Shown here piece after piece: positions 1 through 64,000 of a stretch of DNA of 64,000 nucleotides. Made by a program: the position numbers and the translations under genes. Below the pieces are notes generated by a model that was given only the letters and a program-made list of their open reading frames with translations, was not told the origin of the DNA and made no database searches. The DNA comes from Ryuthela nishihirai (lineage: Eukaryota; Arthropoda; Arachnida; Araneae; Heptathelidae). The DNA is taken from assembly GCA_038380435.1 (NCBI GenBank), contig JAWZYU010000034.1:1098704-1162703 (forward strand). The letters run 5' to 3'. Within the stretch, counting starts at the first letter, position 1. Each line of letters begins with the position of its first letter.

Positions 1-1027
1 TGATTCAGGTGTTATTTATACCGTTTTATGAGCACACGCGCCATCGTTTACCTGCAGTTGCTCCCATTTGCGTAAAGATGCGCTGGTAATAATGTTTTGG
101 CTCTTCGGTGTATATAAATGATTAACGGCTGACAGGGATCACTCTAATTCTAAATATGAAGCAGAAATAGTAGAGCTGCGTAAATATGCATCTAGGGGTG
201 ATCCGGATCGTAGATCTTGGGAAAAATCCGAAATCTGACCTCCGACTGGTCCTTCAAAGTCAAACGGAGGTCACCTAGGGGTCAAATCTTAATATACGAG
301 TTCTAGAAACGTGAAAATTGACGTCTGGTGGTGTTTCGGGTTGGAGATCTCGGAAACGTTACGAAATTTCGGATCCAGAGGGTCCTTCGAGGTCATAGGT
401 CAAGTTTAGGTCTACCAGTGCTAGAGAGCTAAACATTCATTCCTGATGGAATTTTCGGTCGTAGATCTCAGAAATATTGCGATATTTTGGATGTGATGGT
501 TCCTTCGAAGTGAAATATCGCCCTGTGGGTGGTAGAGAGCTAAACATTGGGGAAGAGGGGTTCATTCGGGCAACACAACTCAGCGATAAGATAAAGTTTC
601 AGATCCGATGTCGCATTCAAGGTCAAATAGGGATTGGGGTGGCCATCTTGAAAGCAAGAGGTGACGAATTCATTTCAAGTACATTCGGGGGAAAAAATGA
701 TAGACTTCTTCCCTCATTTTTAAACATTCTCAACTACTTACAAAATTGTTTTTCAGGGGCCTAATATGACAACATGGACTTCTGAATTATTCAGGTTATA
801 AGTGGTAAAAAAAATAATCTTATCAGGAGATTAAGATATTGTCGATTGTTATTGCTGTTATCTTTAAGTCGGATAAGGAGACGAATGTGCTCCGTTATCT
901 AAAATGAATGATATCGAAGTGAGGCGGAACACACTTCAGAACACCTAAAGAATCGTTCTCTTTTTCAAAGAGAGCAACTTTTCGTTAGAAGGGAAATTAA
1001 TTGTTTTAGCACTGGAAAGTTTTCATA
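1..1027. other. Upstream region with degenerate three-copy repeat; promoter not identifiable
   Basis: Positions ~200-560 hold three diverged copies of a segment containing a cgtagatctcggaaa-like motif (near 203, 339 and 462, spacing about 122-134 bp). The rest up to the start codon must include the 5' UTR and perhaps the promoter, but I see no convincing TATA or initiator at a sensible distance. The 95-codon open frame at 477-764 has no family resemblance and overlaps the degenerate repeat. Confidence 0.4.
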
Positions 1028-1120
1028 ATGAGCCTCGAAGGTCATGTTGCCATAGTGACAGGTGGGGCTCAGGGAATTGGACTTGCAATCTCTACAGTTT
1101 TATTGGAAGAAGGCTGTAAG
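1028..1120 (+). CDS. HPGD: HPGD-like exon 1 (residues 1-31)
   Basis: This exon encodes the start Met, the first Rossmann beta strand (HVAIVTGG) and the glycine motif GGAQGIG that binds the cofactor pyrophosphate, ending at EEGCK. It ends in phase 0 at AAG with the donor gtaagt at 1121. The open frame continues past 1120 into the intron for 37 codons, which would give a 67-residue product if the intron were retained; that tail has no family resemblance. Confidence 0.88.
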
Positions 1121-4100
1121 GTAAGTATCGCCCTTTACGTACATTTTCACTCTTGGCACATTCACCACCTGCGGTCTTTCAGACTCAAAAGCATCAACAT
1201 TCAGAATGACGAATTTGAAACAGGGAAATAAAATATATGAGTTAAAAAATCAGTAAAAATCTGTTAAAAATTTACTGGCAACATTTGATGAATTGGCAAG
1301 AAAACTGACAGCATGAGTTTTTGCTTTACGCATTTTTTAATTTTTTTTTTCAATTATATATATAATTTTTTTTCTTTTTAGTGGAAACTTCATTGTTGAC
1401 TTTGTCACTAAAATCAAAAATTTTCTTCTCCTTTAAATGAGAAAAATATTTTTTTCACTGCAATGGGCGTCAGCAAAAATATTTTCAAGCAGCGGGTTGA
1501 CTTTTTATAATTCAATTCAATTCAGTTTATTATTCCATTTTGCATTTTGTTCAATTTACATATTACGCAATTTGCGTTCACACATAACAAAAAATTATTA
1601 ATTTGCTTTCAGCTGTAAATAATAAAAAATAAATACCCCCCTCAAGCATCTGCTTCCCACAGAGGTCTGACAGGAGCCTGTCAGTTTAATATGCCAAAGT
1701 AGAAGGTTTGTGAGGATGGCAGGACCTCAGCAGAAAAACAACCTGGGGGTCATTGGATCAACCCAGGTCCCTTAGATCAGTAGCGAAGCGTGCTAACCAC
1801 TCGGCCATGGGACGACTAATTGCAAGTTTTATAATGCAGTTCTTTTACATGTTAATTATACATTTGTTAAGTAATAAAATATATGATATTGTTAAACATT
1901 TATTTTTTATTACAAACTCGCCTGTGGAAAGGCAATCTTACGAAAATATAAATTAATTAAAATTTATTTATTTCTAAGTGATAATTAAATTTCGCAATCA
2001 ATTATGATTATTGGTTCGTAAATAGTACTGATATTTATCACGTTTATATATAACAGAAAATGTAGAATAATTCAATCATTTTTCTAAAGGATTATTTCTA
2101 AGTTAATAATTTCATCAATCGATATTTTTAACAACTTGGAAAATTTTTATATTGTTACAAATTTTAAATTAAAAACTGAGCGTGAGTTCAAAAAATGATT
2201 ACAGACTAAATGATAAATTAACCAATTTAATTGCAAAGATAACTAGATTTCATATGAATGATAATGTAATTTAAACACAAATTTGTCTGCCATCAGTATG
2301 AAATTAAACCCTCAAAAGAATGTTTCCAAAACCTAACTATATTTCATATAGTCGTATTACAATTCTTACAAACTCTATTCAAAGCATAAAGGGAAATCCT
2401 TTTACAACACTCAAAAAGCGACACAATTATCTTTGTGAATAAACTTACAAGCTATCAAGGTTTGCCTTTCCAATTCTATTATTTCACCTTAAATACCTCG
2501 CCGCCATCAATCCACTTCGTTCATAACTCTAACTTCGCCCTTAAGATACTTAACACAAAACTCTACTGAAAATGCAATTCAACTCTTTACACTATGGTGA
2601 GGTGGGTTGGGTTGTTTTACCTCTGAGCAGCACTTTTTTGCACACCATGGGCTAAATGGCCAGGTCACATGGACCCCGAAGGCTCAGAGAAGGTTGGGGG
2701 AGGGGCCCCACTGGAACAGCTGTTGGGAGACAGATGGTAGCCTCCCGTCAAGGCCATTTAGCGTGTTCTTTAACGTGCACAGGGTATGGCTCTCCCGCAC
2801 ACGGGGCCACGGCTTAACGTCCCATCCGACGGACGGCGGCCTTTCCAAGCCCATCGGTGTCCCCTACTGACCGTGGGCAGGGCGGGGAATTTCGCGGAGA
2901 TAAATCTCAACGCTGACCCAGCTGGGACTCGAACCTGGGAACTATAGATTACGAGCCTGGCGCGCTACCGACTGAGCCACCCCCGCCCCACACTATGGTG
3001 AACTTCCCCAAAGTTTTCTTCACTCGTTCTATTTCAGTATCTCTCTGCTGCTAACAGATTAGTGACACCCTCAATTGGTTTGCATAAATATTCATAGCCC
3101 GTATATTTAACAGAATGATAAAATAATTTATTTTCAAATATATCTGGCATGTTGCATTTTATTCTGAAATATAAATATTTTTTTCTACATTTAAAAATGA
3201 TCTTTTTCTTTTAGTAAATTATGTGATACCGAAACAAATGCGTGTTTTATATCTAAAATATTACGACAATGGTTATCATTGATAGCACTATAAACTAAGG
3301 ATGTTAGTCTTAGTATAGTATCTGCAGTTCCTATTCCTATTCTACAACCAAACTGATTTTTAGAAAAAAGAATTATTTTCGTTTATAACTGACACCTGTC
3401 GAGTTACCTGTGTGGCTTATTACAACTGATCCCTGTTGAGTCACCTGTGTGACTTATTACAACTGATCCCTGTTGAGTCACCTGTGTGGCTTATTACAAC
3501 TGATCCCTGTTGGGTCACCTGTGTGGTTTATTACAACTGATCCCTGTTGGGTCACCTGTGTGGCTTATTACAACTGATCCCTGTTGAGTCACCTGTGTGG
3601 CTTATTACAACTGATCCCTGTTGAGTCACCTGTGTGACTTATTACAACTGATCCCTGTTGAGTCACCTGTGTGGCTTATTACAACTGATCCCTGTTGGGT
3701 CACCTGTGTGGTTTATTACAACTGATCCCTGTTGGGTCACCTGTGTGGCTTATTACAACTGATCCCTGTTGAGTCACCTGTGTGGCTTATTACAACTGAT
3801 CCCTGTTGAGTCACCTGTGTGGCTTATTACAACTGATCCCTGTTGAGTCACCTGTGTGGCTTATTACAACTGATCCCTGTTGAGTCAACTGTGTGGCTTA
3901 TTACAACTGATCCCTGTTGAGTCACCTGTGTGGCTTATTACAACTGATCCCTGTTGAGTCACCTGTGTGGCTTATTACAACTGATCCCTGTTCAGTCACC
4001 TGTGTGGCTTATTACAACTGATCCATGTTGAGTCAACTGTGTGGCTTATTACAACTGATCCCTGTTGAGTCACCTGTGTGGCTTATTACAACTGATCCCT

Positions 4101-7100
4101 GTTGAGTCACCTGTGTGGCTTATTACAACTGATCCCTGTTCAGTCACCTGTGTGGCTTATTACAACTGATCCCTGTTGAGTCACCTGTGTGGCTTATTAC
4201 AACTGATCCCTGTTGAGTCACCTGTGTGGCTTATTACAACTGATCCCTGTTGAGTCACCTGTGTGGCTTATTACAACTGATCCCTGTTGAGTCACCTGTG
4301 TGGCTTATTACAACTGATCCCTGTTGAGTCACCTGTGTGGCTTATTACAACTGATCCCTGTTGAGTCACCTGTGTGACTTATTACAACTGATCCCTGTTG
4401 AGTCACCTGTGTGGCTTATTACAACTGATCCCTGTTGAGTCACCTGTGTGACTTATTACAACTGATCCCTGTTGAGTCACCTGTGTGGCTTATTACAACT
4501 GATCCCTGTTGGGTCACCTGTGTGGTTTATTACAACTGATCCCTGTTGGGTCACCTGTGTGGCTTATTACAACTGATCCCTGTTGAGTCACCTGTGTGGC
4601 TTATTACAACTGATCCCTGTTGAGTCACCTGTGTGGCTTATTACAACTGATCCCTGTTGAGTCACCTGTGTGGCTTATTACAACTGATCCCTGTTGGGTC
4701 ACCTGTGTGGTTTATTACAACTGATCCCTGTTGGGTCACCTGTGTGGCTTATTACAACTGATCCCTGTTCAGTCACCTGTGTGGCTTATTACAACTGATC
4801 CCTGTTCAGTCACCTGTGTGGCTTATTACAACTGATCCCTGTTGAGTCACCTGTGTGGCTTATTACAACTGATCCCTGTTGAGTCACCTGTGTGGCTTAT
4901 CACAACTGATCCCTGTTGAGTCACCTGTGTGGCTTATTACAACTGATCCCTGTTGAGTCACCTGTGTGGCTTATTACAACTGATCCCTGTTGAGTCACCT
5001 GTGTGGCTTATCACAACTGATCCCTGTTGAGTCACCTGTGTGGCTTATTACAACTGATCCCTGTTGAGTCACCTGTGTGGCTTATTACAACTGATCCCTG
5101 TTGAGTCACCTGTGTGGCTTATTACAACTGATCCCTGTTGAGTCACCTGTGTGACTTATTACAACTGATCCCTCTTGAGTCACCTGTGTGACTTATTACA
5201 ACTGATCCCTGTTGAGTCACCTGTGTGACTTATTACTACTGATCCCTGTTGAGTCACCTGTGTGACTTATTACTACTGATCCCTGTTGAGTCACCTGTGT
5301 GGCTTATTACAACTGATCCCTGTTGAGTCACCTGTGTGGCTTATTACAACTGATCCCTGTTGAGTCACCTGTGTGGCTTATTACAACTGATCCCTGTTGA
5401 GTCACCTGTGTGGCTTATTACAACTGATCCCTGTTGAGTCACCAGTGTGGCTTATCACAACTGATCCCTGTTGAGTCACCTGTGTGGCTTATCACAACTG
5501 ATCCCTGTTGAGTCACCTGTGTGGCTTATTACAACTGATCCCTGTTGAGTCACCTGTGTGGCTTATTACAACTGATCCCTGTTGAGTCACCTGTGTGGCT
5601 TATTACAACTGATCCCTGTTGAGTCACCTGTGTGGCTTATTACAACTGATCCCTGTTGAGTCACCTGTGTGGCTTATTACAACTGATCCCTGTTGAGTCA
5701 CCTGTGTGACTTATTACAACTGATCCCTCTTGAGTCACCTGTGTGACTTATTACAACTGATCCCTGTTGAGTCACCTGTGTGACTTATTACTACTGATCC
5801 CTGTTGAGTCACCTGTGTGACTTATTACTACTGATCCCTGTTGAGTCACCTGTGTGGCTTATTACAACTGATCCCTGTTGAGTCACCTGTGTGGCTTATT
5901 ACAACTGATCCCTGTTGAGTCACCTGTGTGACTTATTACAACTGATCCCTGTTGAGTCACCTGTGTGGCTTATTACAACTGATCCCTGTTGAGTCACCTG
6001 TGTGGCTTATTACAACTGATCCCTGTTGAGTCACCTGTGTGGCTTATTACAACTGATCCCTGTTGAGTCACCTGTGTGACTTATTACAACTGATCCCTGT
6101 TGAGTCACCTGTGTAACTTATTACAACTGATCCCTGTTGAGTCACCTGTGTGACTTATTACTACTGATCCCTGTTGAGTCACCTGTGTGGCTTATTACAA
6201 CTGATCCCTGTTGAGTCACCTGTGTGGCTTATTACAACTGATCCCTGTTGAGTCACCTGTGTGGCTTATTACAACTGATCCCTGTTGAGTCACCTGTGTG
6301 ACTTATTACAACTGATCCCTGTTGAGTCACCTGTGTGACTTATTACTACTGATCCCTGTTGAGTCACCTGTGTGACTTATTACAACTGATCCCTGTTGAG
6401 TCACCTGTGTGACTTATTACAACTGATCCCTGTTGAGTCATCTGTGTGACTTATTACTACAGATCCCTGTTGAGTTACCTGTGTGACTTATTACAACTGA
6501 TCCCTGTTGAGTCACCTTTGTGACTTATTACAACTGATCCCTGTTGAGTCACCTGTGTGACTTATTACAACTGATCCCTGTTGAGTCACCTGTGTGACTT
6601 ATTACAACTGATCCCTGTTGAGTCACCTCTGTGGCTTATTACAACTGATCCCTGTTGAGTCACCTGTGTGGTTTATTACAACTGATCCCTGTTGAGTCAC
6701 CTGTGTGACTTATTACAACTGATCCCTGTTGAGTCACCTGTGTGGCTTATTACAACTGTATCCCTGTTGAGTCACCTGTGTGGCTTATTACAACTGATCC
6801 CTGTTGAGTCACCTGTGTGGCTTATTACAACTGATCCCTGTTTAGTCACCTGTGTGGCTTATTACAACTGATCCCTGTTGAGTCACCTGTGTGGCTTATT
6901 ACAACTGATCCCTGTTGAGTCACCTGTGTGGCTTATTACAACTGATCCCTGTTGAGTCACCTGTGTGGCTTATTACAACTGATCCCTGTTGAGTCACCTG
7001 TGTGGCTTACTACAACTGATCCCTGTTGAGTCACCTGTGTGGCTTATTACAACTGATCCCTGTTGAGTCACCTGTGTCGTTTATTACAACTGATCCCTGT

Positions 7101-10100
7101 TGAGTCACCTGTGTGACTTATTACAACTGATCCCTGTTGAGTCTCCTGTGTGACTTATTACTACTGATCCCTGTTGAGTCACCTGTGTGGCTTATTACAA
7201 CTGATCCCTGTTGAGTCACCTGTGTGGCTTATTACAACTGATCCCTGTTGAGTCACCTGTGTGGCTTATTACAACTGGTCCCTGTTGAGTCATCTGTGTG
7301 GCTTATTACAACTGATCCCTGTTGAGTCACCTGTGTCGTTTATTACAACTGATCCCTGTTGAGTCACCTGTGCGAGTTATTACAACTGATCCCTGTTGAG
7401 TCTCCTGTGTGACTTATTACTACTGATCCCTGTTGAGTCACCTGTGTGACTTATTACAACTGGTCCCTGTTGAGTCACCTGTGTGGCTTATTACAACTGA
7501 TCCCTGTTGAGTCACCTGTGTCGTTTATTACAACTGATCCCTGTTGAGTCACCTGTGTGACTTATTACAACTGATCCCTGTTGAGTCTCCTGTGTGACTT
7601 ATTACTACTGATCCCTGTTGAGTCACCTGTGTGACTTATTACAACTGGTCCCTGTTGAGTCACCTGTGTGGCTTATTACAACTGTTCCCTGATGAGTCAC
7701 CTGTGTGGCTTATTACAACTGATCCCTGTTGAGTCAGCTGTGTGACTTATTACAACTGATCCCTGTTGAGTCACCTGTGTGGCTTATTACAACTGATCCC
7801 TGTTGAGTCACCTGTGTGGCTTATTACAACTGATCCCTGTTGAGTCACCTGTGTGACTTATTACAACTGATCCCTGTTGAGTCACCTGTGTGACTTATTA
7901 CTACTGATCCCTGTTGAGTCACCTGTGTGACTTATTACAACTGGTCCCTGTTGAGTCACCTGTGTGGCTTATTACAACTGATCCCTGTTGAGTCACCTGT
8001 GTCGTTTATTACAACTGATCCCTGTTGAGTCACCTGTGTGACTTATTACAACTGATCCCTGTTGAGTCACCTGTGTGACTTATTACTACTGATCCCTGTT
8101 GAGTCACCTGTGTGACTTATTACAACTGGTCCCTGTTGAGTCACCTGTGTGGCTTATTACAACTGATCCCTGTTGAGTCACCTGTGTCGTTTATTACAAC
8201 TGATCCCTGTTGAGTCACCTGTGTGACTTATTACAACTGATCCCTGTTGAGTCTCCTGTGTGACTTATTACTACTGATCCCTGTTGAGTCACCTGTGTGA
8301 CTTATTACAACTGGTCTCTGTTGAGTCACCTGTGTGGCTTATTACAACTGATCCCTGATGAGTCACCTGTGTGGCTTATTACAACTGATCCCTGTTGAGT
8401 CAGCTGTGTGGCTTATTACAACTGATCCCTGTTGAGTCACCTGTGTGGCTTATTACAACTGATCCCTGTTGAGTCACCTGTGTGACTTATTACAACTGAT
8501 CCCTGTTGAGTCACCTGTGTGACTTATTACTACTGATCCCTGTTGAGTCACCTGTGTGACTTATTACAACTGATCCCTGTTGAGTCACCTGTGTGACTTA
8601 TTACTACTGATCCCTGTTGAGTCACCTGTGTGACTTATTACAACTGGTCCCTGTTGAGTCACCTGTGTGGCTTATTACAACTGATCCCTGTTGAGTCACC
8701 TGTGTCGTTTATTGCAACTGATCCCTGTTGAGTCACCTGTGTGACTTATTACAACTGATCCCTGTTGAGTCTCCTGTGTGACTTATTACTACTGATCCCT
8801 GTTGAGTCATCTGTGTGGCTTATTACAACTGATCCCTGTTGAGTCACCTGTGTGGCTTATTACAACTGATCCCTGTTGAGTCACCTGTGTGGCTTATTAC
8901 AACTGATCCCTGTTGAGTCACCTGTGTGGCTTATTACAACTGATCCCTGTTGAGTCACCTGTGTGGTTTATTACAACTGATCCCTGTTGAATCACCTGTG
9001 TGACTTGTTACAACTGTTCCCTGTTGAGTCACCTGGGTGACTTATTACTACTGATCCCTGTTGAGTCATCTGTGTGACTTATTACAACTGATCCCTGTTG
9101 AGTCACCTGTGTGACTTATTACAACTGATCCCTGTTGAGTCACCTGTGTGGTTTATTACAACTGATCCCTGTTGAGTCACCTGTGTGACTTATTACAACT
9201 GATCTCTGTTGAGTCACCTGTGTGGCTTATTACAACTGATCCCTGTTGAATCACCTGTGTGGTTTACTACAACTGATCCCTGTTGAGTCACCTGTGTGAC
9301 TTATTACAACTGATCCCTGTTGAGTCATCTGTGTGACTTATTACAACTGATCCCTGTTGAGTCACCTGTGTGACTTATTACAACTGATCCCTGTTGAGTC
9401 ACCTGTGTGACTTATTACAACTGATCCCTGTTGAGTCACCTTTGTGACTTATTACAACTGATCCCTGTTGAGTCACCTGTGTAACTTATTACAACTGATC
9501 CCTGTTGAGTCATCTGTGTGACTTATTACTACTGATCCCTGTTGAGTCATCTGTGTGACTTATTACTACTGATCCCTCTTGAGTCTCCTGTGTGGCTTAT
9601 TACAACTGATCCCTGTTGAGTCACCTGTGTGGTTTATTACAACTGATCCCTGTTGAGTCACCTGTGTGACTTATTACAACTGATCCCTGTTGAGTCACCT
9701 GTGTGACTTATTACAACTGATCCCTGTTGAGTCACCCGTGTGGCTTATTACAACTGATCCCTGTTGAGTCACCTGTGTGGCTTATTACTACTGATCCCTG
9801 TTGAGTCACCTGTGTGGCTTATTACAACTGATCCCTGTTGAGTCACCTGTGTGGCTTATTACAACTGATCCCTGTTGAGTCACCTGTGTGGCTTATTACA
9901 ACTGATCCCTGTTGAGTCACCTGTGTGGCTTATTACAACTGATCCCTGTTGAGTCACCTGTGTGGTTTATTACAACTGATCCCTGTTGAATCACCTGTGT
10001 GACTTGTTACAACTGGTCCCTGTTAAGTCACCTGTGTGACTTATTACTACTGATCCCTGTTGAGTCACCTGTGTGACTTATTACAACTGATCCCTGTTGA

Positions 10101-13100
10101 GTCACCTGTGTGACTTATTACAACTGATCCCTGTTGAGTCACCTGTGTGACTTATTACAACTGATCCCTGTTGAGTCACCTTTTTGACTTATTACAACTG
10201 ATCCCTGTTGAGTCACCTGTGTGACTTATTACAACTGATCCCTGTTGAGTCACCTGTGTGACTTATTACAACTGATCCCTGTTGAGTCACCTTTGTGACT
10301 TATTACAACTGATCCCTGTTGAGTCACCTGTGTGACTTATTACAACTGATCCCTGTTGAGTCATCTGTGTGACTTATTACTACTGATCCCTGTTGAGTCA
10401 TCTGTGTGACTTATTACTACTGATCCCTGTTGAGTCTCCTGTGTGGCTTATTACAACTGATCCCTGTTGAGTCACCTGTGTGGTTTATTACAACTGATCC
10501 CTGTTGAGTCACCTGTGTGACTTATTACAACTGATCCCTGTTGAGTCACCTGTGTGACTTATTACAACTGATCCCTGTTGAGTCACCCGTGTGGCTTATT
10601 ACAACTGATCCCTGTTGAGTCACCTGTGTGGCTTATTACTACTGATCCCTGTTGAGTCACCTGTGTGGCTTATTACAACTGATCCCTGTTGAGTCACCTG
10701 TGTGGCTTATTACAACTGATCCCTGTTGAGTCACCTGTGTGGCTTATTACAACTGATCCCTGTTGAGTCACCTGTGTGGCTTATTACAACTGATCCCTGT
10801 TGAGTCACCTGTGTGACTTATTACAACTGATCCCTGTTGAGTCACCTGTGTGACTTATTACTACTGATCCCTGTTGAGTCACCTGTGTGACTTATTACAA
10901 CTGATCCCTGTTGAGTCACCTGTGTGACTTATTACAACTGATCCCTGTTGAGTCATCTGTGTGACTTATTACAACTGATCCCTTTTGAGTCACCTGTGTG
11001 ACTTATTACAACTGATCCCTGTTGAGTCACCTGTGTGACTTATTACAACTGATCCCTGTTGAGTCACCTTTGTGACTTATTACAACTGATCCCTGTTGAG
11101 TCACCTGTGTGACTTATTACAACTGATCCCTGTTGAGTCATCTGTGTGACTTATTACTACTGATCCCTGTTGAGTCATCTGTGTGACTTATTACTACTGA
11201 TCCCTCTTGAGTCTCCTGTGTGGCTTATTACAACTGATCCCTGTTGAGTCACCTGTGTGGTTTATTACAACTGATCCCTGTTGAGTCACCTGTGTGACTT
11301 ATTACAACTGATCCCTGTTGAGTCACCTGTGTGACTTATTACAACTGATCCCTGTTGAGTCACCCGTGTGGCTTATTACAACTGATCCCTGTTGAGTCAC
11401 CTGTGTGGCTTATTACTACTGATCCCTGTTGAGTCACCTGTGTGGCTTATTACAACTGATCCCTGTTGAGTCACCTGTGTGGCTTATTACAACTGATCCC
11501 TGTTGAGTCACCTGTGTGGCTTATTACAACTGATCCCTGTTGAGTCACCTGTGTGGCTTATTACAACTGATCCCTGTTGAGTCACCTGTGTGGTTTATTA
11601 CAACTGATCCCTGTTGAATCACCTGTGTGACTTGTTACAACTGTTCCCTGTTGAGTCACCTGTGTGACTTATTACTACTGATCCCTGTTGAGTCATCTGT
11701 GTGACTTATTACAACTGATCCCTGTTGAGTCACCTGTGTGACTTATTACAACTGATCCCTGTTGAGTCACCTGTGTGGTTTATTACAACTGATCCCTGTT
11801 GAGTCACCTGTGTGACTTATTACAACTGATCTCTGTTGAGTCACCTGTGTGGCTTATTACAACTGATCCCTGTTGAATCACCTGTGTGGTTTACTACAAC
11901 TGATCCCTGTTGAGTCACCTGTGTGACTTATTACAACTGATCCCTGTTGAGTCATCTGTGTGACTTATTACAACTGATCCCTGTTGAGTCACCTGTGTGA
12001 CTTATTACAACTGATCCCTGTTGAGTCACCTGTGTGACTTATTACAACTGATCCCTGTTGAGTCACCTTTGTGACTTATTACAACTGATCCCTGTTGAGT
12101 CACCTGTGTGACTTATTACAACTGATCCCTGTTGAGTCATCTGTGTGACTTATTACTACTGATCCCTGTTGAGTCATCTGTGTGACTTATTACTACTGAT
12201 CCCTCTTGAGTCTCCTGTGTGGCTTATTACAACTGATCCCTGTTGAGTCACCTGTGTGGTTTATTACAACTGATCCCTGTTGAGTCACCTGTGTGACTTA
12301 TTACAACTGATCCCTGTTGAGTCACCTGTGTGACTTATTACAACTGATCCCTGTTGAGTCACCCGTGTGGCTTATTACAACTGATCCCTGTTGAGTCACC
12401 TGTGTGGCTTATTACTACTGATCCCTGTTGAGTCACCTGTGTGGCTTATTACAACTGATCCCTGTTGAGTCACCTGTGTGGCTTATTACAACTGATCCCT
12501 GTTGAGTCACCTGTGTGGCTTATTACAACTGATCCCTGTTGAGTCACCTGTGTGGCTTATTACAACTGATCCCTGTTGAGTCACCTGTGTGGTTTATTAC
12601 AACTGATCCCTGTTGAATCACCTGTGTGACTTGTTACAACTGGTCCCTGTTGAGTCACCTGTGTGACTTATTACTACTGATCCCTGTTGAGTCACCTGTG
12701 TGACTTATTACAACTGATCCCTGTTGAGTCACCTGTGTGACTTATTACAACTGATCCCTGTTGAGTCACCTGTGTGACTTATTACAACTGATCCCTGTTG
12801 AGTCACCTTTTTGACTTATTACAACTGATCCCTGTTGAGTCACCTGTGTGACTTATTACAACTGATCCCTGTTGAGTCACCTGTGTGACTTATTACAACT
12901 GATCCCTGTTGAGTCACCTTTGTGACTTATTACAACTGATCCCTGTTGAGTCACCTGTGTGACTTATTACAACTGATCCCTGTTGAGTCATCTGTGTGAC
13001 TTATTACTACTGATCCCTGTTGAGTCATCTGTGTGACTTATTACTACTGATCCCTGTTGAGTCTCCTGTGTGGCTTATTACAACTGATCCCTGTTGAGTC

Positions 13101-16100
13101 ACCTGTGTGGTTTATTACAACTGATCCCTGTTGAGTCACCTGTGTGACTTATTACAACTGATCCCTGTTGAGTCACCTGTGTGACTTATTACAACTGATC
13201 CCTGTTGAGTCACCCGTGTGGCTTATTACAACTGATCCCTGTTGAGTCACCTGTGTGGCTTATTACTACTGATCCCTGTTGAGTCACCTGTGTGGCTTAT
13301 TACAACTGATCCCTGTTGAGTCACCTGTGTGGCTTATTACAACTGATCCCTGTTGAGTCACCTGTGTGGCTTATTACAACTGATCCCTGTTGAGTCACCT
13401 GTGTGGCTTATTACAACTGATCCCTGTTGAGTCACCTGTGTGGTTTATTACAACTGATCCCTGTTGAATCACCTGTGTGACTTGTTACAACTGATCCCTG
13501 TTGAGTCACCTGTGTGACTTATTACTACTGATCCCTGTTGAGTCACCTGTGTGACTTATTACAACTGATCCCTGTTGAGTCACCTGTGTGACTTATTACA
13601 ACTGATCCCTGTTGAGTCACCTGTGTGACTTATTACAACTGATCCCTGTTGAGTCACCTGTGTGACTTATTACAACTGATCCCTGTTGAGTCACCTTTTT
13701 GACTTATTACAACTGATCGCTGTTGAGTCACCTGTGTGACTTATTACTACTGATCCCTGTTGAGTCACCTGTGTGGCTTATTACAACTGATCCCTGTTGA
13801 GTCACCTGTGTGGTTTACTACAACTGATCCCTGTTGAGTCATCTGTGTGACTTATTACAACTGATCCCTGTTGAGTCATCTCTGTGACTTATTACTACTG
13901 ATCCCTGTTGAGTCACCTGTGTGACTTATTACAATTGATCCCTGTTGAGTCACCTGTGTGACTTATTACAACTGATCCCTGTTGAGTCACCTGTGTGACT
14001 TATTACTACTGATCCCTGTTGAGTCACCTGTGTGACTTATTACAACTGATCCCTGTTGAGTCACCTGTGTGACTTATTACAACTGATCCCTGTTGAGTCA
14101 CCTGTGTGACTTATTACAACTGATCCCTGTTGAGTCACCTGTGTGACTTATTACTACTGATCCCTGTTGAGTCACCTGTGTGACTTATTACAACTGATCC
14201 CTGTTGAGTCACCTGTGTGACTTATTACAACTGATCCCTGTTGAGTCACCTGTGTGACTTATTACAACTGATCCCTGTTGAGTCACCTGTGTGACAATAT
14301 TACCACTGATATTACCACTGATCCCTGTTGAGTCACCTGTTGCTGACCATCGTTAGTGACTGGCAACCTTCGTGTCACGTGACACGAAGGTTGCCAGTCA
14401 CTAATTTCTAAAAAATTCCTTGGCGTATATTTTTTCTGAATTCTGCAATCAACTGTAGCGTTCGGATACTTTTTTGAGCGACTGTACATTTGAATGCCAT
14501 GACATATTTAGACATCGTTGCTGACCAAATTCATCCCTTCATGGTTGGAGTTTATCCTCACCCAGATGGACACGTTCAACATGATAATGCACCTGGTTAT
14601 ATTGCACGTATCGTCACCGAACGATTCCAAGAACATGCCGACGAGTTTTCCTTCCTTCAGTGGCCTGCACAGTCCTCAGATCTAAACCCTAACGATCATC
14701 TTTGGGATGAGGTGATAAGGGCTGTTCGCAGTGAGACGGTGCCGCCGTTCAATTTGCAGCAATTGCGCGACATAATTCATTTCCACAACGCATCCAGCAT
14801 CTTGCAAGTTCGATGCCCCGACGAATTCGGGCTGTTCTGAAGGTCAAAGGAGGCGTAACACGATACTAGGTAGGCGCAAGAATATCAGTATAAAAAACAG
14901 TGTCTCGCAAATTTTTTTACTCTGCGGCACACTGAATCTAATTTTTTTTTTCCGCGAACACCTAGAAAAGAATAAAAACAAACTCTATATAATCGTCATT
15001 AAATTTGCGCTTTGTTGAAGTCATCAGCTGGTTTTACTTAAAGATTTGCTCTCATTCTTTAATACATAACTCGGTGTTTGTTTTAAATATTTGTCCATTC
15101 TATGGCTTGAAATAATCAAAAATTAATACCAAAATTTGGAAAAAGCTTGATAAATGCTTACAAGATCCCAGTTGATAAAATCTGAAAGATTTTTATTAAA
15201 GCACGTCGATAACACAAGTCAAGTCAAAATGAAATCTTTGGAATATCTAGGTTGGGTTGTTTTTTTACCTCTGAGCGGCACTTTTTTGCACACCATGGGC
15301 TAAATGGCCAGGTCACATGGACCCCAAGGCTCAGAGAAGGTTGGGGGAGGGGACCCACTGGAACAGCTGTTGGGAGACAGATGGTAGCCTCCCGTCAAGG
15401 CCATCCAGCGTGTTCTTTAACGTGCACAGGGTATGGCTCTCCCGTACACGGGGCCACGGCTTAACGTCCCATCCGACGGACGGCGGCCTTTTCAAGCCCA
15501 TCGGTGTCCCCTATTGACCGTGGGAAGGGCGGGGAATTTTTCGGAGATAAATCTCAACCCTAACCCAGCTGGGACTCGAACCTGGGAACTACAGATTACG
15601 AGCCTGGCGCGCTACCGACTGAGCCACCCCCGCCCCTAAAATCACCGGAAGGAAACACCAAAATATTACGAAACAACGAATTCAACCAAAATATTACGAG
15701 TTTCCAGAGGCCATCAACCCTTCATTACTCTGACTTCATACTTCTCACCCATACAATTGCTATAATGATACGAGTTTCCAGAGGCCATCAACCCTTCACT
15801 CCTTTGAATTCATACTTCGCACCCATACAATTACTATAATGATACGAGTTTCCAGAAGCCATCAACCCTTCACTCCTTTGACTTCATACTTCTCACCCAT
15901 ACAATTGCTATAATGATACGAGTTTCCTGAGGCCATCAACCCTTCACTCCTTTGACTTCATACTTCTCACCCATACAATTGTTATAATGATACGAGTTTC
16001 CAGAGGCAATCAACCCTTCACTCCTTTGACTTCATACTTCGCACCCATACAATTACTATAACGATACGAGTTTCCAGAGGCCATCAACCCTTCACTCCTT

Positions 16101-19100
16101 TGAATTCATACTTCGCACCCATACAATTACTATAATGATACGAGTTTCCAGAAGCCATCAACCCTTCACTCCTTTGACTTCATACTTCTCACCCATACAA
16201 TTGCTATAATGATACGAGTTTCCAGAGGCCATCAACCCTTCACTCCTTTGACTTCATACTTCTCACCCATACAATTGCTATAATGATACGAGTTTCCAGA
16301 GGCCATCAACCCTTCACTCCGTTGACTTCATACTTCTCACCCATACAATTGCTATAATGATACGAGTTTCCAGAGGCCATCAACCCTTCACTCCTTTGAC
16401 TTCATTCTTCTCACCCATACAATTACTATAATGATACGAGTTTCCAGAGGCCATCAACCCTTCACTCGTTTGACTTCATACTTCTCACCCATACAATTGC
16501 TACAATGATACGAGAGTCCAGAGGCCATCGACCCTTCACTCCTTTGACTTCATACTTCTCACCCATACAATTGTTATAATGATACGAGTTTCCAGAGGCC
16601 ATCAACCCTTCACTCCTTTGACTTCATACTTCTCACCCATACAATTGCTATAATGATACGAGAGTCCAGAGGCCATCAACCCTTCACTCCTTTGACTTCA
16701 TACTTCTCACCCATACAATTGCTATAATGATACGAGTTTCCAGAGGCCATCAACCCTTCACTCCTTTGAATTCATACTTCGCACCCATACAATTACTATA
16801 ATGATACGAGTTTCCAGAAGCCATCAACCCTTCACTCCTTTGACTTCATACTTCTCACCCATACAATTGCTATAATGATACGAGTTTCCTGAGGCCATCA
16901 ACCCTTCACTCCTTTGACTTCATTCTTCTCACCCATACAATTGCTATAATGATACGAGTTTCCAGAGGCAATCAACCCTTCACTCCTTTGACTTCATACT
17001 TCGCACCCATACAATTACTATAATGATACGAGTTTCCAGAAGCCATCAACCCTTCACTCCTTTGACTTCATACTTCTCACCCATACAATTGTTATAATGA
17101 TACGAGTTTCCAGAGGCCATCAACCCTTCACTCCTTTGACTTCATACTTCTCACCCATACAATTGCTATAATGATACGAATTTCCTGAGGCCATCAACCC
17201 TTCACTCCTTTGACTTCATTCTTCTCACCCATACAATTGCTATAATGATACGAGTTTCCAGAGGCAATCAACCCTTCACTCCTTTGACTTCATACTTCTC
17301 ACCCATACAATTGCTATAATGATACGAGTTTCCAGAGGCCATCAACCCTTCACTCCTTTGACTTCATACTTCTCACCCATACAATTGTTATAATGATACG
17401 AGTTTCCAGAGGCCATCAACCCTTCACTCCTTTGACTTCATACTTCTCACCCATACAATTGCTATAATGATACGAGTTTCCAGAGGCCATCAACCATTCA
17501 CTCCTTTGACTTCATACTTCTCACCCATACAATTGCTATAATGATACGAGTTTCCAGAGGCCATCAACCCTTCACTCCTTTGACTTCATACTTCTCACCC
17601 ATACAATTGCTATAATGATACGAGTTTCCAGAGGCCATCAACCCTTCACTCCGTTGACTTCATACTTCTCACCCATACAATTGCTATAATGATACGAGTT
17701 TCCAGAGGCCATCAACCCTTCACTCCTTTGACTTCATTCTTCTCACCCATACAATTACTATAATGATACGAGTTTCCAGAGGCCATCAACCCTTCACTCG
17801 TTTGACTTCATACTTCTCACCCATACAATTGCTACAATGATACGAGAGTCCAGAGGCCATCGACCCTTCACTCCTTTGACTTCATACTTCTCACCCATAC
17901 AATTGTTATAATGATACGAGTTTCCAGAGGCCATCAACCCTTCACTCCTTTGACTTCATACTTCTCACCCATACAATTGCTATAATGATACGAGAGTCCA
18001 GAGGCCATCAACCCTTCACTCCTTTGACTTCATACTTCTCACCCATACAATTGCTATAATGATACGAGTTTCCAGAGGCCATCAACCCTTCACTCCTTTG
18101 ACTTCATACTTCTCACCCGTTGTCTCTGTCATGTCCCCACAAGAAGAAAGCAAAAGATTTAATGGCCAGGATATGCTCGACGTCATTGTCAGATGTGCTA
18201 CGTCTGCTTTTTTAGATCGAGAACGTTGCCATATTTTAGGAATTTCTTGTGTCAATCTCTGATGCTCCTCTGGAATGGCGGGTTCTTGTTGAATTGTGGG
18301 AGGAAATTTCGCAGTATTTGAATGTCAAATATGGTTTCAAGATACCCACCTCCCCAGGCACTTTATCTTGTGAACTCGCCATTTCAAAATGTGACCTATT
18401 TGCATGGAACCAGCGCCATCTACACGGTTACAGCACACACTCAAAAATCTGCATGCTTTGGAGTATCAAATGCATCATGTCTGATATCTGTAATGAATAG
18501 TTTTTTTTAACTATATTTTCAAATTTTCTAGAGACTTTTTGCCCACCCTGTACTTTAATGTCTTTCAATATCTTTATAACATGTTAATGATAATTAAATA
18601 AATTTCAGTATTATTTATGAAATAAATTTAAAGGCACTGTAAATTAACTTCAGATTAAGAAACGTCTGATTTCTATGTTTCATTTTTAAACTGTAATTGC
18701 TCTGAGCTTCCTCAGAGGATCTCTTTAACTCTACAATTTATAATCTCGGGCCTAGGTTCAGTTTTTCAGAATTATCAGCGAGTTATTTCGAATCAACCAA
18801 TTGAAATAGCTCTGGGATTTATCATTTGTTTTGTAATTGAAAGAACACTGATGAATTATTGAAATATTAATATGTTAGTCACCCCCTAGGAAAACCGAAT
18901 TCCGAATTCTTTTTCCGAATTCTGTAATCAACCATAGTGTTCGTATATTTTTTTGAGCGATTGTAAGTGGTCATATTATTTTGATATTAGATCGTGTGGG
19001 CTCACTCACGGAAATATTGAGCGTGTGCAGTTACCGTTCACAGCAAACTGGAGTGTGTGCAGTAACTGCACACGCTCCAATTTGCTGTGAACGGTAACTA

Positions 19101-22100
19101 GAGCGTGTACAGTTGCTGTACACGTTCCAGGGTATTTATTTTTATTTTATTTATACATACACTAACTCATAGGCTTTCGTCTCACAGTACGACAAAACAT
19201 GGCCCCATAAACCACGTGACTCAATCAACCAATGGCAGTGAATCACCGAGAAGGCCAGTCTCTAACTATACAGGACCTCTAGTCGTACCTAAAGCAATTA
19301 TAAACAACAAATAATTTTCAATATTTTTTTTTTTGAATTTGCAAATTAAAGCGAAATTTTTGCTGCTCTGCCCGACATTAAGCTTCACGGTCCCTTGCCC
19401 TGTCTCGGTTTATAGTTTGAGAAAGATTGATCTCGACAAGTACTTGGAAATGAATTTCTACTCTTGCAATAAAGAAACGTTATTTCATCATTTTGCAATA
19501 TGAATACCGAAGGTGAAGTGAGCGATGAAAGGATTTATTTTTCTCTCAGGTCTGTGTGGCGGACATCAACGATGACAAAGGGGACGAAACTGTACAAGAA
19601 CTGAACTTGAAATTTGGAGCCGGTCGTGCCTTCTTCGCCCATTGTGACGTCACTTCCGAACAACAATATGAGGGTAAATATTCCTTTCTTACATTTGGAC
19701 CTTAAGCACCTTTCAGGAATTCATATATCCCGCCAAACATTTTACGGTTTATAATTACGTCGCCCCCCCCCCCCCCCCCCACAGAATTGAAACGATTGAG
19801 GGTAAAGCTGAGGAACCGATCACTCTGGCAAACTGATGTCATATCCCCCCGCCCAAAGGCGAAAAGGGATTCGAGGCTATAAAACGCCTTTTATTAGAGG
19901 TAGAAACCCGAATTTTTAACCCAACACGGCGAGACACAGTCAAAACCTGTGTACGTAGCATGAGGCTGACCGCCCGAGTGTTTTGAAGAATCACAGGGGG
20001 CCTAAATCTATTAAAACAGAGACTCTGATATGCTCCTTTCGAATTTGTCCCGTTGCCATATCCTTGATCACGACAATCAGATAATTCCGGTCCTTTGAAG
20101 TTCAGCAGAATTTTTTTTTTCCAGATTTCACCTTCACCCTGTATGTCACCAACAGTTTCGAAGCATATCAACGGTTCTTAAATTTCAACATTATTGTCCT
20201 TTATAGCCATGAAACGCAACGTTTCAAATAGCTATTCTTGATGGCTGGTATCAGCAGTACAATCTGCTAACACAAATGATATTTTTCTCTTTTTTTTCAA
20301 CATGGTTTTCATTTCTCGTTTTACACTCCATGCCGCGACGGTGATTAATCCACTTTCAACTGCATGTGACAAATAAGTATGTGATCTTTTGCTCTCTGAA
20401 TTTATAGGCCTGGTACAGTCGTTCAAAAAAGTATCCGAACACTATGGTTGATTAGAGAATTCAGAAAAAATATCTGGCAACGATTTTTTTAGAAATCAGT
20501 GATCTGGCAACCTTCGTGTCACGTGTAACACACAGTAACTGGAAGTGGTTACACACAGTAACTGGAGTGTGGGCTCATTCACAGTAAACTGGAGCGTGTG
20601 CAGTAACTGCACACGCTCCAGTTTGCTGTGAACGGTAACTGCACACGCTCAATATTTCTGTGAGTGAGCCCACACGATCTAATATCAAAATAATATGACC
20701 ACCTACAGTCGCTCAACAAAGTATCCGAACACTATGGTTAATTAGAGAATTCAGAAAAAATATCTGGCAACGATTTTTTAAGAAATTAGTGATCGGGCAA
20801 ACTTCGTGTCACGTGACACGAAGGTTGCCCGAAAGTGCAGTAACTGCACACGCTCCAGTTTGCTGTGAACGGTAACTGCACACGCTCAATATTTCCGTGA
20901 GTGAGCCCACACGATCTAGTATCAAAATAATATGACCACCTACAGTCGCTCAAAAAAGTATCCGAACACTGTGGTTGATTAGAGAATTCAGAATGATCTG
21001 GCAACCTACGTGTCACGTGACACGAAGGTTGCCCGATCGCTAATTTCTAAAAAAATCGTTGCCAGATATTTTTTCTGAATTCTCTAATCAACCACAGTGT
21101 TCAGAATGATCTGGCAACCTTCGTGTCACGTGACACGAAGTTTGCCCGATCGCTAATTTCTTAAAAAATCGTTGCCAGATATTTTTTCTGAATTCTCTAA
21201 TTAACGATAGTGTTCGGATACTTTTTTGAGCGACTGTAGGTGGTCAGATTATTTTGATATTAGATCGTGTGGGCTCACTCACAGAAATATTGAGCGTGTG
21301 CAGTTACCGTTCACAGCAAACTGGAGCGTGTGCAGTAACTGCACACGCTCCAATTTGCTGTGAACGGTAACTGGAGCGTGTACAGTTGCTGTACACGCTC
21401 CAGATATTTTTCCTGAATTCTGTAATCACGTGACACCAAGGTTGCCAGATCACTGATTTCTAAAAAAATCGTTGCCAGATATTTTTTCTGAATTCTCTAA
21501 TCAACCATAGTGTTTGGATACTTTTTTGAGCGACTGTACATGCAGATGTTCTTTCATTGCAGGATCAAACTTGGCAATTGATTCGATTAAACCCAACAAA
21601 TTTCCATTATGCGGTGTAAATATTGTATCGTACTTCCCGTGAATGATAAATTACGTTTAGCTAAATATGGGGTTACCTTCGAATGTATTTTTCTATACGT
21701 GAGTTTCAATTTCAATGAAGTTTTTTGTTTGCCAATTATCTCTTCAAATTTTAGGTCGGTTGTTTTACCTCTGAGAGGCACTTTTTTTGCACACAAACAT
21801 GCATAACAACTGACTATTTTATTTGACTGTGAGTAAACTAGTCATCATCTTTCCTGAGTTTCTCCATTTGCAAACTTTCTCCTATAATACTAAATGGCCA
21901 GGTCACAAGGATCTTAAGGGATCAAAGAAAGTTGCGGGAATGCCCGTCAAGGCCGTCCAATGTGTTCTTTAACGTGCAGATGTATACGAGTATAGCTTTC
22001 CCGCACACGGGGCTACGGCTTAACATCCCATCCAACGGACGGCGCTCTTTCCAAGCCCATACAGTGTCCCTTACTGACCGTGAGCAACAGGGGGAGAGTT

Positions 22101-25100
22101 TTGTGGAGATAAATCTCAACGCTGACCCAGCTGGGATTCCAACTTAGAAATGTAGATTACGAGACTGGTACGCTACCGACTGAGTCCCCCAAAAAACTGA
22201 ACCCCTCAAAAAAAAATCTAGATTTTTCGTAGTTTAAAGCTATGTTGTTTCCTTTGCTTGCAAGTGATCTGATGATATTTAATGAACTTTCAGATAACTG
22301 ATGAAACGAATTTAATCGCAAAATTCATCTCTTCATAAACACATCTGCACTTCGAGCAAAAGAATTACATGCATAACAACTGATAATTTTATTTGACTGT
22401 GAGTAAACTATTCGTCTTCTTTCCTGAATCTCTCCATTTGTAAACTTTCTGTGTAAAAAAATATCTATTTCTTTTAGATTCATCTTTAGCAAAAAAAAAT
22501 TTTTTATCCAGACAGGCTCCACATGTATAGTCTACAATAAAATCTAAGCTGATTATATATCTGATTATTATTATAAAAATAAATATTACTATATTTATTA
22601 TTATTAATTAAGGAAGATATCACTCTCAATTTAACGTCGATCAATTTTAGAGGAGAAATTGTCTTGAGCCAGGTGGGATACGAACCCATGACCTCCTGAT
22701 CACATGTCAGGTGCTCTGACCGCTGAGCTATCGGCCGCAAGATCTCCTCCAATTGATGCTCTGAACTTTCTACCCACAGTACACAATTCTCCGTGTCTCG
22801 TGAAGATATCTCTCCCTGCTGCTCTCAGCCTCAAGAAACAATGCCAAGCATCTCAATGAACATGGCAAGTATATTCTGAGTAGACAATTGATTAAATTGA
22901 AGAGATTTTTTTCGACGTATTTATTCAAATATTAAAGAAGATATCACTCCGAATTTAACGTCGATCAAAATTATTAAATGATCTTTTCCTTTACGATCAT
23001 TTAAGAATGCGGCCCCGAATGGTTTCTCAGCAATGATGAATAAATAAAATAAGGTTATTGTTATTTTCGTATAGTCCGGGAACTGGCATCCAATTAAATA
23101 TTTCATTCTTTTTTTACAGGGATATTGAAGAAAAAAGATTTTCGGTTAATAAATGCCAGAGAGCATCGGATGGATATTATATTTCTATTTTACCTGATAA
23201 TGCCAATTAAATCTCAAAATGCTATTAATTCGCTGGGAACTATTACATTTAATTTGAGAGAAAAAAATTAATTTGCGTTTTATTGTATAGCAGATTATCA
23301 GGTGCTCTCAGAGAAATGATATTTTACATTGCTTTCCAAATAACTTACAACTAAAGACTCATAATCAGAAGGAAGCAGCATTAGCTTAATAGTGTAGAGG
23401 TTATGTTTCACCTGAATTTCTAGTCTAATTGTAAATACCCCTATCCCTCGATTTACACGGTACTCAATTCACACAATTTTGGCTTTGCACGGTCAAAAAA
23501 TGCAACCAGTTTCGATTTACACGGTACTGACTGAGACGTACATAGAAAGGAAATCTCAGTCAGTACCGTGTAAATCGAAACTGGTTGCATTTTTTGACCG
23601 TGCAAAGCCAAAATTGTGTGAACTGAGTACCGTGTAAATCGAGGGATAGGTGTATGTTGTATGAAAGCTGTATTACTTACCTAATTATATATTTTATATT
23701 ATTAACTTGAGTAACTATTTCTTTTTTGTTACTAGCAATGTTCAAAAAGACAATCGACGAATTTGGGAAAATCGACATTTTGATTAATAATGCTGGAATT
23801 GTATTGGAACAAAATCCTAGAAAAGTTCTTGAAGTGAATTTGGTGAGTTAACCTCTCTTTCTTCCAGTGAATAAAATTCCTTTAGCATTTAGTTTTCCTT
23901 CTGTTTCCAAAACGAAATTTTTCTTCTTTAACCACAGTTAGTAAGACAACAGAAATGAACCCATTTTAATGACTGATGCATTTCAGTATTATTTTGTGTC
24001 TTGTACAGTTTCTGTTTGCAGGTTTCGGTTTTTAGCTCCTGATTTTACCGCATCCATCTTGTTTTAGATGTATATTTTTCCGGTTGTTGATATATTTGTC
24101 CTTTTATCATAAACGATAATTTTTGCGGTTTCCGTGCTTTCTGCTTAATTGAAAGCAAAAGATAAGATGATACTTTGCTAAAGGAAAATCCATCTTATCA
24201 GAAAAGAGGGTGAACGCTTGGATTTTATAAAGTACCAATATATTTTCATTGTATTTTGCGAGCCTTGCAATGGCACTTTCAATATTCATGTAGGTCTCAG
24301 AGTATGGCTACACTTCACATAGTTTCAGAGTTATAAGTTAGAAATTTGTAAACAGTTGAAAAAAGCAATTCAGGGAAATATCGTAGCAAGTGCGAAAGAA
24401 ATAAAATTATAAAATCGCTTCTTTGCAAACCTAATCGAAATGAATATGATAATTTTTATTATTAAAACAGTTATATTTAAGAGATATAGCGATACCCCGG
24501 TTAACCTTGTACCCAAAGGCAGGGGGCGGGGGGGGGGGGGCTCAGTCGGTAGCGCGCCAGGCTCGTAATCTGTAGTTCCCAGGTTCGAGGCCCAGCTGGG
24601 TCAGCGTTGAGATTTATCTCCGCAAAATTCCCCACCCTGCCCACGGTCAGTAGGGGACACCGATGGGCTTGGAAAGGCCGCCGTCCGTCGGATGGGACGT
24701 TAAGCCGTGGCCCCGTGTGCGGGAGAGACATACTCTGTGCACGTTAAAGAACACGCTGGATGGCCTTGACGGGAGGCTACCATCTGTCTCCCAACAGCTG
24801 TTCCAGTGGGTCCCCTCCCTCAACCTTCTCTGAGCCTTCGGGGTCCATGTGACCTGGCCATTTAGCCCATGGTGTGCAAAAAAGTGCCGCTCAGTGGTAA
24901 AACAACCCAACCCATCCAGCACCTGGTGTCTTGGTGTGGAGTGCCATTAGTCAGACATCTGGGTCAGGGGTCATCATAAAGGGATCTCCAATTGCCCAAC
25001 GATATGCTACCAACATTTTGCAGCCAGTGGCTGTCCTATTTGTTCAACAGCCTTTTACCAGCAAGATAGGGGCGGGGGTGGCTCAGTCGGTAGCGTGCCA

Positions 25101-28100
25101 GTCTCGTAATCTGCAGTTCTCAGGTTCGAGTCCCAGCTGGGTTATCGTTGAGATTTATCTCCGCAAAATTCCCCGCCCTGCCCACGGTCAGTAGGGGACA
25201 CCGATGGGCTTGGAAAGACCGCCGTCCGTCGATGGGACGTTAAGCCGTGGGCCCGTGTGCGGGAGAGCCATACCCTGTGCACGTTAAAGAACACGCTGGA
25301 TGGCCTTGACGGAAGGCTACCATCTGTCTCCCAACAGCTGTTCCAGTGGGTCCCCTCCCTCAACCTTCTCTGAGCCTTCGGGGTCCATGTGACCTGGCCA
25401 TTTAGCCCATGGTGTGCAAAAAAGTGCCGCTCAGAAGTAAAACAACCTAACCCCAAAGGCATCGTCAATGCATGATAATCATACCCTACGGTAACCTCGG
25501 CCCCACCCAAAGCTCTATAACGTTCTTTCGGCTGCGACGCATTTTCTTTTTCAATTCGACATCGTCGTCCGACAACGATCCCAACTAGTCCCAATACAAG
25601 TTGTAACTTGTCCAGCGGCATGAATGCTAATGATGTGTGTGCATAACCATTGCTGATTTTTACTAACTTCGCATCATTAACTCTGCTTGCTCTAGGTGCA
25701 CAAACTGTGGTCATTTATAAATATAATTCACGAAGGTCCAGGTGTCACCCTTTTGCTATATATACCTACTTTACCCATAGAGGCAGTAGAAACTCCTGAA
25801 ATGACCATTTCAAGCAATCTGTCTAAATCCTCCCAGATAACCCTTAAATGATCACTCTGAGATGATGGAATTCATCATATTGATTCAATTCTTATCAGAA
25901 AGAAATAAAACTTCTTCAAGGAAGAAATTCTTAACTTTCTCTTTAAAATATGTTAATGCATGTTTTATTTTAAAATGTTTGATTAGTTACATGTTTCAAA
26001 CGTTCTACATATTTTAAATCTTTGTATTTAATTTCAGAGATGTTTGTTTTTAATTTCGATGTTTGTATTAATTTTTTGTTTTTAATGACGATAGATGCAT
26101 TACTGGCTTTAATGTTAGTCCTGTAACATAGTCTGAATATACTTTGGCTGCTTCAAAACTTCATAAATCCCCAGGGATAGATGAAATTACTACGGAAATG
26201 CTTAGAGCTAGGAATGTTTCAGTTACCACTTGGATGACTGAAATTTTAAATACCTTTTATGATAAAGGCATGCTTCCTAAGGATTTTACCAGAGCTATTG
26301 TTATCCCTATTTTCAAAAAAGGTGATCGCAGTTCTTGTGATAACTATAGGTAAAGGTAAAGTTCTTTCCATGATTGTGCTTAATAGAATTAAGAATCTGT
26401 TTGACAGTCAATTGCGTGATGAGCAATGTGGATTCAGAAGTGGTAGGGGATGTGTGGATCAAATATTTTCGCTTAGGCAGATTCTTGAGAAATGTTTAGA
26501 GTTTCAGACACATTTAGTTATTAGCTTTGTGATTTCAAAAAGGCTTTCGATTCTGTTGATCGTCATAATTTGCAGTTGATTGTGAGATCATATGGTATAC
26601 CTGACAAATTAGTTAACATAATGAAAGCTCTCTATAATAACACTGAGTCATGTGTGAGAGTTGGTAAGGCTTAAAGCGATAACTTTAGCATTGCTACTGG
26701 AATTAGACAAGGACCGTTTTGTGTCCTTTTCTCTTTAGTTTGGTTATTGATTATGTTTTTTCAGAATTGCGTGTAAAGAGAAGATTTTGGCCTTAAATTA
26801 TCTAAAGATTTTGAAAATTTCTGCATGAGATTACGCAAATGATTTGGCTTGTTGGCTAATGATGTTGATGGGATAAACTCTTTCATTCGAGCTCTTGATG
26901 AGATTAGTAGTATATAATTTGGCGATAAACAGAGGGAAAACTGAAGTGATGAAAATTTGTCTGGCAGGTGGTGCTTCAGTTGCTTTGAATGACTGCACTC
27001 TTGCACAAGTGTCTCAGTTTAATATCTTGGGAGCTTTGTAACAGATACTGGTGATGTGCGGCATGAGATAAACAAAAGAATATGATTTGCTGCTGGGACT
27101 TTTAAGATTCTTTTTAGGATTCAGGGTAAGGACAATGTGGAGAAATAGGCATACACACTTAAAAACTACAACTATAGAATATATAGTTACTGTATAATAG
27201 CTTGGTTCTTTTTAAGGTTAGGTATGATAGTGGAACATGGACCCTTTGTAAACAGGATAACAAGAAACTTGATGCCTTTGATTTTAGATGCTTACGCAGT
27301 ATCTTGGGTATTAGGTGGTTCGACTTTGTAAGTAACGATGAGATTAGAATAAGGAGTCAGCAACATCCTCTGAGCAGCATATTGTGCAGAAAGCGACTGC
27401 GTTGCTTTGTCCATGTTGTCCGTATGCATAACTATAGATTAACGAATAGGGTTAGGAACAGAATGCCTAAAAACCTCAGGAAAAGGGTTAGGCCTAGGTG
27501 TGAAAGGCAGAATATGTGAAACAGGACCTTGCTAGAATTTCCTACAGTGGGCAAATGCGGACGCTGTAGCTCAGGACAGATGTATCTGACGAACAAATTA
27601 CGCAGTATGGTGGGGCGGGGGTGGCTCAGTCGGTAGCGCGCCAGACTCGTAATCTGTAGTTCCCAGGTTCGAGTCCCAGCTGGGTCAGCGTTGAGATTTA
27701 TCTCCGCAAAATTCCCCGCCCTTCCCACAGTCAGTAGGGGACACCGATGGGCTTGGAAAGGCCGCCGTCCGTCGGATGGGACTTTAAGCCGTGTCCCCGT
27801 GTGCGGGAGAGACATACCCTGTGCACGTTTAAGAACACGCTGGATGGCCTTGACGGGAGGCTACCATCTGTCTCCCAACAGCTGTTATAGTGGGTCCCCT
27901 CCCCCAACCTGCTCTGAGCCTTCAGGGTCCATGTGACCTGGCCATTTAGCCCATGGTGTGCAAAAAAGTGCCGCTCAGAGGTAAAACAACCCAAAGCAGG
28001 ACTACAGGTACATGTGCCGCTGGCACGGTTACCACTCTCACCTCGTCATTGTCGAGCACGTTTGCAGTGATGTCAAGAACGGTTCATTGGAGGGAAGAAC

Positions 28101-31100
28101 GCCAGTCTGTGGTCTTCAGTGATGAAAGCAGATTCTGCATAGGAGCGTCTGATGGTCGTTTATGAGTCCGAAGGCGACAAGGTGAGCGGCTTCTTCCATC
28201 GTGCATCTGCCAGCGACATACAGGGCTGACGCTGGGCATCATGGTGTGAGGAGACATTCACTCTTGTAAATGTCTAGTGTTTGTACAGGGTACACTGAAT
28301 AGCAATACGTATGTCAGCGACATCGTACAGCCAGTGCCCTGCCATATTTTAGTGTAATCCCAAATGTGATATTTCAGAAGGATAACCCCCACCTATACTC
28401 TGCCCAGGCAGATCAACATGCTCTTCAGGCAGTGCACCAAATCCCTTGGCGAGCACGCTCTCCGGACAATTCTTCAATTGAGCATGTCTGGGACTGGGTC
28501 GGACAAAGACTCTTCCGCGGACCGCGGCAGGCAATGACCTTCGCTGAATTACGCATCCAAGTTGAAAGTGCATGGAATGGTATCCCCCAACATGATATCC
28601 AGCATTTGTAGACCGATTGCATGAAAGATTGGAAACTTGTATTACTGCTCAAGGCTCACTCTGTAAAACGTGTTACGAGGGAAACTAGAGTTGGTCTCTT
28701 GAAGGCTGTTGATCGTAGAGTGGCTTGGTTAACTTTAATCGATATTTTAACTCCCAGTTTTAGTAGAGATGCAGGTACTCAGTTAATTCACTCTAATTGA
28801 TTTACTTAACTCTGTAGTTAGGTAACAAACAAAGTTCAATAAAAAGAATCAGGATGATATAAAAATAAAAGGCTGCTCTACTAAGCGAAAGCTGTCTGAG
28901 CAAATTGATACTAGTTCGAGCATTTCACAAAGAGTTCTACTTTCATAGGCATCTGAAGTTAGGCCCCAAGTTCTTTAAAAGTTTAGTTACCTGGATAAAT
29001 CTTAAATTCCTCGTCCTCCAGGAAGGAAAAATCAGTTCAAAACGTTGCATGAAATCCTCGTCTCAGCTTGTGGCACTCGGATAAATAATATGTAAAAATG
29101 AGGGCAGACTTTTAACTTGAAGATATAAGCTCAGCTGATGCAGCTCAAAAGCAAACTACGGGTAAATTCAATGGCTTTACTCACAGCTGGGGTGGGCACT
29201 ATCTAGCTCAGATTTTATGACGCTCTCTGCAACTGACTAATGGGAAGAAGACTCAGAACTGTGCGAGGCTCAGGGCAATATTCTTTATTCCCAATCCAAA
29301 AACAGCTCTCCAGACTTACATTCATGTTCTCTATTAGTTTGGTGGCGGAGAGACGCCGAGAGGATGATAACCATATTAGGTATCCAACCATGTGATGTGG
29401 TTTCTCAGAGAAACTTAATCTCCCCACGGTCTGAAAATAATGGAGTCCATGTAAGGTTCATCAGTGGAAGAGAGATAAAACTCAAAAATAAACTCCTGGT
29501 TCGTTGACTTCTGTTAGGCTTCAGATAAAAAACTGTTTTCTTATAATATTCTAATTTCCATATTATTAGTTATCAAGGGATGCTAATACCATGATAACAC
29601 ATGTAATACTCATTAAAAGGTAAATTAAACATTGCATCACTTCACACGTGTGATCACTTTCCTTTCTCAACTAGTTGTTTCTACTAAATAAATCTCATAG
29701 ATTACGCTTCAGTCGTTAATTGTGTTCCTTTTTTCGATTTCCGCCAGTGTACATTACCTTAACTGTTAATGAAATTGACACCACGCAATGTGAAGACGAA
29801 GTAATGTGATTTGCCTTAATCTACTTCGCAGCTCGGACCAATCCTTGGATGCCAAATGGCTCTGAAGTTCATGGGCACCAGTCATGGCGGCAAAGGAGGA
29901 GCAGTGATCAATACAGCTTCAATTGCAGGTAATTAGCACTTCCTCTCATGTGATCAATACTGCTTCAATTGTCAGGTAATTGGCACTTCCTCTCATGTGA
30001 TCAATACAGTTTCAATTGCAGGTAATTGGCATTTCCTCTCATGTGATCGGTACAGCTTCAATTGTCAGGTAATTGGCACTTCCTCTCATGTGATCAGTAC
30101 AGCTTCAATTGTCAGGTAATTGGCATTTCCTCTCATGTGATCAATACAGCTTCAGTTGCAGGTAATTGGCACTTCCTTTCATGTGATCAATACAGCTTCA
30201 ATTGCAGGTAATTGGCAATTCCTCTCATGTGATCAATACAGCTTCAATTGCAGGTAATTGGCACTTCCTCTCATGTGATCAATATAGCTTCAATTGTCAG
30301 GCAAATGGCACTTCATTTCATGTGATCAATACAGCTTCAATTGTCAGGTAATTAGCCCTTACTCTCATGTGATCAATACAGTTTCAATTGCAGGTAATTG
30401 GCATTTCCTCTCATGTGATCGGTACAGCTTCAATTGTCAGGTAATTGGCACTTCCTCTCATGTGATCAATACAGCTTCAATTGCAGGTAATTGGCACTTC
30501 CTCTCATGTGATCAATACAGCTTCAATTGCAGGTAATTGGCACTTCCTCTCATGTGATCAATACAGCTTCAATTGTCAGGTAATTGGCACTTCCTCTCAT
30601 GTGATCAGTACAGCTTCAATTGTCAGGTAATTGGCATTTCCTCTCATGTGATCAATACAGCTTCAATTGCAGGTAATTGGCACTTCCTCTCATGTGATCA
30701 ATACAGCTTCAATTGCAGGTAATTGGCACTTCCTCTCATGTGATCAATACAACTTCAATTGTCAGGTAATTGGCACTTCCTCTCATGTGATCAATACAGC
30801 TTCAGTTGCAGGTAATTGGCACTTCCTCTCATGTGATCAATATAGCTTCAATTGTCAGGCAAATGGCACTTCATTTCATGTGATCAATACAGCTTCAATT
30901 GTCAGGTAATTAGCCCTTACTCTCATGTGATCAATACAGTTTCAATTGCAGGTAATTGGCATTTCCTCTCATGTGAGCGGTACAGCTTCAATTGTCAGGT
31001 AATTGGCACTTCCTCTCATGTGATCAATACAGCTTCAATTGCAGGTAATTGGCACTTCCTCTCATGTGATCAATACAGCTTCAATTGCAGGTAATTGGCA

Positions 31101-34100
31101 CTTCCTCTCATGTGATTAATACAGCTACAATTGCAGGTAATTGGCACTTCCTCTCATGTGATCAATACAGCTTCAATTGTCAGGTAATTGGCACTTCCTC
31201 TCATGTGATCAATACAGCTTCAATTGCAGGTAATTGGCACTTCCTCTCATGTGATCAATACAGTTTCAATTGCAGGTAATTGGCATTTCCTCTCATGTGA
31301 TCGGTACAGCTTCAATTGTCAGGTAATTGGCACTTCCTCTCATGTGATCAGTACAGCTTCAATTGTCAGGTAATTTGCATTTCCTCTCATGTGATCAATA
31401 CAGCTTCAATTGCAGGTAATTGGCACTTCCTTTCATGTGATCAATACAGTTTCAATTGCAGGTAATTGGCAATTCCTCTCATGTGATCAATACAGCTTCA
31501 ATTGTCAGGTAATTGGCACTTCCTCTCATGTGATCAATACAGCTACAATTGCAGGTAATTGGCACTTCCTCTCATGTGATCAATACAGCTTCAATTGTCA
31601 GGCAAATGGCACTTCCTCTCATGTGATCAATACAGCTTCAATTGTCAGGTAATTAGCCCTTACTCTCGTGTGATCAATACAATTTCAATTGTAGGCAATT
31701 GGCACTTCCTCTCATGTGACAAATACAGCTTCAATTGCAGGTAATTGGCACTTCCTCTCATGTGATCAATACAGCTTCAATTGTCAGGCAAATGGCACTT
31801 CCTCTCATGTGATCAATACAGCTTCAATTGCAGGTAATTGGCACTTCCTCTCATGTGATTAATACAGCTACAATTGCAGGTAATTGGCACTTCCTCTCAT
31901 GTGATCAATACAGCTTCAATTGTCAGGTAATTGGCACTTCCTCTCATGTGATCAATACAGCTTCAATTGCAGGTAATTGGCACTTCCTCTCATGTGATCA
32001 ATACAGTTTCAATTGCAGGTAATTGGCATTTCCTCTCATGTGATCGGTACAGCTTCAATTGTCAGGTAATTGGCACTTCCTCTCATGTGATCAGTACAGC
32101 TTCAATTGTCAGGTAATTGGCACTTCCTTTCATGTGATCAATACAGCTTCAATTGCAGGTAATTGGCACTTCCTCTCATGTGATCAATATAGCTTCAATT
32201 GTCAGGCAAATGGCACTTCATTTCATGTGATCAATACAGCTTCAATTGTCAGGTAATTAGCCCTTACTCTAATGTGATCAATACAGTTTCAATTGCAGGT
32301 AATTGGCATTTCCTCTCATGTGATCGGTACAGCTTCAATTGTCAGGTAATTGGCACTTCCTCTCATGTGATCAATACAGCTTCAATTGCAGGTAATTGGC
32401 ACTTCCTCTCATGTGATCAATACAGCTTCAATTGCAGGTAATTGGCACTTCCTCTCATGTGATTAATACAGCTACAATTGCAGGTAATTGGCACTTCCTC
32501 TCATGTGATCAATACAGCTTCAATTGTCAGGTAATTGGCACTTCCTCTCATGTGATCAATACAGCTTCAATTGCAGGTAATTGGCACTTCCTCTCATGTG
32601 ATCAATACAGTTTCAATTGCAGGTAATTGGCATTTCCTCTCATGTGATCGGTACAGCTTCAATTGTCAGGTAATTGGCACTTCCTCTCATGTGATCAATA
32701 CAGCTTCAATTGCAGGTAATTGGCACTTCCTCTCATGTGATCAGTACAGCTTCAATTGTCAGGTAATTGGCATTTCCTCTCATGTGATCAATACAGCTTC
32801 AATTGCAGGTAATTGGCACTTCCTCTCATGTGATCAATACAGCTTCAATTGCAGGTAATTGGCACTTCCTCTCATGTGATCAATACAGCTTCAATTGTCA
32901 GGTAATTGGCACTTCCTCTCATGTGATCAATACAGCTACAATTGCAGGTAATTGGCACTTCCTCTCATGTGATCAATACAGCTTCAATTGTCAGGCAAAT
33001 GGCACTTCCTCTCATGTGATCAATACAGCTTCAATTGTCAGGTAATTAGCCCTTACTCTCGTGTGATCAATACAGTTTCAATTGTAGGCAATTGGCACTT
33101 CCTCTCATGTGACAAATACAGCTTCAATTGCAGGTAATTGGCACTTCCTCTCATGTGATCAATACAGCTTCAATTGTCAGGCAAATGGCACTTCCTCTCA
33201 TGTGATCAATACAGCTTCAATGTCAGGTAATTAGCCCTTCCTCTCGTGTGATCAATACAGTTTCAATTGTAGGCAATTGGCACTTCCTCTCATGTGACAA
33301 ATACAGCTTCAATTGCAGGTAATTGGCACTTCCTCTCGTGTGATCAATACAGCTTCAATTGTCATTTAATTGTCAGGTAAAACCCACTCGCAGCCTTGAC
33401 CCGTGTTTAAACACACGAAATTTTCACAAGTCCGGAGACGGTTCTTCCAATTCTACCCTTTATGATAGGTTTCAATGTACCCAATGTAGACTTTTGAAAT
33501 GACGCGTCCTAAACCTCCAACTGCTGGGTTTATTAAAATTAGTCTCCATCGGGTTGGTGCCGTCAGATATCTATGTTTCCACGTAGTAACGCAACACCGA
33601 AGAAAAATCGGCTAAAAAATCGTCTCTCCCATCGTTTGCATGCGAGCGTATATCTCATCACTCTAATGAAATCGGATAAAAAATAACTTTTTTGTACGAG
33701 GTAGAATGTTATAGAAAGTAAGAATGCTAAAAAACTTTCATCATGAATGCATGTTAATGGAGTAGGGGACATTAGTTTAATACTTAGACTATAAAAAGAA
33801 TACATTCCTTCACGCGAGCGCGCCCTCACAACTTACCTCCACTAATCCACTGAAATTTTATTTGCAACTGGACTGATAGTCAAAATTTAGCAAACGAAAC
33901 CACTTAACCCACTCGCAGCCTTAACTATGCTAGCCTACCAACAACTTAACTATGCACTGACAAATATGCTCTGATCGAGTCTGAAAATGAAATGTTCGCG
34001 CTTAGAGCTTTTACAAGAGGCGATCTTCTGCCCTCGTTTCGACACTTTCTACACTCACCCCCATGTGATCTGACGGCGGACACAACAAGCTGGTGGTGTG

Positions 34101-37100
34101 CAAAGGTCACGGGCAACGGTGGAATGCGGCGTCTTTGAGAAGAGTGGTGGGTCCTTTTGAGAAGAGTGAGCAGTCTCACAGAAAATAAAAGGAAAAATCT
34201 GATTTTATTCCTCGTGACGAAAAATATTGTAGGTAATAGGGTCGACCTAAAAGATCCGTGTTCGGATCCTCACTCTGGATGGCTTTTAACAAAAGTCCTA
34301 CGAAATTAAAAACTCCCCCATTACGCGATGTTGTTTAAAAATACTTATTATGGCTGTATCCTCAGTACATGACGCAAACTCTTTCCTAGGAAGTAACGCT
34401 ACTCGATGCAGCCCCAGTTACATGCCTTTACATGGTAGAGACTGTGTGGCAGAATGTTAAAGGAGTATGGTTCGACGCAGGAAGAATAGGATTTGACCTC
34501 GTACATTAGAAAAGGGAACAAATCCATCCCCGGTGTCCTTTGTTAGGTGGTAGTATTAGCGTCCTTATAAGCACTCACTTCAAATTTTCATATGACATTC
34601 TGGGGTTAAGTTTCAACTTTTTATTTTTTCCACCCACAGTTTCTGTGGAGCACTGGAGACTTCGATGCAAAGGGTGATCTTTCTCACACTAAAAAACAAA
34701 CTTGGAATACCATAGACAGTGAAGAACTAAAAAAGTCATTAAAACCGTGAATGGACTTATGTGAAACGTAATGTACAGAGCTTCTCAACAGTAATATAGA
34801 CAGGGATCCTCGCCTACTATCAAAGATGAATAGGCCCCTGTGAAGTTCTAACCACACAATCTTCTGTCAGGATCACAAGGGATGTTTTACACATTCAAGG
34901 ACTTTTTCCGACATTCGTTAATCAAAGTGTCTACACATCAGACTCATCATTACACCGACAAACTACCTATCCATAGACTGAGTAAGCATTTAGAATGAAA
35001 AATTGAGTTTGTTTCATTACAACCTCATAACTTAATTTTCAGATGCACTCCACAGATTCGTAAAACTGTCATTACGTATGCTTTCTCTCACAAGATAATT
35101 AAAGTTCGAACACTAATACATCTTCCCTATGTGTATCTCTCTAATAAATCATACAGCCAGAGTAGATAAATCGCAAGCATCATCAGATCTGATTCCTTAT
35201 ATCTGCTTACGACGAAAATCTCACAATAGCCTATTCAATACTTTACCCACGATACAGTATGTGACTAGGTCGTTTAACTAAATTACTTGCATAAACGAAA
35301 ATGTAAAGGGATACCTGTAAATTCGCACACATTTCACCGGATAGGTGAATATTTTCACAATTCTTTTGAAGGTCGAATAACTGTGACGAGAGAGAAAGTA
35401 TAAAAATGCAGCGGGATGGCTGTAAAAACAGCGCAAATACTGTAAGATAGAAAAAACGACTATTAACAAGTGCCATCTAAGGAGTGACCGATAAAAGTCG
35501 CACCTTAGCGGGAGGAGTAATACAGGAAAATTCATAAAATATTGAGCCCCCATGCTAGTAAATCACTGTCCATTGTGTACACACGGATGAATATCACAAA
35601 ATACTTTGCATGTAGTAAACATCCGTAAAGGACCACAGAAGTTTGGAAATTTAAAATCTGAAAACTCACTGTTTATAGTATTTCCGTGAAAAGTCGGCCC
35701 CCAGAATCGATACCTAACTTTGCATTCTCTGACTTCAACCACCGATAAAACGTAACGTAAGCTCTCTCGCGGTTATTTCAAGGTGCTTTCACAAGCTCCT
35801 GGTCCCCCTACTACGTTTCAATAAGCGCATAAGTGTGTGAAGGTGGCTAGCTGCAAACACAAGTTTCGCTACAATATAACACTCAGATGTCTGTTTAGTT
35901 ATTTTTCCCTATTTCTATACTAGTGTGGAATTCTTAGAACAAGTGGTACCGTGCGAAGATTATTACATGTTTTATCACTCTTCGCCCCTTGCACGAAACA
36001 CCAGGATTACGATCGTTTTATGTACCCACGAGTTCACACTGATGTTTTTAAATATTATTCTCAACCGAATATTTGGTGCACATACATCTGAAATATAATA
36101 TTCGCGTGCTTACACAGAAGAGTGAATGTTGTAGACTTGTATCTACACCAGCTATGAACGTTGTTGCAAGAAATTGTGACATTAACGGTCTAATACTTAA
36201 AAAATGAATGGTTAAACCATTGTTACCAGCTTTCTTGTCGCCTTTTAAGCTGGCATCGGGCCCCCTCTGTTACGAACGCTTACGTTTTCTTCTAATGTAA
36301 GAATGCAGGTAGTGTGCTTTCCTATCGCTTCTCTTTCACAATCTTACTTCTGCAATATTTTTTGTCGTGATTTGAAGTATCCTGTTCCGCTCTACAGCTG
36401 ATACGATTACAAAAGAACTTTAAATGTTGCATGTACTAATTCTGGATTTAATATGTGGCCCGCTACCGGAAGTAGTGCATTACCGGTCCAACCCGTGACA
36501 GCGGTCGAGCAAGCTCAAAGCACTCCGTTGAACTATAAAAATAAGATTAATATCGGTTCGGGGAACTCTTAGAATCGCGAGGCATTATGCTTATGGTATG
36601 TAGAGGCGTAATGCTCCACAGACAGTGTTATTTCCAAACAAGATACATAACATTATCAAAAAACGTGTGCTTGCCCGAACCACTTTCGCACGATACCACT
36701 TGTTCTAAGAATTCCACACTAGTATAGAAATAGGGAAAAATAACTAAACAGACATCTGAGTGTTATATTGTAGCGAAACTTGTGTTTGCAGCTGGCCACC
36801 TTCACACACTTATGCGCTTATTGAAACGTAGTAGGGAGACCAGGAGCTTGTGAAAGCACCTTGAAATAACCGCGAGAGAACTTACGTTACGTTTTATCGG
36901 TGGTTGAAGTCAGAGAATGCAAAGTTAGGTATCGATTCTGGGGGCCGACTTTTCACGGAAATACTATAAACAGTGAGTTTTCAGATTTTAAATTTCCAAA
37001 CTTCTGTGGTCCTTTACGGATACATGCAAAGTATTTTGTGATATTCATCCGTGTGTACACAATGGACAGTGATTTACTAGCATGGGGGGCTTAATATTTT

Positions 37101-40100
37101 ATGATTTTTCCTGTATTACTCCTCCCGCTAAGGTGCGACGTTCATCGGTCACTCCTTAGATGGCACTTGTTAATAGTCGTTTTTTCTATCTTACAGTATT
37201 TGCGCTGTTTTTACAGCCATCCCGCTGCATTTTTATACTTTCTCTCTCGTCACAGTTATTCGACCTTCAAAAGAATTGGGAAAATATTCACCTATCCGGT
37301 GAAATGTGTGCGAATTTACAGGTATCCCTTTACATTTTCGTTTATGCACGTAATTTAGTTAAACGACCTAGTCACATACTGTATCGTGGGTAAAGTATTG
37401 GATAGGCTATTGTGAGATTTTCGTCGTAAGCAGATATAAGGAATCAGATCTGATGATGCTTGCGATTTATCTACTCTGGCTGTATGATTTATTAGAGAGA
37501 TACACATAGGGAAGATGTATTAGTGTTCGAACTTTAATTATCTTGTGAGAGAAAGCATACGTAATGACGGTTTTACGAATCTGTGGAGTGCATCTGAAAA
37601 TTAAGTTATGAGGTTGTAATGAAACAAACTCAATTTTTCATTCTAAATGCTTACTCAGTCTATGGATAGGTAGTTTGTCGGTGTAATGATGAGTCTGATG
37701 TGTAGACACTTTGATTAACGAATGTCGGAAAAAGTCCTTGAATGTGTAAACATCCCTTGTGATCCTGACAGAAGATTGTGTGGTTATAACTTCACAGAGG
37801 CCTATTCATCTTTGATAGTAGGCGAGGATCCCTGTCTATATTACTGTTGTGAAGCTCTGTACATTACGTTTCACATAAGTCCATTCACGGTTTTAATGAC
37901 TTTTTTAGTTCTTCACTGTCTATGGTATTCCAAGTTTGTTTTTTAGTGTGAGAAAGATCACCCTTTGCATCGAAGTCACCAGTGCTCCACAGAAACTGTG
38001 GGTGGAAAAAATAAAAGTTGAAACTTAACCCCAGAATGTCATATGAAAATTTGAAGTGAGCGCGTATAAGGACGCTAATACTACCACCTAACAAAGAACA
38101 CTGGGGATGGATATGTTCCCTTTTCTAATGTACGAGGTCAAATCCTATTCTTCGTGAGTCGAACCATACTCCTTTAACATTCTGCCACACAGTCTTTACC
38201 ATATAAAGGCATGTAACTGGGGCTGCATCGAGTAGCGTTACTTCCTAGGAAAGAGTTTGCGTCTTGTACTGAAGATACAGCCATAATAAGTATTTTTAAA
38301 CAACATCGCGTAACGGGGGAGTTTTTAATTTCGTAGGACTTTTGTTGAAAGCCATCCGGAGTGAGGATCCGAACACGGATCTTTTAGGTCGACCCTATTA
38401 CCTTCAATATTTTTCGTCACGAGGAATAAAATCAGATTTTTCCTTTTATTTTCTGTGAGACTGCTACTGCGAGGTAGTCCTTCTTCTAGTAAAAATGCGA
38501 CAACCAGTAGTCGCTAGGGTTAAAAGAAATAAGTGTTGGTTTAAAATGGTTATAAAAATACGTATATGGAAAGCCTGTCGAATTGCTCCCTTTTCCACGT
38601 ATTGTTCCTTTTTCCTACGAATTGTTCCCTTTTCCTACGAATTGTTCCCTTTTCCACGTTTAATGTACGATGTCAATCTTGTAAAACCAGCTGAACCCTT
38701 GGAGAACGTTATAACTTAGATCCGAAGGTACCTCACACAGAGTTTCTGATAAAGTGTAACATTCGACAAGAAACAATAATTATTTAACTTTTTCATCAGG
38801 CTTTTGGACTACTCTTCTCAAAATGAGTCGAACCATACCCCTTTAACTCATGCTGGAACTAAAGTTTTTACGGAAACGTATGAATTCTACTTTTAACATT
38901 CTTACTTTCTATAGCATTCCGCCACATAGATTTAGCACTTCTCCAAGGTGTCGGTCATAATGGGTGTCAACTCAATTTTAAGTGATCTAATAAGGTTCAA
39001 GTTATATTTCGTAACCTAAAGGGCAGGCATCTGCAGGGAATCGCTATTAATTTTAATCCCAATAATATGGAAAAACAACAATCTCCCTTTGAATTTCATA
39101 GATTCCTATTTTTAAGTGCGTCTATCAGCAGAATTCCTTCTGTATTTCGAGAGGAAACAGTAATTATTTAACTTTCCCATTAGGTTTTCGGACGGACCCA
39201 CCACTCTTCTCAAAGACGCCGCATTCCACCGTTGCCCCGTGACCTTTGCACACCACCAGCTTGTTGTGTCCGCCGTCAGATCACATGGGGGTGAGTGTAG
39301 AAAGTGTCGAAACGAGGGCAGAAGATCGCCTCTTGTAAAAGCACTAGGCGCGAACATTTCATTTTCAGACTCGATCAGAGCATATTTGTCAGTGCATAGT
39401 TAAGCGGTTGGTAGGCTAGCATAGTTAAGGCTGCGAGTGGGTTAAGCGGTTTCGTTTGCTAAATTTTGACAATCAGTCCAGTTGCAAATAAAATTTCAGT
39501 GGATTAGTGGCGGTAAGTTGTGAGGGCGCACTCGCGTGAAGCAATGTATTATTTTTATAGTCGAAGTATTAAACTAATGTCCCCTACTCTATTAACATGC
39601 ATTCATGATGAAAGTTTTTTAGCATTCTTACTTTCTATAACATTCTACCTCGTACAAAAAAGTTATTTTTACCCGATTTCATTAGCGTGATGAGACATAC
39701 GCTCGCATGCAAACGATGGGAGAGACGATTTTTTAGCCGATTTTTCTTCGGTGTTGCGTTACTACGTGGAAACACAGATATCTGACGGCACCAACCCGAT
39801 GGAGACTAATTTTAATAAACCCAGCACTTGGAGGTTTAGGACGCGTCATTTCAAAATTTGGTACATTGAAACCTATCATAAAGGGTAGAAAATTGGAAGA
39901 ACCGTCTCCGGAATTGTGAAAATTTCGTGTGCTTAAACACAGGTCAAGTCTACGAGTGGGTTTTCATGTTGTAAGACATCGCGCCTAATGCGGGAGCAGC
40001 ACAGATCCAAGATTCATTCGTCAATAAAACCCTTGTGATTCCCCATTTGGAATTTTTTAATTTCGTAGGACTAAACCCTCCATCAGTGAAACGTTGTCCG

Positions 40101-43100
40101 GGGTTGAGGATCCGAACACGGATCTTTTAGGTCGGCCTTATTACCCCTCAATATTTTTCATCATGACGAGTATAATCAGATTTTATTAATTTTTTACCCA
40201 TCGGCATTTTCTGCGGGACAGTCTTTTAAAAACAGTTACTGCGGATAGTCCTAGTAAACGACAGCCAACAGTCACGGAGTTAAAAGAAATAAGTGTTACT
40301 GAAACGGACTTAAAATACGTGGGTTATAAAAATACGTATATTAATCTGAAAGGACTATCAGGTTCATTATAAGAAATACGTAGAAAAAGCTAGTTATAAA
40401 GAATACGAAGGTTGTAAAAAAGTACTAGGTTAATAACAGAAATGTCTGACCTGTTCGACACGCATCACACTATGGGATGATTTTTAATAAAGGTGAGGGA
40501 GTTTTGATGATTGTTTAATTACTAAGGAATTGATTAGTTTACTTGGAAAAATGAATACTGAAGGAGTTTAATAACTGTGAATTTTAATTATAAGGGAATC
40601 GTTTACCTAAATGAATAGCAGAGGATTTTTAATAGAGGTAACTTTTAATAGAAGAGATGTGAGGTTTTGATGGGTGTTTAATTAATAAGAATACAACTTT
40701 GTGAGTTTGATTTACTGTCAAGTTTTACAATTTGAGATCCGCATTAGGCATTCAAAAGAGTTCAGTGGTCTTGTAAAGGATAGAAACCGAAGGAGTTTTT
40801 AAATACGTGTTGTATGTCGCCGATTAAATTTTTAAGGGAGTGTTTAATAAAGCTTTGATTTTTACGTGAGGTGCTACTTTTACAATTGTATCATTCCTTT
40901 CTGTACAATTATTCTGAGACCTGCACCAGCCAATCGTTCCATGCAATTATTCTAAGACTTGCATCAGCGGGAAGGATGGGGGCTTAAAATATAGGTAGGA
41001 CTTAAAATATAGGTAGGGTTTAAAATATAGGTCAACCAGGAGGTCTGCAAGAGGAGGGAGGGCTTAAAATATAAGAACGACCGGGGGGGTTCGAAAACGA
41101 GAAATTAGACTTAAAATAAGGGGTTTTTGGGAAAATAGTACTTCTCACTGTCAACAGATGGCGCCAGGGGTTTTTTTAATAAGGGGGAAGGCTTAAAATA
41201 TAAGTGGGACGACCGGGGGGTCCGAAAACGAGAAATTAGACTTAAAATAAGGGGATTTTGGGGAAAAAATACTTCTCACTGTCAACAGATGGCGCCACTG
41301 AGGGTAAAACGGGGGGGGGCTTTTAATAAAGGGGGAGGAATTATTAATTAATAAGGGGGCGTGGCCTGTTACGTAATGATTATGTAATGATTACGTCATG
41401 TTACGTAATGTTACGTTATGTTACGTCATAGGGGAGGGGAGGAAGTGGGCGTGGCCTGTGACGTCATAGGGGGAAGCACTGTGGGGAATCCGTCGGTTGT
41501 GACTATACTACTCTCGCCTCGGATATGCTTATTGTCTTCCCTCTCCGAAAGAGAAATTTAAGGTTATTTTTAAGAATCTGACCTTTATCTGTCCATATGG
41601 TCTCTTGCAGGCCGAGAATATCTAAATTATAACAGTGGAATTGTTGTGCGAGGACATCAAGAGAATAATCTCTGTGCAGAGTCCTCACATTCCAAATACC
41701 TATGTAGAGAAAATGGTTAGTGAGATGTTTAAAGAAACTATTTTATTGAGAGATGGAATGCCGACAATTTGAAACAACTCCCTAGTTGTAGAGGTATGGG
41801 GCAAAGACCCATTCCACCACCACTAAAGGCTGAAGCCATCTACACTGGAAGACTTCCTCCAATGTGGAATTTGACGATGCCCGTAGAAGAAAAAGTTCAG
41901 GTGCCTGCAATGACCTCTGCTCAGGAGTATACTCAGAGTATACCAGCTGATAAAACATATCCTGTGAATCTATGCACTTCGGTCTGTCAACACACAAACA
42001 AATAGAAAACACAGCGGAAGATTTTCCCTCCACAGAAACCCATCAGTGCAACAAATTCAGGATTCATAATCAAGCTCAGAGTCATTATTCAATTCCGGTT
42101 GGTGTATATGGTCAGTACCAGGAACCTATGTGGTTGACTACTCCTCAGCAGGGTAGGAAAAGAAAAATGGCCATAGGCGACAAGATCAGGGCCACACTGA
42201 TATGGCAGCCCTCCTCTTCCTTCATTTCCACAAGAGAGTATCTCTTTTGAGAGGTGCTAACGGCCTGCAGCAAGAGAAGGCGGGGTCGGACATTAGGTGC
42301 TAGGCCTGGCCGGTTCTCTGCATCATCACAGGGGATTGGAGAATAGCAATCGTTTTCATATTTCCTGTTTTTAATGAAAAAAGAAGGAAGGAGTGCTGGC
42401 AATTTTTTAACCTGTAACATTCCCCGTGTCAGAAGCTTTCATTTGACGAATCGCCTGCTCCTTTCAGTCCTCTCGTTACGGAAATGTAGCGGAGCAATCG
42501 TTTTCATATTTCCCCTTTCTTTACGAGTGAAGAAAGCATGTGAGTTTTTTTTTTATAACCTCTTACATTTTCCCGCGTCACAAGATTTCTTTGGACCCAT
42601 GAATCATTGCGTTTTTTGTCCGACGCTTTCGAAAGGCATGATGGAATTATCGTTTTCACAAATCCACAAATGACGATCGGAAAGCAACTGGAAGACGAGT
42701 AAAAATTGATATTATGTTCCTTTAGATAAGACAATTGATGAACACTAAATTTCGAAATTCGCTTATTATTTGTTGTCTGAACTTTTTGCGGGGCTGTCTC
42801 AAGTGGCATATTAGACGAACAATACTTTTGAGACTATAGTACAACTGCAGAGGTTTTGAACATTTCCTGGCAGGCTGAATGAATTTTAATTAGAAAAGAC
42901 TCTTTTATGAATGTCAGTTCAATTCATCTCAATAATAGCGTTTCTTTTCCTCTAGGTTTCGTCTTCCATCCTAGTATACCATCGTATGTGGCAACTAAAC
43001 ATGGCGTAGTTGGCCTCACCAGGAGCTATGGGGTATGTCAAGCATTCATCTATAATAATAATAATATTAAAAGAATGCGCTATGGGGTATGTCAAGCATT

Positions 43101-46100
43101 CATCTATAATAATAATATTGAAAGAATGCACTATGGGGTATGTCAAGCATTCATCTATAATAATAATAATATTGAAAGAATGCACTATGGGGTATGTCAA
43201 GCATTCATCTATAATAATAATAATATTGAAAGAATGCACTATGGGGTATGTCAAGCATTCATCTATAATAATAATATTGAAAGAATGCGCTATGGGGTAT
43301 GTCAAGCATTCATCTATAATAATAATAATATTGAAAGAATGCGCTATGGGGTATGTCAAGCATTCATCTATAATAATAATATTGAAAGAATGCACTATGG
43401 GGTATGTCAAGCATTCATCTATAATAATAATAATATTGAAAGAATGCACTATGGGGTATGTCAAGCATTCATCTATAATAATAATAATATTGAAAGAATG
43501 CGCTATGGGGTATGTCAAGCATTCATCTATAATAATAATAATATTGAAAGAATGCACTATGGGGTATGTCAAGCATTCATCTATAATAATAATAATAATA
43601 TTGAAAGAATGCGCTATGGAACATTTCAAACATTCATTAAACATAACACTGATAAAATGAGCTATACGGTATGTCGAACCTTTGTTTAACATAATACTGA
43701 TAGTATGAACTATGTGATATATCGAAACTTTTGTTAACATAATACTGAAAGAATGAGCTTTAGGGTATGTCGAACCTTTGGCTAACATAATACTGATAGA
43801 ATAAACAATGGGGTGGTCCATATGTGCTTGTGGGGGTTAGACACACTAGACTCGTGATGTGCAGTTCCCAGGTTCGAGTCCCAGTTGTGTCATCATTGGA
43901 ATTTATCTGCGATGAACCCTTGCCCTTCCGTTAGTCAGAAAGAGGGCACCAATGGCCTTGGAAACACATCTCCACCTCAGCATATGTAAAACACTGAACA
44001 GCATACATGAGAGCGATACCCCCTTGCACGTTAAAGAAAACGCTGGATGGCTTTGATGGGAGGCTACCATCTGTCTCTCAACAACTGTGCAGTGGTTCTT
44101 TTGGGGTCCTTGTAACTCGACCATTTAGTCAACTGCTCGCAAAAAATAATATCGCTCACAGCTAAAACAACCCAACCAAGGATTGACCCATGGATGAATT
44201 GAAAATAATTTAATCTTTCTGGAGATGTTTCATTTGGTGTGATCATAAGTGAGAGCCAAAGAGATTCATCATTAACTAATTTTCGTAATATACTGCATAA
44301 ATGCAATGCTTTCTATTGAAATTGCCCCTTCTAGAAGAAATTCTTGCACGCGAACCCAAATAGTCGTTGTTGTAACTATAGACATAGAGAAGCAATGGTT
44401 GCAAGGGCAGAGAATTCTACTAATGTTTAAAAAGCAAAGAGAGAGGTACATCACTGGGTAGTATGGAGCAATGAGACGTAACAGGCGAGGTAAGAAGGCG
44501 CGGGAGTGAGTCAGACAGGTGATCCTGTGTGATATGCAGCCATGCCTCCTTCACCCTTGCTGCCAGTTCTGCGACAGCCATAGGCAGCTGAGCACTGGAT
44601 GTAAATGTGCCATCCCATCGTATCGCAATCGTGTTCAATGGGTGACTGATCTGGGGGAAAGGTGGACTAAGGAAGGAGAACCACACATAGGTGTTGTTCA
44701 TTGGTGTCCCTACATTTGTGTTCCTACATTGGTACACATAGGTGTTTCTACATTGCCCAATTACGGATTATTCCCTTAATTAGACAATGCGGGCCGCAAA
44801 AATATCAGGCCGTCTCCTTAGGGGAAGACGTTTTTTATTAAAATGAAGTCCAATGATGAACAACACTCGGTTAAATGGAAAACTTAATAATAAAAATAAC
44901 AATATTTATTCATAGACAAAATATCTAAAAGTACAAGGGATTGCTGCCGGGACTTTTAAGAATCTATGCAGAGTGTGGAGAATATATAGAGTGTGGATGT
45001 ATATACCTAAAGACCAAAATTAGACTGCATAATAGTTTGGTTCTTTCTAGGGTTATTTATGGTATTGAAACTTTCACGTTTTGTAAACAAGATAACAATA
45101 AACTAGATGCTTTTGATTCTAGATGCTTACGTAGTATCTTGGGTATTAGATGGTTTAACTTTGTAACTAATGATGAGGTTAGGCAACCTCCTTTAAGCAG
45201 TATATTGTGCAGAGAGAGACTCCGCTGGTTTGGCCATGTTGCCCGTATGGATAATTATAGATTGGCGAATAGGTTATGAACAGTGTGCCTAAAGGCCTCA
45301 GAAAGAGGGGGAGACCAAGGATGCGGTGGGCAGACTATGCCAAACAGGATATTGTTAGAATTGGTGTGCAGTGGCCAGACGCAGCAGATATAGCTCAGGA
45401 CAGACTTGCTTGGAGAATTAAATTGCACGGTCTGGTTGGACCTCCGTAGCCCATGGCTGCTTGAAGATGATGATGATGATGTGGGGACTGCAACACAAAT
45501 CGTACCATTAAAAATCTGTTGAGTTATTTACATTGCTATTGAAAATGATCTGTTTACAGCCAAACTACTGTTTAGATTTGACTGAAATTAAAAGCATTCA
45601 AAACAAAATTTTTAGAAACCAGAAAATCTCAATGCATATTCTAAAATTAGTAATTACTGTACTATATTCAGAATTCTATTGATGAATCAGCTTTGTGTGT
45701 CGAAATTTTTACTTTGATATCTTTATGACAAAAAAATTTAAAGTCCATTGATCATAATAATAATGCTAAAAGGTGTAAATGCCAATCTTCCTATGAATCC
45801 AAATTACATGTAGTTGCATTATGAAAAATCATTGCAAGAAAAAGGAAGGACATTTAAAATTCTCTCTGTGATTTAGAAAACCAGTTCCATTGAAAGTTTA
45901 ATAAATGGAAAAAGATTGCAGATGTTGAAAGTTCTCTTATATCATGGCTTTTTTGGAATATTTCAAGATTTGACTAATTCTGTAACAACTCTTATTCGTT
46001 ATACCACAGGGTACGCGGTAAAATATTAGGGGGTTCGTCGTGAGAGCTCAAAAGTCGCTAGATCTAGAACAAAGTCGCTAATTTTTTGTGTTCATCGATA

Positions 46101-49100
46101 TATGTAATTTATGAGTACAAAATTTAATGTGTATATATAAATATATAAATGTTTAATTTTATTCCCACTGTTATACTGTAACTATAGTTTTATCTATCTA
46201 TACAAGGGGTACGCCAGTTACATACACATTTCCAGGGGGTACGTGAAGCATAAAAGGTTGAGAACCACTGATATATATGTTTTATTTTATTCCCCTTATT
46301 ATACTATAACTATAGTTTTATCTATCTATACAAGGGGTACGCCAGTTACATACACATTTCCAGGGGGTACGTGAAGCATAAAAGGTTGAGAACCACTGAT
46401 ATATATGTTTTATTTTATTCCCCTTATTATACTATAACTATAGTTTTATCTATCTATACAAGGGGTACGCCAGTTACATACACATTTCCAGGGGGTACGT
46501 GAAGCATAAAAGGTTGAGAACCACTGATATATATGTTTTATTTTATTCCCCTTATTATACTATAACTATAGTTTTATCTATCTATACAAGGGGTACGCCA
46601 GTTACATACACATTTCCAGGGGGTACGTGAAGCATAAAAGGTTGAGAACCACTGATATATATGTTTTATTTTATTCCCCTTATTATACTATAACTATAGT
46701 TTTATCTATCTATACAAGGGGTACGCCAGTTACATACACATTTCCAGGGGGTACGTGAAGCATAAAAGGTTGAGAACCACTGATATATATGTTTTATTTT
46801 ATTCCCCTTATTATACTATAACTATAGTTTTATCTATCTATACAAGGGGTACGCCAGTTACATACACATTTCAAGGGGGTACGTGAAGCATAAAAGGTTG
46901 AGAACCACTGATATATATGTTTTATTTTATTCCCCTTATTATACTATAACTATAGTTTTATCTATCTATACAAGGGGTACGCCAGTTACATACACATTTC
47001 CAGGGGGTACGTGAAGCATAAAAGGTTGAGAACCACTGATATATATGTTTTATTTTATTCCCCTTATTATACTATAACTATAGTTTTATCTATCTATACA
47101 AGGGGTACGCCAGTTACATACACATTTCCAGGGGGTACGTGAAGCATAAAAGGTTGAGAACCACTGATATATATGTTTTATTTTATTCCCCTTATTATAC
47201 TATAACTATAGTTTTATCTATCTATACAAGGGGTACGCCAGTTACATACACATTTCCAGGGGGTACGTGAAGCATAAAAGGTTGAGAACCACTGATATAT
47301 ATGTTTTATTTTATTCCCCTTATTATACTATAACTATAGTTTTATCTATCTATACAAGGGGTACGCCAGTTACATACACATTTCAAGGGGGTACGTGAAG
47401 CATAAAAGGTTGAGAACCACTGATATATATGTTTTATTTTATTCCCCTTATTATACTATAACTATAGTTTTATCTATCTATACAAGGGGTACGCCAGTTA
47501 CATACACATTTCCAGGGGGTACGTGAAGCATAAAAGGTTGAGAACCACTGATATATATGTTTTATTTTATTCCCCTTATTATACTATAACTATAGTTTTA
47601 TCTATCTATACAAGGGGTACGCCAGTTACATACACATTTCCAGGGGGTACGTGAAGCATAAAAGGTTGAGAACCACTGATATATATGTTTTATTTTATTC
47701 CCCTTATTATACTATAACTATAGTTTTATCTATCTATACAAGGGGTACGCCAGTTACATACACATTTCCAGGGGGTACGTGAAGCATAAAAGGTTGAGAA
47801 CCACTGATATATATGTTTTATTTTATTCCCCTTATTATACTATAACTATAGTTTTATCTATCTATACAAGGGGTACGCCAGTTACATACACATTTCCAGG
47901 GGGTACGTGAAGCATAAAAGGTTGAGAACCACTGATATATATGTTTTATTTTATTCCCCTTATTATACTATAACTATAGTTTTATCTATCTATACAAGGG
48001 GTACGCCAGTTACATACACATTTCCAGGGGGTACGTGAAGCATAAAAGGTTGAGAACCACTGATATATATGTTTTATTTTATTCCCCTTATTATACTATA
48101 ACTATAGTTTTATCTATCTATACAAGGGGTACGCCAGTTACATACACATTTCCAGGGGGTACGTGAAGCATAAAAGGTTGAGAACCACTGATATATATGT
48201 TTTATTTTATTCCCCTTATTATACTATAACTATAGTTTTATCTATCTATACAAGGGGTACGCCAGTTACATACACATTTCCAGGGGGTACAGTCGGTCAA
48301 AAAAGTATACGAACGCTATGGTTGTATACAAAGTTCAGAAAAAACAACTGGCAACGATTTTTTTAGAAATTAATGATCTGGCAACCTTCGTGTACCGTAC
48401 ACGAAGGTTGCCAGATCATTAATTTCCAAAAAAATCGTTGCCAGATTTTTTTCTGAATTTTGTATGCAACCATAGCGTTCGGATACTTTTTTGAGCGACT
48501 GTACGTGAAGCATAAAAGGTTGAGAACCACTGATATATATGTTTTATTTTATTCCCATTGTTATACTATAACTATAGTTTTATCTATCTATCCAAGGGGT
48601 ACGCCAGTTACATACACATTTCCAGATGGTACGTGATGCATAAAAGGTTGAGAACCACTGATATATATGTTTTATTTTATTCCCATTGTTATACTATAAC
48701 TATAGTTTTATCTATCTATCCAAGGGGTACGCCAGTTACATACACATTTCCAGATGGTACGTGATGCATAAAAGGTTGAGAACCACTGATATATATGTTT
48801 TATTTTATTCCCATTGTTATACTATAACTATAGTTTTATCTATCTATACAAGGGGTACGACAGTTACATACACATTTCAAGGGGGTACGTGAAGCATAAA
48901 AGTTTGAGAACCACTGATATATATGTTTTATTTTATTCCCATTGTTATACTATAACTATAGTTTTATCTATCTATACACGGGGTACGCCAGTTACATACA
49001 CATTTCAAGGGGGTACGTGAAGCATAAAAGTTTGAAAACCACTGATGTATATGTTTCATTTAATTCCTATTGTTATACTATAACTATAGTTTTATCTATC

Positions 49101-52100
49101 TATACAAGGGGTACGACAGTTACATACACATTTCACGGGGGTACGTGAAGCATAAAAGGTTGAGAACCACTGATATATATGTTTTATTTTATTCCCATTG
49201 TTATACTATAACTATAGTTTTATCTATCTATACAAGGGGTACGCCAGTTACATACACATTTCAAGGGGGTACGTGAAACAAAAAAGGTTGAGAACCACTG
49301 ATATATATGTTTTATTTTATTCCCATTGTTATACTATAACTATAGTTTTATCTATCTATACAAGAGGTACGCCAGTTACATATACATTTCCAGGGGGTAC
49401 GTGAAGCATAAAAGGTTGAGAACCACTGATATATATGTTTTATTTTATTCCCACTGTTATACTATAACTATAGTTTGATCTATCTATACAAGGGGTACGA
49501 CAATTACATACACATTTCAAGGGGGTACGTGAAGCATAAAAGTTTGAGAACCACTGATATATATGTTTTATTTTATTCCCCTTATTATACTATAACTATA
49601 GTTTTATCTATCTATACAAGGGGTACGCCAGTTACATACACATTTCCAGGGGGTACGTGAAGCATAAGAGATTGAGAACCACTAATATATATGTTTTATT
49701 TTATTCCCCTCATTATACTATAACTATAGTTTTATCTATCTATACAAGGGGTAAGCCAGTTACAAACACATTTCAAGGGGGTACGTGAAACATAAAAGGT
49801 TGAGAACCACTGATATATATGTTTTAATTTATTCCCTTATTATACTATAACTATAGTTTTATCTATCTATACAAGGGGTATGCCACTTACATACACATTT
49901 CCAGGGCGTACGTGAAGCATAAAAGGTTGAGAACCACTGATATATATGTTTTATTTTATTCCCATTGTTATACTATAACTATAGTTTTATCTATCTATAC
50001 AAGGGGTACGCCAGTTGCATACACATTTCAAGGGGGTACGTGAAGAATAAAAGGTTGACAACCACTGATATATATGTTTTATTTTATTCCCATTGTTATA
50101 CTATAACTATAGTTTTATCTATCTATACAAGGGGTACGCCAGTTACATACACATTTCAAGGGGGTACGTGAAGCATAAAAGGTTGACAACCACTGATATA
50201 TATGTTTTATTTTATTCCCCTTATTATACTATAACTATAGTTTTATCTATCTATACAAGGGGTACGCCAGTTACATACACATTTCCAGGGGGTACGTGAA
50301 GCATAAAAGGTTGAGAACCACTGATATATATGTTTTATTTTATTCCCATTGTTATACTATAACTATGGGAATTTTATCTATCTATACAAGGGGTACGCCA
50401 GTTACATACACATTTCAAGGGGGTACGTGAAGAATAAAAGGTTGAGAACCACTGATATATATGTTTTATTTTATTCCCCTTATTATACTATAACTATAGT
50501 TTTATCTATCTATACAAGGGGTACGCCAGTTACATACACATTTCAAGGGGGTACGTGAAGACTAAAAGGTTGAGAACCACTGATATATATATATCTTATT
50601 TTATTTCCATTGTTATACTATAACTATAGTTTTATCTATCTATACAAGGGGTACGCCAGTTACATACACATTTCCAGAGGGTACGTGAAGCATAAAAGGT
50701 TGAGAACCACTGATATATATGTTTTATTTTATTCCCCTTATTATACTATAACTATAGTTTTATCTATCTATACAAGGGGTACGCCAGTGACATACACATT
50801 TCAAGGGGGTACGTGAAGCATAAAAGGTTGAGAACCACTGATATATGTGTTTTATTTTATTCCCATTGTTATACTATAACTATAGTTTTATCTATCTATA
50901 CAAGGGGTAAGACAGTTACATACACATTTCAAGGGGTACGTGAAGCATAAAAGGTTGAGAACCACTGATATATATGTTTTATTTTATTCCCCTTATTATA
51001 CTATAACTATAGTTTTATCTATCTATACAAGGGGTACGCCAGTTACATACACATTTCAAGGGGATACGTGAAGCATAAAAGGTTGAGAACCACTGATATA
51101 TATATCTTATTTTATTCAAATTGTTATACTATAACTATAGTTTTATCTATCTATACAAGGGATACGCCAGTTACATACACATTTCCAGAGGGTACGTGAA
51201 GCATAAAAGGTTGAGAACCACTGATATATATGTTTTATTTTATTCCCCTTATTATACTATAACTATAGTTTTATCTATCTATACAAGGGGTACGCCAGTG
51301 ACATACACATTTCAAGGGGGTACGTGAAGCATAAAAGGTTGAGAACCACTGATATATGTGTTTTATTTTATTCCCATTGTTATACTATAACTATAGTTTT
51401 ATCTATCTATACAAGGGGTAAGACAGTTACATACACATTTCAAGGGGTACGTGAAGCATAAAAGGTTGAGAACCACTGATATATATGTTTTATTTTATTC
51501 CCCTTATTATACTATAACTATAGTTTTATCTATCTATACAAGGGGTACGCCAGTTACATACACATTTCAAGGGGGTACGTGAAGACTAAAAGGTTGAGAA
51601 CCACTGATATATATATATCTTATTTTATTTCCATTGTTATACTATAACTGTAGTTTTATCTATCTATACAAGGGGTACTCCAGTTACATACACATTTCCA
51701 GAGGGTACGTGAAGCATAAAAGGTTGAGAACCACTGATATATATGTTTTATTTTATTCCCCTTATTATACTATAACTATAGTTTTATCTATCTATACAAG
51801 GGGTACGCCAGTTACATACACATTTCAAGGGGGTACGTGAAGAATAAAAGGTTGAGAACCACTGATATATATATATATATCTTATTTTATTTCCATTGTT
51901 ATACTATAACTATAGTTTTATCTATCTATACAAGGGGTACGCCAGTTACATACACATTTCCAGAGGGTACGTGAAGCATAAAAGGTTGAGAACCACAGAT
52001 ATATATATATCTTATTTTATTTCCATTGTTATACTATAACTATAGTTTTATCTATCTATACAAGGGGTACGCCAGTTACATACACATTTCCAGAGGGTAC

Positions 52101-55100
52101 GTGAAGCATAAAAGGTTTAGAACCACTGATATATATGTTTTATTTTATTCCCATTGTTATACTATAACTATAGTTTTATCTATCTATACAAGGGGTACGA
52201 CAATTACATACACATTTCAAGGGGGTACGTGAAGCATAAAAGGTTGAGAACCACTGATATATATGTTTTATTTTATTCCCATTGTTATACTATAACTATA
52301 GTTTTATCTATCTATACAAGGGGTACGCCAGTTACATACACATTTCAAGGGGGTACGTGAAGAATAAAAGGTTGAGAACCACTGATATATATGTTTTATT
52401 TTATTCCCATTGTTATACTATAACTATAGTTTTATCTATCTATACAAGGGGTACGACAATTACATACACATTTCAAGGGGGTACGTGAAGCATAAAAGGT
52501 TGAGAACCACTGATATATATGTTTTATTTTATTCCCCTTATTATACTATAACTATAGTTTTATCTATCTATACAAGGGGTACGCCAGTTACATACACATT
52601 TCAAGGGGGTACGTGAAGCATAAAAGGTTGAGAACCACTGATATATATGTTTTATTTTATTCCCATTGTTATACTATAACTATAGTTTTATCTATCTATA
52701 CAAGGGGTACGCCAGTTACATACACATTTCAAGGGGGTACGTGAAGAATAAAAGGTTGAGAACCACTGATATATATGTTTTATTTTATTCCCATTGTTAT
52801 ACTATAACTATAGTTTTATCTATCTATACAAGGGGTACGACAATTACATACACATTTCAAGGGGGTACGTGAAGCATAAAAGATTGAGAACCACTGATAT
52901 ATATATGTTTTATTTTATTCCCATTGTTATACTATAACTATAGTTTTATCTATCTATACAAGGGGTACGCCAGTTACATACACATTTCCAGGGGGTACGT
53001 GAAGCATAAAACGTTGAGAACCACTGATATATATGTTTTATTTTATTCCCATTCTTATACTATAACTATAGTTTTATCTATCTATACAAGGGGTACGCTA
53101 GATACATACACATTTCCAGGGGGTACGTGAAGCATAAAAGATTGAGAACCACTGATATATATATGTTTTATTTTATTCCCATTGTTATACTATAACTATA
53201 GTTTTATCTATCTATACAAGGGGTACGCCAGTTACATACACATTTCAAGGGGGTACGTGAAGCATAAAAGGTTGAGAACCACTGATATATATATGTTTTA
53301 TTTTATTCCTCTTATTATACTATAACTATAGTTTTATCTATCTGTACAAGGGGTACGCCAGTTACATACACATTTCCAGGGGGTACGTGAAGCATAAAAC
53401 GTTGAGAACCACTGATATATATGTTTTATTTTATTCCCATTGTTATACTATAACTATAGTTTTATCTATCTATACAAATGGTATCCCAGTTACATACACA
53501 TTTCCAGGGGGTAAGTGAAGAATAAAAGGTTGAGAACCACTACGTTTTACAATGCTAGTAATTATTTTATAATCAACTGTTACTTTAGATGGAATCCTGA
53601 TAACAAACTTCATAGTTCTTGAGGTAATGTACTCAAAAATTATAAGCAGAATTAAAAATATCGTATTAAATATATATGAAGATAAGGAATGGGAATAAAA
53701 ATAAAATTAAAAATTGAGTTGTGAAAAGAAAAGTCGACTTGAATCTTCCATTATATCTGATGATGGAAATAATATTTATAAAATTTAGAAGTGTTTAGGA
53801 ATTTCAAAATGTTTTGAAAGATCCAATGCATGCATCTGATATCATTCTTCTATCTGTCCCACAGCACTCGTACCACTTCTTGAAGAACAACGTTACTTTT
53901 GCCGCCCTCTGCCCCTCTTATGTGAGGACTGATATGGTCATGAAGTCTCAGAACTGCACTTTGAGCCCAGAGACAGACGTCACAGAAATACCAGACATCA
54001 TGGAGTAAGTCGGTTGACCTTCAACCTCACTACATTGAAGGTTTGCTAGTAGAAAATTAAAATCCAGTAACGATTATTCTCATTTCGTTTGAGCTTGAAT
54101 GGCCAGAATTGTACTCTGAAATTTACGTATTATTAGAGATACCAGATTAAAGTGAGGGGCGGGGGTGGCTCAGTCGGTAGCGCGCCAGGCTTGTAATCTG
54201 TAGTTCCCAGGTTCGAGTCCCAGCTGGGTCAGCGTTGAGATTTATCTCCGCAAAATTCCCCGCCCTGCCCACGGTCAGTAGGGGACACCGATGGGCTTGT
54301 AAAGGCAGCCGTCCGTCGGATGGGACGTTAAGCCGTGGCCCCGTGTGTGGGAGAGAGCCATACCCTGTGCACGTTAAAGAACACGCTGGATGGCCTTGAC
54401 GGGAGGCTACCATCTGTCTCTCAACAGCTGTTCCAGTGGGTCCCCTCCCCCAACCTTCTCTGAGCCTTCGGGTCCATGTCACCTGGCCATTTAGCCCATG
54501 GTGTGCAAAAAGTGCCGCTCAGAGGTAAAACAACCCAACCCAGATTAAAGTGAATGACCATAAAGGAACAGGCTGATTTAAATGCATTTATCATTCAATC
54601 ACGAAAACAGCTTTTATTAATAGAATTTCAGAGGAAAGCTGGAAAAGACAAATATGGAATGCTTGTTTTTAAATAGAAAACATTTGTTAATGTCGAAGCA
54701 ATATTTAAAGTGAAACTTCACGTTATGGAGCATCCAAACAGGCATATTTTATTGGTACCTATCAAACCAAACGAAAAATTCTGTCTGTTTTAATCATAAG
54801 CAGACAAATTTCAGTTTCTTCGACCTGCTGGGGGTAATTATTCTTTTTCCATTTCGTTTCGGAAATGAAAACCACATTTCATCAAATGTCCTGGTTTATG
54901 TCGTAAGAATTTAACCCTTTCACGACTAAGGGAAACATTTTTCCCATTTTAAAATTGGTGATTGTCGTGGATTGGTCGTAAATTGGACCTTATCTGCATT
55001 TTTTATACAGAATGTCAAAATAGAACGTAAGCCTAACGCAATTACGTAAACGGGAACGTTTAGAAAACAAAAACAGAACTGTCAGGACGCATAATATATG

Positions 55101-58100
55101 TACTATGTGCAATGTCCATCTTTGCCTCACTACCAAAAGAAATTGCTTCGCAGAATATCATAATTAGCACATCATTTTGTATAGTAATTTTATTTCATAA
55201 TTTTGTATTATTTTAGTTAACATTTTGTTCTAATAAACAATAAATAAAAGACATTGCATAATAAGCCAAACTATAATTTGTGTTACCTTTATAGTCCATT
55301 GAGAAAAATATTTCCCATAAAATTCCAAGAAAACTACACATTGTTGTGTATTTTTCTTATGATTTTTATTTATTTTATGTATAAACAAACTAAAATAAAC
55401 AGTTACATACTAATATTTACTCTTAGAAACCTTATGGTCCTGAAAGGATTAAACTTTAAATTGAACTAAATCTCACGGTTTATATCTTGAATTCAGTGAT
55501 TTCATCATTAGTATTGTATGTTACTTCTAATTTTTTTAAGGCAGATGTTGGAATATAGTTATTTGATTTCTATATATTATTTTCTATCGCCGTTATGGTT
55601 TAATTTGAGGCAAATCAGTCGAGAATTATCTACGTTTAAAAAAAAAATATAAAAATCATTTTTCTATATTGCCAATGGTTTTTAATTAATTATTACATGC
55701 TGATTTAATCAAAGTAAAATCGGAACATTTGATGAAATATTCCTGTTTTCAATTCCGTAAAAAGTGGCGGTCCTGAGCAAATGCCACTTTTTCGTGTATC
55801 AAAACCAAGACTGAATTCAATAGCAGTTTTGAGATTAAATTGTTGTTTTTTTTCATTTATTAAACACATGAGTATAGATGACACGTTTTATTGACTCTTA
55901 AAAGGATCCCACTCCTCATCCCTATTCCCAGGCCCCATCTTTGCCCTTTGTCTCAATTATCCGCAATCTTTTTTCCCCCTGTTCATTCATTTAATATTAC
56001 TCTATGTTGTCTGAGACCTACTTTTTCTTCCCTCTAAATTTACTATGTTTTTTTTATCATATTTCATATTATATGTTTGTCTTCGTCTGTACAACTTGTC
56101 ATTTTGTGTATATATATCAAATATTAATGCAATTCCTGTACATATGTTTGCATTTTTGTACTATCATCAATATCGCGTTTTAATTTCTGAAATGTACTGG
56201 GGCATCAAGTCACTTGAACGTTTAAATTAATATCCAAAATTATCTGTACCATGGCTTTACTGTAACCCCCTGCATGAAATAAATTATTATTATTATGAAC
56301 AGAGGAGTAATGTGAGGTTTTCGACTGAAAGCTCTTTCTGCGAGTTTTATCTCATTTCGTCTTTAGTTACCTGCGGATGGTTGAAGATTCTTCTCTTGCA
56401 TGAAGATTCTTCTCTTGCATGAAGATTCTACTCTTGCATGAAGATTCTTCTCTTGCATGAAGATTTTTCTCTTGCATGAAGATTCTTCTCTTGCATGAAG
56501 ATTCTTCTCTTGCATGAAGATTCTTCTCTTGCATGAAGATTCTTCTCTTGCATGAAGATTCTTCTCTTGCATGAAGATTCTTCTCTTGCATGAAGATTCT
56601 TCTATTGCATGAAGATTCTTCTCTTGCATGAAGATTCTCTTCCTGCCATCAACTACGAGGCTAAGACGTCGACGCTTTCACGACTCGTCTGAAAGAACAA
56701 ATGGCGATGCTAGAAAGCTTTCGCGATTACTTGACACTTGAAACGAATTCAAGGAACTACCTATTTGTGTGTCCAATTTGAATGAGTAGCAATTCAAATT
56801 GCTGCCCAACTTCTATTCAATTGTAAAAAGAGGTTCTTTTATGACTTTCAGATTTTTAATGACATTTCTGTCACACGTTTTTCATTGTCTGCTTTAAATG
56901 ATCTATTTTACCTCTGAAAACGATTCATTTAAGAGATGGATTTTTCTCTCTTCCATTTTGCCTTTCTGATCTCTGACGAAAAATTGCTTCGAGCCAGGTG
57001 GGACAACAACCCACGACCTTCTGATAACAGAGCAGGTTCTCTAACCGCCGGAACGACCGGCCCGATCAAGATCTTCTCTAATTGATGTCATGAACTTTCT
57101 ACCAACAGTACACATTTCTCTGTGTCTCCATGAAGGCACTGACACCCCCCGCCCCCCACAAGAGACTAAATTAAATTCTAGAACCTTCCCTAAAGCAGAA
57201 TCTCCCCCCCCCCCCCGAAAACTGAATCCTAAATAGGTCTCTGATGCATACATATGACACACAACATGGAGGTCAACACATGCAAAGTGTAGAAACCTTC
57301 GTGTCACGTGACACGAAGGTTGCCAGATGACTAATTTCTAAAAATATCAATGCCGGATATTTTTTCTGAATTTTGCAATCAACCATATTGTTCGGATACT
57401 TTTTTGAGCGACTGTACGACTGAACTCTGCAGACGATTCTCTCTTATGAATGATCTCAGTCATGAGTCAGCAATTGCCTCCATACACAGAACACTCTCTT
57501 GGAAAAATCGCTCGAATGTTTTTCCGAAGCATATCATTTACTTTCATTTAGGTATCTTTCGAAGAATTATTTTTTACATGTATTTTGAACAAAAAAAGTA
57601 TTTTTTTGTCGTTTCGTGCCTCTTTAGTTGTACTATTGTTCATTCGCAAATGCACTCATTAAATGAACGGATGGACGTAAACATTTCCATCTTGAAACAT
57701 TCATCTGCTGCTGCCCCCTCACCCATCTGGAAAAATTCCAACTGACACCATTGCTGAACAATTTCAATTATTTATTCATCATTATCTTCATTTTTATGTT
57801 TAATGTGTTTCTATTGTACGGTCGCTCAAAAAAAAAGTGTCCGAACACTAAGGTTGATTACAGAATTCAGAAAAAATATCTGGCAACGATTTTTTTAGAA
57901 ATTAGTCATCTGTCACGTGACACGAAGGTTGCCAGATCACTAATTTCTAAAAAAATCGTTGCCAGATATTTTTTCTGAATTCTGTAATCAACCGTAGTGT
58001 TCGGATACTTTTTTGAGCGACTGTAGGTGGTCATATTATTTTGATACTAGATCGTGTGGGCTCACTCACGGAAATGTTGAGCGTGTGCAGTTACCGTTCA

Positions 58101-58853
58101 CAGCAAACTGGAGCGTGTACAGTTGCTGTACACGCTCCAGATATGTTTTCTGAATTCTGTAATCAACCATAGTGTTCGGATACTTTTTTGAGCGACTGTA
58201 GGTGGTCATATTATTTTGATACTAGATCGTATGGGCTCACTCACGAAAATGTTGAGCGTGTGCAGTTACCGTTCACAGCAAACTGGAGCGTGTGCAGTAA
58301 CTGCACACGCTCCAGTTTGCTGTGAACGGTAGCTGGAGCGTGACAGTTGCTGTACACGCTCCAGATATGTTTTCGAATTCTGTAATCTACCATAGTGTTC
58401 GGATATTTTTTTTGAGCGACTCTAAACGCCATTTTAAAATTTATGAAAAGCATTGTTTTGGTTTTGCACTAAAATTTATTTGAACTGCGATAATAGTGAT
58501 GTTAACTGATTGATGAGGTTGCACTAAAAGCTTGGACTCTTATTAAGCATTCACCAGAATGCCGAACATTGGAAGAATGTTCGTGCCATTCTGGTTATAA
58601 ATTATTTGGAAACAAATGAACATCGAAGAAGAATTCTTAACCTTTTATTTTCAGCATGTTTATTGCAAACATCTCACTTTTAAGATTCATGAATTAATTA
58701 TTTTCGTGGTTTATTTTTAGACCGTCGTTCGTTGCCAAAGGAGTTCTTCAGTTGCTGAAAGATGGCCGCAATGGGGCCACGCTGGTCGTCACGAAACAAA
58801 AAGGGTATCAGTACGTTGGAGTGCAAAGTGAATTCAAGGACCTCGTGGAATGA
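1028..58853 (+). CDS. HPGD: HPGD-like short-chain dehydrogenase/reductase, seven exons
   Basis: Seven exons join in phase with GT-AG introns to give a 256-residue protein; human HPGD has 266. By family this is a cytosolic NAD-dependent oxidoreductase of 15-hydroxyprostaglandins and related hydroxy fatty acids. Visible motifs are the Rossmann glycine motif TGGAQGIG (residues 11-18), an acidic Asp after beta-2 in VCVADIN that fits NAD rather than NADP, NNAG at 90-93, Asn107, Ser138 in NTASIA, and Tyr151/Lys155 in YVATK. These catalytic numbers equal those of human HPGD. The start ATG has A at -3 and directly precedes the Rossmann strand. Human Gln148, a substrate-contact position, is Ile here, so the real substrate may not be a prostaglandin. 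Intron lengths are about 18.4, 4.1, 6.0, 13.0, 10.8 and 4.7 kb, mostly repeats. SDR family assignment is very sure; HPGD orthology is likely rather than proven. Confidence 0.88.
1510..1815 (-). repeat. tRNA-derived SINE, family 2, copy A
   Basis: Read on the minus strand this begins with a tRNA-like head: ATGGCCGAGTGGTTAGC resembles a Pol III A box, followed by the B-box-like GGGACCTGGGTTGATCC. The body, including CTGACAGGCTCCTGTCAGAC, is shared with the copy at 61190-61399. The tail runs into AT-rich sequence. Confidence 0.65.
2601..2989 (-). repeat. tRNA-derived SINE, family 1, copy 1, with perfect target duplication
   Basis: On the minus strand the element starts GGGGCGGGGGTGGCTCAGTC (A box TGGCTCAGTCGG) and contains the B box GGTTCGAGTCC, then a 300-bp body ending in ACAACCCAACCC. 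It is flanked by a perfect 12-bp direct repeat ACACTATGGTGA at 2589-2600 and 2990-3001, which is a retrotransposition target-site duplication. Confidence 0.9.
3381..14340 (+). repeat. 37-bp tandem satellite array in intron 1 (~296 units)
   Basis: The unit is 37 bp, for example ttattacaactgatccctg followed by ttgagtcacctgtgtggc, and runs about 10.96 kb with few gaps. The first and last units are degenerate. Main variants are GGC/GAC/CGT before TTATTA, TGAGTCA/TGGGTCA/TCAGTCA, and TACAAC/TACTAC. Variant order repeats over long distances: the rare ACCCGTGTGG unit occurs near 9735, 10584, 11361, 12361 and 13211, so higher-order units of 21-27 monomers exist. Most units contain TGAGTCA, the AP-1 consensus, next to CACCTG, an E-box. 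Confidence 0.97.
14350..14484. mobile_element. Half of a Tc1/mariner-type foldback MITE
   Basis: A perfect palindrome (CTTCGTGTCACGTGACACGA core) is followed by the right arm ending in TTTTTTGAGCGACTG and a TA at 14485-14486. This is the same terminus as the complete MITE at 48290-48501. The left arm is missing; the element abuts the end of the 37-bp array. Confidence 0.75.
14490..14869 (+). pseudogene. Tc1-like transposase, C-terminal half, frameshifted
   Basis: The translation shows HDNAPGYIARIVTERF, QWPAQSSDLNPNDHLWDE and a downstream helix, the C-terminal DDE half of Tc1/mariner transposases. I count 36 residues between the Asp of HDNAP and the position of the third catalytic residue, which suggests a DD36E-type family. 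That residue reads Asp rather than Glu. Past about 14815 the frame shifts, and the usual KGGVTRY-type C-terminus reads in another frame to a stop at 14867-14869. The N-terminal half is absent, so it cannot encode a working enzyme. Confidence 0.8.
15250..15636 (-). repeat. tRNA-derived SINE, family 1, copy 2
   Basis: This has the same head, B box and body as the copy at 2601-2989, in minus orientation. I see no clear flanking direct repeat, so the ends may have been reworked. It lies between a Tc1 remnant and the 74-bp array. Confidence 0.85.
15690..18119 (+). repeat. 74-bp tandem satellite array in intron 1 (~33 units)
   Basis: The unit is 74 bp, beginning atgatacgagtttccagagg and ending cccatacaattgctata. 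Marker variants (CGAGAGTCCAG at 16513 and 17845; CTCCGTTGACTTC near 16319 and 17651) recur exactly 1,332 bp apart, which is 18 units. A block of 18 units was therefore duplicated in tandem. Confidence 0.96.
18120..18550 (-). pseudogene. DNA transposon 5' end with HTH-like transposase N-terminus
   Basis: On the minus strand a terminus TACAGGGTGGGCAAAAAGTC starts at the TA at 18551-18552. Further in, frames read MASSQDKVPGEVGILKPYL and, after frame changes, NKNPPFQRSIRDxHKKFL, then RRSTSDNDVEHIL. This resembles the N-terminal helix-turn-helix region (DUF4817-type) of arthropod mariner-related transposases. The element is cut off by the 74-bp array at 18119. The match is from memory of the family pattern and is moderate. 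Confidence 0.45.
18898..19131. mobile_element. Tc1/mariner-type MITE, long variant, partial
   Basis: It contains the arm ending TTTTTTTGAGCGATTGTA, then the inner module with nested inverted repeats of GAGCGTGTGCAGTTAC and GTTCACAGCAAACTGGAG. The same module recurs at 20416-21536 and 57819-58422. Confidence 0.65.
19550..19673 (+). CDS. HPGD: HPGD-like exon 2 (residues 32-72)
   Basis: The acceptor is a pyrimidine-rich stretch ending ctctcag before 19550, and the donor is gtaaat at 19674. The exon encodes VCVADINDDKGDE and then FAHCDVTSEQQYE, the beta-2/alpha-C/beta-3 part of the Rossmann fold. The Asp of ADIN is the usual NAD-selecting residue, and CDVT is the conserved Asp that contacts adenine in classical SDRs. 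It ends in phase 1. Confidence 0.88.
19763..19780 (+). repeat. Poly-C tract of 18 C
   Basis: An uninterrupted run of C follows exon 2. Such tracts are prone to sequencing length error. Confidence 0.9.
19845..20171 (-). pseudogene. hAT-like transposase fragment (ZMYM1/DUF4371 type)
   Basis: The minus-strand frame reads FETVGDIQG, then LLNFKGPELSDCRDQGYGNG and TNSKGAYQ. The CRxQGYxNGxNxKG pattern is characteristic of domesticated and transposon hAT proteins of the ZMYM1/DUF4371 group. The following ILQNTRAVSLMLRTQ would match the ILxxNPRAxxxxCxxHSLNL segment with lost cysteines. Only about 110 residues remain, without the catalytic ends, so this is a remnant. Confidence 0.5.
20416..21536. mobile_element. 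Multimer of Tc1/mariner-type foldback MITEs
   Basis: The termini CAGTCGCTCAAAAAAG (first copy CAGTCGTTCAAAAAAG) start at 20416, 20706 and 20943, each preceded by TA, and the inverse terminus ends at about 21235 and at 21536, each followed by TA. Between them lie repeated palindromic cores (CTTCGTGTCACGTGACACGA) and inner modules with GAGCGTGTGCAGTTAC inverted repeats. The layout indicates several insertions into one another or replication of a composite. There is no coding capacity. Confidence 0.8.
21752..22192 (-). repeat. Diverged family 1 SINE with ~90-bp internal insertion
   Basis: Both ends of the family 1 SINE are recognisable (GGTTGTTTTACCTCTGAGAG at the plus-strand left, and a degraded tRNA head at the right). 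About 90 bp at 21797-21890 are foreign; they match 22366-22455 closely. Confidence 0.7.
22600..22975 (-). repeat. tRNA-derived SINE, family 3, with duplicated tail
   Basis: On the minus strand a tRNA-like head reads GCGGCCGATAGCTCAGCGGT (A box TAGCTCAGCGG) and, further on, the B box GGTTCGTATCC at about 22680-22690. A tail segment GAAGATATCACTC..CAATTTAACGTCGATCAA is present twice, near 22614 and 22936. A diverged relative is at 56985-57140. Confidence 0.65.
23438..23652. mobile_element. pogo/Tigger-like foldback MITE, 215 bp
   Basis: Two ~97-bp arms are almost perfect inverted repeats around a ~17-bp loop, flanked by TA at 23436-23437 and 23653-23654. The terminus reads CCCCTATCCCTCGATTTACA. 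Each arm also contains a second copy of TCGATTTACACGGTACT. The TA target and CCTCGATTTA-type terminus fit the pogo group; this is an inference without a transposase. Confidence 0.7.
23736..23842 (+). CDS. HPGD: HPGD-like exon 3 (residues 73-108)
   Basis: The acceptor is ttactag before 23736 and the donor is gtgagt at 23843. The exon encodes FGKIDILINNAGIV, the SDR NNAG motif at residues 90-93, and ends VLEVNL, where the Asn is residue 107, the structural/catalytic Asn of the SDR tetrad. It enters in phase 1 and leaves in phase 0. Confidence 0.88.
24527..24913 (+). repeat. tRNA-derived SINE, family 1, copy 4
   Basis: This is a full-length family 1 element with the A box reduced to a poly-G run before GCTCAGTCGGTAGCG, and the B box GGTTCGAGGCC. 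It ends ACAACCCAACCC and runs directly into a Tc1 fragment. Confidence 0.85.
24914..25068 (+). pseudogene. Tc1-like transposase fragment between two SINEs
   Basis: The frame reads VWSAISQTSGSGVIIKGSPI, then AQRYATNILQPVAVLFVQQ, which corresponds to the segment of Tc1-like transposases between the first and second catalytic Asp (VWGxI...G.L.AQRY...IL.P...P...Q). Both ends are cut by SINEs. Confidence 0.65.
25069..25454 (+). repeat. tRNA-derived SINE, family 1, copy 5
   Basis: Full-length plus-strand copy with an intact A box (TGGCTCAGTCGG) and B box (GGTTCGAGTCC). Confidence 0.88.
25455..25714 (-). other. Unassigned open frame, 86 codons before running into SINE
   Basis: The minus-strand frame starts MTTVCAPRASRVNDAKLVKI and continues through LAFMPLDKLQLVLGLVG and RYRALGGAEVTVGYDYH before entering SINE sequence. 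I do not recognise a family. The stretch is less AT-rich than its surroundings. It may be part of another mobile element. Confidence 0.25.
26130..27611 (+). pseudogene. RTE-like LINE reverse transcriptase and C-terminus, degraded
   Basis: Frames read KSPGIDEITTEMLR, FTRAIVIPIFKKGDRSSCDN and QCGFRSGRGCVDQIF, then a later YANDLA at the catalytic box and finally KLDAFDFRCLRSILGIRWFD near 27260-27320. This is a non-LTR retrotransposon RT followed by the usual C-terminal region. The catalytic YADD is YAND, and several frameshifts and stops are present. The 3' end is cut by a SINE at 27612. RTE clade is my best guess. Confidence 0.8.
27612..27994 (+). repeat. tRNA-derived SINE, family 1, copy 6
   Basis: Full-length copy inserted at the end of the LINE remnant and followed at once by Tc1-like sequence. 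Confidence 0.88.
27996..28670 (+). pseudogene. Tc1-like transposase, broken
   Basis: Segments read VHWREERQSVVFSDESRFCI (first catalytic Asp in FSDESRF), MVWGDIH-like in another frame, FQKDNPH at the second Asp, and RARSPDNSSIEHVWDWVGQR with the third catalytic Glu. Frames change at least three times and stop codons interrupt. Spacing between the second Asp and Glu is 32 residues, close to the DD34E of Tc1 with a small loss. Confidence 0.75.
28671..29831. other. Intron 3 remainder without recognised features
   Basis: AT-rich sequence. A frame near 28680-28770 reads GLLKAVDRRVAWLTLIDIL, which might be retroelement debris, but I cannot assign it. The final bases form the acceptor of exon 4. 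Confidence 0.4.
29832..29928 (+). CDS. HPGD: HPGD-like exon 4 (residues 109-140, with catalytic Ser138)
   Basis: The acceptor is cttcgcag before 29832 and the donor gtaatt is at 29929. The exon encodes LGCQMALKFMG, a Gly/Lys-rich loop, then GGAVINTASIA with catalytic Ser138. The last 25 nt (29904-29928, codons for VINTASIA plus one base) together with the following 21 intron bases are the founder unit of the tandem array filling the start of intron 4. It ends in phase 1. Confidence 0.88.
29929..33378 (+). repeat. 46/47-bp minisatellite made from the exon 4 donor junction (~74 units)
   Basis: Each unit carries the last 25 bases of exon 4 (codons for VINTASIA plus one base), an intact GT donor (gtaatt) and 21 intronic bases (gtaattggcacttcctctca plus t). 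Units ending ATTGCAG are 46 bp; units ending ATTGTCAG are 47 bp. Marker variants such as the unit with CAAATGGCACTTCATTTC recur at about 30300, 30858 and 32206, which shows block duplication. The exon 4 end is effectively unit zero. In the exon 4 frame the first unit has a TAG straight after the donor, so only the first donor gives an open message. Confidence 0.97.
33383..39960. mobile_element. 6.6-kb imperfect palindrome, probable non-autonomous foldback transposon
   Basis: The left arm (33383 to ~35958) and right arm (~36687 to 39960) are inverted copies around a ~725-bp loop. Paired landmarks include ACAAGTGGTACCGTGCGAA at 35939 with its inverse ending at 36705, and GAGAAGAGTGGTGGGTCC at 34137 with its inverse at 39195. 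Outer ends read AAAACCCACTCGCAGCC and its inverse. A second, inner pair of CCCACTCGCAGCC ends (33908 and 39441) is flanked by TTAA on both sides, as in piggyBac insertions. The right arm has about 720 extra bases (38467-39190). No transposase-like frame exists. Confidence 0.85.
39961..40860. repeat. Third partial copy of the palindrome arm and AT-rich flank
   Basis: The segment ~40045-40350 matches 38310-38575 of the right arm in direct orientation, including AGGATCCGAACACGGATCTT and GAAATAAGTGTT. The rest to 40860 is AT-rich without recognised features. Confidence 0.65.
40960..41480 (+). repeat. G-rich block with short repeats and CRE-like palindromes
   Basis: The phrase GGCTTAAAATATAGG occurs repeatedly. 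A ~90-bp unit beginning GACCGGGGGG and containing TCGAAAACGAGAAATTAGAC and CAACAGATGGCGCCA is present twice (about 41083 and 41210, 127 bp apart). From 41365 follow ACGTAATGATTACGTCATG and GTGACGTCATAGGGG, close to cAMP-response-element palindromes. Strand asymmetry (G over C) is strong compared with the flanks. I cannot assign an origin. Confidence 0.6.
41503..41720 (-). pseudogene. LINE endonuclease N-terminal fragment
   Basis: On the minus strand the frame reads IWNVRTLHRDYSLDVLAQQF, then HCYNLDILGLQETIWTDKG. WNVRTL and ILGLQET are the first two motifs of the apurinic endonuclease of RTE/CR1-type LINEs. The sequence upstream on the same strand to ~42420 may be the 5' region of the same element, but I cannot show it. 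Confidence 0.7.
42956..43032 (+). CDS. HPGD: HPGD-like exon 5 (residues 141-166, catalytic Tyr151/Lys155)
   Basis: The acceptor is cctctag before 42956 and the donor gtatgt is at 43033. The exon encodes GFVFHPSIPSYVATKHGVVG and then LTRSYG. YVATK is the catalytic YxxxK. The end of the exon (CTATGGG) plus the donor is repeated many times in the following array. The reading frame stays open from exon 5 through the array to 43689. It ends in phase 0. Confidence 0.88.
43033..43812 (+). repeat. 51/54/57-bp minisatellite made from the exon 5 donor junction (~15 units)
   Basis: Each fresh unit repeats the end of exon 5 (CTATGGG), the donor gtatgt and intronic sequence with a (TAA)n run; n sets the length at 51, 54 or 57 bp. 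Eleven units including the authentic junction have a perfect CTATGGG/GTATGT donor. They translate in the exon 5 frame as repeats of YGVCQAFIYNNNNIERMH. Distal units from 43615 are diverged and shorter, so homogenised copies sit next to the exon. All fresh units are multiples of three and lack stops in this frame up to 43687, and the complement strand is also open. Confidence 0.96.
43820..44176 (+). repeat. Diverged family 1 SINE
   Basis: The B box GGTTCGAGTCC and the body (GCACGTTAAAGAAAACGCTG, GGGAGGCTACCATCTGTCTC, ACAACCCAACC) are clear, while the A box is lost. It is much more diverged than the other copies, so it is older. Confidence 0.8.
44460..44665 (-). pseudogene. Tc1-like transposase C-terminal fragment
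   Basis: On the minus strand one frame reads PDQSPIEHDCDTMGWHI, and after a frameshift the next reads AVAELAARVKEAWLHITQDH and SDSLPRLL. These are the third catalytic Glu region and the following helix of Tc1-like transposases. Only the C-terminus remains. Confidence 0.6.
44940..45483 (+). pseudogene. 5'-truncated RTE-like LINE 3' end with GAT repeat tail
   Basis: Frames read KLDAFDSRCLRSILGIRWFN and RERLRWFGHVARMDNYRLAN, the same C-terminal region as the LINE at 26130-27611, here better preserved. After a frameshift, KRGRPRMRWADYAKQDIVRI-type sequence follows to about 45450. The element ends in GATGATGATGATGATG, the short simple-repeat tail typical of RTE elements rather than poly-A. Confidence 0.8.
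45484..46140. other. AT-rich intron sequence leading into the 128-bp array
   Basis: No gene or known repeat seen. Around 46010-46080 a GGGTACGCGGTAAAATATTA segment with GGGGGTTCGTCGTGAGAGC may belong to the parent element of the array. Confidence 0.35.
46145..53545 (+). repeat. 128-bp tandem satellite array in intron 5 (~56 units)
   Basis: The unit is 128 bp, containing AAGGGGTACGCCAGTTACAT, GGGGGTACGTGAAGCATAAA, GGTTGAGAACCACTG and TATAACTATAGTTTTATC. About 16 units from 46200 to 48288 are nearly identical (TTCCCCTTATTATAC type). Units after 48504 are more varied (TTCCCATTGTTATAC and others) and show a ~511-bp, four-unit higher-order period. GGTTGAGAACCACTG is the inverse of CAGTGGTTCTCAACC, a common hAT terminus, so the unit likely derives from a hAT-type MITE end. 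Confidence 0.96.
48290..48501. mobile_element. Tc1/mariner-type foldback MITE, 212 bp, inserted in satellite
   Basis: The element starts CAGTCGGTCAAAAAAGTATA and ends with the inverse, with TA at 48288-48289 and 48502-48503. It is one long hairpin around CTTCGTGTACCGTACACGAA. Neighbouring satellite units give the empty site GGGGGTACGTGAAGC, so the TA duplication and the exact ends are shown directly. Confidence 0.95.
53865..54004 (+). CDS. HPGD: HPGD-like exon 6 (residues 167-212)
   Basis: The acceptor is tgtcccacag before 53865 and the donor gtaagt is at 54005. The exon encodes HSYHFLKNNVTFAALCPSYV and then RTDMV, matching the SDR segment after the active-site helix (beta-6 and the CPG-type turn, here CPS). 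Joining exon 5 directly to exon 6 gives the same residue count in this segment as human HPGD, so the first exon 5 donor gives the ancestral product. It leaves in phase 2. Confidence 0.87.
54156..54539 (+). repeat. tRNA-derived SINE, family 1, copy 7, with perfect target duplication
   Basis: Full-length copy flanked by a perfect 14-bp direct repeat CCAGATTAAAGTGA at 54142-54155 and 54540-54553. A and B boxes are intact. It appears recent. Confidence 0.92.
54915..55448. mobile_element. piggyBac-type MITE, copy 1
   Basis: The element begins CCCTTTCACGACTAAGGG and ends with GGTCCTGAAAGG, a short inverted terminus, and is flanked by TTAA at 54911-54914 and 55449-55452. It is ~534 bp, AT-rich and non-coding. 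A close copy is at 59928-60455. Confidence 0.85.
55453..56382. other. Intron 6 AT-rich stretch, nothing recognised
   Basis: No family resemblance seen in any frame. The 61-codon open frame at 56045-56230 is AT-driven. Confidence 0.4.
56383..56638 (+). repeat. 19-bp minisatellite (~13.5 units)
   Basis: The unit is gaagattcttctcttgcat, repeated with rare substitutions. Three units make 57 bp, so all frames repeat every 19 codons and stay open on the minus strand by chance. Confidence 0.95.
56985..57140 (-). repeat. Diverged tRNA-derived SINE, family 3
   Basis: It matches 22655-22800: GAGCCAGGTGGGA, ACCTTCTGAT, TCTAACCGC, and AATTGATG followed by ACTTTCTACC and ACAGTACACA. The tRNA-like head is decayed. 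Confidence 0.6.
57290..57414. mobile_element. Half of a Tc1/mariner-type foldback MITE
   Basis: Palindromic core plus the right arm ending TTTTTTGAGCGACTG with TA at 57415-57416, like the copy at 14350-14484. Confidence 0.75.
57819..58422. mobile_element. Composite Tc1/mariner-type MITE
   Basis: It starts CGGTCGCTCAAAAAA after TA (57817-57818) and ends TTTGAGCGACTC before TA (58423-58424). Inside are further right termini followed by TA and GGTGGTCATATTATTTTG modules, so at least three units are joined. The modules are the same as in 20416-21536. Confidence 0.8.
58721..58853 (+). CDS. HPGD: HPGD-like exon 7 (residues 213-256 and stop)
   Basis: The acceptor is tatttttag before 58721 and the stop TGA is at 58851-58853. 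The exon encodes EPSFVAKGVLQLLKDGRNGA, then TLVVTKQKGYQYV and a short C-terminal tail ending DLVE. This matches the late helix and last beta strand of HPGD proteins, where a conserved stretch on gaining or storing cofactor-bound state is followed by a variable tail. Confidence 0.86.
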
Positions 58854-58935
58854 AGACGATTTCGCTTTTTAAGATTCCTTACTAACGGAAACAGACAAAA
58901 AGGAAACTTTTCTCAACTATATTGTTTATGACAGA

Positions 58936-58941
58936 AATAAA
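58936..58941 (+). promoter_or_regulatory. Polyadenylation signal of the HPGD-like gene
   Basis: An AATAAA hexamer lies 83 bases after the stop codon, which suits a short 3' UTR. No other AATAAA occurs between the stop and this one. Confidence 0.6.
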
Positions 58942-59923
58942 ATATCACTGCTGAGAAATCTTTTCCCTTTCATGTGCTTTCTAATTCTGACAGAGCGTTC
59001 TTTGTGTTTTGGCCGAAGGAATTCCCGTTTGTCCCTATTACTCAGAACGTAGAGAATTTTTCTCTCACCCTCCTGGGGGGGAAGGGGACGGGGGAGATTA
59101 CCTGAATGGAAGACTTCGATTAAAGTAGAAATTACCTCCACTTTTTGCAGTTATTGGAAACAAATGAAAAAATAACTTTGTCACGCAGCACAGTAATATT
59201 CGATACAATCATAATATTGAAGATTTTCATAGGCTCACGTGTCAGCATAGAACATATATTTTTCAGTTATGTTGTTACATTCCCGAAATTTGCTTTTTTT
59301 TTCAGAAGGAGGGATAACATCAGTTCCTAATCTGAGGATTTCTTTCGCCAAGCAAATAAGATAAAACTATTTCAACTTGAAAATTAACTATTTCAAGCTA
59401 ATAAGGAGGTGATTGGTGGCCCTCAGTAACATTGTGTGCCTTTGTGGCCCTCAGTAACATTTCGAGAGATAACATCTTCAGTCAAACTGTGGTTTTCTGT
59501 GTTTCATGGTATTAGTAAGGCGAAAATATCGACTAAATAAGGAGCAAACCTTTTTGATGAAAGACTTTAATTCCCTAAATTTCCCTTGTACTGATACATT
59601 AACAGTAAAAAGTATCATCACTTTATTCATTTTTATTTATCACTTCCCCTCAGATAAAATGTAACCATCCCTTCCACCAACCATCCTTGATTTCAATTCC
59701 TGGTGAAAAGCATTCTAGGGGTGTCTGCTATTCCTTTTGATTAACATTGAAATGCGATGAGTCGTAAATACAGAATCACTTTTTAAAGTCTATTGTCACA
59801 ATACATGCACTGACTTCTTCAAAATAACCTTTGCCAAAAGTGCCTGATGCAAAACAGAGAAAAGCCTCTTCATTTTAATGGGCAATGGCTTAGGGCATTT
59901 TGGAAGAAATATTTTGCATCATG
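58942..59923. other. Region downstream of the gene, no genes recognised
   Basis: A phrase TGTGGCCCTCAGTAACATT is present twice near 59415-59460. No coding signal. Confidence 0.4.
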
Positions 59924-59927
59924 TTAA

Positions 59928-60455
59928 CCCTTTCACGACCAAGGGAAACATTTTTCCCATTTTAAAATTGGTGATTATCGTATTTAATTATAACCTTATC
60001 TGTATTTTTTTATACAGAATGTCAAAATAGAACGTATGCTGAACGCAATTACGTAAACGGGAACGTTTAGAAAACAAAAACAGAACTGTCAGGACGCATA
60101 ATATATGTACTATGTGCAATGTCCATCTTTGCCTCACTACCAAAAGAAATTGCTTCGCAGAATATCATAATTAGCACATCATTTTGTATAGTAATTTTAT
60201 TTCATAATTTTGTATTATTTTAGTTAACATTTTTGTTCTAATAAACAATAAATAAAAGACATTGCATAATAAGCCTAACTATAATTTGTGTTACCTTTAT
60301 AGTCCATTGGGAAAAATATTTCCCATAAAATTCCAAAAAAACTACACATGTTATGTATTTTGCTTATGATTTTTATTTATTTTAAGTCTAAACAAACTAA
60401 AATAAACAGTTACATACTAATATTTACTCTTAGAAACCTTACGGTCCTGAAAGGG
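59928..60455. mobile_element. piggyBac-type MITE, copy 2
   Basis: It is flanked by TTAA at 59924-59927 and 60456-60459, with termini CCCTTTCACGACC and GGTCCTGAAAGGG. It matches copy 1 at 54915-55448 along its whole length with few differences, mainly near the left end (~54960-55000 against 59970-60000). Confidence 0.88.
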
Positions 60456-60789
60456 TTAATCTTGCAACAATAAGTTGGATGTTGCGTTTTGACAGATAGA
60501 GGTTTGCATTCATAAAAAAAGATTTTGAGCAACATAAATCTTCATTTGTAATAACATATTCCAGCATTGTTCAAATAGGTGCCTGAAACCTCTTTATACG
60601 AAAAGGAAGTTATACTCCATTATATCTGGGTAATGGACCACTTACTTTGTGTTCTCATTAAGGGAAACAGATGTACATAGAAAAAAAACCATCAACATCA
60701 GAATGAGTGGCAAGTGTCGGCTTGAACGTGATAGACGCGCGGATTCCAGATTAACCCCGCATCGAAGCATTCAAAGTTGAAAGTCTATT

Positions 60790-60992
60790 CAGTGATTCCC
60801 AACCTTTTGGAAGACACCACAGAATAGAAGAGATAAAAAGGTTGTCACAGAAAATTCCATTAAATTTATTTATTTGACCGCCCCTCTTGACTGCCTCAAC
60901 GCCCCCCATTTGCCTCTGGATCCGCTACCGCCCCCATGGAAGGCTCCAGCGCCCCCACTGGGGGGCGGTATCGCCCCCGTTGGGAATCTATG
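60790..60992. mobile_element. hAT-like MITE
   Basis: The left end CAGTGATTCCCAACCTTTTG and the inverse GTTGGGAATC at the right fit hAT termini. Flanks AGTCTATT and GTCTATAT share GTCTAT, an imperfect candidate for the 8-bp hAT target duplication. The interior is C/G-rich with repeated GCCCCC. Confidence 0.6.
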
Positions 60993-61189
60993 GTCTATAT
61001 GAACAATATGCAGTATACAGACGCTTTAGTTTGACTGTCAGACACCGACGTTGATTGAAATTCTGGACCTTCTGGGTGACACTATCAACTCGCAACGCTA
61101 TGGCGAAACTATTGGCATTGGAAGCCAGGTGATAAGGGCAGGAAGGTTGTTTTGTTGCATGACAATGTATGTTCCCATATTGCCCAAAT

Positions 61190-61399
61190 AATAAAATAAT
61201 AAAAAATACCCCCTCAAGCAGCTGCTTGCCACAGAGGTCTGACAGGAGCCTGTCAGTTTATACGCCAGACTAGAAGGTCTGTGATGAAGGCAGGACCTCA
61301 GCAGAAAACCAACACAAACATCCATGCTTTACCCAGAGCTCGAACCCAGGTCCCTAAATCAGTAGAAAAGCGCGCTAACCACTCGGCCAAGTAACAGGT
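61190..61399 (-). repeat. tRNA-derived SINE, family 2, copy B
   Basis: The minus strand reads TTGGCCGAGTGGTTAGCGCG (A box-like, resembling Ser/Leu tRNA) and GACCTGGGTTCGAGCTC (B box), then a body shared with 1510-1815 and an AT-rich tail with AAT-type repeats. Confidence 0.75.
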
Positions 61400-61539
61400 A
61401 TGGTTGGGAACTCCTGGAACATCCCTATTCTTCTGTTTATCTCATTTCTCCTAAAATGATTAAACTGCGAAACTTCAGGATCATAGCATTAAAACAAACA
61501 AAGGCACCTTTTCCACCTGATCAGTTTAAATTACTTAAG

Positions 61540-63540
61540 TTTTCTTTCCTTTTATCACTAGAGCAATCCAATTAATAATCTCATCAATAGCTTTGTAATG
61601 AAAGATTTCATCTCGTCAACACGACGATTAACCAAAAGTAATATGTCGTCGGCAAAATCTAAATCAGATATTTCGAAATCTCAAGATGAAGAATTCCATA
61701 TGAAGCCAATCTCGTCTTTTCACTAAATTCCTCATAGCATAATCAATAATCAAATTAGAGCGAAAAGAAGACAAATTCAACCCTGTGGAACTACATTGCT
61801 AAACCATTCATTTCAAGTTTCAAGGAAGCTCACGCATGATTCAGTGTTTTCATAGAGAGCATTCATTATTTTAGCCAATTTTTTCAGTAAGCCATAAGAT
61901 TTTAAGATCAAATGCAAATTATTGCGATCAACAAAACCAAAACTTTTTGAAACTCTAAACTTTTCCAAGATTCCAAGTGAAAACAGTTAGTCATGTGTGT
62001 ACCTCAGAAGAGACAATCTTCATCCAAAAGATGTAAATGAAGCAGATTCTTAAATCTATTAAGCACAATCATGCAAAGAACTTTACCTCGAACAGAAAAT
62101 ACACAAGAACCTTTTTAAAAATAGCGATAGTAACAGTTCTGGTAAAATCCTTCAGACCAACACTGTTATCATTAAAAACATTCAAAATTTCAGTCAGCCA
62201 TTTGATAACACAATCGTCCCCAGTTCTAAGCATTACTGTACTAATTTCATTAACCCCTGGGATTTATGCAGTTTTAATTTAGAGACCATAAAGTACGTAA
62301 CTTCAGAATGTGATATACGGCTCATTAAAGCCAGTAATGCATCTATCATCATTGCAAACAATGGGAATAGAACTAACCATATTGTTTAGAACATCACTGA
62401 AATGCTCAGCCCACCTAGCCATGACAGAATCCTCCCCTTCTATAACCTTACCTTGTTTATCCTTCAATCCCATTATACCTGTTCGTTTTCTACCACACAA
62501 AACATTAACTATCTGGTACAGCTCTCTGCTGTTGTGCTGTCTAACTGCTTCCTTGGCTTTGTCAGCCAAGCCATCAAGCCAAAGATTCTTATCAGCAGCT
62601 AACTGATCCTTTATACGTTTATTAAGCTCTCTGTAATCCTTTCTATTAGGACTAGTAAGGTACTGATTAAGGATATTCCTGCAGTTCCTTCTTTCTGAAA
62701 TATGCTGAAGTGCCTTATCACTCAAAAAATTCTGTCTTCTCTGCTACTTTTTACCTAAAAGAGTACTGTTAGTTTCAAGAAGGGCCTGTTTAAAACGGTT
62801 TCATTCTTCCTCAACTTGAGCAGTAAGCAAATCATGACTGTCAGAGTGATTAATTACGGTAAGCTTTAGCTATAACTTGATCTTTCAGAGCTCCAGTGTT
62901 AAACGTAACTTTTTTAAATTTGTCACAACACTTCTTAAATTTAAGTTGCAAGACCTTTTAACAAGGTAATGGTCAGATCCAATTTCAGCTCTCCTAAATG
63001 ACCTGGTGTTCCCAACAGAACCTATCCATTTACTGTTAATTAATGTACATTCAACATGTTCTTATGCAGACCATCTGGTGAAACCCACGTGTACTTGCAT
63101 ATGGCGTCGTTTGTAATAAGTTTAGTTATTTTGAAACCATTAAGTTTACTTACCTGTAGGAGACGTTGCCCATTGCCCCTGAAACGACCAATGTCAAAAG
63201 GACCTATCAGCTCTTTCCAAAGGTCAGAGTCAGTACCAACTTTAGCATTGACGTGACTTAACACAAGAGTAATATTTCCTTTCTTGATAAGAATTCAAAA
63301 TATCATGTAGTTAGCTGTCTGTAAAACTTATCTTTCTCTCTTCTCATCAGAGTCCTCTTTTGGGGCATAACAACAGATAACATTAAAGTTCTCAATTCGC
63401 GTTTCAAATATGGTTTGAAATGTTTCATACTGTCGAAAGGTGCTACTTCTGATGCTTCGGATGTAAATCTCCCTTTGTCTTGCCCACTACGAAGTATCCT
63501 ACACACTATCATTGCCACCAAAGTTAATATCATCAACACA
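61540..63540 (-). pseudogene. RTE-like LINE, endonuclease to RT, degraded
   Basis: Read on the minus strand from 63540: an endonuclease part (VNAKVGTDSDLWKELIGPFD, then YTWVSPDG) at about 63264-63080, a linker (ELNKRIKDQLAADKNLWLDG, ELYQIVNVLCGRKRTGIMGL) at 62725-62303, and an RT part with ADDILLLVNRRVDEM near 61650-61610, where the catalytic Asp pair is kept. Frameshifts separate these blocks. The RT core between them is heavily decayed. It appears to be the same family as the remnants at 26130 and 44940. Confidence 0.78.
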
Positions 63541-63794
63541 ATAATTAATCAAAATATAATAAAAATAATACTCAATCCCTCTACTGAATGATCACGAGAG
63601 ACCTTCCTGAAAGTCCTTCTTCCATATGAATCCACCCCCCAAAATATCACACTGGGTTTCATAGACCTACAGGGCAAAGTGACTACACTTCCAATTGCTA
63701 AGTAACCCATTCTGGATTTTTAGTCAATTACACACTCACTCCCAAGCCTGGGGGGAGAGGCGGCGAATCCGCCTTTTAGAATGCTAATAATGGT

Positions 63795-63977
63795 GAGAGG
63801 CAAAAATTATTTAACTAACACTATCTAATCAAAAGTATCCGGATACCCCCTTCTGAGTAGTGGATTCGCCCATATATACCACAGCCATGGCCCAAACAGG
63901 TATAAAAGGACACTCGTAGCCTTGCAAACCTCACAGACAAGAATGAACAGGAGAATAGGCCGTACGGCAGGTTGTAT
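63795..63977 (+). mobile_element. Tc1-like transposon 5' end with TATA box, interrupted by SINE
   Basis: A terminus ACACTATCTAATCAAAAGTA follows a TA, with TATCCGGATACC just after, in the style of Tc1-like ends. GTATAAAAGG at ~63900 followed by ATGAACAGGAGAATAGGCCG at ~63942 could be the transposase promoter and start. A family 1 SINE interrupts it at 63978. Confidence 0.45.
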
Positions 63978-64000
63978 GGGTTGTTTTACCTCTGAGCGGC
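63978..64000 (-). repeat. tRNA-derived SINE, family 1, cut by window end
   Basis: The 3' end of a minus-strand family 1 SINE (GGGTTGTTTTACCTCTGAGC) begins here and leaves the window. Confidence 0.8.

What the first reader, a model, noticed from the sequence alone, without database searches (positions are those of the whole stretch)
42956..43812. Exon 5 splice donor amplified into an in-frame array that could lengthen the protein in steps
Seen: the array at 43033-43812 repeats the last 7-8 nt of exon 5 with the donor gtatgt. Eleven donors including the authentic one are identical. Fresh units are 51, 54 or 57 bp, all multiples of three, and no stop occurs in the exon 5 frame until 43687. Exon 6 joins in phase 0. 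So splicing from the k-th donor would insert k blocks of 17-19 residues (VCQAFIYNNNNIERMHYG type) between residues 166 and 167 without a frameshift. Direct use of the first donor gives the length found in human HPGD. Inference: the locus may make a ladder of isoforms, or copy number may vary without harm because every choice is in frame. The insertion point is in the helix after YxxxK, so longer forms may be inactive.
Basis: partly seen in the sequence, partly recalled or inferred. Interest (0 to 1): 0.88.

Follow-up and report, generated by a model that had tools for sequence, protein, structure and literature searches.

The report
Tandem-copied splice donors in arachnid gene
In an arachnid enzyme gene, the signal that marks where an exon ends has been copied many times in a row at two neighbouring exons; this resembles a rare repeat type described in lancelets, and nothing yet shows that the extra signals are used.

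Summary
Exon 5 (42956-43032) of a seven-exon 15-hydroxyprostaglandin-dehydrogenase-like gene (256 aa) ends in CTATGGG|GTATGT. This junction recurs as 11 identical donors in 51/54/57-bp units, then as decayed units to 43812. All extensions are multiples of three; the first stop is at 43687.

The finding missed that exon 4 carries a far larger array of the same type (29904-33372): 46/47-bp units holding the exon 4 end plus its donor, with 65 AG|GT sites. All 64 downstream ones run into a stop, so in one splicing step only the first gives a full protein. Frame-keeping is therefore not a general property.

In the genome searches both arrays match only themselves. They are absent from the same donors of two paralogues and from 20 sampled P450 exon ends.

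Best reading: minisatellites seeded at exon-intron junctions ("mirages", known in amphioxus), removed as intron behind the first donor. The isoform ladder is arithmetically possible but unsupported: 19 aligned relatives lack such an insert, and three of six array frames are open anyway. A passage read says the intron-proximal of two comparable donors is favoured, so RNA is decisive.

The parts
1028..1120 (+). exon 1 (coding part, from ATG), donor AAG|GTAAGT
19550..19673 (+). exon 2
23736..23842 (+). exon 3 (NNAG motif)
29832..29928 (+). exon 4, ends ATTGCAG|GTAATT, phase 1
29904..33372 (+). exon 4 array: 46/47-bp units = last 25-26 nt of exon 4 + first 21 nt of intron 4; 75 AG|G[TC]AA junctions, 65 of them AG|GT (10 have GC); 64 AG|GT lie downstream of the authentic one (the last just past the TRF end) and all 64 run into a stop
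42956..43032 (+). exon 5 (YxxxK catalytic motif), phase 0 at its end
43026..43620 (+). exon 5 array, fresh part: 11 identical donors CTATGGG|GTATGTCAAGC, units of 51/54/57 bp
43621..43812 (+). exon 5 array, decayed part: four 48-bp units, 0.73-0.82 identical over aligned bases to the fresh unit; first in-frame stop at 43687
53865..54004 (+). exon 6, joins exon 5 in phase 0
58721..58853 (+). exon 7, to the end of the stop codon; total protein 256 aa

Best explanation
The exon 5 array is a minisatellite seeded by tandem duplication of the exon 5 / intron 5 junction (about 7-11 nt of exon plus 40-47 nt of intron), later lengthened by slippage or unequal exchange and by AAT microsatellite changes inside the unit. 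The exon 4 array is a second event of the same kind in the same gene. The copies lie downstream of the authentic donor, so the gene stays intact as long as the first donor is used; I infer that the main mRNA joins 43032 to 53865 and the array is removed with the intron. Shown: anatomy, identity of donors, frame, no match elsewhere in the genome searches, absence from the same donors of two paralogues, intact seven-exon reading frame. Inferred: origin by tandem duplication, use of the first donor, no function of the extra donors.
For: Units contain the exon end plus donor at both exons. The exon ends are the conserved coding originals: the paralogues have AGAAGCTACGGG|GTGAGT and AGAAGCTATGGG|GTAAGT at exon 5, and TTTATG|GTAAGT and ATTGCAG|GTAAAT at exon 4, all single by eye over the intron starts printed, and many relatives share TRSYG or a close form. 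In the exon 5 array the eleven units next to the exon are 0.96-1.00 identical to the consensus unit and the four distal ones 0.73-0.82. Matches in the genome searches lie only in the window's own arrays: 7 of 7 and 37 of 37 (these searches skip very common words). At exon 4 only the first donor avoids a stop, and the gene has a complete 256-aa frame, so accurate first-donor choice, or later correction, is implied if the gene is active. Amphioxus arrays of this type were reported not to disturb regular splicing (PMC3087553 passages; PMC3902484 passage).
Against: No transcript data. A passage read says that with two comparable donors the intron-proximal (downstream) one is favoured, and that how is not known (PMC6002489). 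In human segmental duplications, 66% of the intron modifications by tandem repeats at exon-intron boundaries also have transcripts that retain the repeat (PMC2812944 passages). The exon 5 donor matches 6 of 9 consensus positions, like three other donors of this gene, and its copies are identical in context, so sequence alone does not favour the first. The exon 4 array shows no clear fresh-to-decayed order; only its last unit stands out (0.78). The gene could be inactive despite its intact frame.
Confidence: 0.72

Rival explanations
1. Isoform ladder: downstream exon 5 donors are used to a useful or regulated degree and give proteins of 274-433 aa with 17-19-residue blocks inserted after residue 166.
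For: All extensions in frame and open to the donor at 43669; donors identical; the insertion point matches a break between two helices in a modelled spider relative, so the fold might bear it; intron-proximal preference stated for comparable donors; repeat-retaining transcripts reported in human genes.
Against: No insert above 2 residues in 19 relatives; two paralogues have a single donor there; three of six frames are open, so openness is cheap; the two substitutions seen among the fresh units (GAA/AAA and CGC/CAC) both change the residue, so no sign of constraint on the peptide, though two changes have little power; the exon 4 array does not keep frame.
Confidence: 0.12
2. Fail-safe arrays: donor choice is sloppy at both exons, and only arrays that forgive errors survive. 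At exon 5 errors are in frame. At exon 4 every leftover begins with GT and ends with AG at the exon edge, so a second splicing step can remove it and restore the exact mRNA.
For: 64 of 64 leftovers at exon 4 are GT...AG blocks and 0 of 10 at exon 5; exon 5 extensions are all 0 mod 3.
Against: Follows trivially from exon 4 ending in AG and exon 5 in GG; only two arrays; by eye the unit ends have a weak pyrimidine tract and an inner AG; the shortest leftover is 47 nt.
Confidence: 0.1
3. Assembly artefact or collapsed/expanded repeat.
For: Tandem arrays are error-prone; no reads available.
Against: Units differ by ordered point changes, mosaic order at exon 4 (30 unit types among 74 units) and a decayed distal end at exon 5; the contig is 53 Mb long. 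Copy number may still be wrong.
Confidence: 0.04

Closest known systems
Mirages: minisatellite-like tandem duplications of exon/intron boundaries in amphioxus (Adh3, globin BflGb6/BflGb9, troponin C, PGBD5)
   Same: Tandem units span the exon-intron boundary and many carry splice signals; units of tens to about 160 bp; contiguous with the authentic exon; regular transcripts remain (PMC3087553, PMC3902484 passages).
   Different: Here in a chelicerate; two neighbouring exons of one gene; 11 and 65 donors, against 6 and 3 repeat units in the two BflGb6 haplotypes; exon 5 units are all in frame. Length instability and RNA not tested here.
Internal tandem repeats at exon-intron boundaries of human genes in segmental duplications
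   Same: Minisatellite at the boundary whose copy number differs between paralogues (PMC2812944 passages).
   Different: There transcripts show new introns and retained repeats; average unit 30 bp repeated 4 times.
Intron gain by tandem genomic duplication of AGGT
   Same: Exon 4 units repeat AG|GT 64 times (model in PMC3443670 passages).
   Different: No gained intron seen; the arrays sit behind introns shared with a paralogue; the fresh exon 5 array has no AGGT.

Membership tests
Mirage minisatellite | Tandem repeat units span an exon-intron boundary and include the splice signal | tested here: met
Mirage minisatellite | Array is contiguous with the authentic exon end | tested here: met
   43026 and 29904 lie inside exons 5 and 4
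Mirage minisatellite | Unit size in the reported range (10-72 bp Adh3, 150-160 bp globins) | tested here: met
   48-57 bp and 46/47 bp; range
Mirage minisatellite | Regular splicing is not disturbed | not testable with these tools
   no RNA for this species
Mirage minisatellite | Length instability between haplotypes or somatically | not testable with these tools
   one haplotype, no reads
15-hydroxyprostaglandin dehydrogenase-like SDR gene | adh_short domain with NNAG and YxxxK and gapless alignment to 15-PGDH at the exon 5/6 junction | tested here: met
   PF00106 E 2.6e-16 for the exon 4-6 peptide; two alignments printed; NNAG, Y and K invariant among 20 aligned sequences. Enzyme activity not tested.
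Tandem genomic duplication intron gain | Duplicated AGGT used as donor and acceptor of a new intron | tested here: inconclusive
   AG|GT present at exon 4, absent from the fresh exon 5 array; use not testable

The most novel reading that the evidence does not exclude
The two arrays show two different ways in which a run of identical donors can be harmless: frame-neutral at exon 5 (all extensions multiples of three and open) and self-correcting at exon 4 (every wrong AG|GT donor leaves an exact GT...AG block that can be spliced out afterwards, including stepwise as zero-length exons). If selection keeps only arrays of these two kinds, junction-seeded minisatellites would be a natural record of how often donor choice fails in large introns.
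Probability: 0.12. Interest if true: 0.72.

Novelty: new member of a known kind. Interest (0 to 1): 0.48.

Why it matters
Eleven identical and sixty-five AG|GT donors in one gene are a natural experiment on how the spliceosome picks one donor among equals, a question described as open in the passage read. The two arrays differ in what an error costs (in-frame insert against a stop), so reads from one gene would separate accurate choice from tolerated error. The case would also extend to chelicerates a repeat type that the passages read report from amphioxus.

Tried and rejected
Rejected: that frame-keeping marks selection for a ladder (exon 4 control; three of six open frames). Under a single-base shuffle of one 54-bp unit the chance of an open frame is 0.15, times one third for the length, about 0.05, which is not strong evidence. 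Rejected: a dispersed repeat inserted at the donor. Rejected: RNA structure as the driver (three stretches folded, z-scores 0.48, 0.06 and -0.21). The estimate that two of six arrays straddle a donor by chance is 0.0004; I picked the six long arrays from the 28 TRF rows, four of them not at exon ends, and the case was picked by a reader, so this is only a guide.

Prevalence: no array at 20 P450 exon ends (20 of the 92 matches, 451 bp each; a donor visible by eye in 19; TRF gave two short repeats of 1.9 and 2.6 copies, neither at the donor), and no TRF row overlapping or within 300 bp of the matched stretch in 19 PF00106 loci (some may be intronless). A rate of several per cent is not excluded. 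For the second paralogue the TRF printout was cut after the first locus, so its exon 4 donor was judged by eye. Kinase matches are mostly long single-exon copies and were not used.

Not reached: a genome-wide pattern search for other donor arrays (unanswered nine times). The original amphioxus Adh paper is not held; it is known here only through passages citing it. Literature searches; no arachnid case was among the rows listed, but several listings show only the top rows (20 of 1,456) and the library holds only open-licence papers. No paper was read whole: passages only.
Full report
What the locus is. The window lies at C34:1098704-1162703 of a 3.11-Gb assembly. It holds one gene on the + strand with seven coding exons: 1028-1120, 19550-19673, 23736-23842, 29832-29928, 42956-43032, 53865-54004 and 58721-58853 with the stop. 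All six introns are GT-AG and the joined frame is open for 256 aa. The product is a 15-hydroxyprostaglandin-dehydrogenase-like short-chain dehydrogenase: PF00106 E 2.6e-16 for the exon 4-6 part, gapless alignment across the exon 5/6 junction to a 15-PGDH chain and a photoreceptor dehydrogenase chain. Of the 22 best database hits (46-59% identity), 17 bear spider names, one a horseshoe crab's (52%) and four none (120 of 5,978 hits were listed; that the genera are spiders is recalled). So the organism is a chelicerate, probably an arachnid; its name is not known to me.

The exon 5 array. The last seven nt of exon 5 and the start of intron 5 (CTATGGG|GTATGTCAAGC) occur 11 times identically, in 51, 54 or 57-bp units, then decay over four 48-bp units to 43812. 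Length differences among fresh units are copies of AAT; point differences are two, E/K and R/H in the exon frame. Ten identical downstream donors would give 274 to 433 aa. The first in-frame stop is at 43687.

The exon 4 array, not in the finding. At 29904 the last 25 nt of exon 4 plus 21 nt of intron begin an array of 46/47-bp units to 33372. Of 75 junction copies, 65 are AG|GT including the authentic one; ten have GC. For all 64 other AG|GT sites the extended exon runs into a stop, because the first intron codons read GGT AAT TAG. So in the same gene a larger array exists in which only the first donor is usable in a single step. This is the natural control for the exon 5 claim: a gene can carry such an array without frame-keeping.

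Is it more than chance? In the window and in 277,590 bases of other DNA from this genome, both strands, three donor-like motifs in a row occur only in these two arrays and only on the sense strand; the motif was chosen after seeing the arrays. In the genome searches 7 of 7 and 37 of 37 matches lie inside the arrays (these searches skip very common words). A post hoc estimate for two of six window arrays straddling a donor is 0.0004; the other four long arrays are not at exon ends. The frame itself is weak evidence: three of six frames of the fresh array are open, and a shuffled unit of this length is open 15% of the time.

Are the arrays shared? A complete tandem paralogue about 28-77 kb beyond the window has the same seven exons with single donors at exons 4 and 5. 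A second paralogue near C34:671-699 kb, found in pieces, also has single donors at exons 4 and 5. So four of four matching donors have no array, and the arrays arose in the window gene after the copies parted, or were lost in both others. At 20 P450 exon ends no array is seen, nor at the matched stretch in 19 PF00106 loci.

How it most likely works. Tandem duplication across the junction gives [exon end + donor] copies on the intron side. The authentic exon stays whole, so the gene works if the first donor is used. Amphioxus genes with such repeats were reported to splice normally (passages of PMC3087553, and PMC3902484). Against easy confidence: a passage read says that of two comparable donors the intron-proximal one is favoured (PMC6002489), and in human genes 66% of boundary-repeat intron changes also have repeat-retaining transcripts (passages of PMC2812944). 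With identical context, what would favour the first donor here is unknown; exon size limits are one candidate (inference). RNA must decide.

What longer forms would do. In a confident model of the closest listed relative, a Stegodyphus protein (pLDDT 95.3), the place matching the exon 5/6 junction falls in a two-residue break between helix 148-164, which holds the catalytic Tyr and Lys, and a short helix 167-173. The insertion point is therefore not inside the helix as the finding says, and a longer form need not be misfolded. That relative was modelled, not the window protein.

A bolder reading. At exon 4, each wrong AG|GT donor leaves a block that starts with GT and ends with AG exactly at the exon edge (64 of 64), so a later splicing step could remove it; at exon 5 no leftover ends in AG (0 of 10) but all are in frame. 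Two arrays cannot show that selection acts this way, and the pattern follows from the last bases of each exon. A genome-wide set would test it; my pattern search for such a set did not complete (nine tries).

Verdict. The feature is real and, in the small samples taken here, uncommon. It belongs with mirage-type junction minisatellites on the features that could be tested. The ladder is possible but has no positive evidence beyond frame.

Noticed in passing
3383-14310: 37-bp tandem array of about 295 copies (10.9 kb) in intron 1, 96% matches; not at an exon edge.
   Followed up: partly
15695-18118: 74-bp tandem array, about 33 copies, in intron 1.
   Followed up: no
46143-53541: 128-bp array in intron 5, TRF rows of 16.8 and 39.2 copies; unit ends in GGTTGAGAACCACTG, which I recall as like a hAT transposon end; the unit also occurs in seven other held loci from this genome.
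   Followed up: partly
C34:1191-1240 kb (L029-L034): Complete tandem paralogue of the gene with the same seven exons, introns of very different sizes.
   Followed up: yes
C34:671-699 kb (L047-L049): Further paralogue on the minus strand, found in pieces.
   Followed up: partly
33946-34269 / 39112-39403 and 35243-35772 / 36870-37393: Near-identical open frames on opposite strands, suggesting a large inverted repeat inside intron 4.
   Followed up: no
22665-22737 (-): tRNA-Thr (tgt) call by ARAGORN inside intron 2; may be a tRNA-derived repeat.
   Followed up: no
43033-43620: Fresh exon 5 units carry GCATTC ... GAATGC arms around the AAT run, a possible hairpin next to each donor; folding no better than shuffles in the stretches tried.
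   Followed up: partly
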